IMG/VR virus record: IMGVR_UViG_3300021964_012561
Location: 50,637 to 114,636 of that record
DNA length: 64,000 nucleotides
Reading direction: 5' to 3' (one strand)
From: a virus
The position numbers were made by a program, and so were the translations under genes. Under the pieces are notes generated by a model. It was not told the origin of the DNA and searched no databases. It saw only the letters and a program-made list of their open reading frames with translations. Shown one piece after another: positions 1 through 64,000 of this stretch. Within the stretch, counting starts at the first letter, position 1. Every line of letters starts with the position of its first letter.

Positions 1-1
1 G

Positions 2-3000
2 ATTGGAGATGTAATTGCAAAAATGAGGACAGCAATGTCAGCACACGCCGATGATATATATGACCAAAGTGTTACCAAAATGAGGCAAAACATAATCGAT
101 AGGGTTGTTGAAAATTCAAACAATATTGTTCGAACACAAATAGATCAACTTTCTGCTGATGCAATTACACTAATAACTGACTATATTATTAATGATTTTA
201 TAGCAAAGGAATTAATTAAGTATACCGGTCAAATTTTTGATCACAAAGAAGAAATTGAAAGAGCTATTGAATTAAATAGGCCTGGCGCTTCGAACGTTAA
301 TGCAATTGAAATGATGGAGCAAGTAGGTAATCTTAATCTTAAAAATTTAATCGGAAATAGAAGGCTTAAAGCGTCAGTCGACAAGTCGACTAATTTTGAA
401 AATATGCTTGACATGATAGGACAATTAAAATCTTATATAAACCTCGAAGACACTATAGATGATTTAGACAATGCAGAAATAGACCGACAAGAAGGCTTTG
501 TTTATGGAACAAAAAAAGGAAGGCTTCAAGAATCATGCCGAATCTTAAAACAAATTAATTTTCCTGGTTGTTTTGGGGTCAATCAAAGAAAACTTAAAAG
601 TGTAGTCGGAAATGAAAACAGGATGATTGGAAGTAATGTTCAAAACGCTTTTAACGCAACAGGATTAGGAAATGGAGAAGCTGCAGCTGAATTAATAGCT
701 GCACTATGTTTTGATCAAGTAATGGGAGCAACAAAGCTTGTTAAATCTTTATTAGACATTGATAACATATTAGAAGACGGAAGAAAATTTGAAACAATTG
801 AAGAGCTTTTTTCGAAAACTTTATTTGATTTTGACACAATACCTTCGCACATGAAAAGGCATGAATTTTATTTTAGAACGAGAAAACAAAAAGGTGGCTC
901 AATTGTAAAACATTTATTTGAAGAAAAGCAATCACCTTATGACGAAAAAACATACATTCCTTATGAGACAAACAATACGATATCTGAAAAACTGTATGAA
1001 GAAAATAATTATTTTCCAGGAGAAGAAATATATTTTACATCAGCACTTAAAAGCAATGACACTAGTTTTGAAGAGCTAGAAAATTTTATAACTAAATTTA
1101 AAACTAAATGGGAAGATTTTTCTACACACTTAATTAAATCAGTAGGTCTAGACTTCGATTTTACCGGTAAAGCATCGTCCCCAGATTTAAATACAATTGA
1201 CCAACTTAACCCTATGAGTTACTTAAATTACTATTTAAATCTTCTAGCTGATGATTTAGAAGCTACTTACATGCATGAAAACGTTGAAAGAAGAAAAAAA
1301 GGATTAGTTAGTTTAGCTATGCTCTTAAATAATGCAAGTAGTTTAAGCAGAACTGTTTCAAGTTATAAGTCAGTTCTAATGAGTACTTTACTTTCAACTT
1401 CTGGCGCAGAGCTTTGGCAATCTGCAGACGAACCGGTTTGGGCATTTAAAGAAGACCAAACATTATCTGATAAGGGTGAAGGTCTAGTCGGAACACTATA
1501 CACAGAGGCAGAGGCACAAACAGAAAAAAGTTTTGTAAAAATACTTGAAGGTTTAGATATTGACGATTATCCTAAATCTACCCGGGAGCATCCAGACGGA
1601 AGAGGGAATTACAATATAACTTTAACAGCGTCGGGTCTAAACCCTGAAGAAGGTGGCATAGGAACTTTAGTACCCGGTAGTAAAATTCTCTTAGGGGATA
1701 CTAATAATTATGTAGCGGGAGAAGATGATAGCACTTTTAAAAGATACTCATATGGTCAAGATGGTCTACTCGGTGGCACTATAGATAATGAACTTATGTC
1801 TACTTTAAACCTTGTTGATCAAGAAGACTGGCAAGGACCTTTAGCCATATTAGGGTTCCTCTTGATCGTTGGCGTATTTGCAATTCCAGGTGTAGGCCCG
1901 GCTGTCGCAGCTGGGCTGGCAAAAATAGGTTTAGGCGGCCTTACTGCTGGTTACGTATCATCCACCTTTGCAATCGGCGCCAGCGGTGCTATTGTGACCG
2001 CCGGCGGCACTTATATAGCAACCGGCTTATCTATAGGTGGCATCGCCATCCTTGCCGGCGGCGGCGCCGCTGCAAGCTATGCAATCGCAACTGCAGTTAC
2101 GGAAGCATCTTATGAAACAGCAAAACCAGTGGGTGTAACGTTAACAGGCTCTTCTAATTATACCTTAGGGACAATAACAAATCAACCCGTTCAAATCAAT
2201 GTTGAAGACAAAGAAAACCTTCCTATGCCTAATATTATGCCAGAAACGGTGTCTCATTTTAATTCTTACTTTTTTAAAAATAGACCAAGCGCAAGTCGAC
2301 CAACAGGATTTTTAGAAATTGAACACCCGGGAGAATTTGGCCATGTTAAAAATTTCAGTGCTGTGCATCGTTCTTTTTTGATGCATTATTTCGCTGTTAA
2401 ATTATTACAAAATACACAGAGGCTAAAGGTTTATATAAATACAGAGAAAAAATTTAAAATATCAATTAAAATCACTAGAATGAAAGGATTAATTAATGCA
2501 TTGAGAGGTAATCAATTATCAAGCGGAGCTGTGCGCAGTGAAATTCGAGCACATACCGAAACGAATAGACTAATTAATCAGATTAAAAGAAAAATTAGAA
2601 AAAGACAAGATTATATTTTAGGTATTATCGGCTCAGTCAATAAAAAAATCTATGAATTAGAAATACAACATAAAAGACTTAAGAGTTTTATAACAACAGC
2701 TGAAGGTCGTTCTCCCCTTTTAAGAGAAAAATTAGAAGAAAATAATTTTTTTGAAGAAACAGTTACGTTATTAAATCCGTCATATGTAGACTATATATCA
2801 AAATCATATTATCAAAATTTTGTTTTAAGCCCTACTTTTGATGATTCTACATTTGCTTTGTACGACAAAGATGTTTTATCTGATTTAAAAATTATGTATC
2901 GAGTTTTGTCATCAACAAACTATGGTTTTCTAGAAAAAGAAAAATTTGGCAGAAAAAATGTTTTTCACATTGGGATTCCTTTAGGTTTGCTTGATTTTCT

Positions 3001-3916
3001 TCGTCGTCAAACATTTAAAGAAACAGGAGATCAGGATTATTTAGATTCAAGTTTAGTTAAAATAACTATTTATAAAAATAATCAAATAAATTCTGAATTA
3101 AGCTACATACCTAAGCAATTTATTTTTGATTTGTCTAAGCATATTTTGCCTTTTATTTATGATCAAACTGGCAAGGCAATTTTTGCCAATCATATCGAAA
3201 ATGCAACAGATGATAAAACCTTAGAAAAAATTATAAATGATATGGAGATTTTTAAGTATAATGATATGTTAAACTTTGGTTTTAAAGCTAACGGATTAGG
3301 ATTAAATGGTATAGTAGGTAATAGAAAGTCATCCGAATCAAATAATTATGATGAAAATTTTAAAAAAGAAGTTTTGCTTAATCATATTTTTGATTACTAT
3401 TTAAAATTGTATACACGATTATCTTGCAATATTGATCTAAACGAATCAAGTTTTTTAATTAACTCTGATAACATTTTTTCAGGAAAATCAGACAATAGAA
3501 TTGCTTCTGAATTTAAATCAGCTATTTATAGAAAATTTTTAAGAGACTATCCAGAAGTTGATGCAAACCCAGCTGAAAAAGAATATTTTTCAAGATCAAT
3601 TAACATGATGAACAATTCATTATTGATGAGTTCAAATAATCGATTAAAAGAAATGATGACAGCGAATTGTTTTGAGAGAATATTTTCAGTATTTGTTAAT
3701 GAAAAAGATTTTTTAATAGATTCTGATAATTCAAGTGCATACTCTGGACAAACTCAGTTTGGTTATACAGGACAATTGCAGCAAGGTACAGTAAACTACA
3801 CAAACGGAACAAGCCCCCAAGGTGAAGAAAACACTTTTGCAAGTGAAGTGTTTAACGAAAAAGAAACAACGATGTCTGGCTTTTCTGTAGAAATAGAAAT
3901 ATTAAAAAAATGGTAA
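2..3916 (+). CDS. Large virion protein, 5' end outside window
   Basis: The reading frame is already open at the first bases of the window and ends at a TAA at 3914-3916, so the gene probably starts upstream. The first ATG inside is at 23, giving 1297 residues. The N-terminal 600 residues look alpha-helical and charged. At about residues 608-696 there is a long Gly/Ala/Ile-rich hydrophobic stretch with several glycine-zipper-like segments, which could insert in a membrane or form a buried helical bundle. The C-terminal half has a Lys/Arg-rich helical part near residues 815-900 and then mixed sequence. It is followed after 13 bases by another structural gene, so it is probably part of the tail or baseplate. 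I do not recognise the family; a membrane-penetrating or baseplate role is inference. Confidence 0.7.
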   Translation: MGDVIAKMRTAMSAHADDIYDQSVTKMRQNIIDRVVENSNNIVRTQIDQLSADAITLITDYIINDFIAKELIKYTGQIFDHKEEIERAIELNRPGASNVNAIEMMEQVGNLNLKNLIGNRRLKASVDKSTNFENMLDMIGQLKSYINLEDTIDDLDNAEIDRQEGFVYGTKKGRLQESCRILKQINFPGCFGVNQRKLKSVVGNENRMIGSNVQNAFNATGLGNGEAAAELIAALCFDQVMGATKLVKSLLDIDNILEDGRKFETIEELFSKTLFDFDTIPSHMKRHEFYFRTRKQKGGSIVKHLFEEKQSPYDEKTYIPYETNNTISEKLYEENNYFPGEEIYFTSALKSNDTSFEELENFITKFKTKWEDFSTHLIKSVGLDFDFTGKASSPDLNTIDQLNPMSYLNYYLNLLADDLEATYMHENVERRKKGLVSLAMLLNNASSLSRTVSSYKSVLMSTLLSTSGAELWQSADEPVWAFKEDQTLSDKGEGLVGTLYTEAEAQTEKSFVKILEGLDIDDYPKSTREHPDGRGNYNITLTASGLNPEEGGIGTLVPGSKILLGDTNNYVAGEDDSTFKRYSYGQDGLLGGTIDNELMSTLNLVDQEDWQGPLAILGFLLIVGVFAIPGVGPAVAAGLAKIGLGGLTAGYVSSTFAIGASGAIVTAGGTYIATGLSIGGIAILAGGGAAASYAIATAVTEASYETAKPVGVTLTGSSNYTLGTITNQPVQINVEDKENLPMPNIMPETVSHFNSYFFKNRPSASRPTGFLEIEHPGEFGHVKNFSAVHRSFLMHYFAVKLLQNTQRLKVYINTEKKFKISIKITRMKGLINALRGNQLSSGAVRSEIRAHTETNRLINQIKRKIRKRQDYILGIIGSVNKKIYELEIQHKRLKSFITTAEGRSPLLREKLEENNFFEETVTLLNPSYVDYISKSYYQNFVLSPTFDDSTFALYDKDVLSDLKIMYRVLSSTNYGFLEKEKFGRKNVFHIGIPLGLLDFLRRQTFKETGDQDYLDSSLVKITIYKNNQINSELSYIPKQFIFDLSKHILPFIYDQTGKAIFANHIENATDDKTLEKIINDMEIFKYNDMLNFGFKANGLGLNGIVGNRKSSESNNYDENFKKEVLLNHIFDYYLKLYTRLSCNIDLNESSFLINSDNIFSGKSDNRIASEFKSAIYRKFLRDYPEVDANPAEKEYFSRSINMMNNSLLMSSNNRLKEMMTANCFERIFSVFVNEKDFLIDSDNSSAYSGQTQFGYTGQLQQGTVNYTNGTSPQGEENTFASEVFNEKETTMSGFSVEIEILKKW

Positions 3917-3929
3917 CAAGGGAGAATTA

Positions 3930-5963
3930 ATGCCTGCAGTTGAAAATGAAGAAGATTTAATTAGAGACAAAGAAATAACAAAAAAAATTGAATCTGCAAA
4001 AGAACTTACAGCAGATCTTCTTAGAAATCCTTCAGAGAGAGTCTCTGACCCAATGATTTCTTCAAACAATCTAACCAAGTCAATTTTATCAAAAACAGTT
4101 TTTAGCTATGATATTCCTGAAGTTGAAAATTTTGAATTAGAATTTGTATATAATTATTTTACTAAAGATGAACGTTTAGCTGATGCTTTAAGTTTAAATA
4201 AAAGAACAATTAACTTAGATGTAGAAAAAACATCTGAAGCATTATATCTTGCTACAAATGAAATGCTACCCAGGTATGTTAAATTTAACTTTAAACCACC
4301 TAGGGATCCAAACACAACTATAGCATCACGAGTTGAAGAATTCTTGACAGAAAACTTAGATAAAATTGTAAAAGAAGGCGGTGCATCTAATAAGTTTTTT
4401 ACTGGAATTGAATTAAAAGACACAGGTGAAGAAAAAGCAATTTATAACAATTTAAAAGTAACTGGGTTTATTACAAGACTAGCTGAACCGGAAGATTCAT
4501 CTCAGTCTGCTGCAAAAAAAATCGCGGATTTGCTTGATGATCCTAACGGTTTAACAGGGTCAGGTAAAAAATTTATTTTAGAATCATTAAATCAGTTAAA
4601 AGACGATCAATTGACTTTTGCTCCATCCGATGTTAGGCCTGAAGTTGCAAAATTTTCAAACAATCCTGTTGGTAGGCAAACATTTTCAGTTAAATTTAAT
4701 AATTTATTTATCAATGACATTGTCAAAAAGGCAAATAGAATGCCTACAGGAGTCTTTCAAGATGAAATTTTTTCATTTTCTAGGCTAACAGAAGATTATC
4801 AAAATAATATTTTGTCAAAAATTGGAAATGATCCTACGAAAATTTATGAAGATGAGTTTATAAACAATGTAACAGCATTTGAAATACTCGCCGGCGATAA
4901 TTCTGGTAATTCTCAAGCTGTAAGAGACATGATAAGAAATAAAGGCTTTGAAATTAAATTATTAGGTTATTTAATTGAAAAGACCGAAATATTCCCTAAT
5001 GAATCAGTTAGAGTATACCCGCCTTTTGTAGTTAATGATCCCCAAAAATTATTTGTTAAGGACGATAATGTAAGATATGGTGGAAACTATACTTATACAA
5101 TTAGAACAATTTGCCAAGTTACAACGCCTGTTGTTAAAATAAATTTAGATGACCCTATTTTAGACGAAATAGTCTTAGCAAGATTTTTAATGACATCTGA
5201 AGGTACAACAAATTCAGTGCTTTGTACGGAAAAAGTACCACCGCCTGTACCAACTGCGATTAGACCTAGGTTTGATTTTAAACTTAAGCAACCTATTATA
5301 AATTGGCAATTTCCTGTTAATCCACAACGTGACATTAAAAGATTCCAAATTTTTAAAAGGCACAACATTAATGAACCTTTTACTTTAGTTGCTGAATATG
5401 ATTTTGATGATTCTTTATCTAGAACAAATGTAAATGAAAAAGCGCTAGATAAAAATTTAATAAAAATGCAATTTCCTAAAACTAGTTTTATAGATAAAAA
5501 ATTTAGTATTGCATCAACTCCAATTTATGCCATTGCTAGTGTCGACGCACATGGAATGACATCAAACTTAAGTACACAAATACAAGTTCGCTATGATAAA
5601 ATTAAAAACAAATTAATTTCAAAATTAATCAGTAGAGAAGGTGCACCAAAGCAATATCCAAACATTTACTTAGAAGACGATACGTTTAAAGATGTAATAA
5701 GCGTAAGTAATTATAAAAGAATGCATTTGTTTTTTGATCCTGAGTATTATAGGGTTTTAAAAAATGATACATCAGGCAATCAAGAGAACTTAATTATTGA
5801 AAAAGACTTAAAATTAATTGCAGCTAATCCGGATAATTCAACTTATTCAATTCAAATTTTAAATTTAGATATGCAAAAAGATGGAATAATTAATATTAAA
5901 ATCAAAGACGAATCTGCAATGCCGCAGAGAGTCTCTTCGACTACAATTGTCAACAATAATTGA
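3930..5963 (+). CDS. Structural protein with fibronectin-III-like domain
   Basis: The 677-residue protein starts at an ATG preceded by a GGGAG Shine-Dalgarno sequence. The N-terminal two thirds has no motif I recognise. At about residues 435-555 the pattern resembles a fibronectin type III beta-sandwich: a Pro-rich lead-in (PPPVPTA), a central WQF, a strand with IKRFQIFKR, and a later strand YAIASVDAHGMTS. FN3-like domains are common on exposed phage tail and neck proteins. The gene lies in a run of five closely spaced large structural genes, which supports a virion role. No catalytic motif was seen. The precise T4 equivalent, if any, is unknown. Confidence 0.65.
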   Translation: MPAVENEEDLIRDKEITKKIESAKELTADLLRNPSERVSDPMISSNNLTKSILSKTVFSYDIPEVENFELEFVYNYFTKDERLADALSLNKRTINLDVEKTSEALYLATNEMLPRYVKFNFKPPRDPNTTIASRVEEFLTENLDKIVKEGGASNKFFTGIELKDTGEEKAIYNNLKVTGFITRLAEPEDSSQSAAKKIADLLDDPNGLTGSGKKFILESLNQLKDDQLTFAPSDVRPEVAKFSNNPVGRQTFSVKFNNLFINDIVKKANRMPTGVFQDEIFSFSRLTEDYQNNILSKIGNDPTKIYEDEFINNVTAFEILAGDNSGNSQAVRDMIRNKGFEIKLLGYLIEKTEIFPNESVRVYPPFVVNDPQKLFVKDDNVRYGGNYTYTIRTICQVTTPVVKINLDDPILDEIVLARFLMTSEGTTNSVLCTEKVPPPVPTAIRPRFDFKLKQPIINWQFPVNPQRDIKRFQIFKRHNINEPFTLVAEYDFDDSLSRTNVNEKALDKNLIKMQFPKTSFIDKKFSIASTPIYAIASVDAHGMTSNLSTQIQVRYDKIKNKLISKLISREGAPKQYPNIYLEDDTFKDVISVSNYKRMHLFFDPEYYRVLKNDTSGNQENLIIEKDLKLIAANPDNSTYSIQILNLDMQKDGIINIKIKDESAMPQRVSSTTIVNNN

Positions 5964-5966
5964 CAA
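5947..5966. repeat. 7-bp perfect inverted repeat at a gene end
   Basis: TTGTCAA at 5947-5953 and TTGACAA at 5960-5966 are perfect inverted repeats separated by six bases, and they overlap the TGA stop at 5961-5963. The sequence after it is A-rich rather than T-rich, so it is not a plus-strand intrinsic terminator. It could be a weak mRNA hairpin, an operator-like site, or chance. TTGACA also matches a -35 consensus, but I found no well-spaced -10 before the gene at 6031. Confidence 0.3.
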
Positions 5967-6030
5967 AACTTAAAAAAAATTTACTTATAAAAAAAAATAG
6001 TTAATATTTAGCAAATAATAGGAGAAAATA

Positions 6031-6714
6031 ATGGGTTTTTTAGATCACAGTACAAATAACATTATTGTTGATGCTGTTTTGACTGACATAGGTCGTCAAT
6101 CGTTAGCAAGAAATGATGGATCTTTTAGCATTTATCAGTTCGCATTAGCAGATGATGAAGTAGATTATGAGATTATTAAACAATTTGGAAGAACTGTAGG
6201 TAAAGAAAAGATTGAAAAAAATACTCCAGTGTTAGAAGCATTAACGCAAGGTAGTTTAGCTTTAAAATATCCGCTAATAAGTGTTTCAAACGAATTTATG
6301 ACACACCTACCGTCAATGACGATAGATGCAACATCACCAGTTACTTTTGACAGAAATTCAAATATTACGCTTAAAGAAATTAAAGTTGACATTGCAACTA
6401 CAACTGGTGTTGAAATTGAATTTGATTTATTAGATGCAGAACTAATGGTTGAAGTAAATAACATCTTTTTAAGACTATCAGGTGAAGCTCCAGACATTAT
6501 TTATACTGACAATATTGCTGTATATCGATATCCAACCGAACAAGAATCAGCAGGTGACACAATTACTACTCGAATACCTCTTGTAAGAAAGGATTTTTCT
6601 CAAACAACTTTTAACACATATAAAGTTTCTGGCCAGAGTTACATAAGAACTTATGTTAAAGTAACCGGTCTAAATTCAGGATTAAGCAAAACTTTTGAAG
6701 TACAAATATCATAG
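6031..6714 (+). CDS. Conserved-looking phage structural protein
   Basis: The 227-residue product follows an AGGAG Shine-Dalgarno sequence. Its start, MGFLDHSTNNIIVDAVLTD, followed by repeated mentions of asymmetric acidic and aliphatic residues, resembles a family I have seen in uncultured marine T4-like phages next to tail genes, but I cannot name its function. The C-terminal half is rich in beta-strand patterns and ends in VTGLNSGLSKTFEVQIS, which looks like a terminal beta-sandwich. The gene is 10 bases from the next structural gene and is probably part of the same transcript. A tail, neck or baseplate role is inferred from context only. Confidence 0.6.
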   Translation: MGFLDHSTNNIIVDAVLTDIGRQSLARNDGSFSIYQFALADDEVDYEIIKQFGRTVGKEKIEKNTPVLEALTQGSLALKYPLISVSNEFMTHLPSMTIDATSPVTFDRNSNITLKEIKVDIATTTGVEIEFDLLDAELMVEVNNIFLRLSGEAPDIIYTDNIAVYRYPTEQESAGDTITTRIPLVRKDFSQTTFNTYKVSGQSYIRTYVKVTGLNSGLSKTFEVQIS

Positions 6715-6724
6715 GTGAAAAAAC

Positions 6725-7954
6725 ATGGCAACATTTAAAACAATATCTAGTGCTGATATAAAAACAACTAGATCAAATCTTAATCAATTAATTGATTTTG
6801 TAGAAGAAGATATATCCGGTTCTACTACAAGAAAAACATACGAAGTGTTCGTAACTGGAACAACAGCAGACAATGGTGTTACATCTTCTTTGTATCAAAC
6901 AGTTTTTGATCAAAATTTTCAATTGCAAACTGCAAATGAGCTATTTGATTTAACTGTAGGATTATTTTTTAATGGTGGTTCTGTAACAGGATCTTCTACA
7001 GGAACAGATGACAATGATAAGTTGCTTTTCCCGTCTGAATCTTTAATGATGAGAGAAAAAGTCAATATTTATAGACAATATGCACAGCTGCTTTTAGGAA
7101 ATGCTGAATCTAGATTTGTGGCTCCTTTTGGTAGTACTACTAATAGAGACAATATTGATGAAGCCTTGTTTATAAACTTTAAGCGTCTTTTTGTAAGAGA
7201 TGGAATTAAAAGAGAAACTTTTGCAATGAGATTTTTTCAATCTGCATCTGTTTCTTCGCCATCTTTAGACGGTTTAGGTCCTTCCGGTCAATCTAACATT
7301 TTTAGAGGAACTGTTTCAGGTTCAATGATTATAACAGACGTAGGATCATCTGCAAACATTGAAAGATCTAATACGGGCGGAGATGTAGGTAATTTAGTTA
7401 ACTCAGCAAAAACATCAGAAAGTGTAGGACTTTTATTTTACCAACAAGGTATTGCTGTTTTAGACTTGGCAAAAATTACGTCCGGCTCACAAAAAATGAG
7501 TGGCTCCATAGATGCTGTAGGCAATACAGCAGGAAAGATATTGTTAGGTGCCAACATGCAAGGTAATTTACAAGCTAAGTTTATACCTGATTTTATTGTA
7601 TCCGGATCTATTGATGACATTGTAAAACACGTTTCAACTGTTAGGTTTGGCAGTGGGTCACAAACATTTTTAACATTTCAAAATAACACACAAATTAATT
7701 CAACATTAGTATTTTGCAGAGCAACAGCAGATGAATTTAACTTTTCTTCAAATCCAACATATACAGAGTCATCTGGTAGAATAAAGGTGATCGATTCTAA
7801 TGTAGTAGCTGGAACTCAGAAAGCATTTTCTTTTGTAACAACTGTCGGACTTTATGACGCCAATGAACAACTTCTCGCAGTTGCAAAATTAAGTCGACCT
7901 GTTGAGAAAAATGATGAAAAAGATTTGACCTTTAGAGTGCGATTAGATTTCTAA
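6725..7954 (+). CDS. Structural protein of unknown function
   Basis: This 409-residue protein is rich in Ser, Thr, Gly and Asn (for example GGSVTGSSTGTDDN near residue 80), typical of beta-structured virion proteins. The N-terminal 40 residues are helical. The C-terminal 100 residues form alternating strands and end in LTFRVRLDF. The stop codon overlaps the first base of the next start codon, which suggests translational coupling to the LamG-like protein downstream. No enzymatic motif was seen. I do not recognise the family; virion assignment rests on composition and neighbours. Confidence 0.6.
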   Translation: MATFKTISSADIKTTRSNLNQLIDFVEEDISGSTTRKTYEVFVTGTTADNGVTSSLYQTVFDQNFQLQTANELFDLTVGLFFNGGSVTGSSTGTDDNDKLLFPSESLMMREKVNIYRQYAQLLLGNAESRFVAPFGSTTNRDNIDEALFINFKRLFVRDGIKRETFAMRFFQSASVSSPSLDGLGPSGQSNIFRGTVSGSMIITDVGSSANIERSNTGGDVGNLVNSAKTSESVGLLFYQQGIAVLDLAKITSGSQKMSGSIDAVGNTAGKILLGANMQGNLQAKFIPDFIVSGSIDDIVKHVSTVRFGSGSQTFLTFQNNTQINSTLVFCRATADEFNFSSNPTYTESSGRIKVIDSNVVAGTQKAFSFVTTVGLYDANEQLLAVAKLSRPVEKNDEKDLTFRVRLDF

Positions 7955-10299
7955 TGTCTTTTATTAAAATAGGAAACAATTTTTTTGAACAGTCTACCTT
8001 ACTGCTGCGACCTAAAGTTAATTTTGTGTCATCATCGTTAGGTATAACCGGTTCTGAGAAAATTGTTTCTAATTTTTCTAAATGTATTAAACAGATAATA
8101 GACCCAAAAAAGCAAAGTTTAAATCAAGTTAATGATCGCTCATATGACGAATTAGATTTTCAAATTTTAACATATATTGATAATGCTGCCAGTCAAGTAA
8201 GACAAGGATTAAGTTCTAACATAGAAAATTATTTAAATAACTATTTAAATTCTGTTAATGATGCTGTTAATGATGACAGATTTAGTAAATTAATTAATGT
8301 GTTTAGATTTGATGTTCCTGTTTCTTATAATCAAAATTATAATATTAAAAATAATTTAAGAAAAAGTTTAATACCTTTTCATCAGCACAGATATTCAGAT
8401 GCTGGGTTTCATTATACAAATTACAATACATTAAATTTTTATACCGGTTCAGGATCTCCTCACGACTCTTGTTTAATTTATCCAAATAGTAACGACATAT
8501 ACACACCTAGTAAATCTTTTTCATTGAATTTCTGGGTTAATCCTAGATATAGTCAAGATAATAAAAATTTACCATACAGTGCCGGCACAATTTTTCACAT
8601 GTCTTCATCATTATGTGTATCTTTAATCAGTGGCTCTTCATCTGATAAAAATAATTTATCTTCTGATTTTAAAATTATGCTGCAACTAAGTCATAGTGCT
8701 GACTCTCGACCAGACACAATTAATTTTTCTAACTTAATTTATCCAAACGACTTAATTTTTACATCATCTAATACTTTAAAAAAGAACAATTGGCATAACG
8801 TAACAATTAGATGGGGTGCGAATGAGTATGATAATTATGATGGCGCAATTGTAATTGATGAAGTAGCAACAGAATTTAACATACCTTCAAGTTCACTTTT
8901 TCAGTCAAATGAAATAATTACCATAGGAAACTACTTAAATACAGATAAAGTTAATGCAAGTAAATTTTTTAACAATACTGTTGACACTGTTCATGGTTTA
9001 ACTGTACTAAACGAATCAACTTCAGACGAGCCTAGTAATCAAAAAGAAATTTTAAAAAACGGGTTAAACGCCGAAATTCATGATATAAAACTTTTTAACA
9101 AGTATTTAAATGATACAGAAGTCTATTACATTAAAAATTTCGGCATAAAAAAAGAAAAACTTTTAGGCAGCGATTCAGCTAACATTTATTCAAATTTGCT
9201 TTTTTATGTGCCGGTATTCTTTTATCCTATAACTAAAGAAAGAGAAATTTTAGTTACTCCATTTCAAACTATAGCAGGGTCAACTACAAATGATCCTTTT
9301 AATGTCCAATTTTCTTTTGGAGTCGGTGGTAAACACTTAAACTTAGAAAATTTTACACGTGAGTTTATTCAAGGCGAATTTCCTAGGCTACAATCACTAA
9401 CAGGATCAGAGCTGGCAAATACAATTCAAAACATAACGGCAGATCAGTACATTTATCACACAGCGTCGCTAGTCAGAAGAAATAATTTTGTTCTTCCAAA
9501 TGATAATGGTTTGTTTCAACCTGATTATTATGCAATTCAGGCATCTCCAGCGTCTAGTAGTAATAGTTATAAAAAGACTGGCACTTTTGTAGATTACTCT
9601 AAAATAAACTTAGAAGAATTAATACCGACCAGTTCTTTATTTCCCGGCCTAGTCTTTCAAGATGGGTCAATATTTAATGATATTGTAGGCACTAGGCCAG
9701 AAAATCCAGGTGTGGCTCCAGGATCTGTTTTATCAATTGCACAAAGAACTAGAGACGTTTCTAGTAATGAAATAACTGTATTTGACATATCAAACCTTTT
9801 TTATGGAAACAGAATTAACCCAGGGTCATTTGAAATTATTGACAATAATCTAACAGGGTCAAATCAAAAAGTTAAGATTACATTAAAAGATAACAAAAAA
9901 GGGAGTTTATATAGAGCAGACGCTTTGACTAAACATTCAACATGGAATAACGTAGGTGATATTCTTTATGATGAAGGTATGGTAATTGTCAAGTCTCCTC
10001 ATTTATTTTACTATTGTAAAGATTCAATTGACATGTCGTTTAAGGGTGAACAAAATATTCATACACTTATTTTAAACGTACCCATTGAAAAACAATTATT
10101 TAATTCTTCATCAAACTTTACGTTCCAAACTTTACCACCTAGCAATAACATTAACGATACTGATTTAGAATCTTTTTACATAACAGCAGTTAACATTCAT
10201 GACGATAATTTTAATATTATAATGAAAGCTCATTTCGCTCAGCCTATTTTAAAAACTGAAGATGATGAGTTTGTAATAAGATTAAAACAGGATTTTTAA
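7954..10299 (+). CDS. LamG/concanavalin-like domain virion protein
   Basis: The protein has 781 residues. Residues about 185-330 have the alternating pattern of a LamG-like jelly-roll: FSLNFWVNPRY, then NNWHNVTIRWG, then GAIVIDEV and IITIGNYLN. Such domains bind carbohydrates or act as structural lectin-like modules on phage tails and adhesins. The later part (residues about 400-781) is Ser/Asn-rich and beta-like and ends in FVIRLKQDF, similar in style to the end of the preceding protein (FRVRLDF). Its ATG overlaps the upstream stop by one base. It is a candidate surface-binding component of the tail. That function is inference. Confidence 0.6.
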   Translation: MSFIKIGNNFFEQSTLLLRPKVNFVSSSLGITGSEKIVSNFSKCIKQIIDPKKQSLNQVNDRSYDELDFQILTYIDNAASQVRQGLSSNIENYLNNYLNSVNDAVNDDRFSKLINVFRFDVPVSYNQNYNIKNNLRKSLIPFHQHRYSDAGFHYTNYNTLNFYTGSGSPHDSCLIYPNSNDIYTPSKSFSLNFWVNPRYSQDNKNLPYSAGTIFHMSSSLCVSLISGSSSDKNNLSSDFKIMLQLSHSADSRPDTINFSNLIYPNDLIFTSSNTLKKNNWHNVTIRWGANEYDNYDGAIVIDEVATEFNIPSSSLFQSNEIITIGNYLNTDKVNASKFFNNTVDTVHGLTVLNESTSDEPSNQKEILKNGLNAEIHDIKLFNKYLNDTEVYYIKNFGIKKEKLLGSDSANIYSNLLFYVPVFFYPITKEREILVTPFQTIAGSTTNDPFNVQFSFGVGGKHLNLENFTREFIQGEFPRLQSLTGSELANTIQNITADQYIYHTASLVRRNNFVLPNDNGLFQPDYYAIQASPASSSNSYKKTGTFVDYSKINLEELIPTSSLFPGLVFQDGSIFNDIVGTRPENPGVAPGSVLSIAQRTRDVSSNEITVFDISNLFYGNRINPGSFEIIDNNLTGSNQKVKITLKDNKKGSLYRADALTKHSTWNNVGDILYDEGMVIVKSPHLFYYCKDSIDMSFKGEQNIHTLILNVPIEKQLFNSSSNFTFQTLPPSNNINDTDLESFYITAVNIHDDNFNIIMKAHFAQPILKTEDDEFVIRLKQDF

Positions 10300-10300
10300 A

Positions 10301-10849
10301 TTGCTATTATCATTAGATATATCCACGTCAATAACTGGGTTTTGTGTTTTCAACAAATGGAATTGCGTGCACATTGGCCACATTGACTTAAGAAAAGAAA
10401 AAGATTTCTTTAAAAAAGTTGACATGGTAAAAGAAAAAATTGAAGAATTGCATAAACAATACGATTTTAAAGAAGTAGCTATAGAAGAAGCATTTCAATC
10501 CTTTGGGCGAGGATTATCTTCTGCTAAGACTCTGTTTACACTGGCAAAATTTAACGGAATCATCCAATATAATGTATTCTCATTAGGAATCCAACCTACT
10601 GTGATTAACGTGAATAACGCAAGAAAGCTTGTTGGGATTAAAGTTAATAAAAAAGACAAGACTAAAAATACAAAAGAACAAGTTTTGGAGCAAGTACAAC
10701 AATTAAATACAACTCTAACATGGCCTAAAAGAATACTTAAAAGTGGCCCTAGAAAAGGTTTAGAAATTTATGATGACTGTTGCTTTGATAGAGCAGATGC
10801 TTGGGTAATTGGAAAAGCACATTTACTTGAAAATAAAAAAACTGCATAG
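10301..10849 (+). CDS. RuvC-like Holliday-junction resolvase
   Basis: The 182-residue protein has the RNase-H fold signature of RuvC-type resolvases. The first acidic residue is in LSLDIST (Asp6), a second acidic site is in VAIEEAF (Glu62), and the closing acidic cluster is CCFDRADAWVIGKAH (Asp163, Asp166). Length matches RuvC (about 170-180 residues). In T4 the junction-resolving enzyme is endonuclease VII, which is unrelated, so a RuvC-type enzyme here would be an alternative for resolving branched replicative DNA before packaging. The start is a TTG one base after the previous stop; no ATG precedes the first catalytic Asp. The primase gene follows after 12 bases. Confidence 0.82.
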   Translation: MLLSLDISTSITGFCVFNKWNCVHIGHIDLRKEKDFFKKVDMVKEKIEELHKQYDFKEVAIEEAFQSFGRGLSSAKTLFTLAKFNGIIQYNVFSLGIQPTVINVNNARKLVGIKVNKKDKTKNTKEQVLEQVQQLNTTLTWPKRILKSGPRKGLEIYDDCCFDRADAWVIGKAHLLENKKTA

Positions 10850-10861
10850 TAAAATAGCAGT

Positions 10862-11818
10862 ATGATTACTGTTAAAGAAAAAATAAGGCTTATTGAATCA
10901 TGTTTTGGTAAGTCTAGGCTGTCTGCTGACAATAAAAATGCCGTTGTGTTTTGCCCAATTTGTAAATCACAAGGTAAAGATAAATTCAAACTAGCCATTG
11001 GTATAGATAAAGGTATGTATCATTGTTGGGTTTGTGAGTCTAAAGGTAAAAATATAGGTCGTTTAGCTTTAAAATATTCAATTCAAAAGAAATCTGCGAC
11101 TGAACTTTATAGTTATTTTAAAACGGATAAAGATGACTTACAAGTACGAATTGAACAAAAAAAGACTGTTGAATTACCTGAAGACTTTAGACTTATTGCA
11201 ACAAGCAGAGGACATTCAGCAAAGATTGCAAGATCTTACCTTGAAAATAGAGGCTTTAAGGAAAAAGATTTCTACCGGTTCAGAGTTGGAATTAGTGAAA
11301 AATACGGATACAAAAACAGAATAATATTTCCTTCGTTCGACAAAGATCAAAATTTAAATTATTATACAGCAAGAACTCACAACTCAGAACAAAAAAGAAG
11401 ATATCAAAATTCAAAAGTTTCTAGAAAAGACGTAATTTTTCGTGAATTTGACATTGATTTTTCAAAAGAATTAATTTTAACAGAAGGTGTTTTTGATTTA
11501 CTAAATTGTCCTGATAACGCTACATGTATTTTAGGTAGCTGGATTGATAAAAATTATGCAATCTTTAAAAAAATTGTGAAAAATAGTACACCTGTTATTT
11601 TGTGCTTCGATGAAGATGCAAAAGCCAAAACACAAAAAATTGCCAAAATGCTTCATGAGTACTGTGTACCGGTAAAAATAACACAACACAAAGGCAAAGA
11701 TTTTGGCGACATGTCAAAAGAAGAAGTAGATTATTGGCTAAAAGAGGCAAAACCTTTTAATAATGTTGATCGAATATCCTATTTAATAAAGACAATTCAA
11801 TCCGGTTCAGTTTTTTAG
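10862..11818 (+). CDS. DnaG-type DNA primase (zinc finger plus Toprim)
   Basis: The 318-residue protein has an N-terminal CHC2-like zinc-binding motif (Cys31-x2-Cys34 and Cys55-x2-Cys58, with His54 beside it). A Toprim core follows, with ILTEGVFDLL carrying Glu208 and Asp212, and LCFDEDAKA carrying Asp250 and Asp252. These are the zinc and metal-binding elements of bacterial and T4 gp61-type primases, which make RNA primers for lagging-strand synthesis with the replicative helicase. The length is close to T4 gp61 (342 residues). The matching helicase begins at 62782. The start ATG is preceded by weak SD-like sequence. Confidence 0.9.
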   Translation: MITVKEKIRLIESCFGKSRLSADNKNAVVFCPICKSQGKDKFKLAIGIDKGMYHCWVCESKGKNIGRLALKYSIQKKSATELYSYFKTDKDDLQVRIEQKKTVELPEDFRLIATSRGHSAKIARSYLENRGFKEKDFYRFRVGISEKYGYKNRIIFPSFDKDQNLNYYTARTHNSEQKRRYQNSKVSRKDVIFREFDIDFSKELILTEGVFDLLNCPDNATCILGSWIDKNYAIFKKIVKNSTPVILCFDEDAKAKTQKIAKMLHEYCVPVKITQHKGKDFGDMSKEEVDYWLKEAKPFNNVDRISYLIKTIQSGSVF

Positions 11819-11827
11819 AGAGGTTTT

Positions 11828-12436
11828 ATGAAATTAAATCGATTACAATTAAGAAAAATAATTTTACAAGAAATTCAAAGTTCAATAGACGAAGAGATAA
11901 TATTTGCAAAAGATGGTTATTTAAACTATGGCATGCAATCTCAACATGATCAAGGCCATGTATATAGATCTAAATGTTCTGAATGTGGCTCAAAAATGTA
12001 TGAAGGTGACAAAGTTTGTGAACAATGTGGTTATTCTATGGCAGAAGAAGAAACACGCAAAGAATACATAAGCGAGGGTGCTTGTGGCGGTTGTGGATCA
12101 TGTAGTACTTGCGGCGAAGATGACGGATCAGATTATTCAATAGATACAATGGGAATGGTAGGGGACGCATTACATGCTTTAAATGACGCAGGTTACAATG
12201 TTGATGCAACAAAAAGAAAAGACTATAAAATAGGTAATCATAAAATATTTAAAGGGTCGTATATGGCAAAAAGTCACCTATACAAAGTCAATAAATATTC
12301 AGAAAAGCTTTACCATATGATACCAGACGGTCATAATCTTGAAGACTGGATGAGAACAAAATTAGCACAAATAGCTGATGACATTGGTGAAGTTTATCAC
12401 GCATTAGATCATGATATATTTGAGGGTGATGTATAA
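11828..12436 (+). CDS. Zinc-ribbon protein with putative capsid-targeting N terminus
   Basis: The 202-residue protein begins MKLNRLQLRKIILQE, one of the recurrent basic amphipathic leaders in this genome. Residues about 55-73 form a zinc ribbon (CSECG then CEQCG). A second Cys-rich patch, CGGCGSCSTCG, follows near residue 90. The C-terminal 60 residues (AKSHLYKVNKYSEKLYHMI then DWMRTKLAQIADDIGEVY) look like a compact helical domain that I recall from other marine T4-like phage proteins with similar leaders. A possible prohead-protease site is IDE or LQE near residues 15-22. Packaging in the virion is inference. The stop is immediately followed by the ATG of the PAP2-Fic gene. Confidence 0.65.
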   Translation: MKLNRLQLRKIILQEIQSSIDEEIIFAKDGYLNYGMQSQHDQGHVYRSKCSECGSKMYEGDKVCEQCGYSMAEEETRKEYISEGACGGCGSCSTCGEDDGSDYSIDTMGMVGDALHALNDAGYNVDATKRKDYKIGNHKIFKGSYMAKSHLYKVNKYSEKLYHMIPDGHNLEDWMRTKLAQIADDIGEVYHALDHDIFEGDV

Positions 12437-13711
12437 ATGCCTTATTTACTCCAGGATCTTTTTGAAGAAACAAAAAATCACGGAATAAGAAAAAAAGATA
12501 AAAAAAGAATGGCAAGATCTTGTAAATACATTAAAAATTACAAGCTGCTACCTGAATTAAAGTGCCCAGATCCAACGAGTAAATTGCATAAACAAGACGT
12601 AGAAGAATTGCTTAGCTACTATCATAATCCAACACTTCCTGAAAAGTTCTTAACTAAGTCTCATGAGTCTGTTAAAAAGTTATTTAAAGATTATTGTAAA
12701 GACAACAATTTAAAGCCCAGCTGGAAACAAATTGATGATTATAAAAAAGATGTAAGTACAATAATTTCACACTTAAAATACAGACATAATAGACCTAGGC
12801 CAAAAGAATTTTTAGGTGAAGAATACGATGAAATTAGTGACATGTTTAATCCTTCATTTCCTAGCGGTCATACAGCTTCTGCATATTTTTTTGCTGAAAT
12901 GTTATCTTGCATTTATGAAAATCATAGGCAAGAATTAAAAAAATTAGCACGTTTAATAGGACAATCTAGGCTTGAAAATGGAGTACATTTCCCATCAGAC
13001 ATTCTTTATGGACGTTTTATTGGAGAAACATTAGCGGGATTATGTAAAGAACAAGGGCTACATAAAGATTTAATTGACTTTGAGCTTAAGAAAAACGATA
13101 CAAAAAATTGTAAAGAGTATCTACTTAATAAATTCAAAGATCCTGAACAATTAAAGAATAACATTACTGAATTTATCATACGATCAAATGAAATAGAAAA
13201 AATTAATGTAGATTATCAAGAATGCATTAATGCTGTTGATAACTTTTTATCAGGATATCGACTAGAGAAATGCTCTAAAAATAAAGATATTATGTCACAT
13301 TTAAAAGGCATTGTCGTTGCTCACAAATTACACCCTATTGATAATCCGTATAAAATGATTTTAGTTCATAAGGCTTTTGATAAATCTTGTTTAGACAAAG
13401 GCAGCCCAGGAGAACTAAGGTTTGAGCAAGGTTTTTCAAGTACATCAGGTAATAAGTACGCATCACCTGAAAAAATAATTCCTTATTTGACAAAAATTAA
13501 CAATCATAAAAATGATTATGTCAAACACATTTTGTATGAATGGGTTCATCCATTTAATGACGGTAATGGAAGGTCTGGCAGGATTATTTTACTCTGCAAT
13601 TCAGATTTTGACTTTGACAACGTTTTAGATTTTTGTGGTGACAATTACATTAGTTACATTGTTGATTACATTAACCACTTTAAAGATTTAAATAAGTTAT
13701 TATTTGTGTAA
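12437..13711 (+). CDS. PAP2 phosphatase-Fic domain fusion protein
   Basis: The 424-residue protein joins two enzyme domains. Residues about 105-205 carry the complete PAP2/class A acid phosphatase signature: K-x6-RP (Lys114 to Pro122), PSGH (142-145) and SR-x5-H-x3-D (Ser177, Arg178, His184, Asp188). No membrane segments flank it, so it looks like a soluble acid-phosphatase-type enzyme rather than a lipid phosphatase. Residues about 255-424 form a Fic domain with GELRFEQ and the active loop HPFNDGNGRSGR (His371 to Arg382), the motif that transfers AMP or another nucleotide to target proteins. I saw no clear inhibitory (S/T)-x3-E-(G/N) helix. The pairing in a phage protein is unusual; modification of host proteins or metabolites is inference. 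Confidence 0.85.
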   Translation: MPYLLQDLFEETKNHGIRKKDKKRMARSCKYIKNYKLLPELKCPDPTSKLHKQDVEELLSYYHNPTLPEKFLTKSHESVKKLFKDYCKDNNLKPSWKQIDDYKKDVSTIISHLKYRHNRPRPKEFLGEEYDEISDMFNPSFPSGHTASAYFFAEMLSCIYENHRQELKKLARLIGQSRLENGVHFPSDILYGRFIGETLAGLCKEQGLHKDLIDFELKKNDTKNCKEYLLNKFKDPEQLKNNITEFIIRSNEIEKINVDYQECINAVDNFLSGYRLEKCSKNKDIMSHLKGIVVAHKLHPIDNPYKMILVHKAFDKSCLDKGSPGELRFEQGFSSTSGNKYASPEKIIPYLTKINNHKNDYVKHILYEWVHPFNDGNGRSGRIILLCNSDFDFDNVLDFCGDNYISYIVDYINHFKDLNKLLFV

Positions 13712-13734
13712 GTTTTAAAATTTTTGGTTATAAT
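13704..13734 (+). promoter_or_regulatory. Candidate sigma70-type promoter before 13758
   Basis: A perfect TATAAT lies at 13729-13734, 23 bases upstream of the gene start at 13758. A partial -35, TTGTGT, lies at 13704-13709, with a 19-base spacer that is longer than the optimum. It sits in a short AT-rich intergenic gap after the PAP2-Fic gene, and an AAAGGG Shine-Dalgarno sequence follows. The match is suggestive only. Confidence 0.4.
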
Positions 13735-13757
13735 AATAACAACTAAAGGGTGTAATT

Positions 13758-14159
13758 ATGGCTAAAATTAAAAGAAGCATATTAAAAGATATTAAAAAAG
13801 CTGCTCGTGAAATTAAAAATCAAGAAGCTAAAGAAAATAAGTCAGAAAATAAACCGCAGTACCAAACTCAACTATCTTATGGTCAAAGACGTCAAATAAG
13901 AGAAGAAGCTTTTAATGACCATAAAGTTAAAGTAACATGGAATATTCATCCTGGTGACTTAGTTAAGATTAAAGCTAGCGCCTCACCAACTGGCGCTGCC
14001 ATATATGGCTTGGTAACATGGGGTATTAAAGAAACAATTCAAAGAGCACCATATTTAGGACACCAAAAAAGCCTGTCTTGGTATGATAGTAAAATTAGAG
14101 TAATGTCACCAGCTGGTTATTATTTTTGTGTAGCTAGCGGAATGATTGTAATTAGTTAA
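13758..14159 (+). CDS. Small basic protein with SH3-like C terminus
   Basis: The 133-residue product has a Lys/Arg-rich helical N-terminal half (residues 1-55). The C-terminal half (GDLVKIKAS, then a glycine-rich segment and SKIRVMSPAGYYFCVAS) has the strand pattern of a small SH3- or KOW-like barrel. Such folds often bind nucleic acid or protein partners. It lies between the PAP2-Fic gene and the Mre11-Rad50 fusion, 8 bases before the latter, and could be co-expressed with it. I do not recognise the family and assign no function. Confidence 0.5.
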   Translation: MAKIKRSILKDIKKAAREIKNQEAKENKSENKPQYQTQLSYGQRRQIREEAFNDHKVKVTWNIHPGDLVKIKASASPTGAAIYGLVTWGIKETIQRAPYLGHQKSLSWYDSKIRVMSPAGYYFCVASGMIVIS

Positions 14160-14167
14160 GGAGAAAC

Positions 14168-17100
14168 ATGAGAATAATTCATATTGCTGATGTACATTGG
14201 CGAGGTTTGTCGCGCCACGAAGAATACATTTTAGCGTTTAAAGATTTTTTTAAAAAAGCAAAAGCTTTAAAACCTGATGTAATTTACATTGGTGGTGACA
14301 TTGTTCATTCTAAAACACAAGGAATATCACCAGAATTAATTCAATGTTTATCTTGGTGGTTTAATGAAATGGCTAAGGTAGCACCAACGCATGTTATTTT
14401 AGGTAATCATGATGGATTAATCTTAAACAAGGATAGACAAGATACGATATCACCTATTATTAAAGCCCTTAACAATCCAAATATTTACCTTTATAAAGAA
14501 AGCGGAAGTTATGAAATTTTAAACCATCCTGGTTATTATTGGCATGTTTTTTCTTGTTTTGATGAAAAAGGTTGGGACAATGTAAAACCAAAAGAAGATT
14601 CTGTCAATATTGCTTTATACCATGGTGCTGCATACGGCTCTTTAACAGATACAGACTGGCAATTAGAAGGCGAAATATCAAAAGGAATGTTTAAGGGTTT
14701 TGATTTTGCGCTTTTAGGTGACATTCATAAACGTCAATTTCTTAACGAAGAAAAAACTGTGGCCTATTGTGGTTCTACTATACAACAGAATTATGGAGAA
14801 ACCATCGATAAAGGTTTTTTATGTTGGGATATTAGAGGTAAAGGGGACTTTGATGTAGAGTTTCACAGAGTTCAACCAGTACATCCTTTCTATACAGTTG
14901 AATGGTTAGGTAGCGTTGAAGAAACACTTGATTATTGTGAAAACTTACCTAGGCAATCAAAAATAAGAATACGAGCTGACAACTTTATTTCACAATCAGA
15001 TACGCGAAGGTTAAGAAAACTACTTAAAAAATCTTTAAATGCTGCTGAGGTTGTATATAAAATCGATTCTAAGTTTGATGCTGAACATGTTGTTGACGAA
15101 ACAAATAAAAATGCAATAAATCTTCGTAATGCTGACATCCACAAAGATCTTTTAAGGAATTATTATGCAACACAGAATCTATTAAAAGAAGATTGGCAAA
15201 AAATAGATGATTTGGTAGAAAAATATGTAGATCAGCTAGGTGGAGCTGAAGACGGTAGAAATATAAAATGGACAATAGATGAATTGAGGTTTGACAATGC
15301 ATTTTCATACGGGAAAGATAATTACATTAATTTTAAATCGTTACCAGGAATTACAGGTATTTTTGGCAGAAACGCAAGAGGAAAGTCATCTATTATTGGA
15401 ACAGTTGCCTATTCTCTTTTTAACACTTCTGATCGAGGTTCAATAAAAAATCTTCACCTTATTAATACACGCTATAATAACTGCAAGGCTGAAATTGACA
15501 TTACTATTAATGGTATACCACATCGCATTGTTCGTCAAACTGTCAAAAAGGTAACTAGGAAGAACGTGTGGGCACCTACAACACTTAAGTTTTATCGATT
15601 AGATAAATATGGTGAAATAGTAGAAGACCTCACAGATGAACAACGTCGTGAAACAGAAAAGATAGTCAGAAAAAAGATAGGAACTGCAGAAGAGTTTTTA
15701 ATGACATCTTTAGCTTCTCAAGGTGAAATGAATACTTTTGTAAAGGAAAAAGCTGCAGCAAGAAAGCTGCATTTAGCTAATTTTCTTGACTTAGGTGTAT
15801 TTGATAAGCTTTATGACATGGTTAAAAAAGATTCAAATGAGCTTAGATCTCGTGCTAATGCGTTGTCAGGCGAAAATTGGCAACAAAAAATAGATAAAAG
15901 CCAGCAGAGAATAGACGAATACCTTAAAAAGAAAGCTTTTAAAGAATTAGAAATTTCTGGTGCTAAAAAGAAACTAAAGGAGCTTAACAAAGAATATCAT
16001 AAAAACGATACTGCTGATTTAATTGAAGAAAAAACCATTAAAAATCTTCATTATGAATTAATTGACATTGATAACAAAAACAAAGAGTTTGAAAAATTAC
16101 AAAAAGCAGTCGTTGAAAGTATTCTAGAAAAAGAAAACAAAATTAAAAAAATAGAAGATTTTCTAAAAACTATTAATATCGATGACATTAGATCAAAAAG
16201 AGATGCAAAAAATAAAATAGAAAGAGATCTGACAGAACTTCAAGGCTTGTACAATTTAGAAAAAAGAGAATTAGAAATTATTAAAAAGTCTGTTTCTAAG
16301 TTATCTGAAGTTCCTTGTGGTGACCGGTTTCCATCATGTAAGTTTATTAAAGAATCTCATCGCAATAAGAAAAAATTAGAAATACAAGAAAAGAAAGTAA
16401 CATTATTAAGTGTAAAACTAGATGACATTGCTGAATCATTTCAGATATATAGTAAAGATAATTTAGATGCGAAGATTAGTAAATATAATAAACTAATTCA
16501 AAGAAAATCAGAGCTAATAACAGACGTTTCTGATGTTCGCATACAAATAAGTCAATATGGTCAAAAAATAGAAAGATTAAATGACTTGTATGACGAAAAA
16601 CATCAAGTGTTTATTAATCTTAAAGAAAAGTATGATTTACAAGAAGTTGACGATCAAATAACTGAATTAAACAAACAAATTAAGGCAACTGAAAAATTAA
16701 TTAAAGCTCACGAAATATCTTTAACAAACATAATTCAACAATTAGCAAATTATAAAGCAAATTTTAAGCTTTATACAAAGCAAAAAAACGAATACGATAA
16801 AGCAAATGGTCAATTAAAAACATATGATATGATTGCTCAAGCTGTTTCAAGAAGAGGCATACCTGTTCAAATTATACATTCACTTCTTCCTAAAATTAAT
16901 GCTGAAATTGCTAAAATTTTAAATGGTGTTGTAGGTTTTGTTGTTGAATTAGAAGCTGACTTGGAATCAAACGCAATGGACATCTATATTAACTATGGTG
17001 ATTCTCGTCGTATAATAGAGTTAGGTTCAGGAATGGAAAAAATGATGGCATCTTTAGCGATACGTGTAGCATTGATTAATTGTTCTACACTTCCAAAAAC

Positions 17101-17299
17101 AAATATGTTAATGATCGACGAAGGCTTTGGTGCGTTAGACGAAACCAATCTAGAGTCTTGCGGAAAACTTTTGCAATCTCTTAAAAAGTGGTTTAAAAAC
17201 ATACTTATTATTTCTCATATTGATGCAATTAAAGATGTTGTTGACAACACTATAGAAATTAGGAAAAACGGAGTTGACTCTTATGTTTACCAACAATAA
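14168..17299 (+). CDS. One-chain Mre11-Rad50 (gp47-gp46 / SbcD-SbcC) nuclease
   Basis: The 1043-residue protein is a fusion of the recombination nuclease and its ATPase, which are two separate genes (47 and 46) in T4. Residues 1-350 are the Mre11/SbcD metallophosphatase: DVH (8-10), GGD (42-44), GNHD (79-82), His152 and GDIH (184-187). Residues 360-1043 are the Rad50/SbcC half: Walker A GRNARGKS (400-407), the Q-loop in TSLASQGE (near 519), a long coiled coil, the ABC signature ELGSGMEKMM (951-960), Walker B MLMIDEGFG (980-988) and a His at 1017. The hook in the coiled coil is Cys717-x6-Cys724 rather than the usual Cys-x2-Cys. The role is end resection for recombination-dependent replication and host-DNA degradation. 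An AAGGAG SD precedes the ATG. Confidence 0.92.
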   Translation: MRIIHIADVHWRGLSRHEEYILAFKDFFKKAKALKPDVIYIGGDIVHSKTQGISPELIQCLSWWFNEMAKVAPTHVILGNHDGLILNKDRQDTISPIIKALNNPNIYLYKESGSYEILNHPGYYWHVFSCFDEKGWDNVKPKEDSVNIALYHGAAYGSLTDTDWQLEGEISKGMFKGFDFALLGDIHKRQFLNEEKTVAYCGSTIQQNYGETIDKGFLCWDIRGKGDFDVEFHRVQPVHPFYTVEWLGSVEETLDYCENLPRQSKIRIRADNFISQSDTRRLRKLLKKSLNAAEVVYKIDSKFDAEHVVDETNKNAINLRNADIHKDLLRNYYATQNLLKEDWQKIDDLVEKYVDQLGGAEDGRNIKWTIDELRFDNAFSYGKDNYINFKSLPGITGIFGRNARGKSSIIGTVAYSLFNTSDRGSIKNLHLINTRYNNCKAEIDITINGIPHRIVRQTVKKVTRKNVWAPTTLKFYRLDKYGEIVEDLTDEQRRETEKIVRKKIGTAEEFLMTSLASQGEMNTFVKEKAAARKLHLANFLDLGVFDKLYDMVKKDSNELRSRANALSGENWQQKIDKSQQRIDEYLKKKAFKELEISGAKKKLKELNKEYHKNDTADLIEEKTIKNLHYELIDIDNKNKEFEKLQKAVVESILEKENKIKKIEDFLKTINIDDIRSKRDAKNKIERDLTELQGLYNLEKRELEIIKKSVSKLSEVPCGDRFPSCKFIKESHRNKKKLEIQEKKVTLLSVKLDDIAESFQIYSKDNLDAKISKYNKLIQRKSELITDVSDVRIQISQYGQKIERLNDLYDEKHQVFINLKEKYDLQEVDDQITELNKQIKATEKLIKAHEISLTNIIQQLANYKANFKLYTKQKNEYDKANGQLKTYDMIAQAVSRRGIPVQIIHSLLPKINAEIAKILNGVVGFVVELEADLESNAMDIYINYGDSRRIIELGSGMEKMMASLAIRVALINCSTLPKTNMLMIDEGFGALDETNLESCGKLLQSLKKWFKNILIISHIDAIKDVVDNTIEIRKNGVDSYVYQQ

Positions 17300-17543
17300 G
17301 ATAGTTTTTATTGACAAAACAAAAGAAAAAGATAACTTTTTTTGTGAAATTTGTAGCTATTCATTAATTACAAAAGAAGATTTTGACACAAATGAAAAAT
17401 ATGATTGTTGTTATAATTGTTTCTTAAAATTCATAGAAAGTAGAAAAAAAGAATGGTTAGCAGGTTGGAGGCCCTCCAAAGATCAGTTAAGCAGCTATTT
17501 AAAAGAAAGAAAACAAATTTCTGAAAAGATAATTAAGATTTAA
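17283..17543 (+). CDS. Small zinc-finger protein
   Basis: I choose the ATG at 17283 because GGAG at 17270-17273 is properly spaced from it. It gives an 86-residue protein overlapping the end of the Mre11-Rad50 gene by 17 bases. It carries a C-x2-C (CEICSYS) followed about 20 residues later by CCYNC, a treble-clef or ribbon-like zinc site, then a basic helical tail with a WLAGWRPS motif. Small zinc proteins of this type often bind nucleic acids or larger phage enzymes. The function is unknown. Confidence 0.6.
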   Translation: MFTNNKIVFIDKTKEKDNFFCEICSYSLITKEDFDTNEKYDCCYNCFLKFIESRKKEWLAGWRPSKDQLSSYLKERKQISEKIIKI

Positions 17544-17554
17544 AAGGAGAAAAA

Positions 17555-17986
17555 ATGGCACTAAATTTTAAAGAAATTAACATATTAGGAAACATTACAA
17601 ACGATACATACGGAAAAGGATCTACAAATTACAATGAAGAGCACAGTAGTAGATACACACATGCTAGTCAAACACTTTCTTCTGTTGTTACAAAGTCTTC
17701 CCTTCAAGGAGACGTATTAACTGTGACTAGTTTGACTGTCGTTAATCTTTCTCATATTCACACACAACATCAAGAAATAGCAAAATGTGAAAATGAGTTA
17801 AATCAGTATATTAAAAAGTATGTCTCGAATATTAAGAAAGAATTTAAAAAGAAAGAAAATGCAGGTCGGGCTTTAAAATGCAAGCAAATTAAAGATTCTG
17901 AAAGAAATTCTGTTGAAATGATTAATCATTATGCAGAAAATAGACGAGCTATTGTAAGAAGGTCAATTGATTTTGAGGTGGGTTAA
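17555..17986 (+). CDS. Unknown protein immediately before TerL
   Basis: The 143-residue protein follows an AAAGGAG SD. The N-terminal part is Ser/Thr-rich and strand-like. The C-terminal half is helical and highly charged (NELNQYIKKYVSNIKKEFKKK). Its stop codon directly abuts the TTG start of the large terminase, the position held in T4 by the small terminase gene 16. However, I see no clear helix-turn-helix or other small-terminase mark, and the length (T4 gp16 is 164 residues) is the only further support. It may be the small terminase or an unrelated conserved virion protein. Confidence 0.5.
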   Translation: MALNFKEINILGNITNDTYGKGSTNYNEEHSSRYTHASQTLSSVVTKSSLQGDVLTVTSLTVVNLSHIHTQHQEIAKCENELNQYIKKYVSNIKKEFKKKENAGRALKCKQIKDSERNSVEMINHYAENRRAIVRRSIDFEVG

Positions 17987-19609
17987 TTGGCAAAAGGAAC
18001 AAAAAGATCACAAGTTCAAGAAATAATCAAATGTGGAAAAGATCCTAATTATTTTTTTAAGCATTATCTTAAGATACAGCATCCAGTGCGTGGATTAATT
18101 CCATTTGATACGTTTCCTTTTCAAGACGATTGTGTTGATCAATTTAACGAGCATCGCTTTAACATTGTTTTAAAGTCTAGGCAGTTAGGTTTATCAACAC
18201 TTGTTGCTGCATATTCAGTATGGATGGCGATATTTCAACGTGAAAAAAATATTCTTATTATTGCAACAAAACTAGCAGTTGCACAAAACTTTATTATTAA
18301 AGTTAAAACAATGATCAGGTCTTTGCCAAAATGGTTGTTAATTCCTGAAATAGTTGCTAATAATAAACAAATAGTTCAATTCAATCACGGATCTCAAATA
18401 AAGGCAATACCAACTTCAGAAGATGCAGGTCGTTCAGAAGCATTGTCGTTACTTATTGTAGACGAGGCAGCTTTTGTTAGAAACTTTGATACAATTTGGA
18501 CAGGTATTTATCCAACAATTTCTACCGGTGGGCGTGTTATTATTCTTTCTACGCCTAATGGTGCAGGAGGTCAATACTACAAATTATATGCAGATGCTGA
18601 AGCAGGCCTAAATGAATTTAATGCTATAAAATTACCTTGGGATTGTCATCCTGAGCGTGATAAAGAATGGTTTGATAAAACCACAGCAAACATGTCTCAG
18701 CGTCAAATTGCGCAAGAATATCTTTGTGATTTTACTTCATCTGGCGAAACTTTTCTTGACCCTAATTCTCTAGAGTGGATGAGACAATGTGTCAAACCTC
18801 CTATTGCAAGAGAAGGCTTAGGTAATTCTGTATGGATATGGAAATATCCTTTGACAGAACACAATTATATACTTTCAGCTGACGTTGCAAGAGGAGACTC
18901 AAAAGACTACTCAACATTTCACATTATTGATGTTGACGAGGGTGAAGTTGTTGCTGAATATAAAGGAAAAATTAGGCCTGATAACTTTGCAACTCTTTTA
19001 AATGAATGGGGACTAAAATACAATAAAGCTTTAATGTGCCCTGAAAATAATAGTTACGGCTTTGGAACTATTCTTAAATTACTTGAATTTAAGTATCCTA
19101 GAATGTATTATCGTAAACAATCAAAAGGAGCCTATCTTGGCGGCTATGTACCTGCAGCTGCACCTGAAAGTGCTGGTTTTAATACCAATGGTAAGACAAG
19201 AAACACAATGTTAGGAAAACTTGAAGAAGTAATAAGAAATAAACAGCTTTACGTTCCATCAAGTAGGTTTTATGAAGAAGTTAAAACATTTACTTGGCAA
19301 AGCGGAAGAGTTCAAGCTAAAAAAGGTTTTAATGATGACCTGGTTATGTCACTAGGTATTGGTACTTGGTTGTATGATGCATCAGCAGACTATAGTAATT
19401 CATCTAAAAAGATTAATGATGCAATGTTAAATGCCTTCAGTACCAAAAGAAAAGAATATAGTGAAACTCCTGATCAAGTCTTAAGTGACACAACTGTTTT
19501 ACCTGTTTTTTCTTCAAGAGGAAATGATAAAGGTATTATTAAAACAAATTTAAATAAAGCATTAAAACGAAGTAAAATACCACCAGGTATGGAATGGATA
19601 TTAAAATAA
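17987..19609 (+). CDS. Terminase large subunit (gp17-like)
   Basis: The 540-residue protein is the DNA-packaging motor. The ATPase half has the T4-type Walker A SRQLGLST (64-71), Walker B LLIVDEAAF (155-163) and coupling motif LSTPNGAGG (187-195). The RNase-H-like nuclease half has Asp299 in LSADVARGD, Glu353 in CPENNS and Asp450/451 in FNDDLVMSL. It cuts concatemeric DNA and pumps it into the prohead through the portal encoded next. The length is a little shorter than T4 gp17 (610). The start is TTG directly after the upstream stop; no ATG precedes the conserved N-terminal region, and GAGGTGGG lies just upstream as an SD. Confidence 0.96.
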   Translation: MAKGTKRSQVQEIIKCGKDPNYFFKHYLKIQHPVRGLIPFDTFPFQDDCVDQFNEHRFNIVLKSRQLGLSTLVAAYSVWMAIFQREKNILIIATKLAVAQNFIIKVKTMIRSLPKWLLIPEIVANNKQIVQFNHGSQIKAIPTSEDAGRSEALSLLIVDEAAFVRNFDTIWTGIYPTISTGGRVIILSTPNGAGGQYYKLYADAEAGLNEFNAIKLPWDCHPERDKEWFDKTTANMSQRQIAQEYLCDFTSSGETFLDPNSLEWMRQCVKPPIAREGLGNSVWIWKYPLTEHNYILSADVARGDSKDYSTFHIIDVDEGEVVAEYKGKIRPDNFATLLNEWGLKYNKALMCPENNSYGFGTILKLLEFKYPRMYYRKQSKGAYLGGYVPAAAPESAGFNTNGKTRNTMLGKLEEVIRNKQLYVPSSRFYEEVKTFTWQSGRVQAKKGFNDDLVMSLGIGTWLYDASADYSNSSKKINDAMLNAFSTKRKEYSETPDQVLSDTTVLPVFSSRGNDKGIIKTNLNKALKRSKIPPGMEWILK

Positions 19610-19619
19610 AGGCAAATAA

Positions 19620-21680
19620 ATGGCAAAAGAAAATAATGGAAATTTATTTAGTAAATTAACCAGACTCTTCAGGAGTGGTCCTGTTGTCAAACGAAAATTG
19701 GCTAATAAAACATCATCAAAAACGTCGTCTGCGTTTGAACAGTTTAGAAAAAATCAATCACAGGTTTATTCAGCAGCTATGTCTGCATATGGTACTTATG
19801 ATAGAATGGCAAGATATTCAGATTTTAGTGAAATGGAGTATACTCCTGAAATTGCATCTGCATTAGACATTTATTCAGAAGAATCTGTAGCTGCGGATGA
19901 AAACGGAAAAACTTTGCACATATACTCTGAGAATTCAAAGATTAAAGAATTGTTAACAGAATTGTTTTATGATACACTAAACATTGAATTTAACATGTCA
20001 TCATGGATTAGAAATTTAGTTAAATACGGTGATTTCTTTTTGTTCAATGACGTACATCCAGACCAAGGCGTTATTAACGCCTATCCTTTGCCAATTTCAG
20101 AAATAGAGAGAGAAGAAGGCTTTGATCCTAACGATCCATTAGCAGTTAGATTTAGGTGGATTACACAAGGCAATCAAGTTTTAGAAAATTGGCAAGTATC
20201 ACACATGAGATTGTTAGGTAACGATGCATTTTTACCGTACGGATCTTCAGTTTTAGAACCTGCTCGTAGAATTTGGAGACAATTAATCTTACTTGAAGAC
20301 GCAATGATGGTAATGCGAATTGTACGCGCACCGGATCGCAGGGTATTCTACATTGATGTTGGTAACGTTCCGCCTGAAGATATACCAAACTATATGGAAC
20401 AAGCACAAAGTAGTCTTAAAAGATCAGGCGTGGTTGATAAAAATAATGGTAGAGTTGATTTGCGTTATAATCCTCTTTCTATTGATGAAGATTATTTTAT
20501 TCCAGTTAGAGGTGGAGATAGTGGCACTAAGGTAGATAGTGTGGCGGGTCAAGGCATATCAGGCGAAGTAAATGATGTTGAATATATTCAAAAGAAGCTT
20601 TTTGCAGCATTAAAAATACCAAAGGCATATCTTGGGTATGACGAAGGGTTAGGAGCCAAAGCAACACTATCACAGGAAGACATTCGCTTTAGTAGAACTA
20701 TAGCAAGGATTCAGAGGACTATTTTGTCCGAGATGAACAAAATTGCAATTGTTCACCTTTATTGTAATGGTTATACTGACGAAGACTTAGTTGATTTTAC
20801 TTTAAAACTTTCTAACCCATCAACAATCGCTCAACAACAAAAATTAGAACTTTTTAAGTCTAGGTTTGATGCAGCATCAACAGCATTAGGTACTCCAGGG
20901 TTGGTTGACAGAACTTGGGTTCAAAAAAATATTATGCGACTCACAGATGATGAAATTAAATCAGTAGTTAAGGGCAGAATCAAAGACAAACTATTGGATT
21001 TAGAAGTTGATGCAACTCAATTAGAGCAACCTGAAGGACCGGAAAATCCTGATGTTGGAGGAACGACAGACGTAGGCGGCGGATTTGGTGGCTTAGGAGA
21101 CCTAGGTGGTGGTATGGACTCACCAGCTCCAGCTTCCCCACCTGCAGATGACCCTATAGGATCTTTGGACTTAGGAGCATTATCAGAAAAAAATAAATTA
21201 AGCTTAAAAGACGAACTAGTACCGATTAAAGTTAATCAAAGAATAAGCTCTATTTTATCTGAAATTAAAAATGTCGATACAGAAGAAAACAAAGACGAAG
21301 ATGATAATTTAACAGAATTAGAAAAATTTCAAAAAGAAAAAACAGAATCAGATAAAAAGAAACGAGAAAAGAAAAACAAATACGAGCGAAAGAATCATCT
21401 ATTTGCTGATAACCACTTTAGTGAGTATCAAAGAAATCGCTTAAGAGAAAAAGATGTTTTTTACGATGTAAAACATGAATTAAAATCTGACGTGAAGTAT
21501 AAACCAGAAAATATAATGCCTGAAAATAATGACGTATTCAATGTTCAAGAATACTTAGATAATAACATAACTGTTAATGCAGAATTCACCAATAGAATTA
21601 AATCAACATTAAGCAAGCTTGACAAAAGTTTAATTTCTGAAAATATTGATGAGGACAATAAAGATAATGACAAAACATAA
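19620..21680 (+). CDS. Portal vertex protein (gp20-like)
   Basis: The 686-residue protein follows TerL after 10 bases. The core, including ALDIYSEESVA near residue 82, VMRIVRAPDRRVFYIDVGNVP near 225 and KIPKAYLGYDEG near 328, is typical of T4-type portals, which form the dodecameric DNA gate and nucleate prohead assembly. After about residue 470 the protein has an extra Gly/Pro-rich linker and then a long acidic and basic C-terminal tail (to residue 686); T4 gp20 is only 524 residues. The tail may interact with the scaffold. The ATG at 19620 follows AAAGGCAAATA, a modest SD. Confidence 0.94.
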   Translation: MAKENNGNLFSKLTRLFRSGPVVKRKLANKTSSKTSSAFEQFRKNQSQVYSAAMSAYGTYDRMARYSDFSEMEYTPEIASALDIYSEESVAADENGKTLHIYSENSKIKELLTELFYDTLNIEFNMSSWIRNLVKYGDFFLFNDVHPDQGVINAYPLPISEIEREEGFDPNDPLAVRFRWITQGNQVLENWQVSHMRLLGNDAFLPYGSSVLEPARRIWRQLILLEDAMMVMRIVRAPDRRVFYIDVGNVPPEDIPNYMEQAQSSLKRSGVVDKNNGRVDLRYNPLSIDEDYFIPVRGGDSGTKVDSVAGQGISGEVNDVEYIQKKLFAALKIPKAYLGYDEGLGAKATLSQEDIRFSRTIARIQRTILSEMNKIAIVHLYCNGYTDEDLVDFTLKLSNPSTIAQQQKLELFKSRFDAASTALGTPGLVDRTWVQKNIMRLTDDEIKSVVKGRIKDKLLDLEVDATQLEQPEGPENPDVGGTTDVGGGFGGLGDLGGGMDSPAPASPPADDPIGSLDLGALSEKNKLSLKDELVPIKVNQRISSILSEIKNVDTEENKDEDDNLTELEKFQKEKTESDKKKREKKNKYERKNHLFADNHFSEYQRNRLREKDVFYDVKHELKSDVKYKPENIMPENNDVFNVQEYLDNNITVNAEFTNRIKSTLSKLDKSLISENIDEDNKDNDKT

Positions 21681-22506
21681 CAAGAAAAGAAACGTAGGAA
21701 TCATTTATGAGCTTTTTACTAGACACATATCCAGCCTAGTTATTGAAGGCAAGAAAAAAGAAATTAAAAAAGCAACTAAAATCCTAGAAAAAAGATTTAA
21801 AAAAGGCACAGAATTGTATAAAGAATTCCGCCTTTTTAATGCACTAGTAAACGCATCTGTTTCTTCTCAGGAAAAAGCGGTTATTGTAGTTGAAAATGCA
21901 AAAAAAGAAATATTAAACATTGACAATAGAAAACTCAATCAAGAAAAATCTAAATTAATTAAAGAAATTAACTACGATCTTAAAGATAAAGATTTTTATT
22001 ATCGATCAATTCCTTATTATAGGGAATATGCAAATTTGCAAAATCTTTTTAATGAATGGCGAAAAAAAGATGCATCAAATTTAAAAAATCTAATTGAAAA
22101 AGAAGAAAAAGCTACACAGTGGTTGTTAAAAGAAAAGAAAAAAAATGAAGTGCACGAAGAAGCAGATGTATCAAGTACGAACAATTTAGTGTTCAGCATA
22201 ATGAATGAAAAAATTAACAACAAATACAGCAATCTGTCTCACGATCAAAAACAAATTATTAGAAATTATGCACTTTATTCAGATGCAGATCAGGAAAAAT
22301 TTAAAAGATTTTTAAGAGAAAACAAAAACAGAGCTTTGCAAGAAATAGAAAGGTTTAAAGCTTCGTGTGAAAATCGTATCATTCTAGAAAAAATTGACAA
22401 CGTTAAAAATAAAATACATAATCTCAATGTTGAACCTGATAGTGATCAAGAAATAATTAAATTTTTAACAGTTTCTAGTTTAATTAAGGAACTCAAGGAG
22501 AAATAA
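21667..22506 (+). CDS. Prohead core-like charged helical protein
   Basis: I choose the ATG at 21667 (MTKHNKKRNVGIIYELFTR) over earlier in-frame TTG and ATG codons inside the portal gene because the earlier ones are less well spaced from SD-like sequence; the gene overlaps the portal end by 14 bases. The product (279 residues) is almost entirely helical, rich in Lys and Glu, with no enzyme motif. It sits between portal and prohead protease, the location of the T4 core genes 67 and 68, so a prohead-core role is likely. The family is not recognised. Confidence 0.6.
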   Translation: MTKHNKKRNVGIIYELFTRHISSLVIEGKKKEIKKATKILEKRFKKGTELYKEFRLFNALVNASVSSQEKAVIVVENAKKEILNIDNRKLNQEKSKLIKEINYDLKDKDFYYRSIPYYREYANLQNLFNEWRKKDASNLKNLIEKEEKATQWLLKEKKKNEVHEEADVSSTNNLVFSIMNEKINNKYSNLSHDQKQIIRNYALYSDADQEKFKRFLRENKNRALQEIERFKASCENRIILEKIDNVKNKIHNLNVEPDSDQEIIKFLTVSSLIKELKEK

Positions 22507-23103
22507 ATGAAATTACTTACAGAGTGGTGTGCATTTAACATAACAAAAGAAATGATTAACGAGTCTAGAGAACGTCATGGAGGAAAATTAGTTTTAAAAG
22601 GTCCGATTCAAAAGTCTAACACTTTAAATCAGAACGGAAGAATCTATCCTAGGGCGATACTTGAAAGAGAAATTATGAATTATCAAAAATTAATTCAAGA
22701 AAATCGTGCAATGGGTGAATGCGATCATCCTGATTCTTCTGTTGTTGAACTTAAAAATGTTTCACACGTAGTAAAAGAAGCTTATATGCAAGGTGACATT
22801 GTATACGGCGCAATAGAAATACTAGATACACCTAGCGGAAAAATTATTCAATCACTAATTGAAAGTGGCGTTACTTTAGGTATTTCTTCAAGAGGCGTAG
22901 GGTCTACACAAAAACAAGGAAATACACAAATAGTACAAGATGATTTTCAGTTAATTTGTTTTGACATGGTATCAGAGCCTTCTACTCCTGGCGCATTTGT
23001 AATGAGAGAGGGAAAAGAAATTTCTCAAGACGAAATTAATAAGATTTTTAACAAAACTGATCGGGTTAATAGAATTTTTAATGATATATTAAACTGGGAG
23101 TAA
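22507..23103 (+). CDS. Prohead maturation protease (gp21-like)
   Basis: The 198-residue protein resembles T4 gp21 (212 residues), the serine protease that trims capsid, scaffold and internal proteins after [LI]-x-E. The herpes-protease-like elements visible are NQNGRIYPRAILERE (about 39-53), the catalytic His in GECDHPDSS, and the catalytic Ser in TLGISSRGVGS. The N terminus, MKLLTEW then KEMINES, resembles the leader of the minus-strand exonuclease (MKQILTEW then KFINER) and could be a self-processing propeptide. It follows an AAGGAG SD and precedes the scaffold and capsid genes. Confidence 0.93.
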   Translation: MKLLTEWCAFNITKEMINESRERHGGKLVLKGPIQKSNTLNQNGRIYPRAILEREIMNYQKLIQENRAMGECDHPDSSVVELKNVSHVVKEAYMQGDIVYGAIEILDTPSGKIIQSLIESGVTLGISSRGVGSTQKQGNTQIVQDDFQLICFDMVSEPSTPGAFVMREGKEISQDEINKIFNKTDRVNRIFNDILNWE

Positions 23104-23105
23104 TT

Positions 23106-23555
23106 ATGTCAAAATTATTAAGAAGTGAATTAAAATCTATTGTAAAAGAATGTTTAGTTGAAATATTATCTGAAGGGTTGGCAGAAAACAATAGCAGCAA
23201 TTACATAAAAGAATCTAGCGAATATAATAAAAAATCAATAAAATCAAATGTTAACAAGTCTTCTTATTTGAACAAAATTTCTTATAATCGAGAATCAAGC
23301 AAAAAACAAGATTATGCGCCTGCTAGTAAAATTAAAAATACAAATTTGACATCTGATCCTATTTTGAATGATCTACTTGCTGATACTGCTAAAACTACTT
23401 TGCAAGAGCAACTCTCAGCTGAGTCTCGAAGAGGACCGATGGTAACTACTGGTGGTGATAGAGCAACAATGATAGTAAATCAATCAAATCCGGAAGAATT
23501 ATTTGGAAGTGAAAGTGCCGGCAAGTGGGCTCAACTAGCTTTTTTTGATCAATAA
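23106..23555 (+). CDS. Putative internal head protein with targeting leader
   Basis: The 149-residue protein begins MSKLLRSELKSIVKE and continues VEILSEGLAE, which contains LSE followed by Gly, a good match to the prohead-protease consensus. The middle is Ser/Asn/Lys-rich and likely disordered. The C terminus ends GKWAQLAFFDQ, which resembles the end of the scaffold protein (RWARLAGLK). Its position directly after the protease and the leader suggest a prohead-core or packaged protein. The function is otherwise unknown. Confidence 0.6.
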   Translation: MSKLLRSELKSIVKECLVEILSEGLAENNSSNYIKESSEYNKKSIKSNVNKSSYLNKISYNRESSKKQDYAPASKIKNTNLTSDPILNDLLADTAKTTLQEQLSAESRRGPMVTTGGDRATMIVNQSNPEELFGSESAGKWAQLAFFDQ

Positions 23556-23602
23556 CTTTTTGTCATTATATATATAAATGATTTTAAATTTTGGAGAACA
23601 CA

Positions 23603-23854
23603 ATGAAAAGAAAAATTTTACGTTTGACACCGCTTCTTTTAAAAAAAATTATTAAAGAAGAAAAAGAAAAAATTTTAAAGGAAAGACAACAGAAAAAAAG
23701 TAAGTTAAGTAATCGTCAAATTGTTGAATCATTAAAAAAGTTAGTGTTGCTTAAAAAAGCCCAAAAAAGAGCTGGTAAAGATTTTCAAAAAATCTTTGAA
23801 GAAAGACAAAAAATTAAAAAATTAATCAAGGAGAGCACAAATGGCAGGAACTAA
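23603..23854 (+). CDS. Small Lys-rich protein with targeting-like leader
   Basis: The ATG at 23603 is well placed after GGAG at 23593-23596, so I prefer it to the in-frame TTG at 23591. The 83-residue product, MKRKILRLTPLLLKKIIKEE and onward, is an extremely Lys/Glu-rich helix. The first 20 residues resemble the basic amphipathic leaders of the putative packaged proteins. The end overlaps the next gene by 14 bases. It could be a small core protein like T4 gp67/68; that is inference. Confidence 0.5.
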   Translation: MKRKILRLTPLLLKKIIKEEKEKILKERQQKKSKLSNRQIVESLKKLVLLKKAQKRAGKDFQKIFEERQKIKKLIKESTNGRN

Positions 23855-24338
23855 CTATTATGCAAATGTCGAAGGTAAAAATGTAGCTACATCTCTACCT
23901 GCGGATAAAGGTCAAAGTTTTACCAACAATTTACAATCAGCATTTTCAAGTTCCCCTGTAAACAAAGGAGAGATTTCTGCTGAAGAAAGAAAAGAAACTT
24001 TTCAAAAACTAGTTTTAGATGGAGAAGTTTTAAACGGAAACGGTTTAAATCTTTTTAATAGAGACTATTTTAAAAATGGCGCGCCAGATATTAGTAACAT
24101 TGATATTGAATCTTACAATTTGCCTTCTCCATATATTCCTAACCCGACGTCTCCAGGCCCAGGAAGCTTAGATGCAGATGATAAACCTGCTTTTGAAGGA
24201 GATGTTAAAGATCCTCAAACTATCAATAGCCAATTTGGGGCAGGAAATAATAGTACATATAATCCTGCTATTTCTTCAAAAAAACTAAGTGATTTAAAAC
24301 TAGGGAGTTATCTACCTGGAAATTCAGGCGGTAATTAA
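23841..24338 (+). CDS. Unknown protein of head module
   Basis: The 165-residue protein starts with an ATG after AAGGAG inside the end of the previous gene. It is rich in Asn, Ser, Gly and Pro (including PYIPNPTSPGPGS near 95-107), with one helical patch at residues 45-60. It has no motif I recognise and is likely extended or disordered. Its location between the protease and scaffold suggests a structural or internal head component. Confidence 0.5.
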   Translation: MAGTNYYANVEGKNVATSLPADKGQSFTNNLQSAFSSSPVNKGEISAEERKETFQKLVLDGEVLNGNGLNLFNRDYFKNGAPDISNIDIESYNLPSPYIPNPTSPGPGSLDADDKPAFEGDVKDPQTINSQFGAGNNSTYNPAISSKKLSDLKLGSYLPGNSGGN

Positions 24339-24339
24339 A

Positions 24340-24930
24340 ATGTATGCTGGGGGCGGTTATAATTTAGGTAATTACGACCCTAGGACTGGAAAAGAACCTT
24401 CAAAGATCGTAGGATCGCAGTCTGTAGGAGATTTATCTTTAAAATTCTTGTACGAGGAAGATGAAGAAGGCCAGACAGAAGAAGTAGAAAATGAAGACGT
24501 GTTACCTAACGCCGCCAGCAGCAAAATTGTGCATAGTTTAGCAATGGGTGTAAGTGACCCTTTGGCGAAAGGTGATAGGTCGGCAGGTCAGCTTAAAAAT
24601 ACAGGCGGCGCCGGCGCAGGTTTTTTACAAGAATTTGCTGGATATCACAAAAACCCAGCTAGAAAAGGAATTTCTCCTTATAAACAACCAAAGCATTCCG
24701 GTCCGCCTTTAGGGGCTGGTGGTAGTGGACAAGCTTTTAGGACAACAGGCAATAGAATTGATTTAGGCTCCAGAAAAGGTTGGTCAAGAGCTTATCAAAG
24801 TAAAAAACAAGGCAACCAAAAAAGATATTTTAGTTTACAATCATTGGTGCAAGATACACGCGATGGCTTTCATCAATTTACTAGACAGAAAAATAAAGTA
24901 AAAAAAATCATTTACGAGATTAATAATTAA
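24340..24930 (+). CDS. Unknown Gly-rich basic protein of head module
   Basis: The 196-residue protein starts two bases after the previous gene, suggesting coupled translation. An acidic patch (YEEDEEGQTEEVENED, about 38-53) is followed by Gly-rich and Lys/Arg-rich sequence to the end. LKFLYEE near residue 33 could fit a prohead-protease site, but weakly. I do not recognise it. Its place before the scaffold gene suggests a role in the prohead core or in DNA binding. Confidence 0.5.
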   Translation: MYAGGGYNLGNYDPRTGKEPSKIVGSQSVGDLSLKFLYEEDEEGQTEEVENEDVLPNAASSKIVHSLAMGVSDPLAKGDRSAGQLKNTGGAGAGFLQEFAGYHKNPARKGISPYKQPKHSGPPLGAGGSGQAFRTTGNRIDLGSRKGWSRAYQSKKQGNQKRYFSLQSLVQDTRDGFHQFTRQKNKVKKIIYEINN

Positions 24931-24996
24931 TGTCATTTCCTAGGAAAGAATAGATTTTAACAAATAAGTATTAAATAAATTAGGCAAGAGGAGATT

Positions 24997-26517
24997 ATGT
25001 CAAAAATTTTTGAAGAAGCATTAGCAGATGCAAAAAAACTCAAAGAGGTTGCTGAAGCGAATGCTAAAAAAGCGATTTTAGAATCAGTAACTCCTAGAAT
25101 TAAAGAGTTTATTGAACAACAAATTCTTGAACAAGACGACAAACTAGTTGAATCTAAGAATGACGTCGATGATGTTCCGGAAGAAGCAATGCATGCATTA
25201 TTAGAAATGATTGCAGGTAAAGATCTTGTTAGTAAAATTACTGACAAACAAAAATTAAACGAGGCGTTTAAAAAATCATTTGACAACCTGAATGATTCAG
25301 AACAATTACAAATGAAAAATTTAATACAAAAAATTAATCAAGAAAAAAATAATTTAAAAAGCAGAAGAATAATTAATTCTGTTAACACAATTCAGGAGAA
25401 CAAACAAATGAGTAGTCGTGAAAAATTTTACGAAATTGACTTAGCACTTTTAAGAGAAGCAGTTGATGACAAAGCTGTTGAAATGAAAGCTAAAGAGTTA
25501 GAAGAAGACGATTTTTTAAAAGGTTTAGAAGAAGAAGACAATCAAGCTGAAGAAAAATTAGATGAATATTCTATACTTTTCGAACAAGATGATGCAGACG
25601 AAGCTTCAGAAGAAATGGAAGAATTACCTGATGAAGCTGGTGCTGGTGCAGAAGATGACGCTGTCGAAATTCCTTTAGATCTTGCTCAAGAATTACAATC
25701 AATTTTAGACGCAGAATTAGGAGGTGCTGCTGGTGAAGCTGCCGGTGGAGAGCTTGGTGATCTAGGAGATTTAGGAGCAATGGAAGATTTAGAAGATTCT
25801 GAAGAAGAATCTGAAGAAGAATCAATTGAAGAAATGGGTCACTACGGCATGAATGAAGACGATGTTGACGAACCTCTTAAAGAAATGTTTGATGTTGATC
25901 CTAGCATGCTTCGTGAAGAATTAGCAAGCATTAGATCAATGTTAGGTGAAGGAAAAATGGATCACCACTTTGGTGGAAAAGGCGCCGGAAATGGAGGTCA
26001 TAAAAACGCATTCGGCGGTTCTGGACCCAAGAAACATGGATATCAAAAGTCTTTCGGTGGTGGATCTTATGGAAAAGATGTATTCGTAACTCCTCCTTCA
26101 ACTTTAAAGAAATTAAATGAAGCTATTCAACAGCTTCGCAAATTGAGCCGCATGAATCGAGCTCAAAACGAGAAACTGAATAAATACAGAGGTGCAGTTC
26201 ATACACTTCGTGAACAGTTGGAAGATCTCAACTTATTCAATGCAAAATTACTCTATGTAAATAAGCTTTTACAAAATAAAAATCTAAACGAGTCACAGAA
26301 GAAATCTGTTATCAAAGCTTTAGATGAAGCAAAAAGCTTGGGAGAAACAAAAGCATTGTTCCAATCGCTTACTGAATCATTGTCATCATCTAAGTCAAGC
26401 TTAAATGAATCGACTCGTTTTGGTAGCTCTTCAAGAACAACAACTTCCGGATCAGGAGCTAAAGACAGAAAAGTCGGTGAATCTGATCGTTGGGCGAGGT
26501 TGGCTGGTCTTAAGTAA
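24997..26517 (+). CDS. Prohead scaffold protein (gp22-like)
   Basis: The 506-residue protein lies directly upstream of the capsid gene, as gp22 does in T4 (269 residues). The N-terminal 130 residues are helical (SKIFEEALADAKKLKEV). The centre is strongly acidic (runs of Glu/Asp around residues 160-300). A Gly/His-rich linker follows at about 325-360, and the C-terminal 130 residues form a helical coiled coil ending DRWARLAGLK. High acidity and coiled coils are typical of T4-type scaffold, which is degraded by the prohead protease. Several [LI]-x-E sites are present. An AGAGGAG SD precedes the ATG. The extra length is unusual. Confidence 0.8.
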   Translation: MSKIFEEALADAKKLKEVAEANAKKAILESVTPRIKEFIEQQILEQDDKLVESKNDVDDVPEEAMHALLEMIAGKDLVSKITDKQKLNEAFKKSFDNLNDSEQLQMKNLIQKINQEKNNLKSRRIINSVNTIQENKQMSSREKFYEIDLALLREAVDDKAVEMKAKELEEDDFLKGLEEEDNQAEEKLDEYSILFEQDDADEASEEMEELPDEAGAGAEDDAVEIPLDLAQELQSILDAELGGAAGEAAGGELGDLGDLGAMEDLEDSEEESEEESIEEMGHYGMNEDDVDEPLKEMFDVDPSMLREELASIRSMLGEGKMDHHFGGKGAGNGGHKNAFGGSGPKKHGYQKSFGGGSYGKDVFVTPPSTLKKLNEAIQQLRKLSRMNRAQNEKLNKYRGAVHTLREQLEDLNLFNAKLLYVNKLLQNKNLNESQKKSVIKALDEAKSLGETKALFQSLTESLSSSKSSLNESTRFGSSSRTTTSGSGAKDRKVGESDRWARLAGLK

Positions 26518-26559
26518 CTGTTCAAACAATAATTAACAATTTTATAGGAGATAAAACAA

Positions 26560-28530
26560 ATGTCTAGATCATTTAGTTTAAATCAACTGACAGAAGGAAT
26601 CAGAGAACGTCATTTAGGCGCTGATACCTCACGTCTTGTGTCAAAATGGACACGTACCGGTCTTCTTCGAGGACTTAACGAAAACAAGCGCGAAAATATG
26701 GCTCGCATGCTTGAAAATCAAGCGTCTCAACTTCTTCGTGAGGCAAACACCTTAGGAAGCGGTGGATCTGCTAATAACATCGATGGATTCTCTAACATCG
26801 CATTTCCAATCGTTCGTCGTGTATTCGGTGGATTGGTTGCTAATGAATTGGTTTCCATTCAGCCTATGTCACTTCCAAGTGGACTTCTTTTCTACTTAGA
26901 TTACACATACGGTAGTGATATTCACGGTGAAGATGCAGGTGCAGGAAACGCTGCTGATACATCTTCAGCAAACATTTATGGAAAAGGTGATTCTCTTTAT
27001 GGTAATCCTTCTGGAAGTTCTATCCGAACAGGTGCAAATGCAGTTGGCGGTATGTACGACTTAGCTGGTAGTGGTTATTCTTTAGTACATTCTTCCTCAA
27101 ACATTCTTGCTGATAATGATGCAGCTCTAAACGATACTTTCCATGTACACAACATTGCTTCTGCATGGGGTGCATACAATACGGCTGGAACATTTACTAT
27201 TGGTAATTCTTTAGAAATTACTAATAATAAAAACCTTAAATTAATTCAGTATGATCCACAACTTATCAAAGAAATTTCAGAATACAGTACATCTTTTTCT
27301 GTTGGCTTCTTCGAGTTAGGTGAAACTATCAAATCACAATTTGACAGAACCAATGCAAAATCTTGGGGTCTTGTACAACATTTAGGTGCGGTAACTGCTA
27401 TCGATACAAATCTTTTGTCTTTTGATCAAGATGCTTCTGGTAATGCAATTACTGACTCTTCAGGAAACGCTTACCAAGATGGTACGGGTGTTTTTAACCT
27501 TAGAAGACTTAATCAAATTGGTACTTGGAACGCTTCTACCAAGGTTTGGACACCGGACGTGACTGGTGATCACTTATTAGCAGTTTTTAGAGGTGCACCA
27601 GCTGATACAACAGGTCGTACAGCGGCAGTTGAATTGCAACTAGTTGCTCCGGTACTTGATCAAGTATCAGCAGAAGGTGGAACCGGTGGAGTTGTAACTA
27701 TTCCTTCTTTCGAATCTGGATTTTCTGCTGGTTCTACCGGAAATGTTGCTCCAATTATACCTGAAATCGACATCAAGATCGAGTCTATCGCGGTAACAGC
27801 TCAGACACGTAAGTTAAGAGCTCGTTGGTCTCCAGAACTCGCTCAAGATCTTAATGCTTATCATTCAATGGACGCTGAGGTTGAATTGACCCAGATTCTT
27901 TCTGAGCAGATTGCATTAGAAATTGATCGTGAAATTCTTAATGACCTTCTTGTTGAAGCAAAAGGTGCTAACTACTACTGGTCACGTGCTCCTGGTAAAT
28001 TCGTTAAGAAAGACACCGGTGCAGTTGCTTCTAGTACAATTGGTCCTAACTTTACTGGTACAGTTCGCGAATGGTACGAAACTCTTGTTGAAACCATTAT
28101 CGACGTTGCTAATGAAATTCATAGAAAGACTCTTCGTGGAGCTGCTAACTTTATCGTGGTATCACCTGAAGTTGCAACTATTTTCGAAGCATCAGTTCTT
28201 TACAAGCCAAGCATCAAAATTGATGGACAAGGACAGACATCTGCTCCTTTCTCTATCGGTGCAGAGTCGATTGGATCTCTTTCTAACAGATTTACTGTTT
28301 ACAAAGATCCTTACTTCCCACGCAACAAGATCCTTGTAGGATACAAAGGTGGATCATACCTTGAGTCTGGATACGTCTATGCTCCTTATGTACCACTTAT
28401 CGTTACTCCTACAATCTTCGCACCTGAAGATTTCACACCAAGAAAAGGTGTAATGACTCGTTACGGTAAGAAAATGGTACGTGCCGATTTCTACGGAACA
28501 GTTACATGCCTTGACATGGACATTATCTAA
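26560..28530 (+). CDS. Major capsid protein (gp23-like)
   Basis: The 656-residue protein is larger than T4 gp23 (521 residues). The N-terminal region ends in SQLLREANTLG, with LRE followed by Ala at residue 61/62. This matches the T4 processing site, where the prohead protease removes 65 residues. The mature region contains NIAFPIVRRVFGGLVANELVSIQPMSLPSGLLFYLDY, a hallmark of this HK97-fold capsid family, and later QTRKLRARWSPELAQDL. Codon use is visibly less AT-rich than neighbours (many C-ending codons), as expected for a very highly expressed gene. A TAGGAG SD precedes the ATG and a terminator follows. Confidence 0.96.
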   Translation: MSRSFSLNQLTEGIRERHLGADTSRLVSKWTRTGLLRGLNENKRENMARMLENQASQLLREANTLGSGGSANNIDGFSNIAFPIVRRVFGGLVANELVSIQPMSLPSGLLFYLDYTYGSDIHGEDAGAGNAADTSSANIYGKGDSLYGNPSGSSIRTGANAVGGMYDLAGSGYSLVHSSSNILADNDAALNDTFHVHNIASAWGAYNTAGTFTIGNSLEITNNKNLKLIQYDPQLIKEISEYSTSFSVGFFELGETIKSQFDRTNAKSWGLVQHLGAVTAIDTNLLSFDQDASGNAITDSSGNAYQDGTGVFNLRRLNQIGTWNASTKVWTPDVTGDHLLAVFRGAPADTTGRTAAVELQLVAPVLDQVSAEGGTGGVVTIPSFESGFSAGSTGNVAPIIPEIDIKIESIAVTAQTRKLRARWSPELAQDLNAYHSMDAEVELTQILSEQIALEIDREILNDLLVEAKGANYYWSRAPGKFVKKDTGAVASSTIGPNFTGTVREWYETLVETIIDVANEIHRKTLRGAANFIVVSPEVATIFEASVLYKPSIKIDGQGQTSAPFSIGAESIGSLSNRFTVYKDPYFPRNKILVGYKGGSYLESGYVYAPYVPLIVTPTIFAPEDFTPRKGVMTRYGKKMVRADFYGTVTCLDMDII

Positions 28531-28556
28531 TCTTTAGGTAGATGATTTAAAACCAT

Positions 28557-28590
28557 AGGGTGCGGTGTTTATTCACCCACCCTTTTTTTT
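28557..28590 (+). terminator. Intrinsic terminator after the capsid gene
   Basis: AGGGTG (28557-28562), a bulged C, and GGTG (28564-28567) pair with CACCC and ACCCT at 28574-28583, leaving a six-base loop (TTTATT). Eight T residues follow directly. The stem of about ten pairs plus T-tract is a strong Rho-independent terminator, placed 26 bases after the capsid stop codon. Confidence 0.88.
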
Positions 28591-28601
28591 ATGGAGAAAA
28601 A

Positions 28602-29135
28602 ATGAAAATAAGTAAAAAAGATTTAAAAATGTTAATTGAAAATTATGTAAGCGAAGGATGGGCTGATCAAGTAAATTCAAATTATGCTGATGGGATGAGA
28701 GACAGCTTAAAAGGTGCTGGTTTCAAAGAAGATAATATGTGGGACATGAATTCTCACTATAAGGCAGCTGATACTTTTCATGCACATCTACAGCAAGGTT
28801 ATGATTATGAAACTGATATGAATGGAGACGATGTACAAATTGATGAAGAAGTAGAAACTCCTAAAGGGGAAGTTTCAATAGTTCCTTGCCCTAATGGCTT
28901 GACTGTGTTAATTGGTAAAAATGGTGCACCAGATTTGCTAGTGCCAAAATATTCTAAAAAGAGTACACGTGAGCCTAAGGTTTTATCATCACAAGAAAAA
29001 GCTGTTGTAGCTTTTATAGAAAAGTATGGTAAGAAATTTAAAACAGACAATGAAAGACTAAGAGTAGAAAAATCAGGTTTAACTCCGTACACTAAATTAT
29101 CTGTTAATGGGTATAGCATTTGTTTTGTTCCTTAA
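28602..29135 (+). CDS. Putative packaged protein with targeting leader
   Basis: The ATG at 28602 follows GGAG at 28593-28596. The 177-residue protein begins MKISKKDLKMLIENYVSEG, which matches the shared leader and has VSE followed by Gly as a possible cleavage site. A helical segment follows (SNYADGMRDSLKGAGFKED), then a C-terminal beta-rich domain from about residue 80 that ends in NGYSICFVP. The function is unknown. It is the first gene after the capsid terminator. Packaging in the head is inferred from the leader. Confidence 0.6.
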   Translation: MKISKKDLKMLIENYVSEGWADQVNSNYADGMRDSLKGAGFKEDNMWDMNSHYKAADTFHAHLQQGYDYETDMNGDDVQIDEEVETPKGEVSIVPCPNGLTVLIGKNGAPDLLVPKYSKKSTREPKVLSSQEKAVVAFIEKYGKKFKTDNERLRVEKSGLTPYTKLSVNGYSICFVP

Positions 29136-29219
29136 TCATTATACATTTATTAAAAATTTTGTACTATTACCTAGTATCATTAAGATACATTTACACACAA
29201 TACACACACGGAGAAAATC

Positions 29220-29411
29220 ATGGCTAGTAATCCATATGAACTGCGCCAAGGTCTTTTAGGACAAGCCCAACAAATTTTAGTAGAAGCATACCACAGTGAA
29301 GTGCAACGATGTCGAGATCAAGGCGTTGCTGCTCATAATGTAAAGTTTCCTTCAACAGAAGATATTATAGCAGAAGCTGAAAAGCTTTATGCATTTGTAC
29401 AAAAAAAATAA
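29220..29411 (+). CDS. Small conserved-looking protein
   Basis: The 63-residue, helical protein begins MASNPYELRQGLLGQAQQIL and follows an ACGGAG SD. Short proteins with this SNPYELR start are familiar to me from T4-like marine phages, where they are annotated as hypothetical. No metal or catalytic motif was seen. A leader of about 80 bases with ACACAC repeats precedes it. Confidence 0.6.
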   Translation: MASNPYELRQGLLGQAQQILVEAYHSEVQRCRDQGVAAHNVKFPSTEDIIAEAEKLYAFVQKK

Positions 29412-29471
29412 ACAAATAAAATTTATTTTTTAAAACATACTTATTTTTAACAAGCTAAGTTAGGAGTAAGT

Positions 29472-30065
29472 ATGTTTTTTTTGTTGTTTCTTTTAAGTTT
29501 TTTATCTTTTGGAGGTGAGCCGCAACCTGACATGTCGATTACGGTAACTGCAGTTAAAGGTGTGACAATTTTTGTTGACAAACCTATTGTTATAGGTGGA
29601 GGAGAAACTTATCAATCTTCTGAATTAGAATTTTTAATTACAAGTTATGCGACTTTACATAAAGAAACTTTTGTCAAAGATCCGCGAATGATAAATAGTA
29701 TTTATAACGCATCAACTGTCCAAACGGTTAATTCTGAATGTAACTGGTTAGGTAATTCAATAGATTGTGCAACTTCTGAATATATGTATGTTTTAAAAAC
29801 GCAGGTGGTTATTAATCCTGTTAGAGCATACGTCACAGTTACACTGCATGACCACAGAATGAATGCAGTTTCTTCAGCTACAGTATCCAATAAACATCAA
29901 AGAAGTGTAATACAGCTGGTACAGCAAACACAATCTCAAGGCTTGTTAGGTAGTACAACAACTACAAATCCTCAAAAGCCAGAAATATTTAGCGTAGAGC
30001 CGTATCTTTATGAAAAAGATTTTCGCCAAGCTGTTATTTTAATGTATAGCTCATTTCGATTTTAA
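29472..30065 (+). CDS. Predicted exported protein
   Basis: The 197-residue protein begins with an uncharged hydrophobic segment (MFFLLFLLSFLSFGGEP) that looks like a signal peptide or a single membrane anchor; it lacks the usual basic n-region. The rest is beta-rich with two Cys (in NSECNW and DCATSE, residues about 77 and 85) that could form a disulfide in the periplasm. Such phage-encoded envelope proteins may act in lysis or superinfection exclusion, but there is no motif to choose. An AGGAG SD precedes the ATG, and the gene overlaps the end of the minus-strand gene by four bases. Confidence 0.6.
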   Translation: MFFLLFLLSFLSFGGEPQPDMSITVTAVKGVTIFVDKPIVIGGGETYQSSELEFLITSYATLHKETFVKDPRMINSIYNASTVQTVNSECNWLGNSIDCATSEYMYVLKTQVVINPVRAYVTVTLHDHRMNAVSSATVSNKHQRSVIQLVQQTQSQGLLGSTTTTNPQKPEIFSVEPYLYEKDFRQAVILMYSSFRF

Positions 30066-30400
30066 ATGAAATCTTTCCAAGCGTGAGGTTTTCTATCTTT
30101 AAGGTAATTTAAGTCTTTGTCGTTTTCATACGCTTCTCTTTCAAATGGAATTGCATAATAAGCTTTTCTACCATTTAAACCTTCTAATCTCGCTTTAAGC
30201 CAGTACCATACATAAAGAACATAAAAACCAATCAACCAGAGTTCTCTCTGTTGAACAAGGTGAATCTTTTCGTGATTGTATACAGTAACATCAAGCTTTT
30301 CTTTTGAAATAATAAACGGGTATAACGTAATCGCATAGACATCAATAAAAAGACTCATTGCTTTGCAAAATTTTGGGCTAATTATTATTATTGGTTTCAT
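30062..30400 (-). CDS. HExxH metallopeptidase-like membrane protein
   Basis: Reading on the minus strand, I choose the ATG at 30400, preceded by AGGAG, giving 112 residues. His43-Glu44-x2-His47 (NHEKIHLVQQREL) matches a zinc HExxH motif, and the later FEREAY (Glu87/Glu89) could supply the third ligand. Between them is one hydrophobic helix (WLIGFYVLYVWYWLKARL, about 55-72). The pattern resembles a small membrane-associated family seen in bacterial genomes, in my recollection especially Bacteroidota. Proteolytic activity is inference. It lies one base downstream of the exonuclease gene, and the pair forms a minus-strand cassette. Confidence 0.6.
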   Translation of the reverse strand: MKPIIIISPKFCKAMSLFIDVYAITLYPFIISKEKLDVTVYNHEKIHLVQQRELWLIGFYVLYVWYWLKARLEGLNGRKAYYAIPFEREAYENDKDLNYLKDRKPHAWKDFI

Positions 30401-30401
30401 G

Positions 30402-31328
30402 TTATCTCCTATTGTATGGATATTTAGGCTTGAGTGTGTCAACAGCGAACCTACCACCTCTATTTGGATCTAGTAAGTATTGTAATGTTTTATAAAGCAC
30501 CTCCATTGTCATGCCAATGTCTGCAGTAGCTTCATGCCACGATTCATTGTCAATTTCAAATGCTGTTGCCATCATGCCTAGGCGGCTAGCAAGATAAGGT
30601 TTTCCTTTATACGATAATGCTGTGATACTGTCGATAATGTGTTTGTCTTCTGCATTCATTTCTGACTCATTTTTTTGCACATATTGTAAAACTGCTTTTA
30701 AATAATTATCAATAATTGCGATAGAATCCATTACGGCAATGTCTGGTGCATTTAGTCCACCTCTTTGGTAAAAAAGATTTGTCATTTTTGCGTCAAAAGG
30801 AGAATTGTGGGCCCAAAAAACTATTTTTCCTGTGGGGCTGGCTGTTTTTTGGGCCTGTATGTATTGATTAAACATTTCAGCGCCTTCTGCTTGATTAACA
30901 CGAGGTACACCATCACCACCATAATAATCATTCATGTCTAAAAGCCCTGGAATTGAGTATTTTGGGTCGCCTTGATAAGTTCCAGCATCAAGTTGGGCTT
31001 GTTGCCTTTGAATTTCAGTCTCAGTGTCGGATGTTAGTATAATCTTAACATTAAACATTCCATCGTTGACTGGGGAAGGTATTTGTTCTAATCCATTTGG
31101 TTCATAAGCTATAGCAGCTAACTGAGTAATTTGTACGAAATTAGGAACAGAACCGTCTTTGTTGGGTAAACCTGTCGTTTCTGTATCAAAAAAGACCCAA
31201 TTGTGTTGCGCAAGATCTTTAAGTTTGGAAATCATGGCAGAAAATTCAGGTGGGTAAAAACTAGGGCTAACTGAACGTTCATTTATAAACTTGCGCCACT
31301 CAGTTAAAATTTGCTTCATGTTATTCAT
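30402..31328 (-). CDS. DEDDh 3'-5' exonuclease with leader peptide
   Basis: The 308-residue protein has the DnaQ/epsilon-type exonuclease motifs: ExoI FDTETTG (Asp48, Glu50), ExoII AHNSPFDAK (Asp179) and ExoIII WHEATAD (His265, Asp270). It therefore belongs to the DEDDh class that removes nucleotides from DNA or RNA 3' ends. An extra N-terminal segment, MKQILTEW then KFINERS, precedes the domain and resembles T4 internal-protein leaders (MKTYQEFIAEA); INE followed by Arg at residue 17/18 could be a prohead-protease site. An AAGGAG SD favours the ATG at 31328. It could proofread for the small polymerase at 56784 or be packaged; both are inference. Confidence 0.85.
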   Translation of the reverse strand: MNNMKQILTEWRKFINERSVSPSFYPPEFSAMISKLKDLAQHNWVFFDTETTGLPNKDGSVPNFVQITQLAAIAYEPNGLEQIPSPVNDGMFNVKIILTSDTETEIQRQQAQLDAGTYQGDPKYSIPGLLDMNDYYGGDGVPRVNQAEGAEMFNQYIQAQKTASPTGKIVFWAHNSPFDAKMTNLFYQRGGLNAPDIAVMDSIAIIDNYLKAVLQYVQKNESEMNAEDKHIIDSITALSYKGKPYLASRLGMMATAFEIDNESWHEATADIGMTMEVLYKTLQYLLDPNRGGRFAVDTLKPKYPYNRR

Positions 31329-31403
31329 TCAATCTCCTTTAAAACTTTCTTCTTTTATGTTATAATTATCTTTATTAATAGCTATTTACTAAAGGAGAAA
31401 ACA
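31329..31403. promoter_or_regulatory. Divergent intergenic region with -10 box
   Basis: This gap separates the minus-strand exonuclease from the plus-strand gene at 31404. TATAAT occurs at 31361-31366 on the plus strand, 38 bases before the start codon, but without a good -35 at 17 bases. On the minus strand the same AT-rich block reads TTATAAC about 30 bases before the exonuclease start. Two SDs (AAGGAG on each strand) flank it. It must contain the promoter of the minus-strand pair unless transcription enters from farther away. Confidence 0.45.
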
Positions 31404-31739
31404 ATGCCAATAGCAAAAAAAACAGTAGAAGCAAAAAAAGAAGAAGTAGCAACTCACAAGCACGATGACTTATTGAAAGAAATCAATGCACTTAAAAAAG
31501 AATTAGAAACAGTTAAGGCAGAATCAGCAGCACTTAAAGGTCAATGTCATAGCTGCTGCGGAGATTTATCAGATCTTAAAAAACAGCTTAGTAGCTTAAA
31601 ATCAGCGCCTGCAGCTAGTAAAGATGGTAGAGTTGATTTATTAATTGACATTCTTAAGCTTAATTTAGCAAAAGGAAAACCGCAAGCAGTGGCAATTAAA
31701 GATAGTAAAAAAGCTGAGGCAATTTTAAATTCTTTGTAA
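31404..31739 (+). CDS. Small coiled-coil protein
   Basis: The ATG at 31404 follows AAAGGAG. The 111-residue protein has a Lys/Ala/Glu-rich N terminus, a heptad-like coiled coil (DLLKEINALKKELETVKAES), a Cys pair (CHSCCGDL) near residue 50 and a helical C terminus (VDLLIDILKLNLAKGKPQAV). It could be a small virion or scaffold-interacting protein. I do not recognise the family. It shares its transcript with the highly translated protein downstream. Confidence 0.55.
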   Translation: MPIAKKTVEAKKEEVATHKHDDLLKEINALKKELETVKAESAALKGQCHSCCGDLSDLKKQLSSLKSAPAASKDGRVDLLIDILKLNLAKGKPQAVAIKDSKKAEAILNSL

Positions 31740-31750
31740 TAATTAATAGC

Positions 31751-31822
31751 AGGCCCGGCACAAGCATAATAGCTGATCTCGCCAGTGTGTCGGAATCTTG
31801 CGAACCTAAAAGGAGGTGAATT
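31751..31822 (+). promoter_or_regulatory. Structured mRNA leader with near-perfect Shine-Dalgarno
   Basis: This GC-richer segment folds by eye. CCGGCACA (31755-31762) pairs with TGTGTCGG (31786-31793), eight pairs with one G-U. AGG (31751-31753) pairs with CCT (31805-31807). TCGC in the loop (31779-31782) can pair with GCGA (31800-31803), making a pseudoknot possible. Just downstream is AAGGAGGTGA (31810-31819), a full complement to the 16S rRNA 3' end, three bases before the ATG at 31823. The structure probably keeps the SD open or protects the mRNA 5' end, raising expression of the downstream virion protein; this role is inferred. Confidence 0.6.
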
Positions 31823-32263
31823 ATGCCAACAATTATAGTTGATCCTAAAAAAGGACTACATCAAAAAGCAGCAACATCAACAGAACCCGCAGGTTCTTTG
31901 TCCGGACATAAAAATGTTGTTAAGACATTAACCGGTGCGACAACTTTAACTGAAACTGACAGCGGCAAAACTTTTTTATTAAGTTTATCGGAGGGGACAG
32001 TGCAATTTCCTGTTAAGCCAGGATGGCATGGAGAATTTATCATAACCGGTTCTTGTGCAGCTGTTGTTTCTGGAAGTGATGCAGGTGGAATTGCTGTTGA
32101 TGGAATTTCTAGACAGTTAGGAGGTGATGCTTCTGAGGATGCCGTCGTAATTGCGAATGGAAAAGCGACTTTTCAGGTCGGCACAACAGCTTCAGGAGAC
32201 AGAGTAAAAATAAACGTTTTGACAACTGCATTAATAGACGTGCAGACTGCAACTAGTACTTAA
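31823..32263 (+). CDS. Probable abundant virion (decoration-type) protein
   Basis: The 146-residue protein begins MPTIIVDPKKGLHQKAATST and is Thr/Ser/Gly/Val-rich with a regular beta-strand pattern, and it has no catalytic motif. The very strong SD, the structured leader upstream and the terminator directly downstream suggest high-level late expression. These features fit a capsid decoration protein or head fibre protein, but no family match is claimed. The composition also fits a beta-sandwich tail protein. Confidence 0.6.
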   Translation: MPTIIVDPKKGLHQKAATSTEPAGSLSGHKNVVKTLTGATTLTETDSGKTFLLSLSEGTVQFPVKPGWHGEFIITGSCAAVVSGSDAGGIAVDGISRQLGGDASEDAVVIANGKATFQVGTTASGDRVKINVLTTALIDVQTATST

Positions 32264-32280
32264 TTTTATTTTAACTTTAT

Positions 32281-32310
32281 AAAAGACACTCATTTCGGGT
32301 GTCTTTTTTT
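32281..32310 (+). terminator. Intrinsic terminator
   Basis: AAAAGACAC (32281-32289) pairs with GTGTCTTTT (32299-32307), with an inner T-G wobble and a seven-base loop (CATTTCG). The T-run continues to 32310. It lies 17 bases after the stop of the virion protein gene and separates it from the following cluster of targeting-leader genes. Confidence 0.9.
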
Positions 32311-32400
32311 ATGTTTGCAAGAAGTTACTGTTTAGTTTATGTGATACTTTAAAGTGTTAGGTGATAATTATTAAGGACATATATATTGGAGGTTACAGAG

Positions 32401-32751
32401 ATGTCTCAGTTAAACAGAAAACAGTTGAGAAAAATGCTTTTAAAAGAATTTAAAATGATTGGAATGGCTAGTCCGCATGTAGGAATGTTGGGAAGTTCAC
32501 CATTTCAGCAAAATGATCATGGTTGTGATGCATGTGGAATGTCACCTTGTGGATGTGACGAGCATGAAGATCATGATCATGGACAATTTAGTATGACAGT
32601 TGGAAAAGCTGATTATGTAGGTGGTCATAAAGGACAAGTTTCAAAAGAAGATTGTTGCAAAGCTGTGCTTTGTCTTATTGAATGCTGTGATTGTCCTGAA
32701 ACGAAAGCATTACTTCAGGAATGTTGCGAAGATATTCTTTCTCGTTGTTAA
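32401..32751 (+). CDS. Cys/His-rich protein with targeting leader
   Basis: I place the start at ATG 32401, eight bases after GGAGG (32388-32392). The 116-residue product begins MSQLNRKQLRKMLLKEF, the shared leader. It then carries a metal-binding-like stretch (CDACGMSPCGCDEHEDHDHG, about 38-57) and a second Cys cluster near the C terminus (CCKAVLCLIECCDC then ECCEDILSRC). About a dozen Cys plus many His/Asp suggest binding of several metal ions or disulfides. It opens a run of leader-bearing genes. The function is unknown; packaging is inference. Confidence 0.65.
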   Translation: MSQLNRKQLRKMLLKEFKMIGMASPHVGMLGSSPFQQNDHGCDACGMSPCGCDEHEDHDHGQFSMTVGKADYVGGHKGQVSKEDCCKAVLCLIECCDCPETKALLQECCEDILSRC

Positions 32752-32759
32752 TTTTATAG

Positions 32760-33149
32760 ATGTATCTAACTCGTCGCAATCTTCGATCATTGATTCTAGA
32801 ATCTATCAGTGAGATTTTAAGTGAAGCTGATCCGAAAGTAGGCACAGGTAAAAAGCCAAAAGGATCAGGTCGAAGATTGTATACAGACGAAAACCCAAAA
32901 GATACAGTTCGTGTTAAATTTTCAAATGTTTCAGATATTAGAAAAACATTTTCTAAAAAAAGTTTTAAGTCAAAATCACATAAGCGTCAATCACAAATAA
33001 TTAATTTGGTACACCAAAGGGTTCGAGCAGCATATAAAAATGCAAAAGATCCAAAAGTTAAAAAACGTTTAAAAAAAGCTTATGATTATGCTAAAAAAAG
33101 AAAAGAAGCAAGCAAAAGAAAAACAGAAAGAATGAGAAAGAAAAAATGA
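32760..33149 (+). CDS. Very basic protein with targeting leader
   Basis: The 129-residue protein begins MYLTRRNLRSLILESISEILSE, the shared leader, and LSE followed by Ala at residue 22/23 is an ideal prohead-protease site. The mature part is extremely Lys/Arg-rich (GKKPKGSGRRLYTDENPKD, then HKRQSQIINLVHQRVRAAY and a Lys-rich helical tail). It probably binds nucleic acid, as expected for a protein packed with DNA. T4 internal proteins are likewise basic. The end overlaps the next start by four bases (ATGA). Confidence 0.7.
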   Translation: MYLTRRNLRSLILESISEILSEADPKVGTGKKPKGSGRRLYTDENPKDTVRVKFSNVSDIRKTFSKKSFKSKSHKRQSQIINLVHQRVRAAYKNAKDPKVKKRLKKAYDYAKKRKEASKRKTERMRKKK

Positions 33150-33523
33150 AACTAACAAGAGCGTTTTTAAGAAATTTAATTAAAGAAGTTAAAGGTGACA
33201 AGTCTTGCAAAAAAGCAACACAAGATCCTGAGTACAATAAAAAGAAAAAAGAAATTGCAGCTTCAAAAAAAGACGTTGCATATGGTCCTTCTAGCAGGCC
33301 TGAATTAAAAGATTATGCAAAGAAAGGCAAACTTTGTGGTAATTGTGGTGCATTTGATGTAACAAAAGAAATGCAAAATTGCATGAATGTTAAATACCCA
33401 AAAAAAATCGACGCTAACTTTTTAATTAAAGGTAAAAAGAAAGGCTACTGTTTAATGCATGACTTTATGTGTTCAGGTCATAAGACTTGTTTGACTTGGG
33501 GTTCAGGCGGTCCGAAAAAATGA
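33146..33523 (+). CDS. HiPIP-like Cys-motif protein with targeting leader
   Basis: The 125-residue protein begins MKLTRAFLRNLIKE. After a Lys-rich linker it has Cys64-x2-Cys67 (CGNCGAF), Cys79, Cys102 (GYC), Cys109 and Cys115 followed by TW. The CxxCxxF, then GYC, then C-x-x-W spacing recalls high-potential iron-sulfur proteins or small Fe-S or zinc domains of similar shape. A bound Fe-S cluster is inference; zinc is the alternative. It overlaps its neighbours on both sides by ATGA-type junctions, so it is co-translated with the other leader-bearing genes. Confidence 0.65.
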   Translation: MKLTRAFLRNLIKEVKGDKSCKKATQDPEYNKKKKEIAASKKDVAYGPSSRPELKDYAKKGKLCGNCGAFDVTKEMQNCMNVKYPKKIDANFLIKGKKKGYCLMHDFMCSGHKTCLTWGSGGPKK

Positions 33524-33870
33524 AACTTACTAGGCAAAAATTAAAATCGCTTATTCTTGAAATCTTTTTACAAGAAAAAAAGAAACGTAAAAAGCGTAAA
33601 AAGAAAAAGATTGATTATAAAAAAGCCTATAAAAAATACCACAGTTCAAAAAAAGCTAAACAAGAGCGTGCACAAAGAAATGCTGCTGGCCGAAAATTAA
33701 AAAAGATGGGTGTTAAAATACCTAGTGGTTATGAAATAGATCATAAAAATCCGATAAATAGTGGTGGATCAAATGATTTGTCTAACTTAAGAATAATTCC
33801 TCGTGGTAAAAATAGAGCTTTAGGACAAAAAATAACAACTGCAAAAAGAAAAAAGAACGGGAGTTATTAA
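33520..33870 (+). CDS. HNH endonuclease-like protein with targeting leader
   Basis: The ATG at 33520 overlaps the preceding TGA; an upstream in-frame start lacks the leader and is less likely. The 116-residue protein begins MKLTRQKLKSLILE, then has a very basic linker (residues 18-60) and a compact HNH motif: EIDHKNPIN (Asp74, His75), SGG, SNDLSNLR (Asn89) and KNRALG (Asn98). This matches the H-x2-P...GG...NL...N pattern of small HNH nucleases. It follows the HiPIP-like gene in an overlapping run. A packaged DNA nuclease delivered to the host is the inferred role; a homing or packaging nuclease is the alternative. Confidence 0.8.
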   Translation: MKLTRQKLKSLILEIFLQEKKKRKKRKKKKIDYKKAYKKYHSSKKAKQERAQRNAAGRKLKKMGVKIPSGYEIDHKNPINSGGSNDLSNLRIIPRGKNRALGQKITTAKRKKNGSY

Positions 33871-34719
33871 ATGAAACTTACCAGAAGACAATTAAGAAAA
33901 TTAATATTAGAACAGATTAGCAATACTACATTTAAAGATGCTGAAGAGTCTGGAGTAATTCCCGAACCGGAGCATAGTACAGATCCTTACCCAGGAAAGA
34001 TAAAGTTTCCTGGTCATTCTGCAGCTGATGCAGAGCATAGAAGAGCAACCGATTTTATGAATCCTGAATATAAAGCTACACCTTTAGAACGTCAAAGAAT
34101 TAAGAATAAGGCATATGGAAATTATGTTAAAAACTTACAACAAGGTATGGAAAAAGGGGACGCTGAGCGTTTGTATGATGCACAATCTAAAGGATATCCG
34201 GACTACCTCACTATGGAGCGAGATTTAGGTAGAAAAGAAGCTTACTCTTTCCACAGCTACAACGATATGGAATTAGATCAAAAAACAAGAGAAGAGTTAG
34301 CTGCAGAATTTCCTGACATGGATTTTACAGATGTGCAACCTAGCGTTGATCTTAAATTAAGTAGCATGATAAAAAAGTTTAGAGACGAGAGTCCTGGTGG
34401 CAGAACAACAGTTTATAAACTTAACAGTTTTATTAGAGATCTAGTAGCAACTGACATATCAAAACAAGATACTGAAGTTGGAGAATTTATAGCTGCTAAT
34501 CGACCAAATTTTCTTAAGGATTATCAAGAAAAAGGTTATTATAAGGACACAAAGCTAAATGAAAATAAATTTACAAGAAAAGATTTAAGAAGCTTAATGA
34601 ACGAAGAGTTAAAAAGATTGTCATATGTCAGTAAAGAACAAGGACATACATACGGGATTGAACATTTACCCGATCAATATGATCAGAAAAAAGCAGACGA
34701 TATAATAGGACACACCTGA
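33871..34719 (+). CDS. Leader-bearing protein, possibly with readthrough extension
   Basis: The 282-residue protein begins MKLTRRQLRKLILEQ, starting directly after the previous stop. Residues 18-225 are helical and charged and not recognised. A second copy of the leader-like motif lies inside, at residues 229-250 (LNENKFTRKDLRSLMNEE). That suggests two joined cargo units that the prohead protease could separate. The reading frame ends at a TGA (34717-34719) followed by CTG and then stays open without a start codon to 35097, so a longer product may exist. Confidence 0.6.
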   Translation: MKLTRRQLRKLILEQISNTTFKDAEESGVIPEPEHSTDPYPGKIKFPGHSAADAEHRRATDFMNPEYKATPLERQRIKNKAYGNYVKNLQQGMEKGDAERLYDAQSKGYPDYLTMERDLGRKEAYSFHSYNDMELDQKTREELAAEFPDMDFTDVQPSVDLKLSSMIKKFRDESPGGRTTVYKLNSFIRDLVATDISKQDTEVGEFIAANRPNFLKDYQEKGYYKDTKLNENKFTRKDLRSLMNEELKRLSYVSKEQGHTYGIEHLPDQYDQKKADDIIGHT

Positions 34720-35097
34720 CTGACTCATGTTCGGAAGAAGGGTTCTTCCTTAAATGAAGTTGGTTTTGTTCTTTGGCATTCCTTAAATGAAAGTGGTCAT
34801 GTTGCAATTTATGATGTTGAATGGCCTAACGGAACAATTGAAAGAAACATACCTGCACGTCTTTTAGAAAAAGTAAAAGATAGTAATGATAGTGTTGATG
34901 AACATGATGAGCATGGAGTTGTAGGTCATGAAGAAGACTCACTGTTAGGCGAAAGAAAATATAAAAAAAGAAAGAAGAAAAAGAAGTCAACAAAGAAAAA
35001 GCCTAAGTATTGGTATCTAGGTGGTTATGGAATAGACCATGATCATGATTTTGCTGATTTTGATGGAGACTTCGGCGGAGATGGAGGCGGAGAATGA
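34720..35097 (+). pseudogene. In-frame extension beyond a TGA codon (readthrough or decayed)
   Basis: This 374-base gap between genes is coding-like. It lies in the same frame as the preceding gene, separated by one TGA, and runs 125 codons to a TGA at 35095-35097 that overlaps the next ATG. There is no ATG, GTG or TTG in its first half, so independent translation is unlikely. The translation has protein-like content: an SH3-like stretch (HVAIYDVEWPNGTIERNIPA), a Lys-rich segment (RKKKKKSTKKK) and a His/Asp-rich tail (GIDHDHDFADFDGD). The SH3-like part seems to begin before the TGA. Readthrough, a nonsense mutation or an assembly error are all possible. Confidence 0.5.
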
Positions 35098-35732
35098 AAA
35101 TAACAAGAAAAAATCTTAACATACTGATAGAAAGGTACTTAAAAGAGTCAGATGAAAAAACAGTGCCAGGCGATAAATTCATTGACATACTAGATAAAAA
35201 GCAAAAAAAGCAAGAAAAAAACATACATGCTGTGACAGATTTTAGAAAAGGCAGTGATAGGGGTCAATTTCCTCCATTGACGTTTGGTCCAGGAGTGGAC
35301 GATGAAGGTAATTTAGAGGGTGGTAAATTTACAACTGTCCATGATTATCACGAACCTGACCCATATGATCATGCTGCTGTTAGAAGATACAAAAAACAAC
35401 ACTATTTAGGTCCTGATGATAAGTCCGTAGATGATCCTGAAATTACAAGAATTGGCTTAGAAGACGATGAAGATACTGAAGAGTCTCCTTTTGGAACACA
35501 ATATTCTTTAGATGCTACAGATCCACAATTTAGAATGGATGATAGGACTGTAGAAGATGATGGTTTTACCGCACACAGCGATGATGACTTTCACATGGAA
35601 GACGAGTACGATGAAGATTATGAAGAATCTGAAGATTATACAGAAGAAGATACTCTTTATGATATAGACGATGACAGTGAAGATGATGGTTTGATTGCAA
35701 AAATTAGAAAGTTTTTTTCTGGAAAGAAATAA
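35094..35732 (+). CDS. Acidic protein with targeting leader
   Basis: The 212-residue protein begins MKITRKNLNILIERYLKES, the shared leader, with LKE followed by Ser as a possible processing site. The remainder is strongly acidic and Asp/Glu/Tyr-rich, with a tail of about 60 residues almost entirely acidic (HMEDEYDEDYEESEDYTEED) before a basic C-terminal tip (IRKFFSGKK). It could be disordered and DNA-mimic-like. It is the last member of the leader-bearing cluster and lies 85 bases before the neck module. Confidence 0.6.
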   Translation: MKITRKNLNILIERYLKESDEKTVPGDKFIDILDKKQKKQEKNIHAVTDFRKGSDRGQFPPLTFGPGVDDEGNLEGGKFTTVHDYHEPDPYDHAAVRRYKKQHYLGPDDKSVDDPEITRIGLEDDEDTEESPFGTQYSLDATDPQFRMDDRTVEDDGFTAHSDDDFHMEDEYDEDYEESEDYTEEDTLYDIDDDSEDDGLIAKIRKFFSGKK

Positions 35733-35767
35733 TTTAACGTAATAATTGTTAATAGATTAGTTGCTTT

Positions 35768-35798
35768 TTGAAGTCTTGTTTTGTTCGTAATATATAAT
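35768..35798 (+). promoter_or_regulatory. Candidate promoter before the neck and tail module
   Basis: TTGAAG (35768-35773) and TATATA (35791-35796) are spaced by 17 bases; TATAAT overlaps at 35793-35798. They lie about 20 bases before the ATG at 35818. The sequence context (AATATATAATATAAAC) also resembles a T4-type late TATAAATA element, but not exactly. It could drive the neck-to-baseplate operon. Confidence 0.4.
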
Positions 35799-35817
35799 AT
35801 AAACTAACGAGGTACCA

Positions 35818-36975
35818 ATGGCTATTTTTTCTCAGATATCAAACCCTACACCGTTTGGAATTTATGACAATGAATCTATTTTTCAAACAGATGCAGATAA
35901 TATGGTTACTTTTGTCAAAAGAAAACTAGGTGACGATATACTTTCTGTGGAACTTACTAAAAAACAAATTTTTGGAAATTTTGAGGAAGCTGTATTAGAA
36001 TACAGCTCAATTCTTAATCAGTATCAGGCCAAATCTCAAATGGTCAATTATTTAGGTTTTGCAACAGGAAGCGCTTTAAGCGGTAGTGAAAATAAATACC
36101 CGCGTGAAAACCTAGAATATTTGTCACGTTTCGCCGAACCTTACGCAATGGAGGCTGGAATCGGTGGTTCTTATAACTTTGTTAGTGGAACAATCAGCCT
36201 TGAGAGTGGTCGACAGGATTATGATTTATATACAGAACTAAAAAATGGGTCTGGTGATGCAATTTTTGATGATACAAAAGGTAAAATTAAAGTAGCTGAA
36301 GTATTTCATTACAATCCTCAAGCAGCATATCGATTTTTTGATACAACTTCTGCAATTAATTACCTAAACAATGAATTTAGCTTTGAATCATTTACTCCTG
36401 AAACTATTTTTTATGTTTTACCTGTTTTTGAAGACATTTTAAGGGCAGGACAATTAGATTTATCTAATCGTGTAAGAAGATCTAATTATTCTTACAAAGT
36501 AACCGGTACAAAAATTAGAATATTTCCAATACCAACAAAAAGTTCTAAAAAATTATGGGTGAGAATTAGGCAGTATCCTGATCCTAATTCACCAGCATAC
36601 AAAGATAATTCTATAACAGGAGTTTCAAACCTAAGTAATATTCCTTTCGGGAATATTCCTTATAAACAAATCAATTCCATAGGAAAACAGTGGATTAGAC
36701 AATATACAGTTGCTATTTCAATGGAGCAATTAGGTTATATTAGGGGAAAATTTGGTAATGTTCCTATTCCTGGAGGTGATGTATCTTTGAATTCATCAGA
36801 TATGATTAATAATGGTAGGTCTGATAAAGAATCTTTGGTTACTAAATTAAAGGAAATGTTAGAAACAATGACATATGATAAATTAGTTGAATTGCAAGCT
36901 ACGAGAGCAGAGCAAATTAATAAACAACTTAAATACGTTCCTGTCCCAAATGGAAAATGTGTTTATTTAGGATAG
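35818..36975 (+). CDS. Neck protein (gp13-like)
   Basis: The 385-residue protein opens the neck and tail module and is followed by gp14-like, gp15-like, sheath and tube genes, the same order as genes 13, 14, 15, 18 and 19 of T4. Internal features such as KRKLGDDILSVELTKKQIFGNFEEAVLEYS (a helix-rich start) and a beta-rich middle resemble head-completion neck proteins that join the portal to the tail. T4 gp13 has 309 residues. The identification rests mainly on order and general pattern. An ACGAGG SD precedes the ATG. Confidence 0.6.
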   Translation: MAIFSQISNPTPFGIYDNESIFQTDADNMVTFVKRKLGDDILSVELTKKQIFGNFEEAVLEYSSILNQYQAKSQMVNYLGFATGSALSGSENKYPRENLEYLSRFAEPYAMEAGIGGSYNFVSGTISLESGRQDYDLYTELKNGSGDAIFDDTKGKIKVAEVFHYNPQAAYRFFDTTSAINYLNNEFSFESFTPETIFYVLPVFEDILRAGQLDLSNRVRRSNYSYKVTGTKIRIFPIPTKSSKKLWVRIRQYPDPNSPAYKDNSITGVSNLSNIPFGNIPYKQINSIGKQWIRQYTVAISMEQLGYIRGKFGNVPIPGGDVSLNSSDMINNGRSDKESLVTKLKEMLETMTYDKLVELQATRAEQINKQLKYVPVPNGKCVYLG

Positions 36976-36985
36976 GAGTAAAATT

Positions 36986-37651
36986 ATGGCACGACTTTTT
37001 ATCTCACCTAGAGAAATTAACTTTATAAATGATTTAGCCAAAGAACTTGTAAAAGATATAGCAGGGCAAAAAATTTACTATTTCCCAGTATCAGAAGTAA
37101 AGTCAAGAGTACACGATATATACGAAGAAGCAATAGATAAAATTTTTGATGACCCAATTGAAATTGAGTGTTTTGTTAAGTATGAAGAACCTGCTACAAA
37201 AACAGATAGGTTTGGTTCCGAAAAATACTTCTCAGTGACTGCTTACATTCAGTCAAGAGACTTATTAGATAAAGGAATAGAGATTTTAGAAGGTGACTTC
37301 TTTTCATATGGGTCTGTTTTTTTTGAAGTTGTAACAAGCCCGGGAACAAATGTAATTTTTGGTCAAATTGAACACGGTCAGTATATTACAGTCACAGGTA
37401 AACAATCAAGAAAATCTAACTTTATTGCTAAAGTTTTCGGACCTACATCAGAAGAATATACAGATGCTGATGCTGTTCAAGAAACATTTGTACAACAAAG
37501 AGGATTTGAAGAAAATAGATTAGGAAAAACAGCTGATAAAAGAGAATTACAAGAAAATGGTGTTTTGGAAAAGCCGATTAGTGGCCCAAGAGAAGTATCT
37601 AAAAAAGGAGATAATTCTAATGTAGGTTCTTCTTTTTATGGAGATGAATAA
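36986..37651 (+). CDS. Neck protein (gp14-like)
   Basis: The 221-residue protein starts MARLFISPREINFINDLAKEL and follows the gp13-like gene by 10 bases after a TAGGAG SD. The middle is beta-rich (EGDFFSYGSVFFEVV, then NVIFGQIEHGQYITVTG), a pattern I associate with T4-type neck proteins (T4 gp14 has 256 residues). The C-terminal 60 residues are low complexity. The neck ring seals the filled head and accepts the tail. Evidence is positional plus general similarity. Confidence 0.6.
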   Translation: MARLFISPREINFINDLAKELVKDIAGQKIYYFPVSEVKSRVHDIYEEAIDKIFDDPIEIECFVKYEEPATKTDRFGSEKYFSVTAYIQSRDLLDKGIEILEGDFFSYGSVFFEVVTSPGTNVIFGQIEHGQYITVTGKQSRKSNFIAKVFGPTSEEYTDADAVQETFVQQRGFEENRLGKTADKRELQENGVLEKPISGPREVSKKGDNSNVGSSFYGDE

Positions 37652-38856
37652 TGTCTAAATTTGGTGATAAAATCTTTAGTCAATTTGATGGAACAAATGT
37701 TCCTGATGATTTTGAGTTTCCTTCAATTGAAATTGAAGATATTGACAGGGCAGTATTTAATTTATTTGATAAAACAATAGGGTTTGAAGTTGAAGAAAAA
37801 GGATCTTCAAGAAAAGTTCCTGTTATCTTTGCAACTGGAGAACGATTCGCCTTAACTAGGAGAAAGAATTCAATTAGGGATAAAAACAACGCGTTAATTC
37901 TGCCTCTAATTTCTATACTCAGAGGTGAAATTGACGTAAGTCCTAGTCAACATAACAAAGGCACGGCAATAGCATACAGAGATCAGCCTAATTACTATAT
38001 TAAAAAAAGACTTTCTAAAAAAGATAGAAAATATCAAAATTTAATAAATAAACAAAAAATTAAAAACCAAGATAACGTTGCTCAAAATAGTTCTTTCATA
38101 GATGATTCTATTTATCCGGGCAAATTTTCTTCTCCCGGTACTATCGCAAATAGAAGTAATAAAAGCAATAATAGTTTATTTAAAGGTGTTAACATTAATT
38201 TAGCAAATGATCTTAAAGATAACATTTTTGAAATAATAGAAGTACCTTATCCTAAATTTATGTCTATTAAATATGAAGTTGTTTTTTGGTGTCAATATAT
38301 GCAACAAGCAAATCAAATGCTACAAATGGTTTTTAGAAATTATAAAGGGCAAGGTCATGAAATACCAATAACTACTTCTAGCGGATACGAATTAGTAGCT
38401 TATTTTAGTGAGACTTTTTCCTTAGATAGTAATTTTACTGACTTTACTAACGAAGAAAGAATGGTCAAATATGCATTTGGAATCACGATTCCAGGATACA
38501 TGATTAATCCAAAGTCTGTGAAGGGATTACCAAATCAATTAAGAACTTATATGTCTGCTCCTTTTATTGATTTTGGCTACAAAGATTCAGCAAATAAAAT
38601 TGTCTTAAGAAATAAAAGTCAAACTATAAAAGACGAAAACGCAAACAAGAACGTCTTGTCAGACTTAAATAACATAAACGAATTTAAAGAACAAAAGAGA
38701 GGAGAAACATCAGAAGAAATTGAACATTATGTGCAAAACCCTTTTACAGGGAAAAAAGAAGTAAGATTCTCAAAAGTTTTGGGAAAAAACAAAAGAACAG
38801 GAGAATCTGTGATTTCTCCGCTTATAGTCAAAGACATTGAAAAGCAAAACGAATAA
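37651..38856 (+). CDS. Tail terminator/sheath stabiliser (gp15-like)
   Basis: The 401-residue protein overlaps the upstream stop by one base. The C-terminal half has VPYPKFMSIKYEVVFWCQY, QMLQMVFRNYKG and TFSLDSNFTDFTNEERMVKYAFGITIPGYM, the pattern of the T4 gp15 tail-completion family, which caps the sheath and joins it to the neck. T4 gp15 has 272 residues; the extra N-terminal part here is low-complexity and basic. The tail sheath genes follow directly, as in T4. Confidence 0.68.
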   Translation: MSKFGDKIFSQFDGTNVPDDFEFPSIEIEDIDRAVFNLFDKTIGFEVEEKGSSRKVPVIFATGERFALTRRKNSIRDKNNALILPLISILRGEIDVSPSQHNKGTAIAYRDQPNYYIKKRLSKKDRKYQNLINKQKIKNQDNVAQNSSFIDDSIYPGKFSSPGTIANRSNKSNNSLFKGVNINLANDLKDNIFEIIEVPYPKFMSIKYEVVFWCQYMQQANQMLQMVFRNYKGQGHEIPITTSSGYELVAYFSETFSLDSNFTDFTNEERMVKYAFGITIPGYMINPKSVKGLPNQLRTYMSAPFIDFGYKDSANKIVLRNKSQTIKDENANKNVLSDLNNINEFKEQKRGETSEEIEHYVQNPFTGKKEVRFSKVLGKNKRTGESVISPLIVKDIEKQNE

Positions 38857-38912
38857 TTAAATGATGTTTCTATGTTTTTAAGATAATTAATTAAGAATTG
38901 AAGGAGTTATGA

Positions 38913-41900
38913 ATGGCCGAACAAACATTTAAGTCCCCGGGGTTTTTTGAAAGAGAAATTGATGCTTCTCAAAGAACAGCATCAAGATCGTTTAGTGTCC
39001 CAGGTGGAATTATAGGAATAGCAAGTAGAGGGCCTGCTTTTGTTCCAAAAACAATTACGTCAATGAACCAATTTATCACAAATTTTGGAGATATCAAACC
39101 AGAACAATTTGGAGCAATTGCAGCACATGAATTTTTAAAATTAAGACCTGCTATTACTTTTACAAGAGTCCTAGGCGCAGGATCGATACAAAACGGTTCA
39201 GACTTAGATAACTACACTACATTAGGTATTGTAGCAAATGCTGGATTTTCTTTAAGTGGTTCAGTTAATAGTACACCTGGGCATGCTGAAAGGAGTGATG
39301 GTAGAGATGAAGGTTGTGTTCAGTTTATTTCAGCTAAGCACGAAATACAAACCAACGAACAGCATACTTACCCGATTTTTACTGATAATCAATCGATATC
39401 TAGCAGTACTGCTTATCTTATCAGAAGCATGGTACTTTTAGCTTCGGGTGCACGCTTAGAAATATTAGATCACAACGAATCTTATGCTACAACTGGAAGT
39501 GCAAATGATTTAGCGAGAATTAGTAACTATACAGGGCAAATTAAAAATCAAGGAACGTTTAAGGTTGTCATTTCTTCATCTTTAGGAAGTAGCTTTTCTA
39601 ATGACGAATTAAATCCAGGTATTAAAATTTACACAGCGTCTTTGAATCCTGATTCTGATTATTATGTAGGAAAGATTTTAAACACAAGTTATGATTTATT
39701 TGACTCAAAGCAACATTTACTTCTTGCAGATTTTGTCGTAGAAAATGACATTGCAAAAGTTGAGTATCATGCTACAAATGAAACTGTTGCAGTTTTATCC
39801 GGATCTAGAAGTACTTCTGCAAATGGTGATACAACTAAATACTTTAGAGAAGTATTTGGTTCATTTAATACTAGATACCAAAATGCAAAAACTACATCTT
39901 TTATTTCTCAGCCTTATGGATCCTTAGAATATGATTTATTTCATTTTGAAACATTATCAGACGGTGAAAGTGCAAATAAACTAGTATCTGTTTCTATTGC
40001 TAATTTAAAAAAGTCTGAAGATGTTAACGATCCATATGGGACATTTACCGTTCAAGTAAGAAAATATTCAGACGATGACAACAATCCTGTTATTTATGAA
40101 CAATTTAATAATTGCAACTTAAATCCAGATAGTGAAGATTATGTTGGAAGAAAGATAGGTGATTTAAACGTTTATTATAATTTTAATACAGTTTTAGAGA
40201 GTGAAAGAGGGTTAGCACAAAAAGGAACTTATTCAAATCAATCTAATTTCATAAGAATTGTCTTAAATCCAAACGTTACAAATAAAATAATTCCTAAGAC
40301 AGCTTTACCTTTTGGTTTTAGAGGATTACCTGTTCCTAAAACAACAGATACTTTAACATCTAATTCAACAGCTTTACCTGGTTTAGGAGGTCCAAGTATT
40401 AGATTGGGTGTCTCAGGTTCAGTTTCAGCATTTAAGTATTCAGTAGTCCCACCGGTTCCTATGACTTTTAAAGTAACAAAAGGAAACGGAAATACATCTC
40501 CTGGTTTTACCGGTCATGCTAGTCAAAATGAATTAATAAATAGCAATATTTATTGGGGCATTCAACAAGGTAGACTATACAAAAATACTAACATTGATAG
40601 CAGTGTAGGTCTTAGAAACCCAGAACTGCAGTCGAATAGTAGGTTATTTAATGAGCCTAGTCTCATCGATGCATACAGTAAATTTTTAGGAATACAAAAA
40701 TTAGATGCACTAGTAACCGGTTCTGGTGCAGATGCATTTAATAATAATAAATTTTCTCTTTCAAAAGTAGCATTAAATAATCAATCAAATAGCGCAGATA
40801 CTTTATCAGCTGCTGTTGCTAGAGAATTAACCGGTTCTGCTGACGAACACATGATTGATGCTGCTTACATCAGAAATGCATCTCTAGATCTTCCTAATTT
40901 GACTATTAATGATAATGTTTCAAATACAAGAAGACTAACGTTCGCATCTCTAGCAGCATCTAGCGCTAATACTTTTAATAAGTTTTCTAAGTTTGCTAAA
41001 TTTACCAATGTTTTTTACGGTGGTTTCGATGGCTTAAACATTGTCGATAAAGATGCACGGTTAATGAATGACAAAGCTTCTTCCCTGGAGACAGGGGGTA
41101 AGGCCAATGGAGGAGAAATAAGTTATCAAAACCTCCATGCAGGATCTTCACCTGGCAAAGGTTTAAGAAATAACATTGTCTCTGCTTATTTAGATGCTGC
41201 TAATGTGATGACACAAGAAGGCGTTACAAACATTAACACTTTAATCGTTCCTGGTATTAGAGAAAAATTAATTACAAACAAAGTTTCAGAAAAAGTAAAA
41301 GACAATTCAAAAATTATTTATTTAATGGACATACCTAGTTATGACAAAAACAACATAAGAAAGTTCGACGAATCAGCTGATTTACTAGACATAGGAAAGA
41401 CAGTAGATAAATTTAAAGCTAGAAACATTGACAACAATTTTGTTGCAACATACTTTCCAGATACATTTATTTCAACTGAAGCTGTTAGAAAAATTGTTAA
41501 AGTTCCAGCTTCCGTTTCAGCATTTCAAGCGTTAGCTTATAATGATAATGTTAGCTATCCTTGGTTTGCACCAGCAGGCTTTAACAGAGGTGCTTTAGAA
41601 AATGTTGTAAATACAGATTATAAATTAAACACTGCAGATAGAGATACACTATACGAAGCAAGAATTAATCCTATAGCAAATTTTGCGAATGGTAAGGTCG
41701 TAATTTTTGGACAAAAAACATTACAAATGAGCAGGTCAGCTTTGGATCGAGTTAATGTAAGAAGAATGGTTTTAGAAGTAAAAAGAATTGTTTCTAGAAT
41801 TGCCGGTGATTTTGTATTTGAACAAAACACTCAAATTTTAAAAGATAGATTTATTGCTCAAGTTACGCCTCAATTATCTATAATTCAGTCGCAACAAGGC

Positions 41901-42056
41901 ATAGATAAATTCCAAGTAATCATGGATAAGACTAATAATTCTGCTTTAGATGAAGAGCAAAACAGGTTAAATGGTACAATTGTTTTAGTGCCGACAAGAG
42001 CAGTTGAGTTTATTTCAATTGACTTTATTATAACAAATTCAGGCGTAACTTTTTAA
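38913..42056 (+). CDS. Tail sheath protein A (gp18-like)
   Basis: The 1047-residue protein begins MAEQTFKSPGFFEREID, the standard start of T4-type sheath proteins, and has the expected C-terminal assembly domain with SALDRVNVRRMVLEVKRIVSR and WFAPAGFNRGALE. The sheath contracts to drive the tube into the host. T4 gp18 has 659 residues, so this version has large surface insertions, including Ser/Asn-rich segments between residues 130 and 540. An AAGGAG SD precedes the start. A second, diverged sheath gene follows immediately. Confidence 0.94.
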   Translation: MAEQTFKSPGFFEREIDASQRTASRSFSVPGGIIGIASRGPAFVPKTITSMNQFITNFGDIKPEQFGAIAAHEFLKLRPAITFTRVLGAGSIQNGSDLDNYTTLGIVANAGFSLSGSVNSTPGHAERSDGRDEGCVQFISAKHEIQTNEQHTYPIFTDNQSISSSTAYLIRSMVLLASGARLEILDHNESYATTGSANDLARISNYTGQIKNQGTFKVVISSSLGSSFSNDELNPGIKIYTASLNPDSDYYVGKILNTSYDLFDSKQHLLLADFVVENDIAKVEYHATNETVAVLSGSRSTSANGDTTKYFREVFGSFNTRYQNAKTTSFISQPYGSLEYDLFHFETLSDGESANKLVSVSIANLKKSEDVNDPYGTFTVQVRKYSDDDNNPVIYEQFNNCNLNPDSEDYVGRKIGDLNVYYNFNTVLESERGLAQKGTYSNQSNFIRIVLNPNVTNKIIPKTALPFGFRGLPVPKTTDTLTSNSTALPGLGGPSIRLGVSGSVSAFKYSVVPPVPMTFKVTKGNGNTSPGFTGHASQNELINSNIYWGIQQGRLYKNTNIDSSVGLRNPELQSNSRLFNEPSLIDAYSKFLGIQKLDALVTGSGADAFNNNKFSLSKVALNNQSNSADTLSAAVARELTGSADEHMIDAAYIRNASLDLPNLTINDNVSNTRRLTFASLAASSANTFNKFSKFAKFTNVFYGGFDGLNIVDKDARLMNDKASSLETGGKANGGEISYQNLHAGSSPGKGLRNNIVSAYLDAANVMTQEGVTNINTLIVPGIREKLITNKVSEKVKDNSKIIYLMDIPSYDKNNIRKFDESADLLDIGKTVDKFKARNIDNNFVATYFPDTFISTEAVRKIVKVPASVSAFQALAYNDNVSYPWFAPAGFNRGALENVVNTDYKLNTADRDTLYEARINPIANFANGKVVIFGQKTLQMSRSALDRVNVRRMVLEVKRIVSRIAGDFVFEQNTQILKDRFIAQVTPQLSIIQSQQGIDKFQVIMDKTNNSALDEEQNRLNGTIVLVPTRAVEFISIDFIITNSGVTF

Positions 42057-42089
42057 ATCGTATATTTAATGAATAATGGAGAAATTTAA

Positions 42090-45000
42090 ATGGCAGAAAT
42101 AGTATACAAAAGTCCAGGCGTATTTACAAGAGAAATAGATAATTCTCAGCCTAGTCCTCAAAACGGACCTTTGACAACGCCGGCGGGTATTATCGGAACT
42201 GCTAATTTGGGTCCGGCATTTGTACCGGTCACGATCAGTTCTTTATCAGAATTAAACTCTGTCTTTGGCGACGTCGATGGGTCAAGCTTTGGAAGATTAG
42301 CAGCAGCAGAATATTTAAGAAACGGTGGGGGATCTGTTGCTTATGTTAGGGTACTAGGCGCTGGTGATGGAAAACAAAGAAATGACAATGGTACAGTTAC
42401 AAACGCTGGATTTGTTGTTGGTAATGAAATAATTCAGCCTAACGGAAATGTAGGTAATAACGCATATGCAAATGCAGGTTCTGGCGACGTTAAAGGTAGA
42501 ACTTATTTTCTTGGTTGTTTCATGTCAGAATCAAATGGATCAACAATTTTTTCTGACGCAGGAATACAAAAAACAGGAAGAACAAAAGCAACAGCACAAA
42601 TTCAAGCTGTGTCGATACTTCCAGCGCAATATGATGGTGGAAAATTGACCATAGTTGATTCTGAGTCTGTATCAAAGGTTTATGTATTTGATGATGACAA
42701 CGATGGTGCGACTGGTACTCTTGATGGTAGCGATATAAGAATTCAAATTAATGGTTTGGGTACTGCTGGTGCAATAGCAGCCCAAATTAAAGCTGCAATT
42801 GAAAGTACAAACGGGCATAATGGTTCAATAACAATAACACTTTCAACAGATGCCGCGGCAAATGATACACTTACTTTGACACCTACTACACCTGGCACAG
42901 TAGGTAATAATACAATAACAAGAACAGTTATAACTGCTGACAATATTTATACAATATCAGGATTTTCTGGCGGTGTAGATAATGATCACGCAGTTCCTAT
43001 TCTTCGAGGTGTACTTCTTGCGCCAAGCGGTGTAGCTCTTTCTTTAAGTGGAGCTTTTCACAATGAAGTAAGTCAAACTCCTTTGTTAACAACGACAGCA
43101 ACCACAGATGGTTCTACCCCAAGATACGGACAAATGACAGGTTCTATAGAGATGGCAAAGTCAGGTAGTTTTACTTTATTGTTGAACGGTTTTAAAGGGT
43201 CCAATGAAAGAGAATCTAACGTAATAACAGCATCTTTTGACCCTACATCAATTTCTTATTTTGGTGATGTATTCAATACAGACCCGCTCAAAATAGAAGA
43301 ACACGGACATCTTTTATATTCTCAATATTATATACATCCTCAGTATGGGGTTATAACAGGCTCTGGAGCAATACCAAGCACAGTAAGCTCAAAATTTGAA
43401 AACATTGCTTTTATTTTAACCGGATCTAATGCAAGAGCAATAACATCCGGTTTCAGTGACATACCTGACTATGAAGATTTTCAAGACAGATTTTCACATG
43501 CTGAGTCTCCTTATATTATTTCTCAAGACTTAGGCGAAACATATGATTTATTTAAGTTAGTATCATTATCTCCTGGGCCAGATTTTGCATCAAAATACAA
43601 GTTTTCTATTCAAAACATAAATCCTAATGTGAAAACTTTTGATCTTATAATTAGATCTGCTGATGACGTTGATGGAGAATTAAACATTATAGAAGCTTAT
43701 TATGGATTATCTTTAAATCCGGATAATGATTTTTATGTCGCTAGAGTTATTGGTGATTTTAATTTAAGATATAATTTTGATAATTCAGAATCTTCTCAAG
43801 GTTTAGTTGTTGAAGGATCTCATCCTAACATATCTAAATTAGTCAGAGTAGTTGTTTCTAGTGATTTAGAAAACGGAAATGTACCTAAAACTGCTTTACC
43901 TTTTGGTTTTAGAGGGGCAATGCATACAGTTACATCTGGTTCTTTATTGGCACCTTGCCCAGGAAACTTTTCAAACTCAGATATATTGCAAAGATTAACT
44001 GAACCTCCTTTCCCATTTAGAGAAACAATTTCTTCTGGAGAAGGAGTCAATAAACAAGCTGAATCTAAGTACTTCTGGGGATTCCAAAAAGAAGCAAAAA
44101 TCAACGTAACGCAACCTAATCTATTTGATAATACTGTTATTGAAAGTCACAATGTTTTTACAAAACATTATCCGACTCATAGAACAGATACAACTGCTTT
44201 TGCTGTTAAGGAAAACGTTGGAACGGCAAACGTAAATGGTTCTGTCTTAGATGTTGATTTATTCAATAAGAATAAATTTTCTCTTGAACATGTAAAGGTA
44301 GTTACTGCGTCTAATGGAAGAGCAGATACTACAAAATGGTTAAGTGCATCTTACGTAAGAGGTGGATCTATTACAGAAGATGACACGGCAAAGACAAGAG
44401 CTTTGACAGTTAACGACCTAGTAGAATCAGCAAATCAAGTATATGCAAAATTCACATGTTTATTTCAAGGCGGTTTTAATGGCGTCAATGTATTTGATGT
44501 AGATAAATCAAATTTGGCAAACGATGCTTTAAAAAGAGAATACGATAATGTGTCAGATCAAGGCGGTGTCAAGTCCGGACCTACAATAAAGTCATATAGA
44601 AAAGCGCTGGATGTTTTAGGATCAAAATCTGACATTGACATACAATTGCTATCAGCTCCAGGTATTAGACATTCATCAGTAACAGACTATGGAATAAGCG
44701 TTGCAGAAAATAGATTTGATACTTTATTTATTTTTGACATAGAAAAATACAATAGTCAAAACAATTTAATGACAGGGTCTTCTGACGATTTACCTAGTAT
44801 AAGATACACTGTGGATGCTTTTATTAATCGAGGTTTAGACACATCATTTGCAGCAGCTTATTTCCCAGACGTTAATATGCAATTTCAAAAAGCAAATGGT
44901 GAAGTAATTACAAAAAAAGTACCTCCTTCAGTTGGTGTACTTGGAGCTTATGCTAACAACGATACGATTGGAAAGTCATGGTTTGCTCCAGCTGGAAATA

Positions 45001-45476
45001 CAAGAGGTTCATTAAGTACAGCTATTTCTTCTGAATTAGGAACATTAACTAGGACTAATTTAGATAAACTATACGAAGCTGACATTAATCCAATTAATAC
45101 TACAATTAACTATGGTGTAGTTATACAAGGTCAAAAAACGCTACTTAAGAATTTGTCAGCTTTGGATCGAGTTAATGTAAGAAGATTATTAATTAGTGTA
45201 AGACGTTCTGTTAGAAATATTGCAAACACTCTTATTTTTGAACCTAACAGAACTGAAACTTTGAGTAAGTTTACTTCACTAGTAAATCCAGTTTTAGAAA
45301 GTCTGAAGAATCAGCAAGGAGTTTCTAGATACAAGGTGGTTATAGATGAAACTACCACAACGCAAGCTGATGTTGAGAATAATACCATTAGAGGTAAAAT
45401 TTATATACAACCTGTCAGAGTAGCAGAATTTATTGCTCTTGACTTTAATTTAACAAACAATGGAACAATTGACTAA
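42090..45476 (+). CDS. Tail sheath protein B (gp18-like paralogue)
   Basis: The 1128-residue protein begins MAEIVYKSPGVFTREID and shares with sheath A the same domain order and C-terminal core (SALDRVNVRRLLISVRRSVRN, WFAPAGNTRGSL), but much of the sequence differs. It carries an additional domain at about residues 165-305 (KLTIVDSESVSKVYVFDDD onward, Thr/Ala/Gly-rich), absent from sheath A. A 31-base stretch near the C terminus is identical in DNA to sheath A. Both reading frames are intact, so the two may build a mixed sheath or alternate. A GGAG SD precedes the ATG. Confidence 0.93.
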   Translation: MAEIVYKSPGVFTREIDNSQPSPQNGPLTTPAGIIGTANLGPAFVPVTISSLSELNSVFGDVDGSSFGRLAAAEYLRNGGGSVAYVRVLGAGDGKQRNDNGTVTNAGFVVGNEIIQPNGNVGNNAYANAGSGDVKGRTYFLGCFMSESNGSTIFSDAGIQKTGRTKATAQIQAVSILPAQYDGGKLTIVDSESVSKVYVFDDDNDGATGTLDGSDIRIQINGLGTAGAIAAQIKAAIESTNGHNGSITITLSTDAAANDTLTLTPTTPGTVGNNTITRTVITADNIYTISGFSGGVDNDHAVPILRGVLLAPSGVALSLSGAFHNEVSQTPLLTTTATTDGSTPRYGQMTGSIEMAKSGSFTLLLNGFKGSNERESNVITASFDPTSISYFGDVFNTDPLKIEEHGHLLYSQYYIHPQYGVITGSGAIPSTVSSKFENIAFILTGSNARAITSGFSDIPDYEDFQDRFSHAESPYIISQDLGETYDLFKLVSLSPGPDFASKYKFSIQNINPNVKTFDLIIRSADDVDGELNIIEAYYGLSLNPDNDFYVARVIGDFNLRYNFDNSESSQGLVVEGSHPNISKLVRVVVSSDLENGNVPKTALPFGFRGAMHTVTSGSLLAPCPGNFSNSDILQRLTEPPFPFRETISSGEGVNKQAESKYFWGFQKEAKINVTQPNLFDNTVIESHNVFTKHYPTHRTDTTAFAVKENVGTANVNGSVLDVDLFNKNKFSLEHVKVVTASNGRADTTKWLSASYVRGGSITEDDTAKTRALTVNDLVESANQVYAKFTCLFQGGFNGVNVFDVDKSNLANDALKREYDNVSDQGGVKSGPTIKSYRKALDVLGSKSDIDIQLLSAPGIRHSSVTDYGISVAENRFDTLFIFDIEKYNSQNNLMTGSSDDLPSIRYTVDAFINRGLDTSFAAAYFPDVNMQFQKANGEVITKKVPPSVGVLGAYANNDTIGKSWFAPAGNTRGSLSTAISSELGTLTRTNLDKLYEADINPINTTINYGVVIQGQKTLLKNLSALDRVNVRRLLISVRRSVRNIANTLIFEPNRTETLSKFTSLVNPVLESLKNQQGVSRYKVVIDETTTTQADVENNTIRGKIYIQPVRVAEFIALDFNLTNNGTID

Positions 45477-45490
45477 CTAGGAGAAATAAA

Positions 45491-45979
45491 ATGGCAGAAA
45501 CGCTAAACGTCACAGACATGCTACCTAACAGGTTTGAACCAAAAAGAGGTTATCGTTGGGTACTGGCCCTTGAAGGAATCGATTCTTTTTTAATTAAAGG
45601 AACTGCTCGACCAACATTTACTATTGGGTCAACAAAAATTGAATTTATCAATAGCTATCGTTATGTAGCAGGTAAATTAGACATGGGAAATATGAATGTA
45701 ACTTTGCATGATCCTATTGCACCCTCAGGAGCTCAACAAGTAATGGAATGGATTCGCACGCATGTTGAATCAGTTTCTGGTAGAGCAGGATATGCAGATT
45801 TTTATAAAAGAGACTTACAAATTAAATTATTAGACCCGATAGGTACTGTTGTAGAATTATGGGATGTTAAAGGTGCATTCATAACATCGGCAGGTTTTGG
45901 AAGTTTAGATTACGGTGGTGATTCTTTAATGGAGATTTCTTTAACATTGCAATTTGACAATTGTGTATTGCAATACTAA
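45491..45979 (+). CDS. Tail tube protein (gp19-like)
   Basis: The 162-residue protein matches T4 gp19 in length (163) and in its pattern: KRGYRWVLALEGIDSFLIK near the start, IEFINSYRYVAGK, and a C-terminal LEISLTLQFDNCVLQY-like beta tail. It polymerises as stacked hexameric rings inside the sheath. It follows the second sheath gene by 14 bases with a TAGGAG SD and ends just before an intrinsic terminator. Confidence 0.93.
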   Translation: MAETLNVTDMLPNRFEPKRGYRWVLALEGIDSFLIKGTARPTFTIGSTKIEFINSYRYVAGKLDMGNMNVTLHDPIAPSGAQQVMEWIRTHVESVSGRAGYADFYKRDLQIKLLDPIGTVVELWDVKGAFITSAGFGSLDYGGDSLMEISLTLQFDNCVLQY

Positions 45980-46005
45980 ATAATTAAATTTTGATTTTAT
46001 TTTAT

Positions 46006-46042
46006 AGTGTTACATTTTACAATAGTAGTGTAACATTTTTTT
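46006..46042 (+). terminator. Intrinsic terminator after the tail tube gene
   Basis: TGTTACA at 46008-46014 pairs with TGTAACA at 46029-46035; A46006 and G46007 can extend the stem by pairing with the first Ts. The loop is 14 bases. Seven T residues follow (46036-46042). It lies 27 bases after the tail tube stop. The long loop makes it somewhat weaker than the other terminators here. Confidence 0.75.
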
Positions 46043-46053
46043 ATGGAGAATAA

Positions 46054-46872
46054 ATGTCGAATTCGTCATTAGATGCCATGCAGCACGTAATGAAGCAAAA
46101 CGTGCTCAAAGAAGAGTTTGGCTGGGAAATACCAGTTGAGACTGTACCTATTCCTTCGAGAGGTATTTTATATAGCCCAGATAGCAGATTATATAAAAAA
46201 GAAATATTAAAAATTAAAGCAATGACTGCAAGAGAAGAAGACATTTTGACTTCAAATGCATTAATTAAAGAAGGGACTGCGGTCGACCATTTAATTACAT
46301 CTTGCGTTTTAGAGGAAGGAGTAAATGCTTTAGACTTAGTTCTTGGTGATAAGAACGCTTTAATGGTTTCAATAAGAATAACTGGATACGGCAAAGATTA
46401 TCGTATTAAACCAATTTGTGAAAGCTGTGGTAAGATATCAGACATTAATTTTGATTTATCAGATCTTGGGATTAAAAGACTAAAAATAGACCCAATAGAA
46501 GAAGGTAAAAATGAATTTAGTTTTCAATTACCAGTCACAAAAAAGAATGTTATCTTTAAATTTTTAACTTCTCATGACGACAAAGAAAGAGATAGAAAAC
46601 AAAAATTTTATAAAGATACTTTTAAAGTTGACAATAATGTTACAAGTTACCTTGAATCAACAATTATTTCAATTGAAGGAATTACAGATAAAAATAAAAT
46701 AAATCATTTTATTAAAAACATGCCTGCTTTTGACTCTAAATCGCTAAGAAATTTTATTAGAGATAATGAGCCAGGAATTGACATGTCTCACCAGTTTGCC
46801 TGTCATCATTGCCAGCACGTAAACAAAGCAAATCTGGCGATAACACCTGAGTTTTTTTGGCCTCGGACATAA
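46054..46872 (+). CDS. gp26-like baseplate/tail-assembly zinc protein
   Basis: The 272-residue protein contains MTAREEDILTSNALIKEGT (about 50-68), a signature of the T4 gp26 baseplate family. It has two C-x2-C pairs (CESCG near 122 and CHHCQ near 250) that together could bind zinc. T4 gp26 has 208 residues and takes part in baseplate-hub assembly. The zero-frame product ends EFFWPRT right after a run of seven T residues. A change to the +1 frame there would join it to the small downstream frame, as in tail-assembly chaperone pairs. It precedes the tape measure. Confidence 0.8.
   Translation: MSNSSLDAMQHVMKQNVLKEEFGWEIPVETVPIPSRGILYSPDSRLYKKEILKIKAMTAREEDILTSNALIKEGTAVDHLITSCVLEEGVNALDLVLGDKNALMVSIRITGYGKDYRIKPICESCGKISDINFDLSDLGIKRLKIDPIEEGKNEFSFQLPVTKKNVIFKFLTSHDDKERDRKQKFYKDTFKVDNNVTSYLESTIISIEGITDKNKINHFIKNMPAFDSKSLRNFIRDNEPGIDMSHQFACHHCQHVNKANLAITPEFFWPRT
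46852..46858 (+). other. Candidate programmed frameshift site (run of seven T)
   Basis: In the zero frame the codons are GAG TTT TTT TGG CCT CGG ACA TAA. Moving +1 (or -2) within the T-run gives GGC CTC GGA CAT AAC TGG and leads without a stop into the frame of the gene at 46904. Phe-tRNA can re-pair perfectly on the run. No structure downstream was modelled. The location, just before the tape-measure gene, is where tail-chaperone frameshifts occur in many tailed phages. Confidence 0.5.
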
Positions 46873-46903
46873 CTGGAGAGAATACTTTTTAGAAGAAAGT
46901 TTC

Positions 46904-47086
46904 ATGCTTCAGATGCACCTCAACATGTCATATTCAGAGGTGAGAAATATGCCAACTGCATATCGTAGATGGTATATTGAAAGGCTAGTGAAGCATTTTA
47001 AAGACTTGAGTGGTAAAAATAAAGAAGAAGAAACGCCTATATCTGAAAATATTAGAAAAATAGATGATATCATTTCCAAACTCTAG
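46904..47086 (+). CDS. Small tail-chaperone-like frame, possibly fused by frameshift
   Basis: From the ATG at 46904 it encodes 60 residues (MLQMHLNMSYSEVRNMPTAY then RRWYIERLVKHFKDLSG). The same frame is open upstream to 46844 and encodes protein-like sequence there (GLGHNWREYFLEESF), but it has no ATG, GTG or TTG in that part. SD-like sequence before 46904 is weak. This fits expression as a C-terminal extension of the gp26-like protein, giving about 343 residues in total. Independent translation from the ATG is the alternative. The tape-measure gene follows after 42 bases. Confidence 0.6.
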   Translation: MLQMHLNMSYSEVRNMPTAYRRWYIERLVKHFKDLSGKNKEEETPISENIRKIDDIISKL

Positions 47087-47128
47087 TTTTTATAATAGTT
47101 AGTAATAAGAACTAATTTAGGAGATGAC

Positions 47129-48955
47129 ATGTCTAATGGTAACATACCTAGTTACGGTGATTCACAAAGTAACATTAGCCAGCAAATGGCCAATTCTTTA
47201 GTTGGTATTGAACAAAACACTCAAGACACTAATACTTTTTTTAAAAATACAAGTTTTGCAAGATTAGGCGCAGCTGCAACAGCAATTTCAGTTCAAGGTA
47301 TTCAAGGCGTAAAAGATAGTTTTGATACCTTAGGCGATGGTATGCGTAAAATGTATCAAGAAAACATAAACAATATTGAAGAGTATAGAAGAGTTTATGG
47401 CGGTTTAAAAGCAGGGGAAGAATTTGACTTTGTTCCACAAAGTGCAGTGTCCCAAGCTTTAAGAAGATTTGAAACAGTTAAATTAGCTTTTGCAAATAAT
47501 GATACTGAAATAAGAATGGGAATGGAATCCACTGGTGCTGATATAATAAGTAACATTACCAGTACGAACGAAAACATTCTTAAAAAATACTTTGAAAATG
47601 CTGAAGATGCTGCTATGAAAGCAGAAAGTATTTTAACGGATTTGTCAACAACTTACGGAAACCAAGTTTCTAAATTAACAGATGAGCAAGTTGTAAAGTT
47701 ATCATTTTATGAAGACGCAATGGGAGTTTCAGCTGATACGATTCAAATGTATTTTCAAAAGCAAATTGGGTTTACTGATGAAATTACGCTTGAATCAATG
47801 GATAAGATTGGTATGTATGCTAATAATTTGTCTCAAAAGCTAAACATACCAATGAAGACATTAACTAACATGACAATGAAAATGATGTCAAATACAGAAA
47901 TGTTTGGTGATATTACGGCTGAAGAAGCTACTAGAATGTCTGCTAAATTAACACAGTTAGGTTATACTTACGAAGAGTTAAATGCTGTACAAAATAAATT
48001 TGCTACATTTTCTGGTGCTGCACAGGCTGCAGGTACTATGGCACAGTTAACAGGGGTTCAAGTTGATGCAATGAAGATGTCATACTTGACTTCTGAAGGT
48101 AAATTTGATGAATTGATTGAGTATCAAAGAGATTCTTTATTAAAAGCAGGAATGACTAAAGAAAAGTTTTTGTCACAATCTAATTCAATGAAAAACGCAA
48201 TTGCAAAAGCTTTCGGAAGAAGTCAAGAAGAATTAGCATTTTTACTTGACAACAACAGAAGAATTTCTTCACAAGAAGAATTAGATGAAATGATGGGAGC
48301 TTCTGATGTTGCTGCTGAAGAAGGATTTGATAAATTATTAGAAAATTTAAAACAAACACAAAATGCTTTTGCAGATACAGAAAAAATAATAGAAGAACAA
48401 ACTAAAAATCTTTTAGCAGCTAAATCTGCTGATGCTTATGAAGCAGCCCAGAATTTTTCAAGAATGAATACCGGATTGATGGACAATACAAAACTTTTAG
48501 GGCAATCTCAAGAAAATTTTAATAAATTAGCTGATGGTTTTATTGATTCTATGAATCAACTTTCAGACATAGATTCAAAAGACATTGATTTGGCATCTTT
48601 TACATCAAAGGTCGGACAAGCAACTTTGGGATTGGGAGCTACTGCGGTTGATGTCATGACTCAGGCAGGTAAAATAACAGACGCACAAGAAGAAATATCA
48701 AATTCTATTGCTACAACAACAACAGAAGCTGAAGAGTCTCAAGCCAGATTAGACGATCTTATGAGAACTATGGGTACGAACAAAGCAGAAGAACAAGCAT
48801 CCCAGGCTGCAGCAACTGAAGCTGCCATAAGTACTGGCTTAGAAAATGCAGTTATTAACATGCCAAAACCAGAACTTAATTTAAGCGAAGGTTCAATTCA
48901 AGTTTTAGTTGATTCTACACAAATACCAATTAAAGGATTAGAAGTAAAAGAATGA
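47129..48955 (+). CDS. Probable tail tape measure (gp29-like)
   Basis: The 608-residue protein is almost entirely helical, with repeated long amphipathic helices, few Cys, and Gly/Ala patches such as GAAATAISVQGIQGVKD and SGAAQAAGTMAQLTGVQVD. The length is close to T4 gp29 (590), the hub protein that sets tail length. It follows the gp26-like/chaperone pair, the usual place for a tape measure. A strong TAGGAG SD precedes the ATG, and TATAAT at 47091-47096 is a possible -10. The identification rests on length, composition and location. Confidence 0.65.
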   Translation: MSNGNIPSYGDSQSNISQQMANSLVGIEQNTQDTNTFFKNTSFARLGAAATAISVQGIQGVKDSFDTLGDGMRKMYQENINNIEEYRRVYGGLKAGEEFDFVPQSAVSQALRRFETVKLAFANNDTEIRMGMESTGADIISNITSTNENILKKYFENAEDAAMKAESILTDLSTTYGNQVSKLTDEQVVKLSFYEDAMGVSADTIQMYFQKQIGFTDEITLESMDKIGMYANNLSQKLNIPMKTLTNMTMKMMSNTEMFGDITAEEATRMSAKLTQLGYTYEELNAVQNKFATFSGAAQAAGTMAQLTGVQVDAMKMSYLTSEGKFDELIEYQRDSLLKAGMTKEKFLSQSNSMKNAIAKAFGRSQEELAFLLDNNRRISSQEELDEMMGASDVAAEEGFDKLLENLKQTQNAFADTEKIIEEQTKNLLAAKSADAYEAAQNFSRMNTGLMDNTKLLGQSQENFNKLADGFIDSMNQLSDIDSKDIDLASFTSKVGQATLGLGATAVDVMTQAGKITDAQEEISNSIATTTTEAEESQARLDDLMRTMGTNKAEEQASQAAATEAAISTGLENAVINMPKPELNLSEGSIQVLVDSTQIPIKGLEVKE

Positions 48956-49161
48956 AAAAATACAAAAAAATAAAAAAAGATGAATTAAAAGACGAATTAT
49001 ATCAAATAACAGAAAATTATAATCTAACAAACGAAGAAAAAGCTGAAGTTGATATAATTATTAATAATTACACTTCAGTTTTACAAAAAATAGATAAAAA
49101 TAATTTTGAAAGTTTAAAAAATTATTTGGTTAAAATACTAAGCAAGGAAGACAATGTCTGA
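48952..49161 (+). CDS. Small charged helical protein
   Basis: The 69-residue protein overlaps the tape-measure stop (ATGA) and the next start (8 bases), so it is tightly coupled to both. It is Lys/Asp/Glu-rich and helical (KKYKKIKKDELKDELYQI). Its position between the tape measure and a large baseplate gene suggests a small chaperone or structural partner. The family is not recognised. Confidence 0.55.
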   Translation: MKKYKKIKKDELKDELYQITENYNLTNEEKAEVDIIINNYTSVLQKIDKNNFESLKNYLVKILSKEDNV

Positions 49162-52100
49162 TACTAGAAAAACTCTCAAAGAATACTTTTCAAAATTGGG
49201 CTCTGTTACTAGTAACAGAGTAGATTATAATCATGACAAAGATTCAGATGAAAATATATCACTTAACAATGAAAATGATTTAGGGAGTTTCAAAGATCAA
49301 GACGGTGTTAATAGAAAATTAATCGATCAAAATGAAGGTTTTTTAGGAAATTATTTAAATTATCTTGTAAAAGAATCAAAAAATCTTTATTATCCAGCAG
49401 ATAACAATTTATTAGTTAACGTAGGAGATAGAGGTACCAAGATATACACAGAAGACAGTGCAACTCAAGTTGAATTACCAGGAAGTAAAAAAACATTTAT
49501 AAATTCATTTAAATCTGAAAGTGATAAATTAGGGAAAAACTACTTAGAAAATATTAGTTTAGGAGAATATTTTAAAGACGTAAGAGAAATACAAGATATG
49601 CCTCTAGATAAAACAGGCGGCAACCCAGAAAAATCCGGAAATGAATTGTTTAAAGATATAGAGGGTACGAGTTTAGATCAATTTGGGAATACTACAAGTA
49701 ATAATGCAAGAAATGAAAACGATGTTTTAAGTTTAGTTGAAGATTACTTAATTAACAACAATCGCTTTGGTAATATTGAACAAGAAATTACGCCGTTTGC
49801 TGATCAGCCAGGAACAGAAAAAAATTACGTAATGAACGATAGGTTTGGAAATAGCACAGAAAATAAAAAAATTATTGAATATGAAAATTTAAAAGGTTTA
49901 GGAGAATCCCTTATTAAAAAATCTGCAGGCTTTCTAGAAAATTCAGAAATTAATTCTGAAAATTTTATTGGAGGTGGTATATTAGGTTACGGCAATAGAA
50001 TTAAAGATGGTACATTTAAAAAAATAGAAGGGTCAGATTATAGAGCTAAAAATACTAATTTTTATCCTAAAAATTTAAATGATCAAGATTTTAGGCAAAG
50101 TAATGGTGATTTTAATAATCAAAACTCTGAATCTTTTGGATCAACTTATACAAATACTTTTAATTTTTATGGAAAAAATAAATCATTAGTAAAATTGCAT
50201 GCAATCATAGCAGCAAAGTCAGTATTAGCAATTTATAATAACTTATATGCAGAGATTTTTGAAAGCCTAAAAGAGGATAATGAGTCTGAATTGAAAAAGA
50301 TAGCTACAAAAGCTATTAAAACATTAGACTTTTCTGAATTTTATGGATCGGCTAGTAAATTATTAAACTTAAGATTAGATGCAATTAGAGAAAAGTATTT
50401 AGCAAAGACAGCTTATAATTATAATGATTGTGTAAATAGAGGTATAGAAATTTGCCTAGGTACAGGAGGAATTGAAAATTTTAAAGAATCAGAAGTTTTA
50501 AAAGAATCTCCTGGTTTTTGGCTATCAGTTTGCTCAAATGTAATTAAAAATGCAGAAAAATCTCTTGCTTTTATTGATAATATATCAGAACCAGATATTG
50601 GTGATGAAATGATAAGAGAGTTAATGTATTCTATTCAGTCAAACGGTGCAGTAAGGTTTTTTAACGCTATGGCTATAGTGGGGGATAGCAGCCTAAGAGC
50701 ATATTCAGGAAACGCGCTTAATGCTAGCAAACAAGAAATCAAAGATAATTCGTTTTATGATGTTGATAATTTAGAAGATACACCAGGAAATAGAATTTCA
50801 AAAAGTAAAATGAAAAACGGTAAGAGAAAAAACCAACTTTCGTACGCACAAAGCACAGTTCCTTCAGTTTATCTCTTGCCAATGAATTCAATTAGGTCTA
50901 GCATTAAACTAGACAATGGTACAAATCACCCAAACGCAATTAGAGCACACTTTGGTAGTGACCTAGTAGAATCTACTTATCTTTCTGCAAATAATGATGG
51001 CGCCTCTGGGAGAGTACCAAATGCCGTTGTAAAAGAATTAGAAGACAGGTTAGACGCCGAGTATGTTCCGTTTTATATTCAAGATTTAAGAACTAACGAA
51101 ATAATTTCATTTCATGCATTTTTAAGTTCTTTAACAGATACAATTACTCCTAATTTTAATTCTCAAGGTGGTTACGGTAGAATGGATCAGGTTCATGTTT
51201 ATAACAACACTAATCGATCTATCTCTTGTACTTTTACTCTAATGGCAACTTCAAAAGAAGATTTTGATAACATGTGGTATAAAATAAACAAAATTACAAC
51301 TTTGCTATATCCGCAATGGTCTCAAGGAACTCAAGTTGCTAAAGGTGAAAATTTGCGATTTATACAACCTTTTAGTCAAGTAATAGGCGCTAGCCCAATA
51401 GTAAGATTGAGAATTGGTGATGTAATTAAGTCAAATTATTCTAAACATAATTTAGGAAGAATTTTTGGTATAGGCAATCAAGGAACAAAAATTAAAAGCA
51501 GCGGAATAGATTTATCTTTTGGATCCGACATCCAAGAAGTTTTAATAAAAACAATTGGCACTGCATTTGGTTCTCCAATTCAATTTACAAATTCAGTTGC
51601 TGCTAAAATAGGAAAAAATTCCGGAGGTTTAATGTCAGCTGCTATAAACACTGCCGCTGACGTCGCGACAAAATTACTTTATAATGGTTTTGTTAATCCG
51701 CTAGCATTTAACCCAGTAAATAATCAGATAAACACCCCAGAAAATGACATTAATTTTTGGTTGAATTTTCCAGGAATTAGTAACGGATATAATGAAAAAA
51801 CATCAGTTTTATTGTTAAAACCTAATGTGAGTAAAGGATATTTATTTGAAACAGGAGAAAAAATAAGATTTAACAGATCAGTTACAGTTTTGGTCGATAA
51901 AAAAGAAGGAAAAGAAATATTTGGAAAAAATGAAAAAAAGTTTAGAGTTAGGTATAAATGCACTTTAATAGATCCTACGTTATCTAATAATCCTGAACTA
52001 TTTGGGAAATCTATCTATTGTTATCATGAAGATTTACACCCGTTACCAAATACAATTTATGCAAATACAGTTATTTTACCTGCGCTTTCCGCTGCAGCTA

Positions 52101-52582
52101 CAGGTGGAGCTGCTGCAATAAACTTAATCAAAGACTTAGGTAATTTAGTAAGTTCAAACATACCAGCCATTGGTTCAGCATCATCAGCAGCTAGCCCCAT
52201 TGTAAACGCATTTGCTGAACTATTTGAAACAAATGAAAATAAATTTTTAAATGCTGAAAATAATCCATTTACTCGATCATTTGAGGCAACAATGGGTCGA
52301 GGAATAGCAGGTAAATTAGGAGGAATAACGTTTGATTGGTTAGACCAAGCATTTCAATGGGAAACAGATTATAACTCTAGAGCTCCCATGGGTTGCAAAA
52401 TAACATTTAGCCTAGATGTGATACACGACATACCGCCTGGCTTGGATTATGCAGGTTATAATCGAGCTCCGCTTTACAATGTAGGGAAGATAATGAAAGA
52501 TATATCAGGAGACGTTTACAGTGATGGAGGATTCAATGCAGAAAATAATTATAACAATTCTAGATCTATAAAGAAAGGATAA
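49154..52582 (+). CDS. Large baseplate protein
   Basis: The 1142-residue protein has an N-terminal half that is Asn/Asp-rich and low complexity, and a more structured C-terminal part. Around residues 690-730 is FTLMATSKEDFDNMWYKINKITTLLYPQWSQGTQ, typical of tail-tip or baseplate hub proteins that contact the tube, and near 960-1050 is an Ala/Gly-rich helical segment. It lies between the tape measure and a gp53-like LysM protein, so a baseplate or tube-initiator role (compare T4 gp48/gp54/gp27) is likely. I cannot assign a specific T4 counterpart. Confidence 0.65.
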   Translation: MSDTRKTLKEYFSKLGSVTSNRVDYNHDKDSDENISLNNENDLGSFKDQDGVNRKLIDQNEGFLGNYLNYLVKESKNLYYPADNNLLVNVGDRGTKIYTEDSATQVELPGSKKTFINSFKSESDKLGKNYLENISLGEYFKDVREIQDMPLDKTGGNPEKSGNELFKDIEGTSLDQFGNTTSNNARNENDVLSLVEDYLINNNRFGNIEQEITPFADQPGTEKNYVMNDRFGNSTENKKIIEYENLKGLGESLIKKSAGFLENSEINSENFIGGGILGYGNRIKDGTFKKIEGSDYRAKNTNFYPKNLNDQDFRQSNGDFNNQNSESFGSTYTNTFNFYGKNKSLVKLHAIIAAKSVLAIYNNLYAEIFESLKEDNESELKKIATKAIKTLDFSEFYGSASKLLNLRLDAIREKYLAKTAYNYNDCVNRGIEICLGTGGIENFKESEVLKESPGFWLSVCSNVIKNAEKSLAFIDNISEPDIGDEMIRELMYSIQSNGAVRFFNAMAIVGDSSLRAYSGNALNASKQEIKDNSFYDVDNLEDTPGNRISKSKMKNGKRKNQLSYAQSTVPSVYLLPMNSIRSSIKLDNGTNHPNAIRAHFGSDLVESTYLSANNDGASGRVPNAVVKELEDRLDAEYVPFYIQDLRTNEIISFHAFLSSLTDTITPNFNSQGGYGRMDQVHVYNNTNRSISCTFTLMATSKEDFDNMWYKINKITTLLYPQWSQGTQVAKGENLRFIQPFSQVIGASPIVRLRIGDVIKSNYSKHNLGRIFGIGNQGTKIKSSGIDLSFGSDIQEVLIKTIGTAFGSPIQFTNSVAAKIGKNSGGLMSAAINTAADVATKLLYNGFVNPLAFNPVNNQINTPENDINFWLNFPGISNGYNEKTSVLLLKPNVSKGYLFETGEKIRFNRSVTVLVDKKEGKEIFGKNEKKFRVRYKCTLIDPTLSNNPELFGKSIYCYHEDLHPLPNTIYANTVILPALSAAATGGAAAINLIKDLGNLVSSNIPAIGSASSAASPIVNAFAELFETNENKFLNAENNPFTRSFEATMGRGIAGKLGGITFDWLDQAFQWETDYNSRAPMGCKITFSLDVIHDIPPGLDYAGYNRAPLYNVGKIMKDISGDVYSDGGFNAENNYNNSRSIKKG

Positions 52583-52586
52583 CCAA

Positions 52587-52889
52587 ATGGCTACATCAAG
52601 ATATTCCTTTATAAATAAATTAAGCATTTCTAATAAAATTATTTACGCTACAACTAATCATTCTTTTAGAATTAATAAGGCAATAAATAGCGGTTTTTTA
52701 AGTTTTAATACATATATTTTAAAAGAAGGCGAAAGAATTGATCAAATTGCTTTTAAATTTTACGGAGATTCTCAATATTGGTGGATAATCGCTGCAGCAT
52801 CAGGTATTGGCTGGGGATTACAAATACCTCCAGGAACTATTTTAAGAGTTCCTGAAAGTTTAAATGCAGCCTTAGGTATAAGTAGATGA
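52587..52889 (+). CDS. gp53-like baseplate wedge protein (LysM-type)
   Basis: The 100-residue protein contains YILKEGERIDQIAFKFYGD, then YWWIIAAASG and IPPGTILRVP (about 45-92). This is the LysM-like pattern of phage baseplate proteins such as T4 gp53 and of tail protein X. It links wedge components around the hub. T4 gp53 has 196 residues, so this is a short version. It has an AAAGGA SD and overlaps the next start by four bases (ATGA). Confidence 0.85.
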   Translation: MATSRYSFINKLSISNKIIYATTNHSFRINKAINSGFLSFNTYILKEGERIDQIAFKFYGDSQYWWIIAAASGIGWGLQIPPGTILRVPESLNAALGISR

Positions 52890-55800
52890 ATTTTGATAGT
52901 TTTTATAACTCTAATCCTAACTTAAAGCTTAAGTTATTAAGAGACCTAGTTTTAAAATATAAAGGCTTTGTAACGGGCGCTGAAATAGAAAATGACATAG
53001 CAATTTTTGGTAATCCTGAGGCTATTGAAGCTATTGAGTCGATTAAAAATAATCAAAACTTTCAAGATTTGTTAGCACAATTAAACAAAGACACAGCAGC
53101 GTCTGATAAAGAAAGATACATTTTAGAAAAGTTTACCGGTTCAATGTTAGGTAGTTATTTAACACATGATTTATTAACAAATCCTTCTGTTTTTCCTGAT
53201 TATAATTTAATTAAAGATGATAGCACTGACGTTTTAAAATTTGGCGGTCTAATAGATAGTTTAGCAGTTATATTCGAACCTACAGGAAAAGGAGAAAATT
53301 TTCCTGATGTTTTAATTAAGAAAGATAGAAATAATTATTTTAGTATGAAGCAAATTTGCAATACTGTCGAAATCAATAATGATAAATTATTAAATAAGGT
53401 AATTTTTGAAAATTTAAGTCAAGAAGAAAAAGAAACAATTGTCAATGATTATAACATTTCAATGGGAGCTGTTGATTATTACCCGCAGCCCGCGAAAAAA
53501 ACAAAAAAGTCACCATCATCTAGTAATAATGAAATAGACTTATCAAAAGACGTAGATAATTTTAGATTAAATAATGACGCGTCAGGTTACATTTATAAAA
53601 GAAGAAATAAAAAATGGTATACAAGAAAAGAAAATGGAGAAAGTCAAGAATGGATTGAGTTAACTTCAAATAAATATCAAGCGTCAATAGATAAATTAAA
53701 TGCAGATTATGAAGCACAATTAGTCAATCAAGTTAGTCAGCAAATTGTAAGTACAATACAAAACGAAATACCTCAACAAATTTATAATGTTTCTACTTTT
53801 TCTGATTTTTTAGCTAATAATCCACAAAAAATGCCTTATTACTTGGCAAGAAAGACAAAAGAAATTACTAATTCTGCAATTAATAAAAACATAGAGTCGC
53901 CAGATGAAAATTATCCTAATGTGTCAGCTTTTGTTATTAAAAAAGATGCATACAGTAAAAGCACAAGAAATGATAATTATTTGTCAATTTTTTTCGGTGC
54001 AGTTTCGCAACTTGAATTGTCTAGATGCGTGCCTTATTTATCTTTGACTTTTTACAATAAACGAAGCAAAGGTGAAAAATCTTTATCTAATATGAGCAAT
54101 GTTGGATTCATGAAATTTGAAAAAGATAGCTACGGCAACTTTAATGCAGTTTGGGACAATTTTTCAAATACAAATACTCCTAATTTTATACGAGAAGGTG
54201 AAGAATTAAACTCAGTAGGCTATATGGATTTATTCACAGCACCTCAAACCATGGTTAACCCAGAAATAAACAATAAGCGAAATTCTGGCTTATTTGATAT
54301 TGGAAATAACAATACTGATTACTTAGGCGAACTTGATAATGTTATTGATCCGATGGCACCGTTAATGTCACTTAAGAGCTTTTCTGCTAGCATTAATGGC
54401 GGTGGTGATTTTATGATAACTAATAGAAGGGCAAAATTATCAGTTATTCTTCACGATAGGAGTCGTCTTCAAGAAATTGCCCCTCTTGTATCTTTAAATC
54501 AACTTGCTAGAACTGTGATTAAGGTGGAACACGGATGGTCACACCCAGATGGAGATCCCATTAGATCTAACAATGACATTGGTAAATTTCTAAACTCTTT
54601 AAGAGAAACTCATATCTATCAATTGACCAGTTCAGATTTTTCTTTTAACGGGAATGAAGTAACTATTAATATGACTTTAGATTTTTTTGGATCTACAGAT
54701 TTTAAAACAACTTCTATTGCTTTAGGTAATGAAAAAAAAGATTCAGAACTATCTAACATGCTTATAGAATTAATCGATGACATGGAGAAAAACAACAGAA
54801 TTACATCCACATCATTAGATCCTCAAAATACAACTGGGGTGCCAACACAATATGCGTTATACGGAAAATCAAAGGAAGAAAAGAAAAAAGCAGCAGCAAT
54901 TCATAAACAAATAAAAGTTCTTAGAAATTCAGTAATGTCAGTTGATTTTCTATTGCCTGCAGACAAAATACAAGAATTAAAATCTGAAATTCAGAAAATT
55001 AAAATTGCAACAGAAAATGGTGAATTTATAGAAACTTTTAATCATGCAAGAGTTTTGAAAAAATACTTTGAAATGTTAGGTTTGATAGACGTACCAGAAG
55101 ATATTACAACTTCAGAAATATTTACAGCTGATTTTTTTGAAGGGGAAATAACAGAAAAACTTTTTGAAAAGATTAAAAAAAATGTTGCCGAAAGAATAAT
55201 TGCAAAAATTAATTCTGTTGTAGATACATGTACTACCAGAACAAATGACTCATATGAAAGTGCAAGTTTAACTGAAGATCCATTTAAAAATCCTCTTTGC
55301 TGGGCCTACTCAAAAAACTTAGAAACTAATCAAATTCTAGGTTATCCTGACAATCATGTTTCTTTAGGTAAGTTAATTACTAATTTAATCGCAGTACCGT
55401 TGGCAACAGGAGGAGAAAATAAATATTCAGAAGTTCAAGTTCTTTTTTATCCGATAAATAAATCAGCGGCAGGTGCAAGAAAATATACGACAGCAAGTAT
55501 TCCTATCAATATTCAAGCAATTAAATCAATGATTTATAAAACAGTAAAAGCGGAAGGAGATACAACAACAAGAGGTATTTTTGATTTACTATCTAATTAC
55601 TTTCAAAATGATAATTTAGAAATTTATGAATTAGATAAATTAACAGAAGAAAATATTAAAAAAAGAGAAGAAGAAATTAAAAAAGAAGAAAAATTTGAAG
55701 AAAATGCGTTTAAAAAATATCAAATTTTAAATGGTAAATTACCTGAAACTGATAAACAAAAAACTGCTGCCAAAGAAGGATATGTAAAAACTCGACTTAA

Positions 55801-56743
55801 AAAATACAAAACTCAAACTTTAAAAAACACACTAACTCAAATTTATGAAAATGACGGATTAGATATATCAAGTACAGATTCTTACAGGAAACCGGTTATT
55901 CATCTTGAATTAGAAGTTGCTTCTGCGATAATACCAAATCAAGCAAACGCTTTAAATGATGCGAATCTTTTAGAAATATATAGCGATTACTTTAAAAATC
56001 AATTTGACATAACAGAAGAAAAACTTAATGAAATTAAAGGGACTGATGACTCAAAAAAGATTTTAAAAATTCATGTATATGATGAAAATTCTTCATCTAG
56101 GCCGGCTGAAACATTATTTATGGAAGGAGCAACAGACCCAGCAAGATTTTTATCTGTGGCAGGTGTCTTATCTCACGCCAACGATGATGATAATTTAAAT
56201 GATAGTATACAGACTTTTTCCGAAGCGTCAGAAAAGTTTATTCAAAAAATGAGTTTAAAAGAAATAAAGCAGTATATTAAAAGATCTTTTCCGTCAATAA
56301 CATACGGAAGTCAACAAGCAGTTGTTAAATCAATAAATTTATCAAGTAATACGACAGACGAAATAGTTAATGCTCGTTTAAACGAATCAATATATCAACA
56401 AGAACAAAAAGAAAAAAGTAGCAGTACTAAAGAATTACCAGTTAAAAGAGATATTGAAGAATTTTTAATTCCAACTTCAATAGACGCAACTATCTATGGC
56501 TGTCCTTTTATAACAATGGGACTTAACATTTTTGTTGATTTAAATACAGGCACTGATATTGACAATGTTTATATGGTAGGTGACGTAACACACACAATAG
56601 GGCCGGGTGAATATACAACAAATCTTTCTTTGTTCTTGCCACAAATAGGAACTGTGAAACAAATCAAATCAAAATTAATAAATTCAATTAAATCAATAGA
56701 TAAAGAAAAACTTAAAGAAAATCTAGTAAAAAACACTGAATAA
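52886..56743 (+). CDS. Very large baseplate/tail protein
   Basis: The 1285-residue protein overlaps the gp53-like gene by ATGA. Residues about 360-600 are beta-rich (YLSIFFGAVSQLELSRCVPYLSLTF, GGDFMITNRRAKLSVILHDRS, NGNEVTINMTLDFFGSTDF). A Lys/Glu-rich helical region follows at about 920-985. The C-terminal part is beta-like (CPFITMGLNIFVDLNTGTDIDN, then VTHTIGPGEYTTNLSLFLP), which resembles a spike or hub domain. The position suggests the baseplate hub or a wedge. I cannot name it. It is the last gene of the tail module. Confidence 0.6.
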   Translation: MNFDSFYNSNPNLKLKLLRDLVLKYKGFVTGAEIENDIAIFGNPEAIEAIESIKNNQNFQDLLAQLNKDTAASDKERYILEKFTGSMLGSYLTHDLLTNPSVFPDYNLIKDDSTDVLKFGGLIDSLAVIFEPTGKGENFPDVLIKKDRNNYFSMKQICNTVEINNDKLLNKVIFENLSQEEKETIVNDYNISMGAVDYYPQPAKKTKKSPSSSNNEIDLSKDVDNFRLNNDASGYIYKRRNKKWYTRKENGESQEWIELTSNKYQASIDKLNADYEAQLVNQVSQQIVSTIQNEIPQQIYNVSTFSDFLANNPQKMPYYLARKTKEITNSAINKNIESPDENYPNVSAFVIKKDAYSKSTRNDNYLSIFFGAVSQLELSRCVPYLSLTFYNKRSKGEKSLSNMSNVGFMKFEKDSYGNFNAVWDNFSNTNTPNFIREGEELNSVGYMDLFTAPQTMVNPEINNKRNSGLFDIGNNNTDYLGELDNVIDPMAPLMSLKSFSASINGGGDFMITNRRAKLSVILHDRSRLQEIAPLVSLNQLARTVIKVEHGWSHPDGDPIRSNNDIGKFLNSLRETHIYQLTSSDFSFNGNEVTINMTLDFFGSTDFKTTSIALGNEKKDSELSNMLIELIDDMEKNNRITSTSLDPQNTTGVPTQYALYGKSKEEKKKAAAIHKQIKVLRNSVMSVDFLLPADKIQELKSEIQKIKIATENGEFIETFNHARVLKKYFEMLGLIDVPEDITTSEIFTADFFEGEITEKLFEKIKKNVAERIIAKINSVVDTCTTRTNDSYESASLTEDPFKNPLCWAYSKNLETNQILGYPDNHVSLGKLITNLIAVPLATGGENKYSEVQVLFYPINKSAAGARKYTTASIPINIQAIKSMIYKTVKAEGDTTTRGIFDLLSNYFQNDNLEIYELDKLTEENIKKREEEIKKEEKFEENAFKKYQILNGKLPETDKQKTAAKEGYVKTRLKKYKTQTLKNTLTQIYENDGLDISSTDSYRKPVIHLELEVASAIIPNQANALNDANLLEIYSDYFKNQFDITEEKLNEIKGTDDSKKILKIHVYDENSSSRPAETLFMEGATDPARFLSVAGVLSHANDDDNLNDSIQTFSEASEKFIQKMSLKEIKQYIKRSFPSITYGSQQAVVKSINLSSNTTDEIVNARLNESIYQQEQKEKSSSTKELPVKRDIEEFLIPTSIDATIYGCPFITMGLNIFVDLNTGTDIDNVYMVGDVTHTIGPGEYTTNLSLFLPQIGTVKQIKSKLINSIKSIDKEKLKENLVKNTE

Positions 56744-56744
56744 C

Positions 56745-56773
56745 TTGTAAAAAATTAAACTTTATTTTATTAT
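56745..56773 (+). promoter_or_regulatory. Candidate sigma70-type promoter of the mini-polymerase gene
   Basis: TTGTAA at 56745-56750 and TATTAT at 56768-56773 are separated by 17 bases, 11 bases before the ATG at 56784. The -35 hexamer is identical to that of the SSB promoter (59152), suggesting a shared regulon. TATAAA at 56771 is an alternative -10. Confidence 0.5.
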
Positions 56774-56783
56774 AAAAATAAAA

Positions 56784-57791
56784 ATGAAAAATTTACTAAT
56801 AAACAAAGATTACAGCGTTACAACTAACTCTTATAAAATAAACTTAAACTCTGAAGATACAATTGATATTAACTATTTAAACACGATAGCTAATCAATTG
56901 TCAATAGAAGAAATAAAAACAGTTAACGACTATTTTGGCAAATTTAAATTTTGCATTAATGCAATAGACGCATCAAAATTCTTATCGAATAAAAATAAAA
57001 AAGATTATCTGTCTTATTTAAAAGAAAAAATTAATAAAATTATTAAATTTGATACTGGCTATTTTGATAAAGCTTTTAAAGCTAGAGAGCAATTGCTAAG
57101 TAATTTAGTACCAGTCGACAATTATGAATTACCAAAGTACAAACATAACAGTGCTACCGGTAGGTCAAAAATTGTAGGCGGTACTAATTTTATGACAATG
57201 AAAAAAGTTAATCGAAAAAATTTAACTTACAAAAACTTGAAAGTCTTTGAAATTGATTTTAACTCATGCGAACCTTATTTTTATCTTCTGTCAAAAAATA
57301 AAATAAGCTCAATAGAAAGCGACATTTATGATACAATTAAAAATAGACTAAATTTAAAAATAACGGATAGAAAAATTTTAAAACAGACAATCTTATCTAT
57401 TCTTTATGGAGCCGGATATGAAACTGTTAAAAGAATTAGCAAGATAGACAAAAAAGGCTATAATGACTTAAAAAATTATTTTGAAATAGACCAGTTTGAA
57501 AAAAAGTTACTTAAGCAAAATAATGAATTAGGCTTTATTTTAAATCATTATAATCGTCCAGTCATCGTCAAAAGCGAACGGTCTATTTTAAACTATTGGG
57601 TACAGTCATCCGTTGCTGATTTTTGCTATCTTGCTTTTAACGATTTTGTTTCAAATAATGAAGTTAATTTTCATGCAATAATTCATGATGCTATTATTTG
57701 CTCTTCAAAAAGAAACATTAACATCCCTCATTTAAAATGTCCTATTAGCGGTTTAAAAATACCTGTTTCATTTTCTTTTTTAAGTTCATAA
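56784..57791 (+). CDS. Miniature family-A DNA polymerase
   Basis: The 335-residue protein keeps the polymerase-domain signatures of DNA polymerase I. These are TGR (125-127) with NFMTM (135-139); motif A Asp158-x4-Glu163 (DFNSCE); O-helix motif B Arg196-x3-Lys200-x3-Leu204-x3-Tyr208-Gly209; the later Arg266-x3-Asn270-x3-Gln274 and Asp279; and motif C His301-Asp302. The spacings within the motifs match E. coli Pol I (D705/E710, R754/K758/F762/Y766, R841/N845/Q849, H881/D882). Leu replaces the F762 position and Ala replaces E883. There is no 3'-5' or 5'-3' exonuclease domain, and the thumb must be very small. It could be a specialised replicative, repair or gap-filling polymerase. The SD is weak. 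Confidence 0.85.
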   Translation: MKNLLINKDYSVTTNSYKINLNSEDTIDINYLNTIANQLSIEEIKTVNDYFGKFKFCINAIDASKFLSNKNKKDYLSYLKEKINKIIKFDTGYFDKAFKAREQLLSNLVPVDNYELPKYKHNSATGRSKIVGGTNFMTMKKVNRKNLTYKNLKVFEIDFNSCEPYFYLLSKNKISSIESDIYDTIKNRLNLKITDRKILKQTILSILYGAGYETVKRISKIDKKGYNDLKNYFEIDQFEKKLLKQNNELGFILNHYNRPVIVKSERSILNYWVQSSVADFCYLAFNDFVSNNEVNFHAIIHDAIICSSKRNINIPHLKCPISGLKIPVSFSFLSS

Positions 57792-57799
57792 TTATTAAC

Positions 57800-59149
57800 A
57801 TGAAAAAGAAATCAATCAAAGAATTAAATTTAAACGTAGAATTAGACCCTTCTTCTTATATTATGAATAAAACATCTGGTTTTATGACAAACGGTGGCTT
57901 TCACTCAAATGCTGATAGCGTAATTGCGCAAAGAATGACCATGGTAAGTGAAGATGATGAAGATTCTGATGAGGAGGAATCAGTGACAGAAGACATACTT
58001 GAATTTAGAGTTTATAGAAATAACAAGTATCAATTATGTGAAACGCTTGAAAGGATTGATGAGGGAATATTGCAAACAATTGCAGACATCGCAAAAGCAG
58101 TTCCTGGTTTAGATCAAATTGTTGGCGACATTGAATTGTATTTTCAAGCAGGAAAAGTAAAAGAAGCTTTTGATGGTTTGTCTAAGATCATAGGTAGTTT
58201 AAAACACGTAGCAGGCCTTTCGGGTTTAGGGATAATAGGTACACAACAACAGTTTAATGAGCTTTTAGAAGCTTTCATGACAGCTTCTGAAGAAGATAAT
58301 TTATTACTTAAAGAAGGTGTAGAAGAATTATTAGAAATTTTAAAACAAATGACAATAACAGCAGCACAAACTTTTGATTCGGTTGTTGCTTTACCTTCTT
58401 TCGCAGCAGCAGGAATTGGAGGTGTAGCAGGTGAAACTATCGCAAACGTTGCTACTTCTTTAGGTACATTTTTACGAGATCAACCTGTCGAACAATTTGT
58501 ATTTAAAACGCTATCTGAAAGAGAAGGAATTGTTTCAAAGGTTGTTGAATTATTTGAAAAAGTCATGTCTTTAGTAACTGGTGGCGGAATGTTAGGTGAA
58601 GCCTTAGGTTATGTTGTTGAAAAAATATCATCCACGGGAGGCCAAATTGTAAAACTTTTTCTTACAAAGCCTTTTGAGTTGTTAAGAAGATTGGGTGACC
58701 TATATAAAGCGTCCTTAGGTGAAACTGTTGAAATTGAACAAGCTGAACCTACTGTGAACGAGCCCCCTCATGCAGGCGCCTCTGAGGTGACTCCTGCTGG
58801 CACACAAGCTTTTACAAAAAGTCAACCAATAGAAAGTGAAACACCTACTAGTACGTTCGAATTAGCTGAATCACATAAACCTTATTCTATTTTATTTCTT
58901 TTAGAAGAATTAGAAAAAAACAAAAAAGATGAAGAATCTTTTGAAGAAATTGATTTAGAGGAGATGAATGTGGCAGCAGCTGTTGGAGGATTTGCAATTC
59001 CTCAGCCCGGCCCTAATCCTAACAAACCAAAATCAAAACAAAAAGATCATCATAGAATGTTTGAAAAGCAAAAAGAAGTTAAAGAACAAATAGAAAGAAT
59101 GAGAATACTTGAAGCTTATCATCAAAAGACATCAAATAAATTAAAATAA
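57800..59149 (+). CDS. Unknown protein with hydrophobic helical centre
   Basis: The 449-residue protein starts 8 bases after the polymerase gene. After an acidic stretch (EDDEDSDEEESV, about 51-62) come helical segments and a glycine/alanine-rich centre (ALPSFAAAGIGGVAGETIAN, about 198-217; GGGMLGEALGYVVEKI, about 261-276). A Pro/Glu-rich linker and a charged C-terminal helix (KQKEVKEQIERMRILEAYHQ) follow. It is not a recognised enzyme. The glycine-rich hydrophobic helices could insert in a membrane or pack in a virion. The promoter for the SSB follows. Confidence 0.5.
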   Translation: MKKKSIKELNLNVELDPSSYIMNKTSGFMTNGGFHSNADSVIAQRMTMVSEDDEDSDEEESVTEDILEFRVYRNNKYQLCETLERIDEGILQTIADIAKAVPGLDQIVGDIELYFQAGKVKEAFDGLSKIIGSLKHVAGLSGLGIIGTQQQFNELLEAFMTASEEDNLLLKEGVEELLEILKQMTITAAQTFDSVVALPSFAAAGIGGVAGETIANVATSLGTFLRDQPVEQFVFKTLSEREGIVSKVVELFEKVMSLVTGGGMLGEALGYVVEKISSTGGQIVKLFLTKPFELLRRLGDLYKASLGETVEIEQAEPTVNEPPHAGASEVTPAGTQAFTKSQPIESETPTSTFELAESHKPYSILFLLEELEKNKKDEESFEEIDLEEMNVAAAVGGFAIPQPGPNPNKPKSKQKDHHRMFEKQKEVKEQIERMRILEAYHQKTSNKLK

Positions 59150-59151
59150 TT

Positions 59152-59244
59152 TTGTAACCTACACACACACAAAGTATAATTGCCTAGCAATTAAAAATTA
59201 AAAATTAAATATTGCACATTAAACATTAAAAACGGAGAAAAATC
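59152..59244 (+). promoter_or_regulatory. SSB promoter and A-rich leader
   Basis: TTGTAA at 59152-59157 and TATAAT at 59175-59180 have the ideal 17-base spacer, which contains a CA repeat (59160-59171). The leader that follows is extremely A/T-rich and low in structure, with repeated AAAAATT units (about 59190-59208), up to the CGGAG SD. T4 gp32 represses its own translation by binding cooperatively to an unstructured leader; this leader is a good candidate for the same control, though that is inference. Confidence 0.65.
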
Positions 59245-60027
59245 ATGGCTATTGATTTTGAAGCTATCAAGCGCAAACTAGAACGACTAAGCGGTAACAA
59301 TAAATCACAAAACGTAATGTGGAAACCACAACCTGACGAAGAATACAATGTTCGTCTTATGAGTTTTCCAGACAATGACGGTCAACCTTTTAAAGAGTTG
59401 ATGTTTTATTACAACATTCCTGGACAGCGAGGTCTTCTTGCACCATCTCAGTTTGGTGAACGAGATCCAGTTCAAGAATTGATTAATAAACTTCGTGATG
59501 AAGGTACAAAAGAAAGCTACGAAATGGCTAAAAAATTGTATCCTAAAATGCGAGTTTATGCTGCTGTGGTTGTAAGAGGTGAAGAAGACAAAGGAGTACA
59601 ATTGTGGGGGTTTGGAAAGCTTGTCTATCAAAAACTTCTTGGAATTATGCTTGATGAAGATTATGGAGATATTACTGATCCTAAATCAGGACGTGATATT
59701 AAAGTAATTTGTTCAAAGCCGCCTGGTCAACAATGGGCAAAAACAGAAATTCTTCCTCGAGGTAGATCAACAAAACTATCTGATGATACATCTCAAGCAA
59801 AAGAATGGATGACAAATATACCTGATACAAAAGGTATTTTTAAGACAAAATCTTACGATGAACTTAGTAAAATCGTAAATGATTGGCTTAATGGTGACAA
59901 TGAAGATGATGAAGGTACTGAAAAATTTGGAAGTAATAATTCAGATTCTGATGATACACCAAAATCAGGTGGTGGAGGAAAATCTTATAATGACTTAGAT
60001 GATGCATTTGCAGATTTAATGTCTTAA
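59245..60027 (+). CDS. Single-stranded DNA-binding protein (gp32-like)
   Basis: The 260-residue protein resembles marine T4-like gp32. The basic N-terminal segment (IKRKLERLSGNNKSQN) corresponds to the cooperativity domain. The OB-fold core contains NVRLMSFPDNDGQPFKELMFYY and VQLWGFGKLVYQKLLGI. The C-terminal tail is acidic (SDSDDTPKSGGGGKSYNDLD then DAFADLMS), as needed for recruiting partners. The zinc-binding Cys/His of T4 gp32 (301 residues) is absent: there is only one Cys, in the C-terminal half of the core (VICSKPPG). It coats ssDNA for the polymerase, helicase and UvsX encoded nearby. Confidence 0.9.
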   Translation: MAIDFEAIKRKLERLSGNNKSQNVMWKPQPDEEYNVRLMSFPDNDGQPFKELMFYYNIPGQRGLLAPSQFGERDPVQELINKLRDEGTKESYEMAKKLYPKMRVYAAVVVRGEEDKGVQLWGFGKLVYQKLLGIMLDEDYGDITDPKSGRDIKVICSKPPGQQWAKTEILPRGRSTKLSDDTSQAKEWMTNIPDTKGIFKTKSYDELSKIVNDWLNGDNEDDEGTEKFGSNNSDSDDTPKSGGGGKSYNDLDDAFADLMS

Positions 60028-60092
60028 AAAAGTCAGTTAAGATTTAAAATTTGGCGCCTAATTAGTTTTAAACAGTAAAGCAAGGAATAACA

Positions 60093-60578
60093 ATGAAAAT
60101 TTCTAGAAAAAACTTAAACAAACTAATTAGGCGTCATCTTATTAATGAAGGAATACTTGATACAATATCAGGTGCAATTTCAGGTGCAGCTGAAGGCCTC
60201 ACAAATATATTTACACGAGGAGCTGTTAAGTCAACAATGGTAAAAGCTTCATCAGAAGATGCCTATCAGCTTTTTAATGCAATGCAGGGATTAGGAACAA
60301 CTGAATCTGTTGTGAAAGACATTATTAGAAGAAGAGAACTAGAACAATCTTTGGTTGGATTATATGATGAATATAACAATCTTTTAAAGTTTTTTAATGA
60401 TGACTTTTGGGGAAAATATTCTATTAACAGCCTAATGAAGGCATCACAGTGGGATGGAGACTTGATTTCTTGGCTAGAAGGCGACGGCATGGATGAAGAA
60501 GCTAGGCTAGTTAAAGATGCATTAATAAAGGCAGATAAAAAAAGAGAAGAGGTTGACATAACACTTTTTGGCATGTAA
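60093..60578 (+). CDS. Annexin-repeat-like protein with targeting leader
   Basis: The 161-residue protein begins MKISRKNLNKLIRRHLINEG, the shared leader, and INE followed by Gly at residue 19/20 fits the prohead-protease consensus. Residues about 57-105 (AYQLFNAMQGLGTTESVVKD, then LVGLYDEYNNLL) have the AMxGxGT-x-E pattern of annexin repeats, and GDGMDEEARLVKDALI near 130-145 could be a second, degenerate copy. Annexins bind Ca2+ and acidic phospholipids; whether this one does is unknown. It lies between SSB and UvsX and is closed by a terminator. Confidence 0.65.
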   Translation: MKISRKNLNKLIRRHLINEGILDTISGAISGAAEGLTNIFTRGAVKSTMVKASSEDAYQLFNAMQGLGTTESVVKDIIRRRELEQSLVGLYDEYNNLLKFFNDDFWGKYSINSLMKASQWDGDLISWLEGDGMDEEARLVKDALIKADKKREEVDITLFGM

Positions 60579-60604
60579 TTTTAAATTTAAATTATTTAAA
60601 ACTT

Positions 60605-60627
60605 AAAGACCTTTAAAAGGTCTTTTT
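60605..60627 (+). terminator. Intrinsic terminator
   Basis: AAAGACC at 60605-60611 pairs with GGTCTTT at 60619-60625; the inner TTT and AAA can extend the stem. The T-run 60623-60629 follows. Its last bases overlap the -35 element of the downstream UvsX promoter, a compact terminator-promoter junction. Confidence 0.85.
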
Positions 60628-60656
60628 TTGTATATCTTAAAGTAGTAAAGTATAAT
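60628..60656 (+). promoter_or_regulatory. UvsX promoter
   Basis: TTGTAT (60628-60633) and TATAAT (60651-60656) are separated by exactly 17 bases, and the -10 lies 20 bases before the UvsX start with an AAGGAG SD between. The arrangement and AAAGTATAAT context match the SSB promoter, suggesting that both genes respond to the same host or phage-modified RNA polymerase. Confidence 0.7.
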
Positions 60657-60676
60657 CAAAACAAAAAGGAGAAAAA

Positions 60677-61831
60677 ATGCCAAGTGATGATTTTACTAAA
60701 GACCTAATAAAGTCACTTAATAAAGAAAAAGGTGCAAGAGTTGCTTACAACCTCGCAGTTGATGATAGCCCAACTCACGTTAAAAGGTGGGTCAGTACAG
60801 GTAGTCAAATGTTAGACTATATTTGTGCTAATCAAAAAGGAGGCGGTTTACCTGAGGGTCGTATTGTAGAAATATTTGGACCTCCTTCGATTGGTAAATC
60901 ACATATCGCAACACAATTAGCACGTTCAACTCAACAAATGGGTGGAATTGTTGTATACATAGATACAGAAAATGCAACATCAGTTGATAATCTTCGTGCG
61001 CTAGGCGTCGATGTATCCTCACGTTTTGTATACGTTGATACACATTGTACAGAAGAAGTACTTTCAATTGCAGAAAAAACAATTCTTAAAGCCAAAGCAT
61101 TAGATAAAGATGTTCCTGTTACAATTATATGGGATTCAGTTGCTGCAACATCTCCAAAAGCTGAATTGTTAGGTGATTATGACAAAGAATCTATTGGTCT
61201 TCAAGCTCGTGCAATTTCTAAGGGTATGAGAAAAATAACAGGTGTTATTGGTCAAACTAATTCACTTTTAATTTGTCTTAATCAAATTCGAACTAAAGTT
61301 GGTGTAATGTATGGTGATCCAACAACAACTCCTGGCGGAAAAGCAATTCCATTTCATAGTTCAATTCGAATCAAACTAGGTGCCGGCCAACCAATTAAAG
61401 ATGGTGATGACGTAATTGGCATCAATGTTTCAGCAAAAACAATTAAAAATAAGGTTGCTCCTCCATTCCGAACAGCTAAATTTCAAATTCATTTTGGAAA
61501 AGGAATTGTTGAACACGAAGAGCTATTTGATTTGTTAAGAAAGCATGGTGAAGAGATAATTAATAACAAATCAATTAAGATCGCAGGTAGTGGACAATGG
61601 AAGAATTTTCAGGTTGTTTGTTGTGAGTCAGGCGAAGTACTTATTGAGAAAAAATTTAGAAAAACTGCTTTCAATGAATTAATGAAAGACCCTGATTACA
61701 AACCTTATCTCGATCAATTGGTAGAAAAAGCAATGGTAAAAGTTATGACAACAACTGATGGTATTGATATTGATGCAGAATCTTTATCAGAACTAGAAGC
61801 ATTACAAGCGGAAATGTTTGATGGCGAATAA
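60677..61831 (+). CDS. uvsX: UvsX (RecA-like) recombinase
   Basis: The 384-residue protein matches T4 UvsX (391). Walker A is GPPSIGKS (68-75), a catalytic-type Glu is in YIDTENA (near 98), Walker B is VTIIWDSVAA with Asp153, loop sequences follow (RAISKGMRKITGVIGQ then CLNQIRTKVGVMYGDPTTTPGG). It forms filaments on ssDNA, with gp32-like SSB and the Mre11-Rad50 fusion preparing ends, and drives strand invasion for recombination-dependent replication. The next gene overlaps its 3' end. Confidence 0.95.
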   Translation: MPSDDFTKDLIKSLNKEKGARVAYNLAVDDSPTHVKRWVSTGSQMLDYICANQKGGGLPEGRIVEIFGPPSIGKSHIATQLARSTQQMGGIVVYIDTENATSVDNLRALGVDVSSRFVYVDTHCTEEVLSIAEKTILKAKALDKDVPVTIIWDSVAATSPKAELLGDYDKESIGLQARAISKGMRKITGVIGQTNSLLICLNQIRTKVGVMYGDPTTTPGGKAIPFHSSIRIKLGAGQPIKDGDDVIGINVSAKTIKNKVAPPFRTAKFQIHFGKGIVEHEELFDLLRKHGEEIINNKSIKIAGSGQWKNFQVVCCESGEVLIEKKFRKTAFNELMKDPDYKPYLDQLVEKAMVKVMTTTDGIDIDAESLSELEALQAEMFDGE

Positions 61832-62774
61832 TCGCTGTCTTATTGTAGATGCCTACAATCTTTTTATTAGGCACTATGTTGCAAACCCAACAATGTCAAA
61901 AAACGGTGAACAAATCGGTGGCATTGTTGGGTTTTATAATAATTTAACAAAACTAATTGACAAGACCAATGCAAAAGATGTTTATATTATTTGGGAAGGC
62001 GGTGGTTCTGTCAGAAAAAAGAATGTTTATTCAGATTATAAAAGGCAGTCTCGCCCTGTCAAACTAAACAGGTATTATGATGACATACCTGACACTATGC
62101 AAAATAGAAATTATCAAATTAAAACCTTGATAAAATTTCTTGATAACTTTCCTGTGACGCAGTTATACGTGGAGGGTTCTGAAGCTGATGATGTTATTGG
62201 ATACCTATGCAAATACCGTTTTAAATCCAGACCTAAGGTGATTCTATCCTCAGATCATGATTATTATCAATTGCTCGACAATTTAACAATAATTTATTCA
62301 CCTACTTTAAAGTCTTTTGTTAATGAAAAATTTGTAATAGATAAATTTGGAATTCACCCAAGTAATTTTGCGTTAGCTAAAGCAATTGTAGGTGACAATT
62401 CAGATAATATTCCTGGTGTTCCTGGTGCAGGATTTAAAACGCTGGTAAAAGAATATGGCAATTTATTTCAAAATCCTGATTTTGATTCAAATCGTTTTCA
62501 ATTGTTTATTGAAAATTCAGCTAAAATGGAAAAATCTAAAAAGAAAATATATCGCAGTATTAAAGAAAACGAGGATATGATTGAAAGAAACTTTAAAGTT
62601 ATTAATCTTGACGTCGATAACTTAGCACATTACCAAATTAATAAACTTGAACAAAAACTTGAAAACCATCAAAAAACATATAATAATATAAACATACATA
62701 AATTACTAAATGAAAATGCAATTAACAGTATTGATGTCTACAATACAAAAATAATTTACAATAGACTACTATGA
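61821..62774 (+). CDS. FEN-like 5'-3' exonuclease (T4 RNase H type)
   Basis: I place the start at ATG 61821, one codon inside an in-frame TTG, so it overlaps UvsX by 11 bases. The 317-residue protein has the flap-nuclease residues: CLIVDAYNLF near the start, YVEGSEADDVIGYL (about 110-123), VILSSDHDYYQL and VGDNSDNIPGVPGAG (about 192-206), which includes the metal-binding Asp cluster and helix-hairpin-helix. T4 RNase H (305 residues) removes RNA primers from the lagging strand; this is the likely role. It precedes the helicase gene by 7 bases. Confidence 0.92.
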   Translation: MANNRCLIVDAYNLFIRHYVANPTMSKNGEQIGGIVGFYNNLTKLIDKTNAKDVYIIWEGGGSVRKKNVYSDYKRQSRPVKLNRYYDDIPDTMQNRNYQIKTLIKFLDNFPVTQLYVEGSEADDVIGYLCKYRFKSRPKVILSSDHDYYQLLDNLTIIYSPTLKSFVNEKFVIDKFGIHPSNFALAKAIVGDNSDNIPGVPGAGFKTLVKEYGNLFQNPDFDSNRFQLFIENSAKMEKSKKKIYRSIKENEDMIERNFKVINLDVDNLAHYQINKLEQKLENHQKTYNNINIHKLLNENAINSIDVYNTKIIYNRLL

Positions 62775-62781
62775 GGTACTA

Positions 62782-64000
62782 ATGAACATGTCCCCCGACC
62801 ATGTTGAAAGTTACTTTTCTAAATACGGACGACCGTTTCAAGAAAAGATTTTCCAAGCTATGTTGTCCGATCATACATGGGCAGCACAAATGATTGAAGT
62901 AATGACACCTGAGTATTTTGAACTAAAATACTTGACTTATCTTTGCGATCGACATTTTGGTTTTTATCATAAATATAAAAATTTTCCAACCCTTCAGTTA
63001 CTTGTTTCAATAATCAGAGATGAATTATCATCTGGCGACGATGTTATACTTCGTGAACAAGTAATTGAGTTTCTTTCGCGTGTTAAAAATCAAGGTAACG
63101 AAGGCGACCTTGAATACGTTAAAGAAAAAACATTAGATTTTTGCAAAAAGCAAGTTCTTAAGCAAGCTTTAGAAGATTGCGTTCAAGCCATAACAGCAGA
63201 AAATTATGAGTCAGTTTTGAGTATCATGAAAGATGCTGTTTCAAAAGGAACACCATCCACAATTGGACATGATTTCTTTGAAGATTATGAAGCACGCTTT
63301 ACTCGATTAACTCGTGTATGTTGCCCAACAGGTTTGGATCCTTTGGACAAAAAAGAAGTCCTAAATGGAGGTCTTGCACGTGGCGAAATAGGAGTTATTA
63401 CTGCACCAACAGGAGTTGGTAAATCACATTGGCTAGTTCATTGCGGCGCTGAGGCTCTTAAGCGTGGAAAAAACGTTTTACACTATACTTTCGAGCTAAC
63501 AGAAACAGCCGTAGGCGTTCGATATGACTCTCACCTTTGTGGTATTAACTCAACTGATGTCATCGACAAAAAAGAAGAAATTTTGAGTAGGTATGAAGGA
63601 AACGATTACGGACGATTGATAATTAAAGAATACCCGACAGGATCAGCGAGTATTATCACAATTAAGAATCATTTGGAGAAATTGGCAATGAAAGATTTCA
63701 AACCTGGATTAATCGTCATTGATTATGCAGACATTATGAGATCGACACGTCAATATGATTCTTTGCGTCATGAGCTTAAGTTGATTTATGAGGAATTAAG
63801 AAACTTAGCGATGGAACTAAAAATACCAATTTGGACAGCATCGCAAGCTAATAGAGAAGCCTCTGATAAAGAAGTTGTAGGTCTTGGCAATATGTCTGAA
63901 GCATATGGAAAAGCTATGGTTGCCGACGTTGTTCTTTCAATATCACGCAAACAATTAGAAAAAGCAACAGGAGCTGCACGCCTGTTCGTTGCAAAAAATC
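62782..64000 (+). CDS. Replicative DNA helicase (gp41/DnaB-like), 3' end cut off
   Basis: The frame starts at ATG 62782 (an alternative ATG is at 62788) after GAGGT and is open to the window edge, giving about 406 residues. The N-terminal domain is helical. The RecA-like motor has Walker A APTGVGKS (about 208-215), a Glu motif HYTFELTE, Walker B LIVIDYADIM and the Gln/Ser-containing WTASQANREA, all typical of DnaB-family hexameric helicases. T4 gp41 has 475 residues, so roughly 70 are missing. It unwinds the fork and works with the primase at 10862. Confidence 0.93.
   Translation, partial: MNMSPDHVESYFSKYGRPFQEKIFQAMLSDHTWAAQMIEVMTPEYFELKYLTYLCDRHFGFYHKYKNFPTLQLLVSIIRDELSSGDDVILREQVIEFLSRVKNQGNEGDLEYVKEKTLDFCKKQVLKQALEDCVQAITAENYESVLSIMKDAVSKGTPSTIGHDFFEDYEARFTRLTRVCCPTGLDPLDKKEVLNGGLARGEIGVITAPTGVGKSHWLVHCGAEALKRGKNVLHYTFELTETAVGVRYDSHLCGINSTDVIDKKEEILSRYEGNDYGRLIIKEYPTGSASIITIKNHLEKLAMKDFKPGLIVIDYADIMRSTRQYDSLRHELKLIYEELRNLAMELKIPIWTASQANREASDKEVVGLGNMSEAYGKAMVADVVLSISRKQLEKATGAARLFVAKN

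Follow-up and report, generated by a model that had tools for sequence, protein, structure and literature searches.

Head module and leader genes

The DNA analyzed here, referred to as the window, is a stretch of 64,000 nucleotides that corresponds to bases 50,637-114,636 of a 114,636-bp IMG/VR virus record. It harbors a T4-type head module, of which gp17, gp20, gp21 and gp23 were recognized by Pfam and a gp22-like protein by homology among relatives. In the lists and the text a slash marks the position following the glutamate of a putative cleavage motif.

17987, terminase gp17 (Pfam)
19620, portal gp20 (Pfam, E=1.1e-71)
22507..23103, + strand, gp21 prohead protease, Peptidase_S77 (Pfam PF03420, E=2.1e-25; PHROG head maturation protease, E=3.6e-53)
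23106..23555, + strand, conserved head-cluster gene directly 3' of gp21, with the leader-like N-terminus ...LKSIVKECLVEILSE/G
23603..23854, + strand, small conserved head-cluster gene between gp21 and gp22, with the leader-like sequence KLTP.LLK.LI.EEK
24997..26517, + strand, gp22-like prohead scaffold just before gp23 (homology across relatives)
26560..28530, + strand, gp23 major capsid protein (Pfam PF07068, E=1.1e-75)

The gp21 protein is 30% identical to T4 gp21 and has the His74 and Ser127/128 blocks in common with it; it would be the processing enzyme for the leaders described below. The gp22-like scaffold gave no Pfam match. In gp23 a putative processing site, LLRE/A, can be read off the sequence near residue 60, and the closest cultured relatives of this capsid protein include Flavobacterium phage immuto, Microcystis phage Mel-JY01 and Rhodothermus phage RM378.

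At least nine unrelated genes of the window, named below by their first coordinate, are headed by the same sequence of 14-25 residues, the class-1 leader (MK-[IL]-[TS]-R-x2-L-x2-LI-x-E). The literal pattern is exact in 33146, 33520 and 33871, and it is found with one or a few changes in 11828, 28602, 32401, 32760, 35094 and 60093. Some 16 residues are common among the class-1 proteins, after which the sequences diverge totally. The helix of the class-1 leader is basic and amphipathic. Together with one protein that has a different, class-2 leader (MK-x-[LI]LTEWR-K-[FY]-[LI]-x-E), the nine class-1 proteins make up the candidate arsenal of the window.

11828..12436, + strand, leader protein MKLNRLQLRKIILQE, body with a weak zinc-ribbon match
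28602..29135, + strand, leader protein MKISKKDLKMLIENYVSE/G, directly 3' of gp23
30402..31328, - strand, DnaQ-like 3'-5' exonuclease with class-2 leader MNNMKQILTEWRKFINE (Pfam RNase_T, E=0.00029)
32401..32751, + strand, leader protein MSQLNRKQLRKMLLKE, Cys/His-rich body, first of a six-gene run
32760..33149, + strand, leader protein MYLTRRNLRSLILESISEILSE/A, basic body DPKVGTGKKPKGSGRRLYTDENP...
33146..33523, + strand, leader protein MKLTRAFLRNLIKE, Cys-rich body (CxxATQD...CGNC.AFD...MH.F.C)
33520..33870, + strand, leader protein MKLTRQKLKSLILE, HNH-type nuclease body (PHROG 4590, E=8.7e-18; weak HNH)
33871..34719, + strand, leader protein MKLTRRQLRKLILE, with a second, internal leader KLNE/NKFTRKDLRSLMNE
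35094..35732, + strand, leader protein MKITRKNLNILIERYLKE/S, highly acidic body
60093..60578, + strand, leader protein MKISRKNLNKLIRRHLINE/G, weak annexin-repeat similarity

A sequence-only reading of the window had listed eleven genes with a common leader. Their reading frames and coordinates were correct and nine of the genes indeed carry the leader, whereas 23106 and 23603 turned out to be conserved head genes with merely similar N-termini. Orthologs or position-matched genes of 23106..23555 are present in the head clusters of relatives, and this gene probably encodes a prohead-core protein that is not part of the arsenal. Homologs of 23603..23854 occupy the same position in two related contigs (L235 and L237), and the products of 23106 and 23603 are probably core or morphogenetic proteins of which the N-termini only resemble the tag. 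The list was also incomplete, as it missed the minus-strand exonuclease gene with its class-2 leader and also the N-terminus of gp21, which itself resembles a leader. The sites that it quoted, LSE-A in 32760, LSE-G in 23106 and INE-G in 60093, are all present.

Homologs retain the leaders to different degrees. The leader of 32401 is kept in 9/9 database homologs, and the LINE/G junction of 60093 is kept in a homolog of 39% identity (L103); homologs of 11828 in L021 and L235 have divergent class-1 leaders. The exonuclease starts with MKQILTEWRKFINE, which is unlike class 1, and has a homolog in L063/L087 with a class-1 leader. In the 33871 protein the internal leader precedes a C-terminal module of 51 residues that occurs as a stand-alone leader protein in another contig (L065). 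AlphaFold models of 33146 and 60093 had pLDDT values of 43 and 40, respectively, and gave no useful information on the fold. A T4-like late promoter pattern (TATAAATA) was not found ahead of the arsenal leader genes.

Distribution and modularity of the leaders

A position weight matrix was built from 118 distinct environmental class-1 leaders and scanned over the complete 114,636-bp record. The top ranks were taken by ten genes, all on the + strand and all within the window, and no class-1 leader was detected in the other 50 kb of the record. Eight of the ten were clear of noise. The scores of 28602 and 32401 were near noise level; these two were accepted as leader genes because of their pattern and their homologs.

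In IMG/VR, 118 distinct proteins are headed by a class-1 leader. The back-translated pattern matched in 112 stretches of viral contigs, nearly all of them in-frame gene starts, compared to 6 matches, all junk, for a codon-scrambled control pattern. There were 0 matches in 1.03 Mb of random viral loci. In 85,000 cellular genomes (257 Gb) the pattern had 17 matches, none of which was a leader; they were due to chance or to internal Met codons of DnaK. Since the real pattern by far exceeded the scrambled, random-viral and cellular controls, a chance origin of the leader is excluded. Among cultured phages, tblastn with the leader consensus alone gave no match, and the class-1 bodies gave just weak matches to cyanophage proteins without the leader. 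T4, RM378, immuto and Mel-JY01 have gp21, but the class-1 consensus was not found in those regions of their genomes that were searched, so these tags are not common to all phages with gp21. The leader strings were not found in text searches of the literature.

The class-2 leader was collected with the pattern MK-x-[LI]L-x-EWR-x-[FY]-x-x-E, which yielded 129 environmental proteins (107 distinct) in 94 stretches, with at most 5 per stretch. The N-termini of gp21 proteins (MKLLTEWCAF in the window, LLREYYEL and similar sequences) look class-2-like. The sequence M[DK]KK-x-WNKILNENTL, found in L225/L227, possibly represents a third leader class.

The sequence-only reading had further stated that the domains following the leaders are unrelated to one another, and this was borne out on a larger scale: 263 leader proteins fell into 138 body clusters. 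A Pfam search with 133 representatives gave matches to, among others, SAM lyase, ART-PolyVal ADP-ribosyltransferase, GNAT, C39 peptidase, NUDIX, HNH and exonuclease families. Leader bodies differ from genome to genome, whereas the head genes are conserved. Leader genes are placed in the gp20-gp23 cluster and several adjoin gp21. The richest contig, G004, is 134 kb long, is related to the window and has 27 leader genes.

Class-1 and class-2 leaders replace each other on homologous bodies. SAM lyase/DUF3293 bodies carry either class, and in Mel-JY01 and in Alishewanella and Campylobacter phages they have other short N-termini. The DnaQ exonuclease body and a kinase-like body were each found with both classes, and the Cys-rich body family of 33146 occurs with class 1, class 2 or no leader. 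Leader swaps were counted for these four families only; some other body clusters that appeared to combine both classes were low-complexity artefacts.

Putative cleavage motif and prohead protease

In the T4 internal protein IPIII (MKTYQEFIAE/A), targeting depends on residues 4 and 7 and processing on residues 8 and 10; Asp at position 10 stops processing and leaves targeting unaffected (PMC9026906). Counted from the glutamate, these key residues are E-6, E-3, E-2 and E. The register coincides with L8, L11, I12 and E14 of class 1 and with W8, F/Y11, L/I12 and E14 of class 2.

Because the original patterns required Glu14, leaders were collected again without this demand. This second set contained 166 class-1 leaders, of which 125 had Glu14. 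The motif [LI]xE occurred at residues 13-25 in 96% of the unselected leaders versus 13% in body windows, and at residues 16-28 in 58%, a region in which [LI]xD was depleted (8% vs 23%). Several leaders of the window are without a perfect [LI]xE at residue 14, and in the leaders of 11828 and 33871 the motif precedes a non-small residue.

The junction itself can be followed in homologous domains. A domain of the 32760 family that begins with DPKxGxGKKPKGSGRRLYT is directly preceded by L-x-E/[AGS] in five genomes (ALRE/G, TLNE/S, ILSE/A, VLKE/G and SLQE/S), and the sequences upstream of the junction are different or diverged. In SAM-lyase homologs, be their leader class-1, class-2, T4-like or of another type, the domain mostly starts after [LI]xE/[SA].

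The S77 protease is common on contigs with leaders. It was encoded on 38/99 leader contigs of at least 30 kb, compared to 2/24 random contigs (Fisher p=0.004). For contigs of at least 110 kb the numbers were 25/31 and 2/4 (p=0.22), the control being too small for significance. The sequence-only reading had named as a refutation that the leader is equally found in phages without a gp21-type protease. None of the tested leader contigs encoded an S78-type protease. On six leader contigs of at least 110 kb S77 is not present. One of these is G004, which with its 27 leader genes was considered as a counter-example and rejected. It starts at a tail-tube gene and has the block 45491-62774 in common with the window, which identifies it as a fragment starting downstream of the head genes; it is the only one of the six shown to be a fragment.

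Proposed function and comparison with known systems

The leader, its modularity, the protease, the motif and the synteny are apparent in the sequences compared here, and the computable predictions of a T4-type head-targeting reading (a gp21, the register of the capsid-targeting sequence or CTS, the [LI]xE motif and modularity) held. The leaders are therefore, in our judgment quite probably, CTS-type capsid-targeting propeptides that would be cut by gp21. During prohead assembly the amphipathic N-terminal helix would dock a protein on the T4-type scaffold core. The S77 gp21 protease (22507-23103) would then cut behind [LI]-x-E. One cut would fall at Glu14 and, in many leaders, another near residues 18-25; this would free the cargo in the head for ejection with the DNA into the host. 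Cargo would be swappable, with the host or its defences as predicted targets. We infer a role of the bodies in the host and not in assembly because of their enzyme families, their variability and the roles of T4 internal proteins against type IV restriction. Docking, cleavage, packaging, injection and host function form one predicted pathway, and the packaged-effector arsenal proposed in the sequence-only reading appears supported for the nine class-1 genes by sequence comparison, with 23106 and 23603 set apart as probably morphogenetic.

The leaders could also target the head without delivering effectors. The leader proteins could be core, scaffold or DNA-condensing proteins, comparable to T4 gp67 and gp68, that aid assembly and are then degraded or retained in the head. 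Relatives keep two leader-like genes between gp21 and gp22, several bodies in the window are small, basic or acidic and without enzyme domains, and gp21 cuts core proteins in T4 (PMC9026906). Such a role does not agree with the 138 unrelated body clusters, which include SAM lyase, ADP-ribosyltransferase, C39, NUDIX, GNAT and HNH domains, nor with bodies that vary between genomes next to conserved head genes, and we consider it unlikely. Even less probable is that the leader stays uncut and serves as a docking helix for the host membrane, nucleoid, RNA polymerase or ribosome, common to these proteins because all would work at one site in the infected cell. Amphipathic helices can bind membranes or partner proteins, and the basic, amphipathic leader would suit this role. 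It leaves unexplained, however, the enrichment of [LI]xE over [LI]xD/K/R/Q, the [LI]xE/small-residue junction kept before homologous domains, the T4 register, and the interchange of two unlike leaders on the same bodies. That the leader is a spreading relic of recombination or duplication, functionless as protein, is hardly credible: many unrelated bodies do stand behind it and some genes form tandem runs, but codon sharing at identical leader residues was 49% against 47% expected from codon usage, and the leaders are therefore old and conserved by selection as protein.

The packaged-effector system thus is the strongly favoured reading. In its widest form, to which we give an even chance, at least two interchangeable tags load up to a few dozen proteins per head, many of them enzymes such as SAM lyases, ADP-ribosyltransferases, nucleases and peptidases. 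This would be a multi-effector injection device beyond the approximately ten internal proteins of T-even phages, with tags that may derive from the N-termini of gp21 and the adjoining small core genes. If this is true, a leader motif that can be read from sequence marks phage proteins that are likely to be injected when infection starts, and hundreds of hypothetical genes of uncultivated phages can be searched as a catalogue of anti-defence enzymes that are candidates for delivery by the virion. The T4 internal-protein strategy would then prove widespread and, beyond the T-even phages, of a far larger scale; new packaging tags would become available for studying cargo entry into phage heads. 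As far as the searched literature shows, the scale of 27 genes on one contig, the leader classes and the cargo are undescribed.

The Dar proteins of phage P1 are head-associated, have an anti-restriction function and act upon DNA entry; the cargo proposed here would likewise be head-associated and act at DNA entry. In the giant phages phiKZ and SPN3US, head proteins are cleaved after x-x-Glu by a distant gp21 homolog and have multi-site propeptides, several of which exceed 100 residues, with the motif A-x-E in SPN3US (PMC5694885). The leaders described here have 14-25 residues and end in [LI]xE, and thus lack the long propeptide and A/S-x-E motif of the phiKZ type.

A link to virions is provided by Ackermannviridae. 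These phages encode homologs of ART-PolyVal proteins with a class-2 leader: the Vi01 homolog starts with MKTFLEFYRE/S and ORF173 of LIMEstone1, an ADP-ribosyltransferase-family homolog, with MKTFLQYLQE/S; the neighboring ORF174 starts with MPTSKLFE/S. ORF173 (17.33 kDa) and ORF174 were detected as virion proteins by mass spectrometry, with one peptide each (PMC3296691, Table 2), and the LIMEstone1 database record carries the annotation 'confirmed structural protein'. The homolog of ORF173 is a class-2-leader protein of contig L161, i.e. cargo of a relative and not of the window. The ORF173 leader is of the short T4-like form, unlike class 1 and class 2, and the mass spectrometry concerns presence, not cleavage.

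The closest parallel is T4, in which IPI, IPII, IPIII and Alt likewise have a short N-terminal leader that ends in [LI]-x-E, where it is cut by gp21, is found on unrelated proteins and occurs in an S77-encoding genome. T-even phages are reported to have at least 10 internal proteins with a common leader, and the T4 internal proteins counter type IV restriction enzymes (PMC12373910). The residues E-6 and E-3 are hydrophobic or aromatic in both the T4 CTS and the leaders described here. T4 N-termini, including the CTS MKTYQEFIAE, gave no score with the class-1 matrix and the leader sequences differ; such identity is not required because leaders differ even among the T4 head proteins. Alt is an ADP-ribosyltransferase, and ADP-ribosyltransferase domains also occur in the cargo of relatives of the window. 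Some enzyme families of the cargo, for example SAM lyases, were not found reported among T4 internal proteins. Leaders measure 14-25 residues here versus about 10 in T4, and unlike the T4 CTS they fall into two main classes that swap and often have two [LI]xE sites. The number of cargo genes, 27 in one 134-kb contig, is far above that of the T4 internal proteins.

Composite and Cys-rich leader proteins

33871-34719 (+): leader protein with a second, internal leader, KLNE/NKFTRKDLRSLMNEELKRL (slash, inferred gp21 cut)

The C-terminal 51-aa module of this product follows the internal leader, and its counterpart in the environmental viral stretch L065 is a leader protein on its own. Together, these two sequence features suggest that 33871-34719 encodes a two-cargo polyprotein.

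The leader gene 60093-60578 (+) has weak annexin-repeat similarity (E=0.024), in a region surrounding a conserved GxGT[TD]E motif common to L103, another such stretch. The Cys-rich body of 33146-33523 (+) and its homologs (CGNC.AFD...GYC.MH.F.C...C.TW) was found with a class-1 leader, with a class-2 leader or without a leader; by eye, its cysteine spacing looks iron-sulfur-like.

Head-cluster and tandem genes

L005 22183-22410: small basic gene between gp21 and gp22
38913-42056 (+): large gene, first of a tandem pair
42090-45476 (+): large gene, second of the pair

Similar small basic genes lie between gp21 and gp22 in L219-L228, which like L005 are relatives; in Microcystis phage Mel-JY01 such genes are annotated as ribosomal protein S21 (RpsU). 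Several small proteins of the L225 and L227 gp20-gp23 cluster possibly carry a third leader class, M[DK]KK-x-WNKILNENTL. This cluster also encodes an ADP-ribosyltransferase-like protein, MKMERLKEIIKEEVNKFLNE/ATLYHGTT. The tandem genes, with their similar N-termini (MAE..[FY]KSPG.F.REID.S), are apparently tail-sheath paralogs.

A PAP2-Fic/DOC protein

12437-13711 (+): PAP2 phosphatase and Fic/DOC domains in one protein, adjoining leader gene 11828

Its N-terminus, MPYLLQDLFE/E, is similar to the short type of LIMEstone ORF174, an Ackermannviridae virion protein.

Follow-up and report, generated by a model that had tools for sequence, protein, structure and literature searches.

Predicted accessory role for a compact, exonuclease-free family-A DNA polymerase in a group of phages with a family-C polymerase

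The 64,000-nucleotide stretch analyzed here (the window), which forms the end of a 114.6-kb contig from a marine T4-like phage, encodes at 56784–57791 on the plus strand a 335-aa protein, complete from ATG to stop, that is, judged from profile matches, motifs and predicted fold, a genuine family-A DNA polymerase core without an exonuclease domain (mini-PolA); DNA synthesis itself we infer from these features. A reading of the sequence alone had proposed such an enzyme, and profile, motifs, structural model and fold matches all bear this out. We consider it probable that mini-PolA is an accessory Pol I-like enzyme for gap filling or strand extension, served by a separate 5′ nuclease and standing beside a Pol III-like replicase. 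On a broader reading, to which we give about an even chance, it belongs to a widespread marine clade of T4-related phages that combine a Pol III-type replicase with a split Pol I, the polymerase half of which, at ~335 aa, keeps the full catalytic residues, lacks proofreading, is among the smallest natural family-A polymerases and forms a clade apart from divPolA1.

The motifs of mini-PolA occur in the sequence order TG126-R127, D158-x4-E163, R196-x3-K200-x7-Y208-G209, R266-x3-N270-x3-Q274 and H301-D302, with 38 residues from D158 to R196 and 106 from R196 to D302, exactly the set, order and spacings that the sequence-only reading had given. The catalytic residues are D158 (57255–57257), E163, R196, K200, Y208, H301 and D302 (57687–57689). 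In a sequence alignment that included T7 polymerase, D158/E163/R196/K200/Y208 are equivalent to D705/E710/R754/K758/Y766 of Escherichia coli Pol I, and R266/N270/Q274 and H301/D302 to R841/N845/Q849 and H881/D882, so the DNA-selective steric-gate glutamate (E710) is present as E163. Motif C reads HDA, not HDE: the position of Pol I E883 aligns with Ala, Ser or Asp in the mini-PolA family and with Ser in polymerases of T5-like, Staphylococcus and Microbacterium phages, and this loss may lower the activity of the enzyme. Pol I position 762 is Leu or Ile in the family.

As a size reference we used the PF00476 polymerase domain alone (381 positions) and not the ~600-aa Klenow fragment with which the protein had been compared. 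The core is indeed short, but by ~12% on this yardstick, rather than ~45% by the Klenow measure. No exonuclease domain, 3′–5′ or 5′–3′, was found in the 335 aa, ~125 of which lie N-terminal to TGR. Searches with tblastn against annotated phages and against plasmids, and with phmmer against PDB sequences, returned no match, and mini-PolA is linked to known polymerases by profile or structure methods only. The single sequence matched PF00476 with E = 0.0019 and 17.6 bits, below the Pfam curated cut-off of 34.3, which is a library threshold and not a defining biological feature; the low score reflects sequence divergence. The protein also matched DNA polymerase phrog_17 in PHROGs (2.3e-8). The family profile matched 65 distinct PDB sequences at E ≤ 0.01, with DNA polymerase I, T7 polymerase, Pol nu and Pol theta among the matches listed and a Pol I structure as the best (E = 1.7e-16), so the profile check that had been suggested succeeded for the family, the lone protein staying under the cut-off. 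Because the motif residues are nearly all invariant in 32 homologues and the profile match is of this strength, the motif match goes beyond chance.

The AlphaFold2 model of mini-PolA (pLDDT 93, pTM 0.90) contains the expected palm fold and aligns by VIA-align with human Pol nu (Z 20.3, 251 residues, 3.2 Å) and T7 polymerase (Z 20.6, 249 residues, 3.3 Å); Z ranged from 18.5 to 20.7 across T7, Pol nu, Taq and Bst. The best structural matches were all DNA polymerases, and those in BFVD were phage PolAs. As regards the thumb, two short helices (residues 69–87 and 97–106) precede TGR in this model of mini-PolA. This Pol I/T7-like match indicates that mini-PolA is a predicted thumb–palm–fingers core with no room for an exonuclease domain. 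It thus shares with the Pol I-type domain (Klenow/Bst/Taq, T7 gp5; PF00476) the thumb, palm and fingers, and the same motifs A, B and C and R-x3-N-x3-Q helix in the same sequence, and differs in the lack of a 3′–5′ exonuclease module, the shorter motif spacing, HDA and an identity of 12–19%.

While pattern scans with mini-PolA itself recovered two viral loci only, a search of IMG/VR with the neighboring UvsX as bait yielded the family, with 80 loci. A mini-PolA homologue occupies the same position in every bait locus that extends far enough upstream, and none of the UvsX loci with >5 kb of upstream sequence was without one. Full-length homologues (n = 36) are 334–405 aa long (median ~357), and 32 homologues are 23–55% identical to the mini-PolA of the window. 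Residues invariant in the 32-sequence alignment include G126, R127, N135, D158, E163, R196, K200, Y208, R258, N270, Q274, D279, H301 and D302, which confirms the expected conservation of the key positions. Between close pairs, dN/dS of mini-PolA is 0.10–0.24, indicating purifying selection on the gene. A 28% identical relative with hub and SSB neighbors was also seen in a 108.9-kb contig of a Halobacteriovorax MAG (L129; PBIO01000013.1), which may point to a host or may be a phage contig that ended up in the bin.

The place assigned to mini-PolA between a tail module and SSB/UvsX proved stable: the order baseplate/hub, mini-PolA, SSB, UvsX, 5′–3′ exonuclease and DnaB is kept, as far as the contigs reach, in 39 of the 39 related contigs checked that extend beyond UvsX. 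Within the window, the genes from hub to exonuclease lie on the plus strand. Upstream is a 1,285-aa baseplate/hub-region protein (52886–56743), a conserved neighbor by synteny with no family match. Downstream, a 449-aa protein of no known family (57800–59149) adjoins mini-PolA; only a few of the related loci have it, and its divergence keeps pace with that of mini-PolA. It is followed by a gp32-type single-strand DNA-binding protein (59245–60027; PF08804, 4.9e-10; phrog_1192), a 161-aa protein of no known function that is not conserved in other loci (60093–60578), the UvsX/RecA recombinase (60677–61831; PF00154, 5.3e-65; phrog_97, 3.4e-70) and a stand-alone 5′–3′ exonuclease (61818–62774; PF02739, 6e-26; PF01367, 1e-9), which corresponds to the N-terminal domain of Pol I and is the proposed partner of mini-PolA. 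A promoter of its own, also claimed for mini-PolA, finds no support, as the sole candidate in the 40-bp gap before the gene scores 9/12 and the region contains 11 matches of this kind versus 9.4 ± 3.0 in shuffled sequence. Shine–Dalgarno-like motifs accompany 44 of 72 genes in the window and upstream contig (G000) versus 13 expected, the mini-PolA gene being without one; this frequency counts against a Bacteroidota host, although among isolates it is a Flavobacterium phage that best matches the capsid protein.

At 23–55% identity, mini-PolA diverges far faster than SSB, UvsX, the exonuclease and DnaB. Between the window and four relatives (L024–L026 and L052), SSB–UvsX–exonuclease–DnaB are 92–97% identical in protein versus 39–40% for mini-PolA, with hub, mini-PolA and the 449-aa protein together at 30–40%, and the nucleotide match resumes just upstream of SSB. 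Compared with L025, identity steps at ~59081–59245, the junction of the 449-aa gene and SSB, from barely alignable upstream genes to a downstream block at 86–89% in DNA; this junction is likely a recombination boundary. The disparity implies that mini-PolA is exchangeable independently of the SSB–UvsX–exonuclease–DnaB block, which counts against an obligate tight partnership.

The sequence-only reading knew of no described counterpart in such phages, and here it was mistaken: divPolA1 lies at the same locus (Yutin et al. 2024, PMC11348598). Described from 14 phages including Flavobacterium phage immuto, divPolA1 is a PolA with a truncated thumb and an inactivated exonuclease; its phages also encode a regular polymerase (family A, B or C), and its gene heads a conserved array of replication genes, from which neighborhood its authors inferred a role in replication (PMC11348598). 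We found divPolA1-type relatives also in LR756508 and Microcystis phage Mel-JY01. The gene order of the window recurs in the records of immuto and Mel-JY01 (baseplate, PolA, small ORFs, SSB, RecA, 5′–3′ exonuclease and DnaB); mini-PolA likewise occurs in addition to a regular polymerase, of family C in the overlapping contig G001 and relatives, and the motif C glutamate is absent from both groups. The two differ in length (408–456 aa for divPolA1 versus 334–405 aa) and in that divPolA1 keeps its inactivated exonuclease domain, whereas mini-PolA has none. At the positions of E710, R754 and H881, the divPolA1-type proteins of immuto, Mel-JY01 and LR756508 have His, Tyr and Tyr, compared with Glu, Arg and His in the mini-PolA family, and at 762 these three have Phe instead of Leu or Ile.

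The mini-PolA family profile matched the three divPolA1-type proteins by hhalign with E = 4e-10, and the Mel-JY01 protein with E = 2.6e-12 (in a set of 13). L129 and Mel-JY01 bridge the two groups, L129 being matched from both sides. In a tree in which the divPolA1 side comprised the immuto, Mel-JY01 and LR756508 type, without GOV-bin sequences, the mini-PolA family formed a separate clade of 31 (90/95). Mini-PolA and divPolA1 grouped together against eight other PolAs with support of 96/87, or 79/85 once the very divergent divPolA2 was added, while a branch shared by divPolA1 and T7 polymerase was not rejected by the AU test (p = 0.21). Because the profile scores against divPolA1-type proteins are similar to those against other PolAs, the kinship rests mainly on locus identity and the tree. 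Mini-PolA is therefore better regarded as a sister variant occupying the divPolA1 locus than as a member of divPolA1 in its published sense: an accessory PolA at this locus was known already, and the exonuclease-free version with a canonical active site appears to be new.

The remaining replication genes come partly from G001, an IMG/VR contig that overlaps the contig of the window over 62,706 bp at 99.998% and extends 30 kb beyond; both contigs are fragments, and the assembly may be incomplete. The extension encodes a DnaB-type helicase, ribonucleotide reductase and, ~26 kb beyond the window, a 1,170-aa family-C polymerase with PHP, Pol III alpha, finger and helix-hairpin-helix domains (PF07733, E = 7.5e-54) and the active-site motif PDIDSD (D-x-D). 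Family-C matches were also obtained in G003, G005, G006, G010 and G012, together with mini-PolA in G003, G005, G010 and G012; the 136-kb G004 gave no such match. Neither the phage nor 13 related records yielded a family-B polymerase, so the contrast drawn earlier with a gp43 replicase does not apply to this group, and full-length PolA had no match in the phage. The window further encodes a DnaG-type primase of 318 aa with Zn ribbon and Toprim (10862–11818, plus strand; Pfam matches below the curated cut-offs), located far from the replication block, and a DnaQ-like DEDDh 3′–5′ exonuclease (30402–31328, minus strand; phrog_192, 4e-10) with the motifs FFDTETTG, HNSPFDAKM and HEATADIG. The latter gene is intact and lies on the minus strand amid plus-strand genes. 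It is found in G003, G007 and G008, and the syntenic G002, which has mini-PolA, cleanly lacks it at that place. The exonuclease may be a proofreading subunit of the family-C polymerase that is mobile or optional, and it more likely proofreads this Pol III-type enzyme than mini-PolA; its absence at that place in G002 gives no support to an obligate role as proofreader of mini-PolA.

Together, these genes suggest a model in which mini-PolA would be a catalytically competent, proofreading-less family-A polymerase pared down to thumb, palm and fingers, and would serve the phage as a Pol I-like accessory enzyme. With the 5′–3′ nuclease encoded downstream it would make up a split Pol I of two separate proteins, whether their partnership is physical or functional, for gap filling, replacement of RNA primers and/or extension of 3′ ends in UvsX/SSB-dependent recombination. 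Bulk synthesis would fall to the family-C polymerase with DnaB helicase, the DnaG-type primase and possibly the DnaQ-like exonuclease. By analogy, the gene set resembles the bacterial arrangement, in which Pol III and Pol I divide the labor, except that Pol I is here spread over two genes. A role in gap filling, as put forward earlier, or in repair is plausible. A split family-A precedent was sought in Rhodothermus phage RM378 (Far-T4), which is also T4-related and carries polymerase, 3′–5′ exonuclease and 5′–3′ exonuclease on separate genes, and was rejected, as its polymerase and exonuclease belong to family B (PF00136, PF03104).

Other roles fit part of these data. Were mini-PolA a translesion or mutagenic polymerase, its open, proofreading-less active site would bypass lesions that stall the family-C replicase; the missing exonuclease, the profile matches to Pol nu and Pol theta, the place of Pol nu among the best structural matches and a formamidopyrimidine-DNA glycosylase gene, which shows that the phage handles base damage, are in keeping with this. 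We nevertheless find it doubtful, given Leu or Ile at position 762 (Leu762 is reported to make Taq slower but more accurate; PMC9069017) and a constant position beside SSB, UvsX and the 5′ nuclease that is not specific to bypass. That same position, always upstream of SSB and UvsX, and the replication role inferred for divPolA1 from the same neighborhood (PMC11348598) could instead point to an enzyme dedicated to extending the 3′ ends of UvsX-made D-loops, with no Okazaki role. This seems unlikely, since inheritance apart from the SSB–UvsX block weakens a dedicated pairing and the adjacent 5′ nuclease suggests Pol I-like processing.

It is very unlikely that mini-PolA is the main replicase, proofread in trans by the DnaQ-like exonuclease. 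The lack of PolB and full-length PolA matches and the separate DEDDh exonuclease would suit such a role, but the same phage has a full-length family-C polymerase with an active-site D-x-D, and G002 retains mini-PolA with the exonuclease gene missing from its place; the presence of family-C polymerase, DnaG-type primase and DEDDh exonuclease means that mini-PolA is most probably not the replicase. Just as improbable is a catalytically dead, structural remnant of an ancient PolA retained for DNA binding: although the motif C glutamate is lost and the divPolA1 cousins lack three further catalytic-site residues, D158, E163, R196, K200, Y208, H301 and D302 are invariant over 32 divergent homologues. 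An RNA polymerase or primase of family-A descent is the hardest to credit. There are RNA polymerases built on a co-opted family-A fold, and divPolA2, which occurs in barbaviruses and vibriophages (AUR84708) in a variable gene neighborhood, has been proposed to be one (PMC11348598). Like mini-PolA, divPolA2 is an accessory, exonuclease-less family-A palm protein; it differs in its locus, lacks TGR, has F-D-E at motif C and is distant in the tree. In mini-PolA, the equivalent of the ribonucleotide-excluding E710 is invariant, the phage has its own DnaG-type primase and the best structural matches are DNA polymerases.

The accessory PolA, reported from a handful of phages, thus proves to be a constant feature of a broad clade of phages among environmental contigs, here in a form that keeps the canonical active site yet drops the exonuclease completely. 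A polymerase core this compact (~335 aa), stable with no exonuclease domain attached, could be useful as a tool enzyme, and these phages provide a natural setting in which to test how a viral replisome divides Pol III-like and Pol I-like activities.
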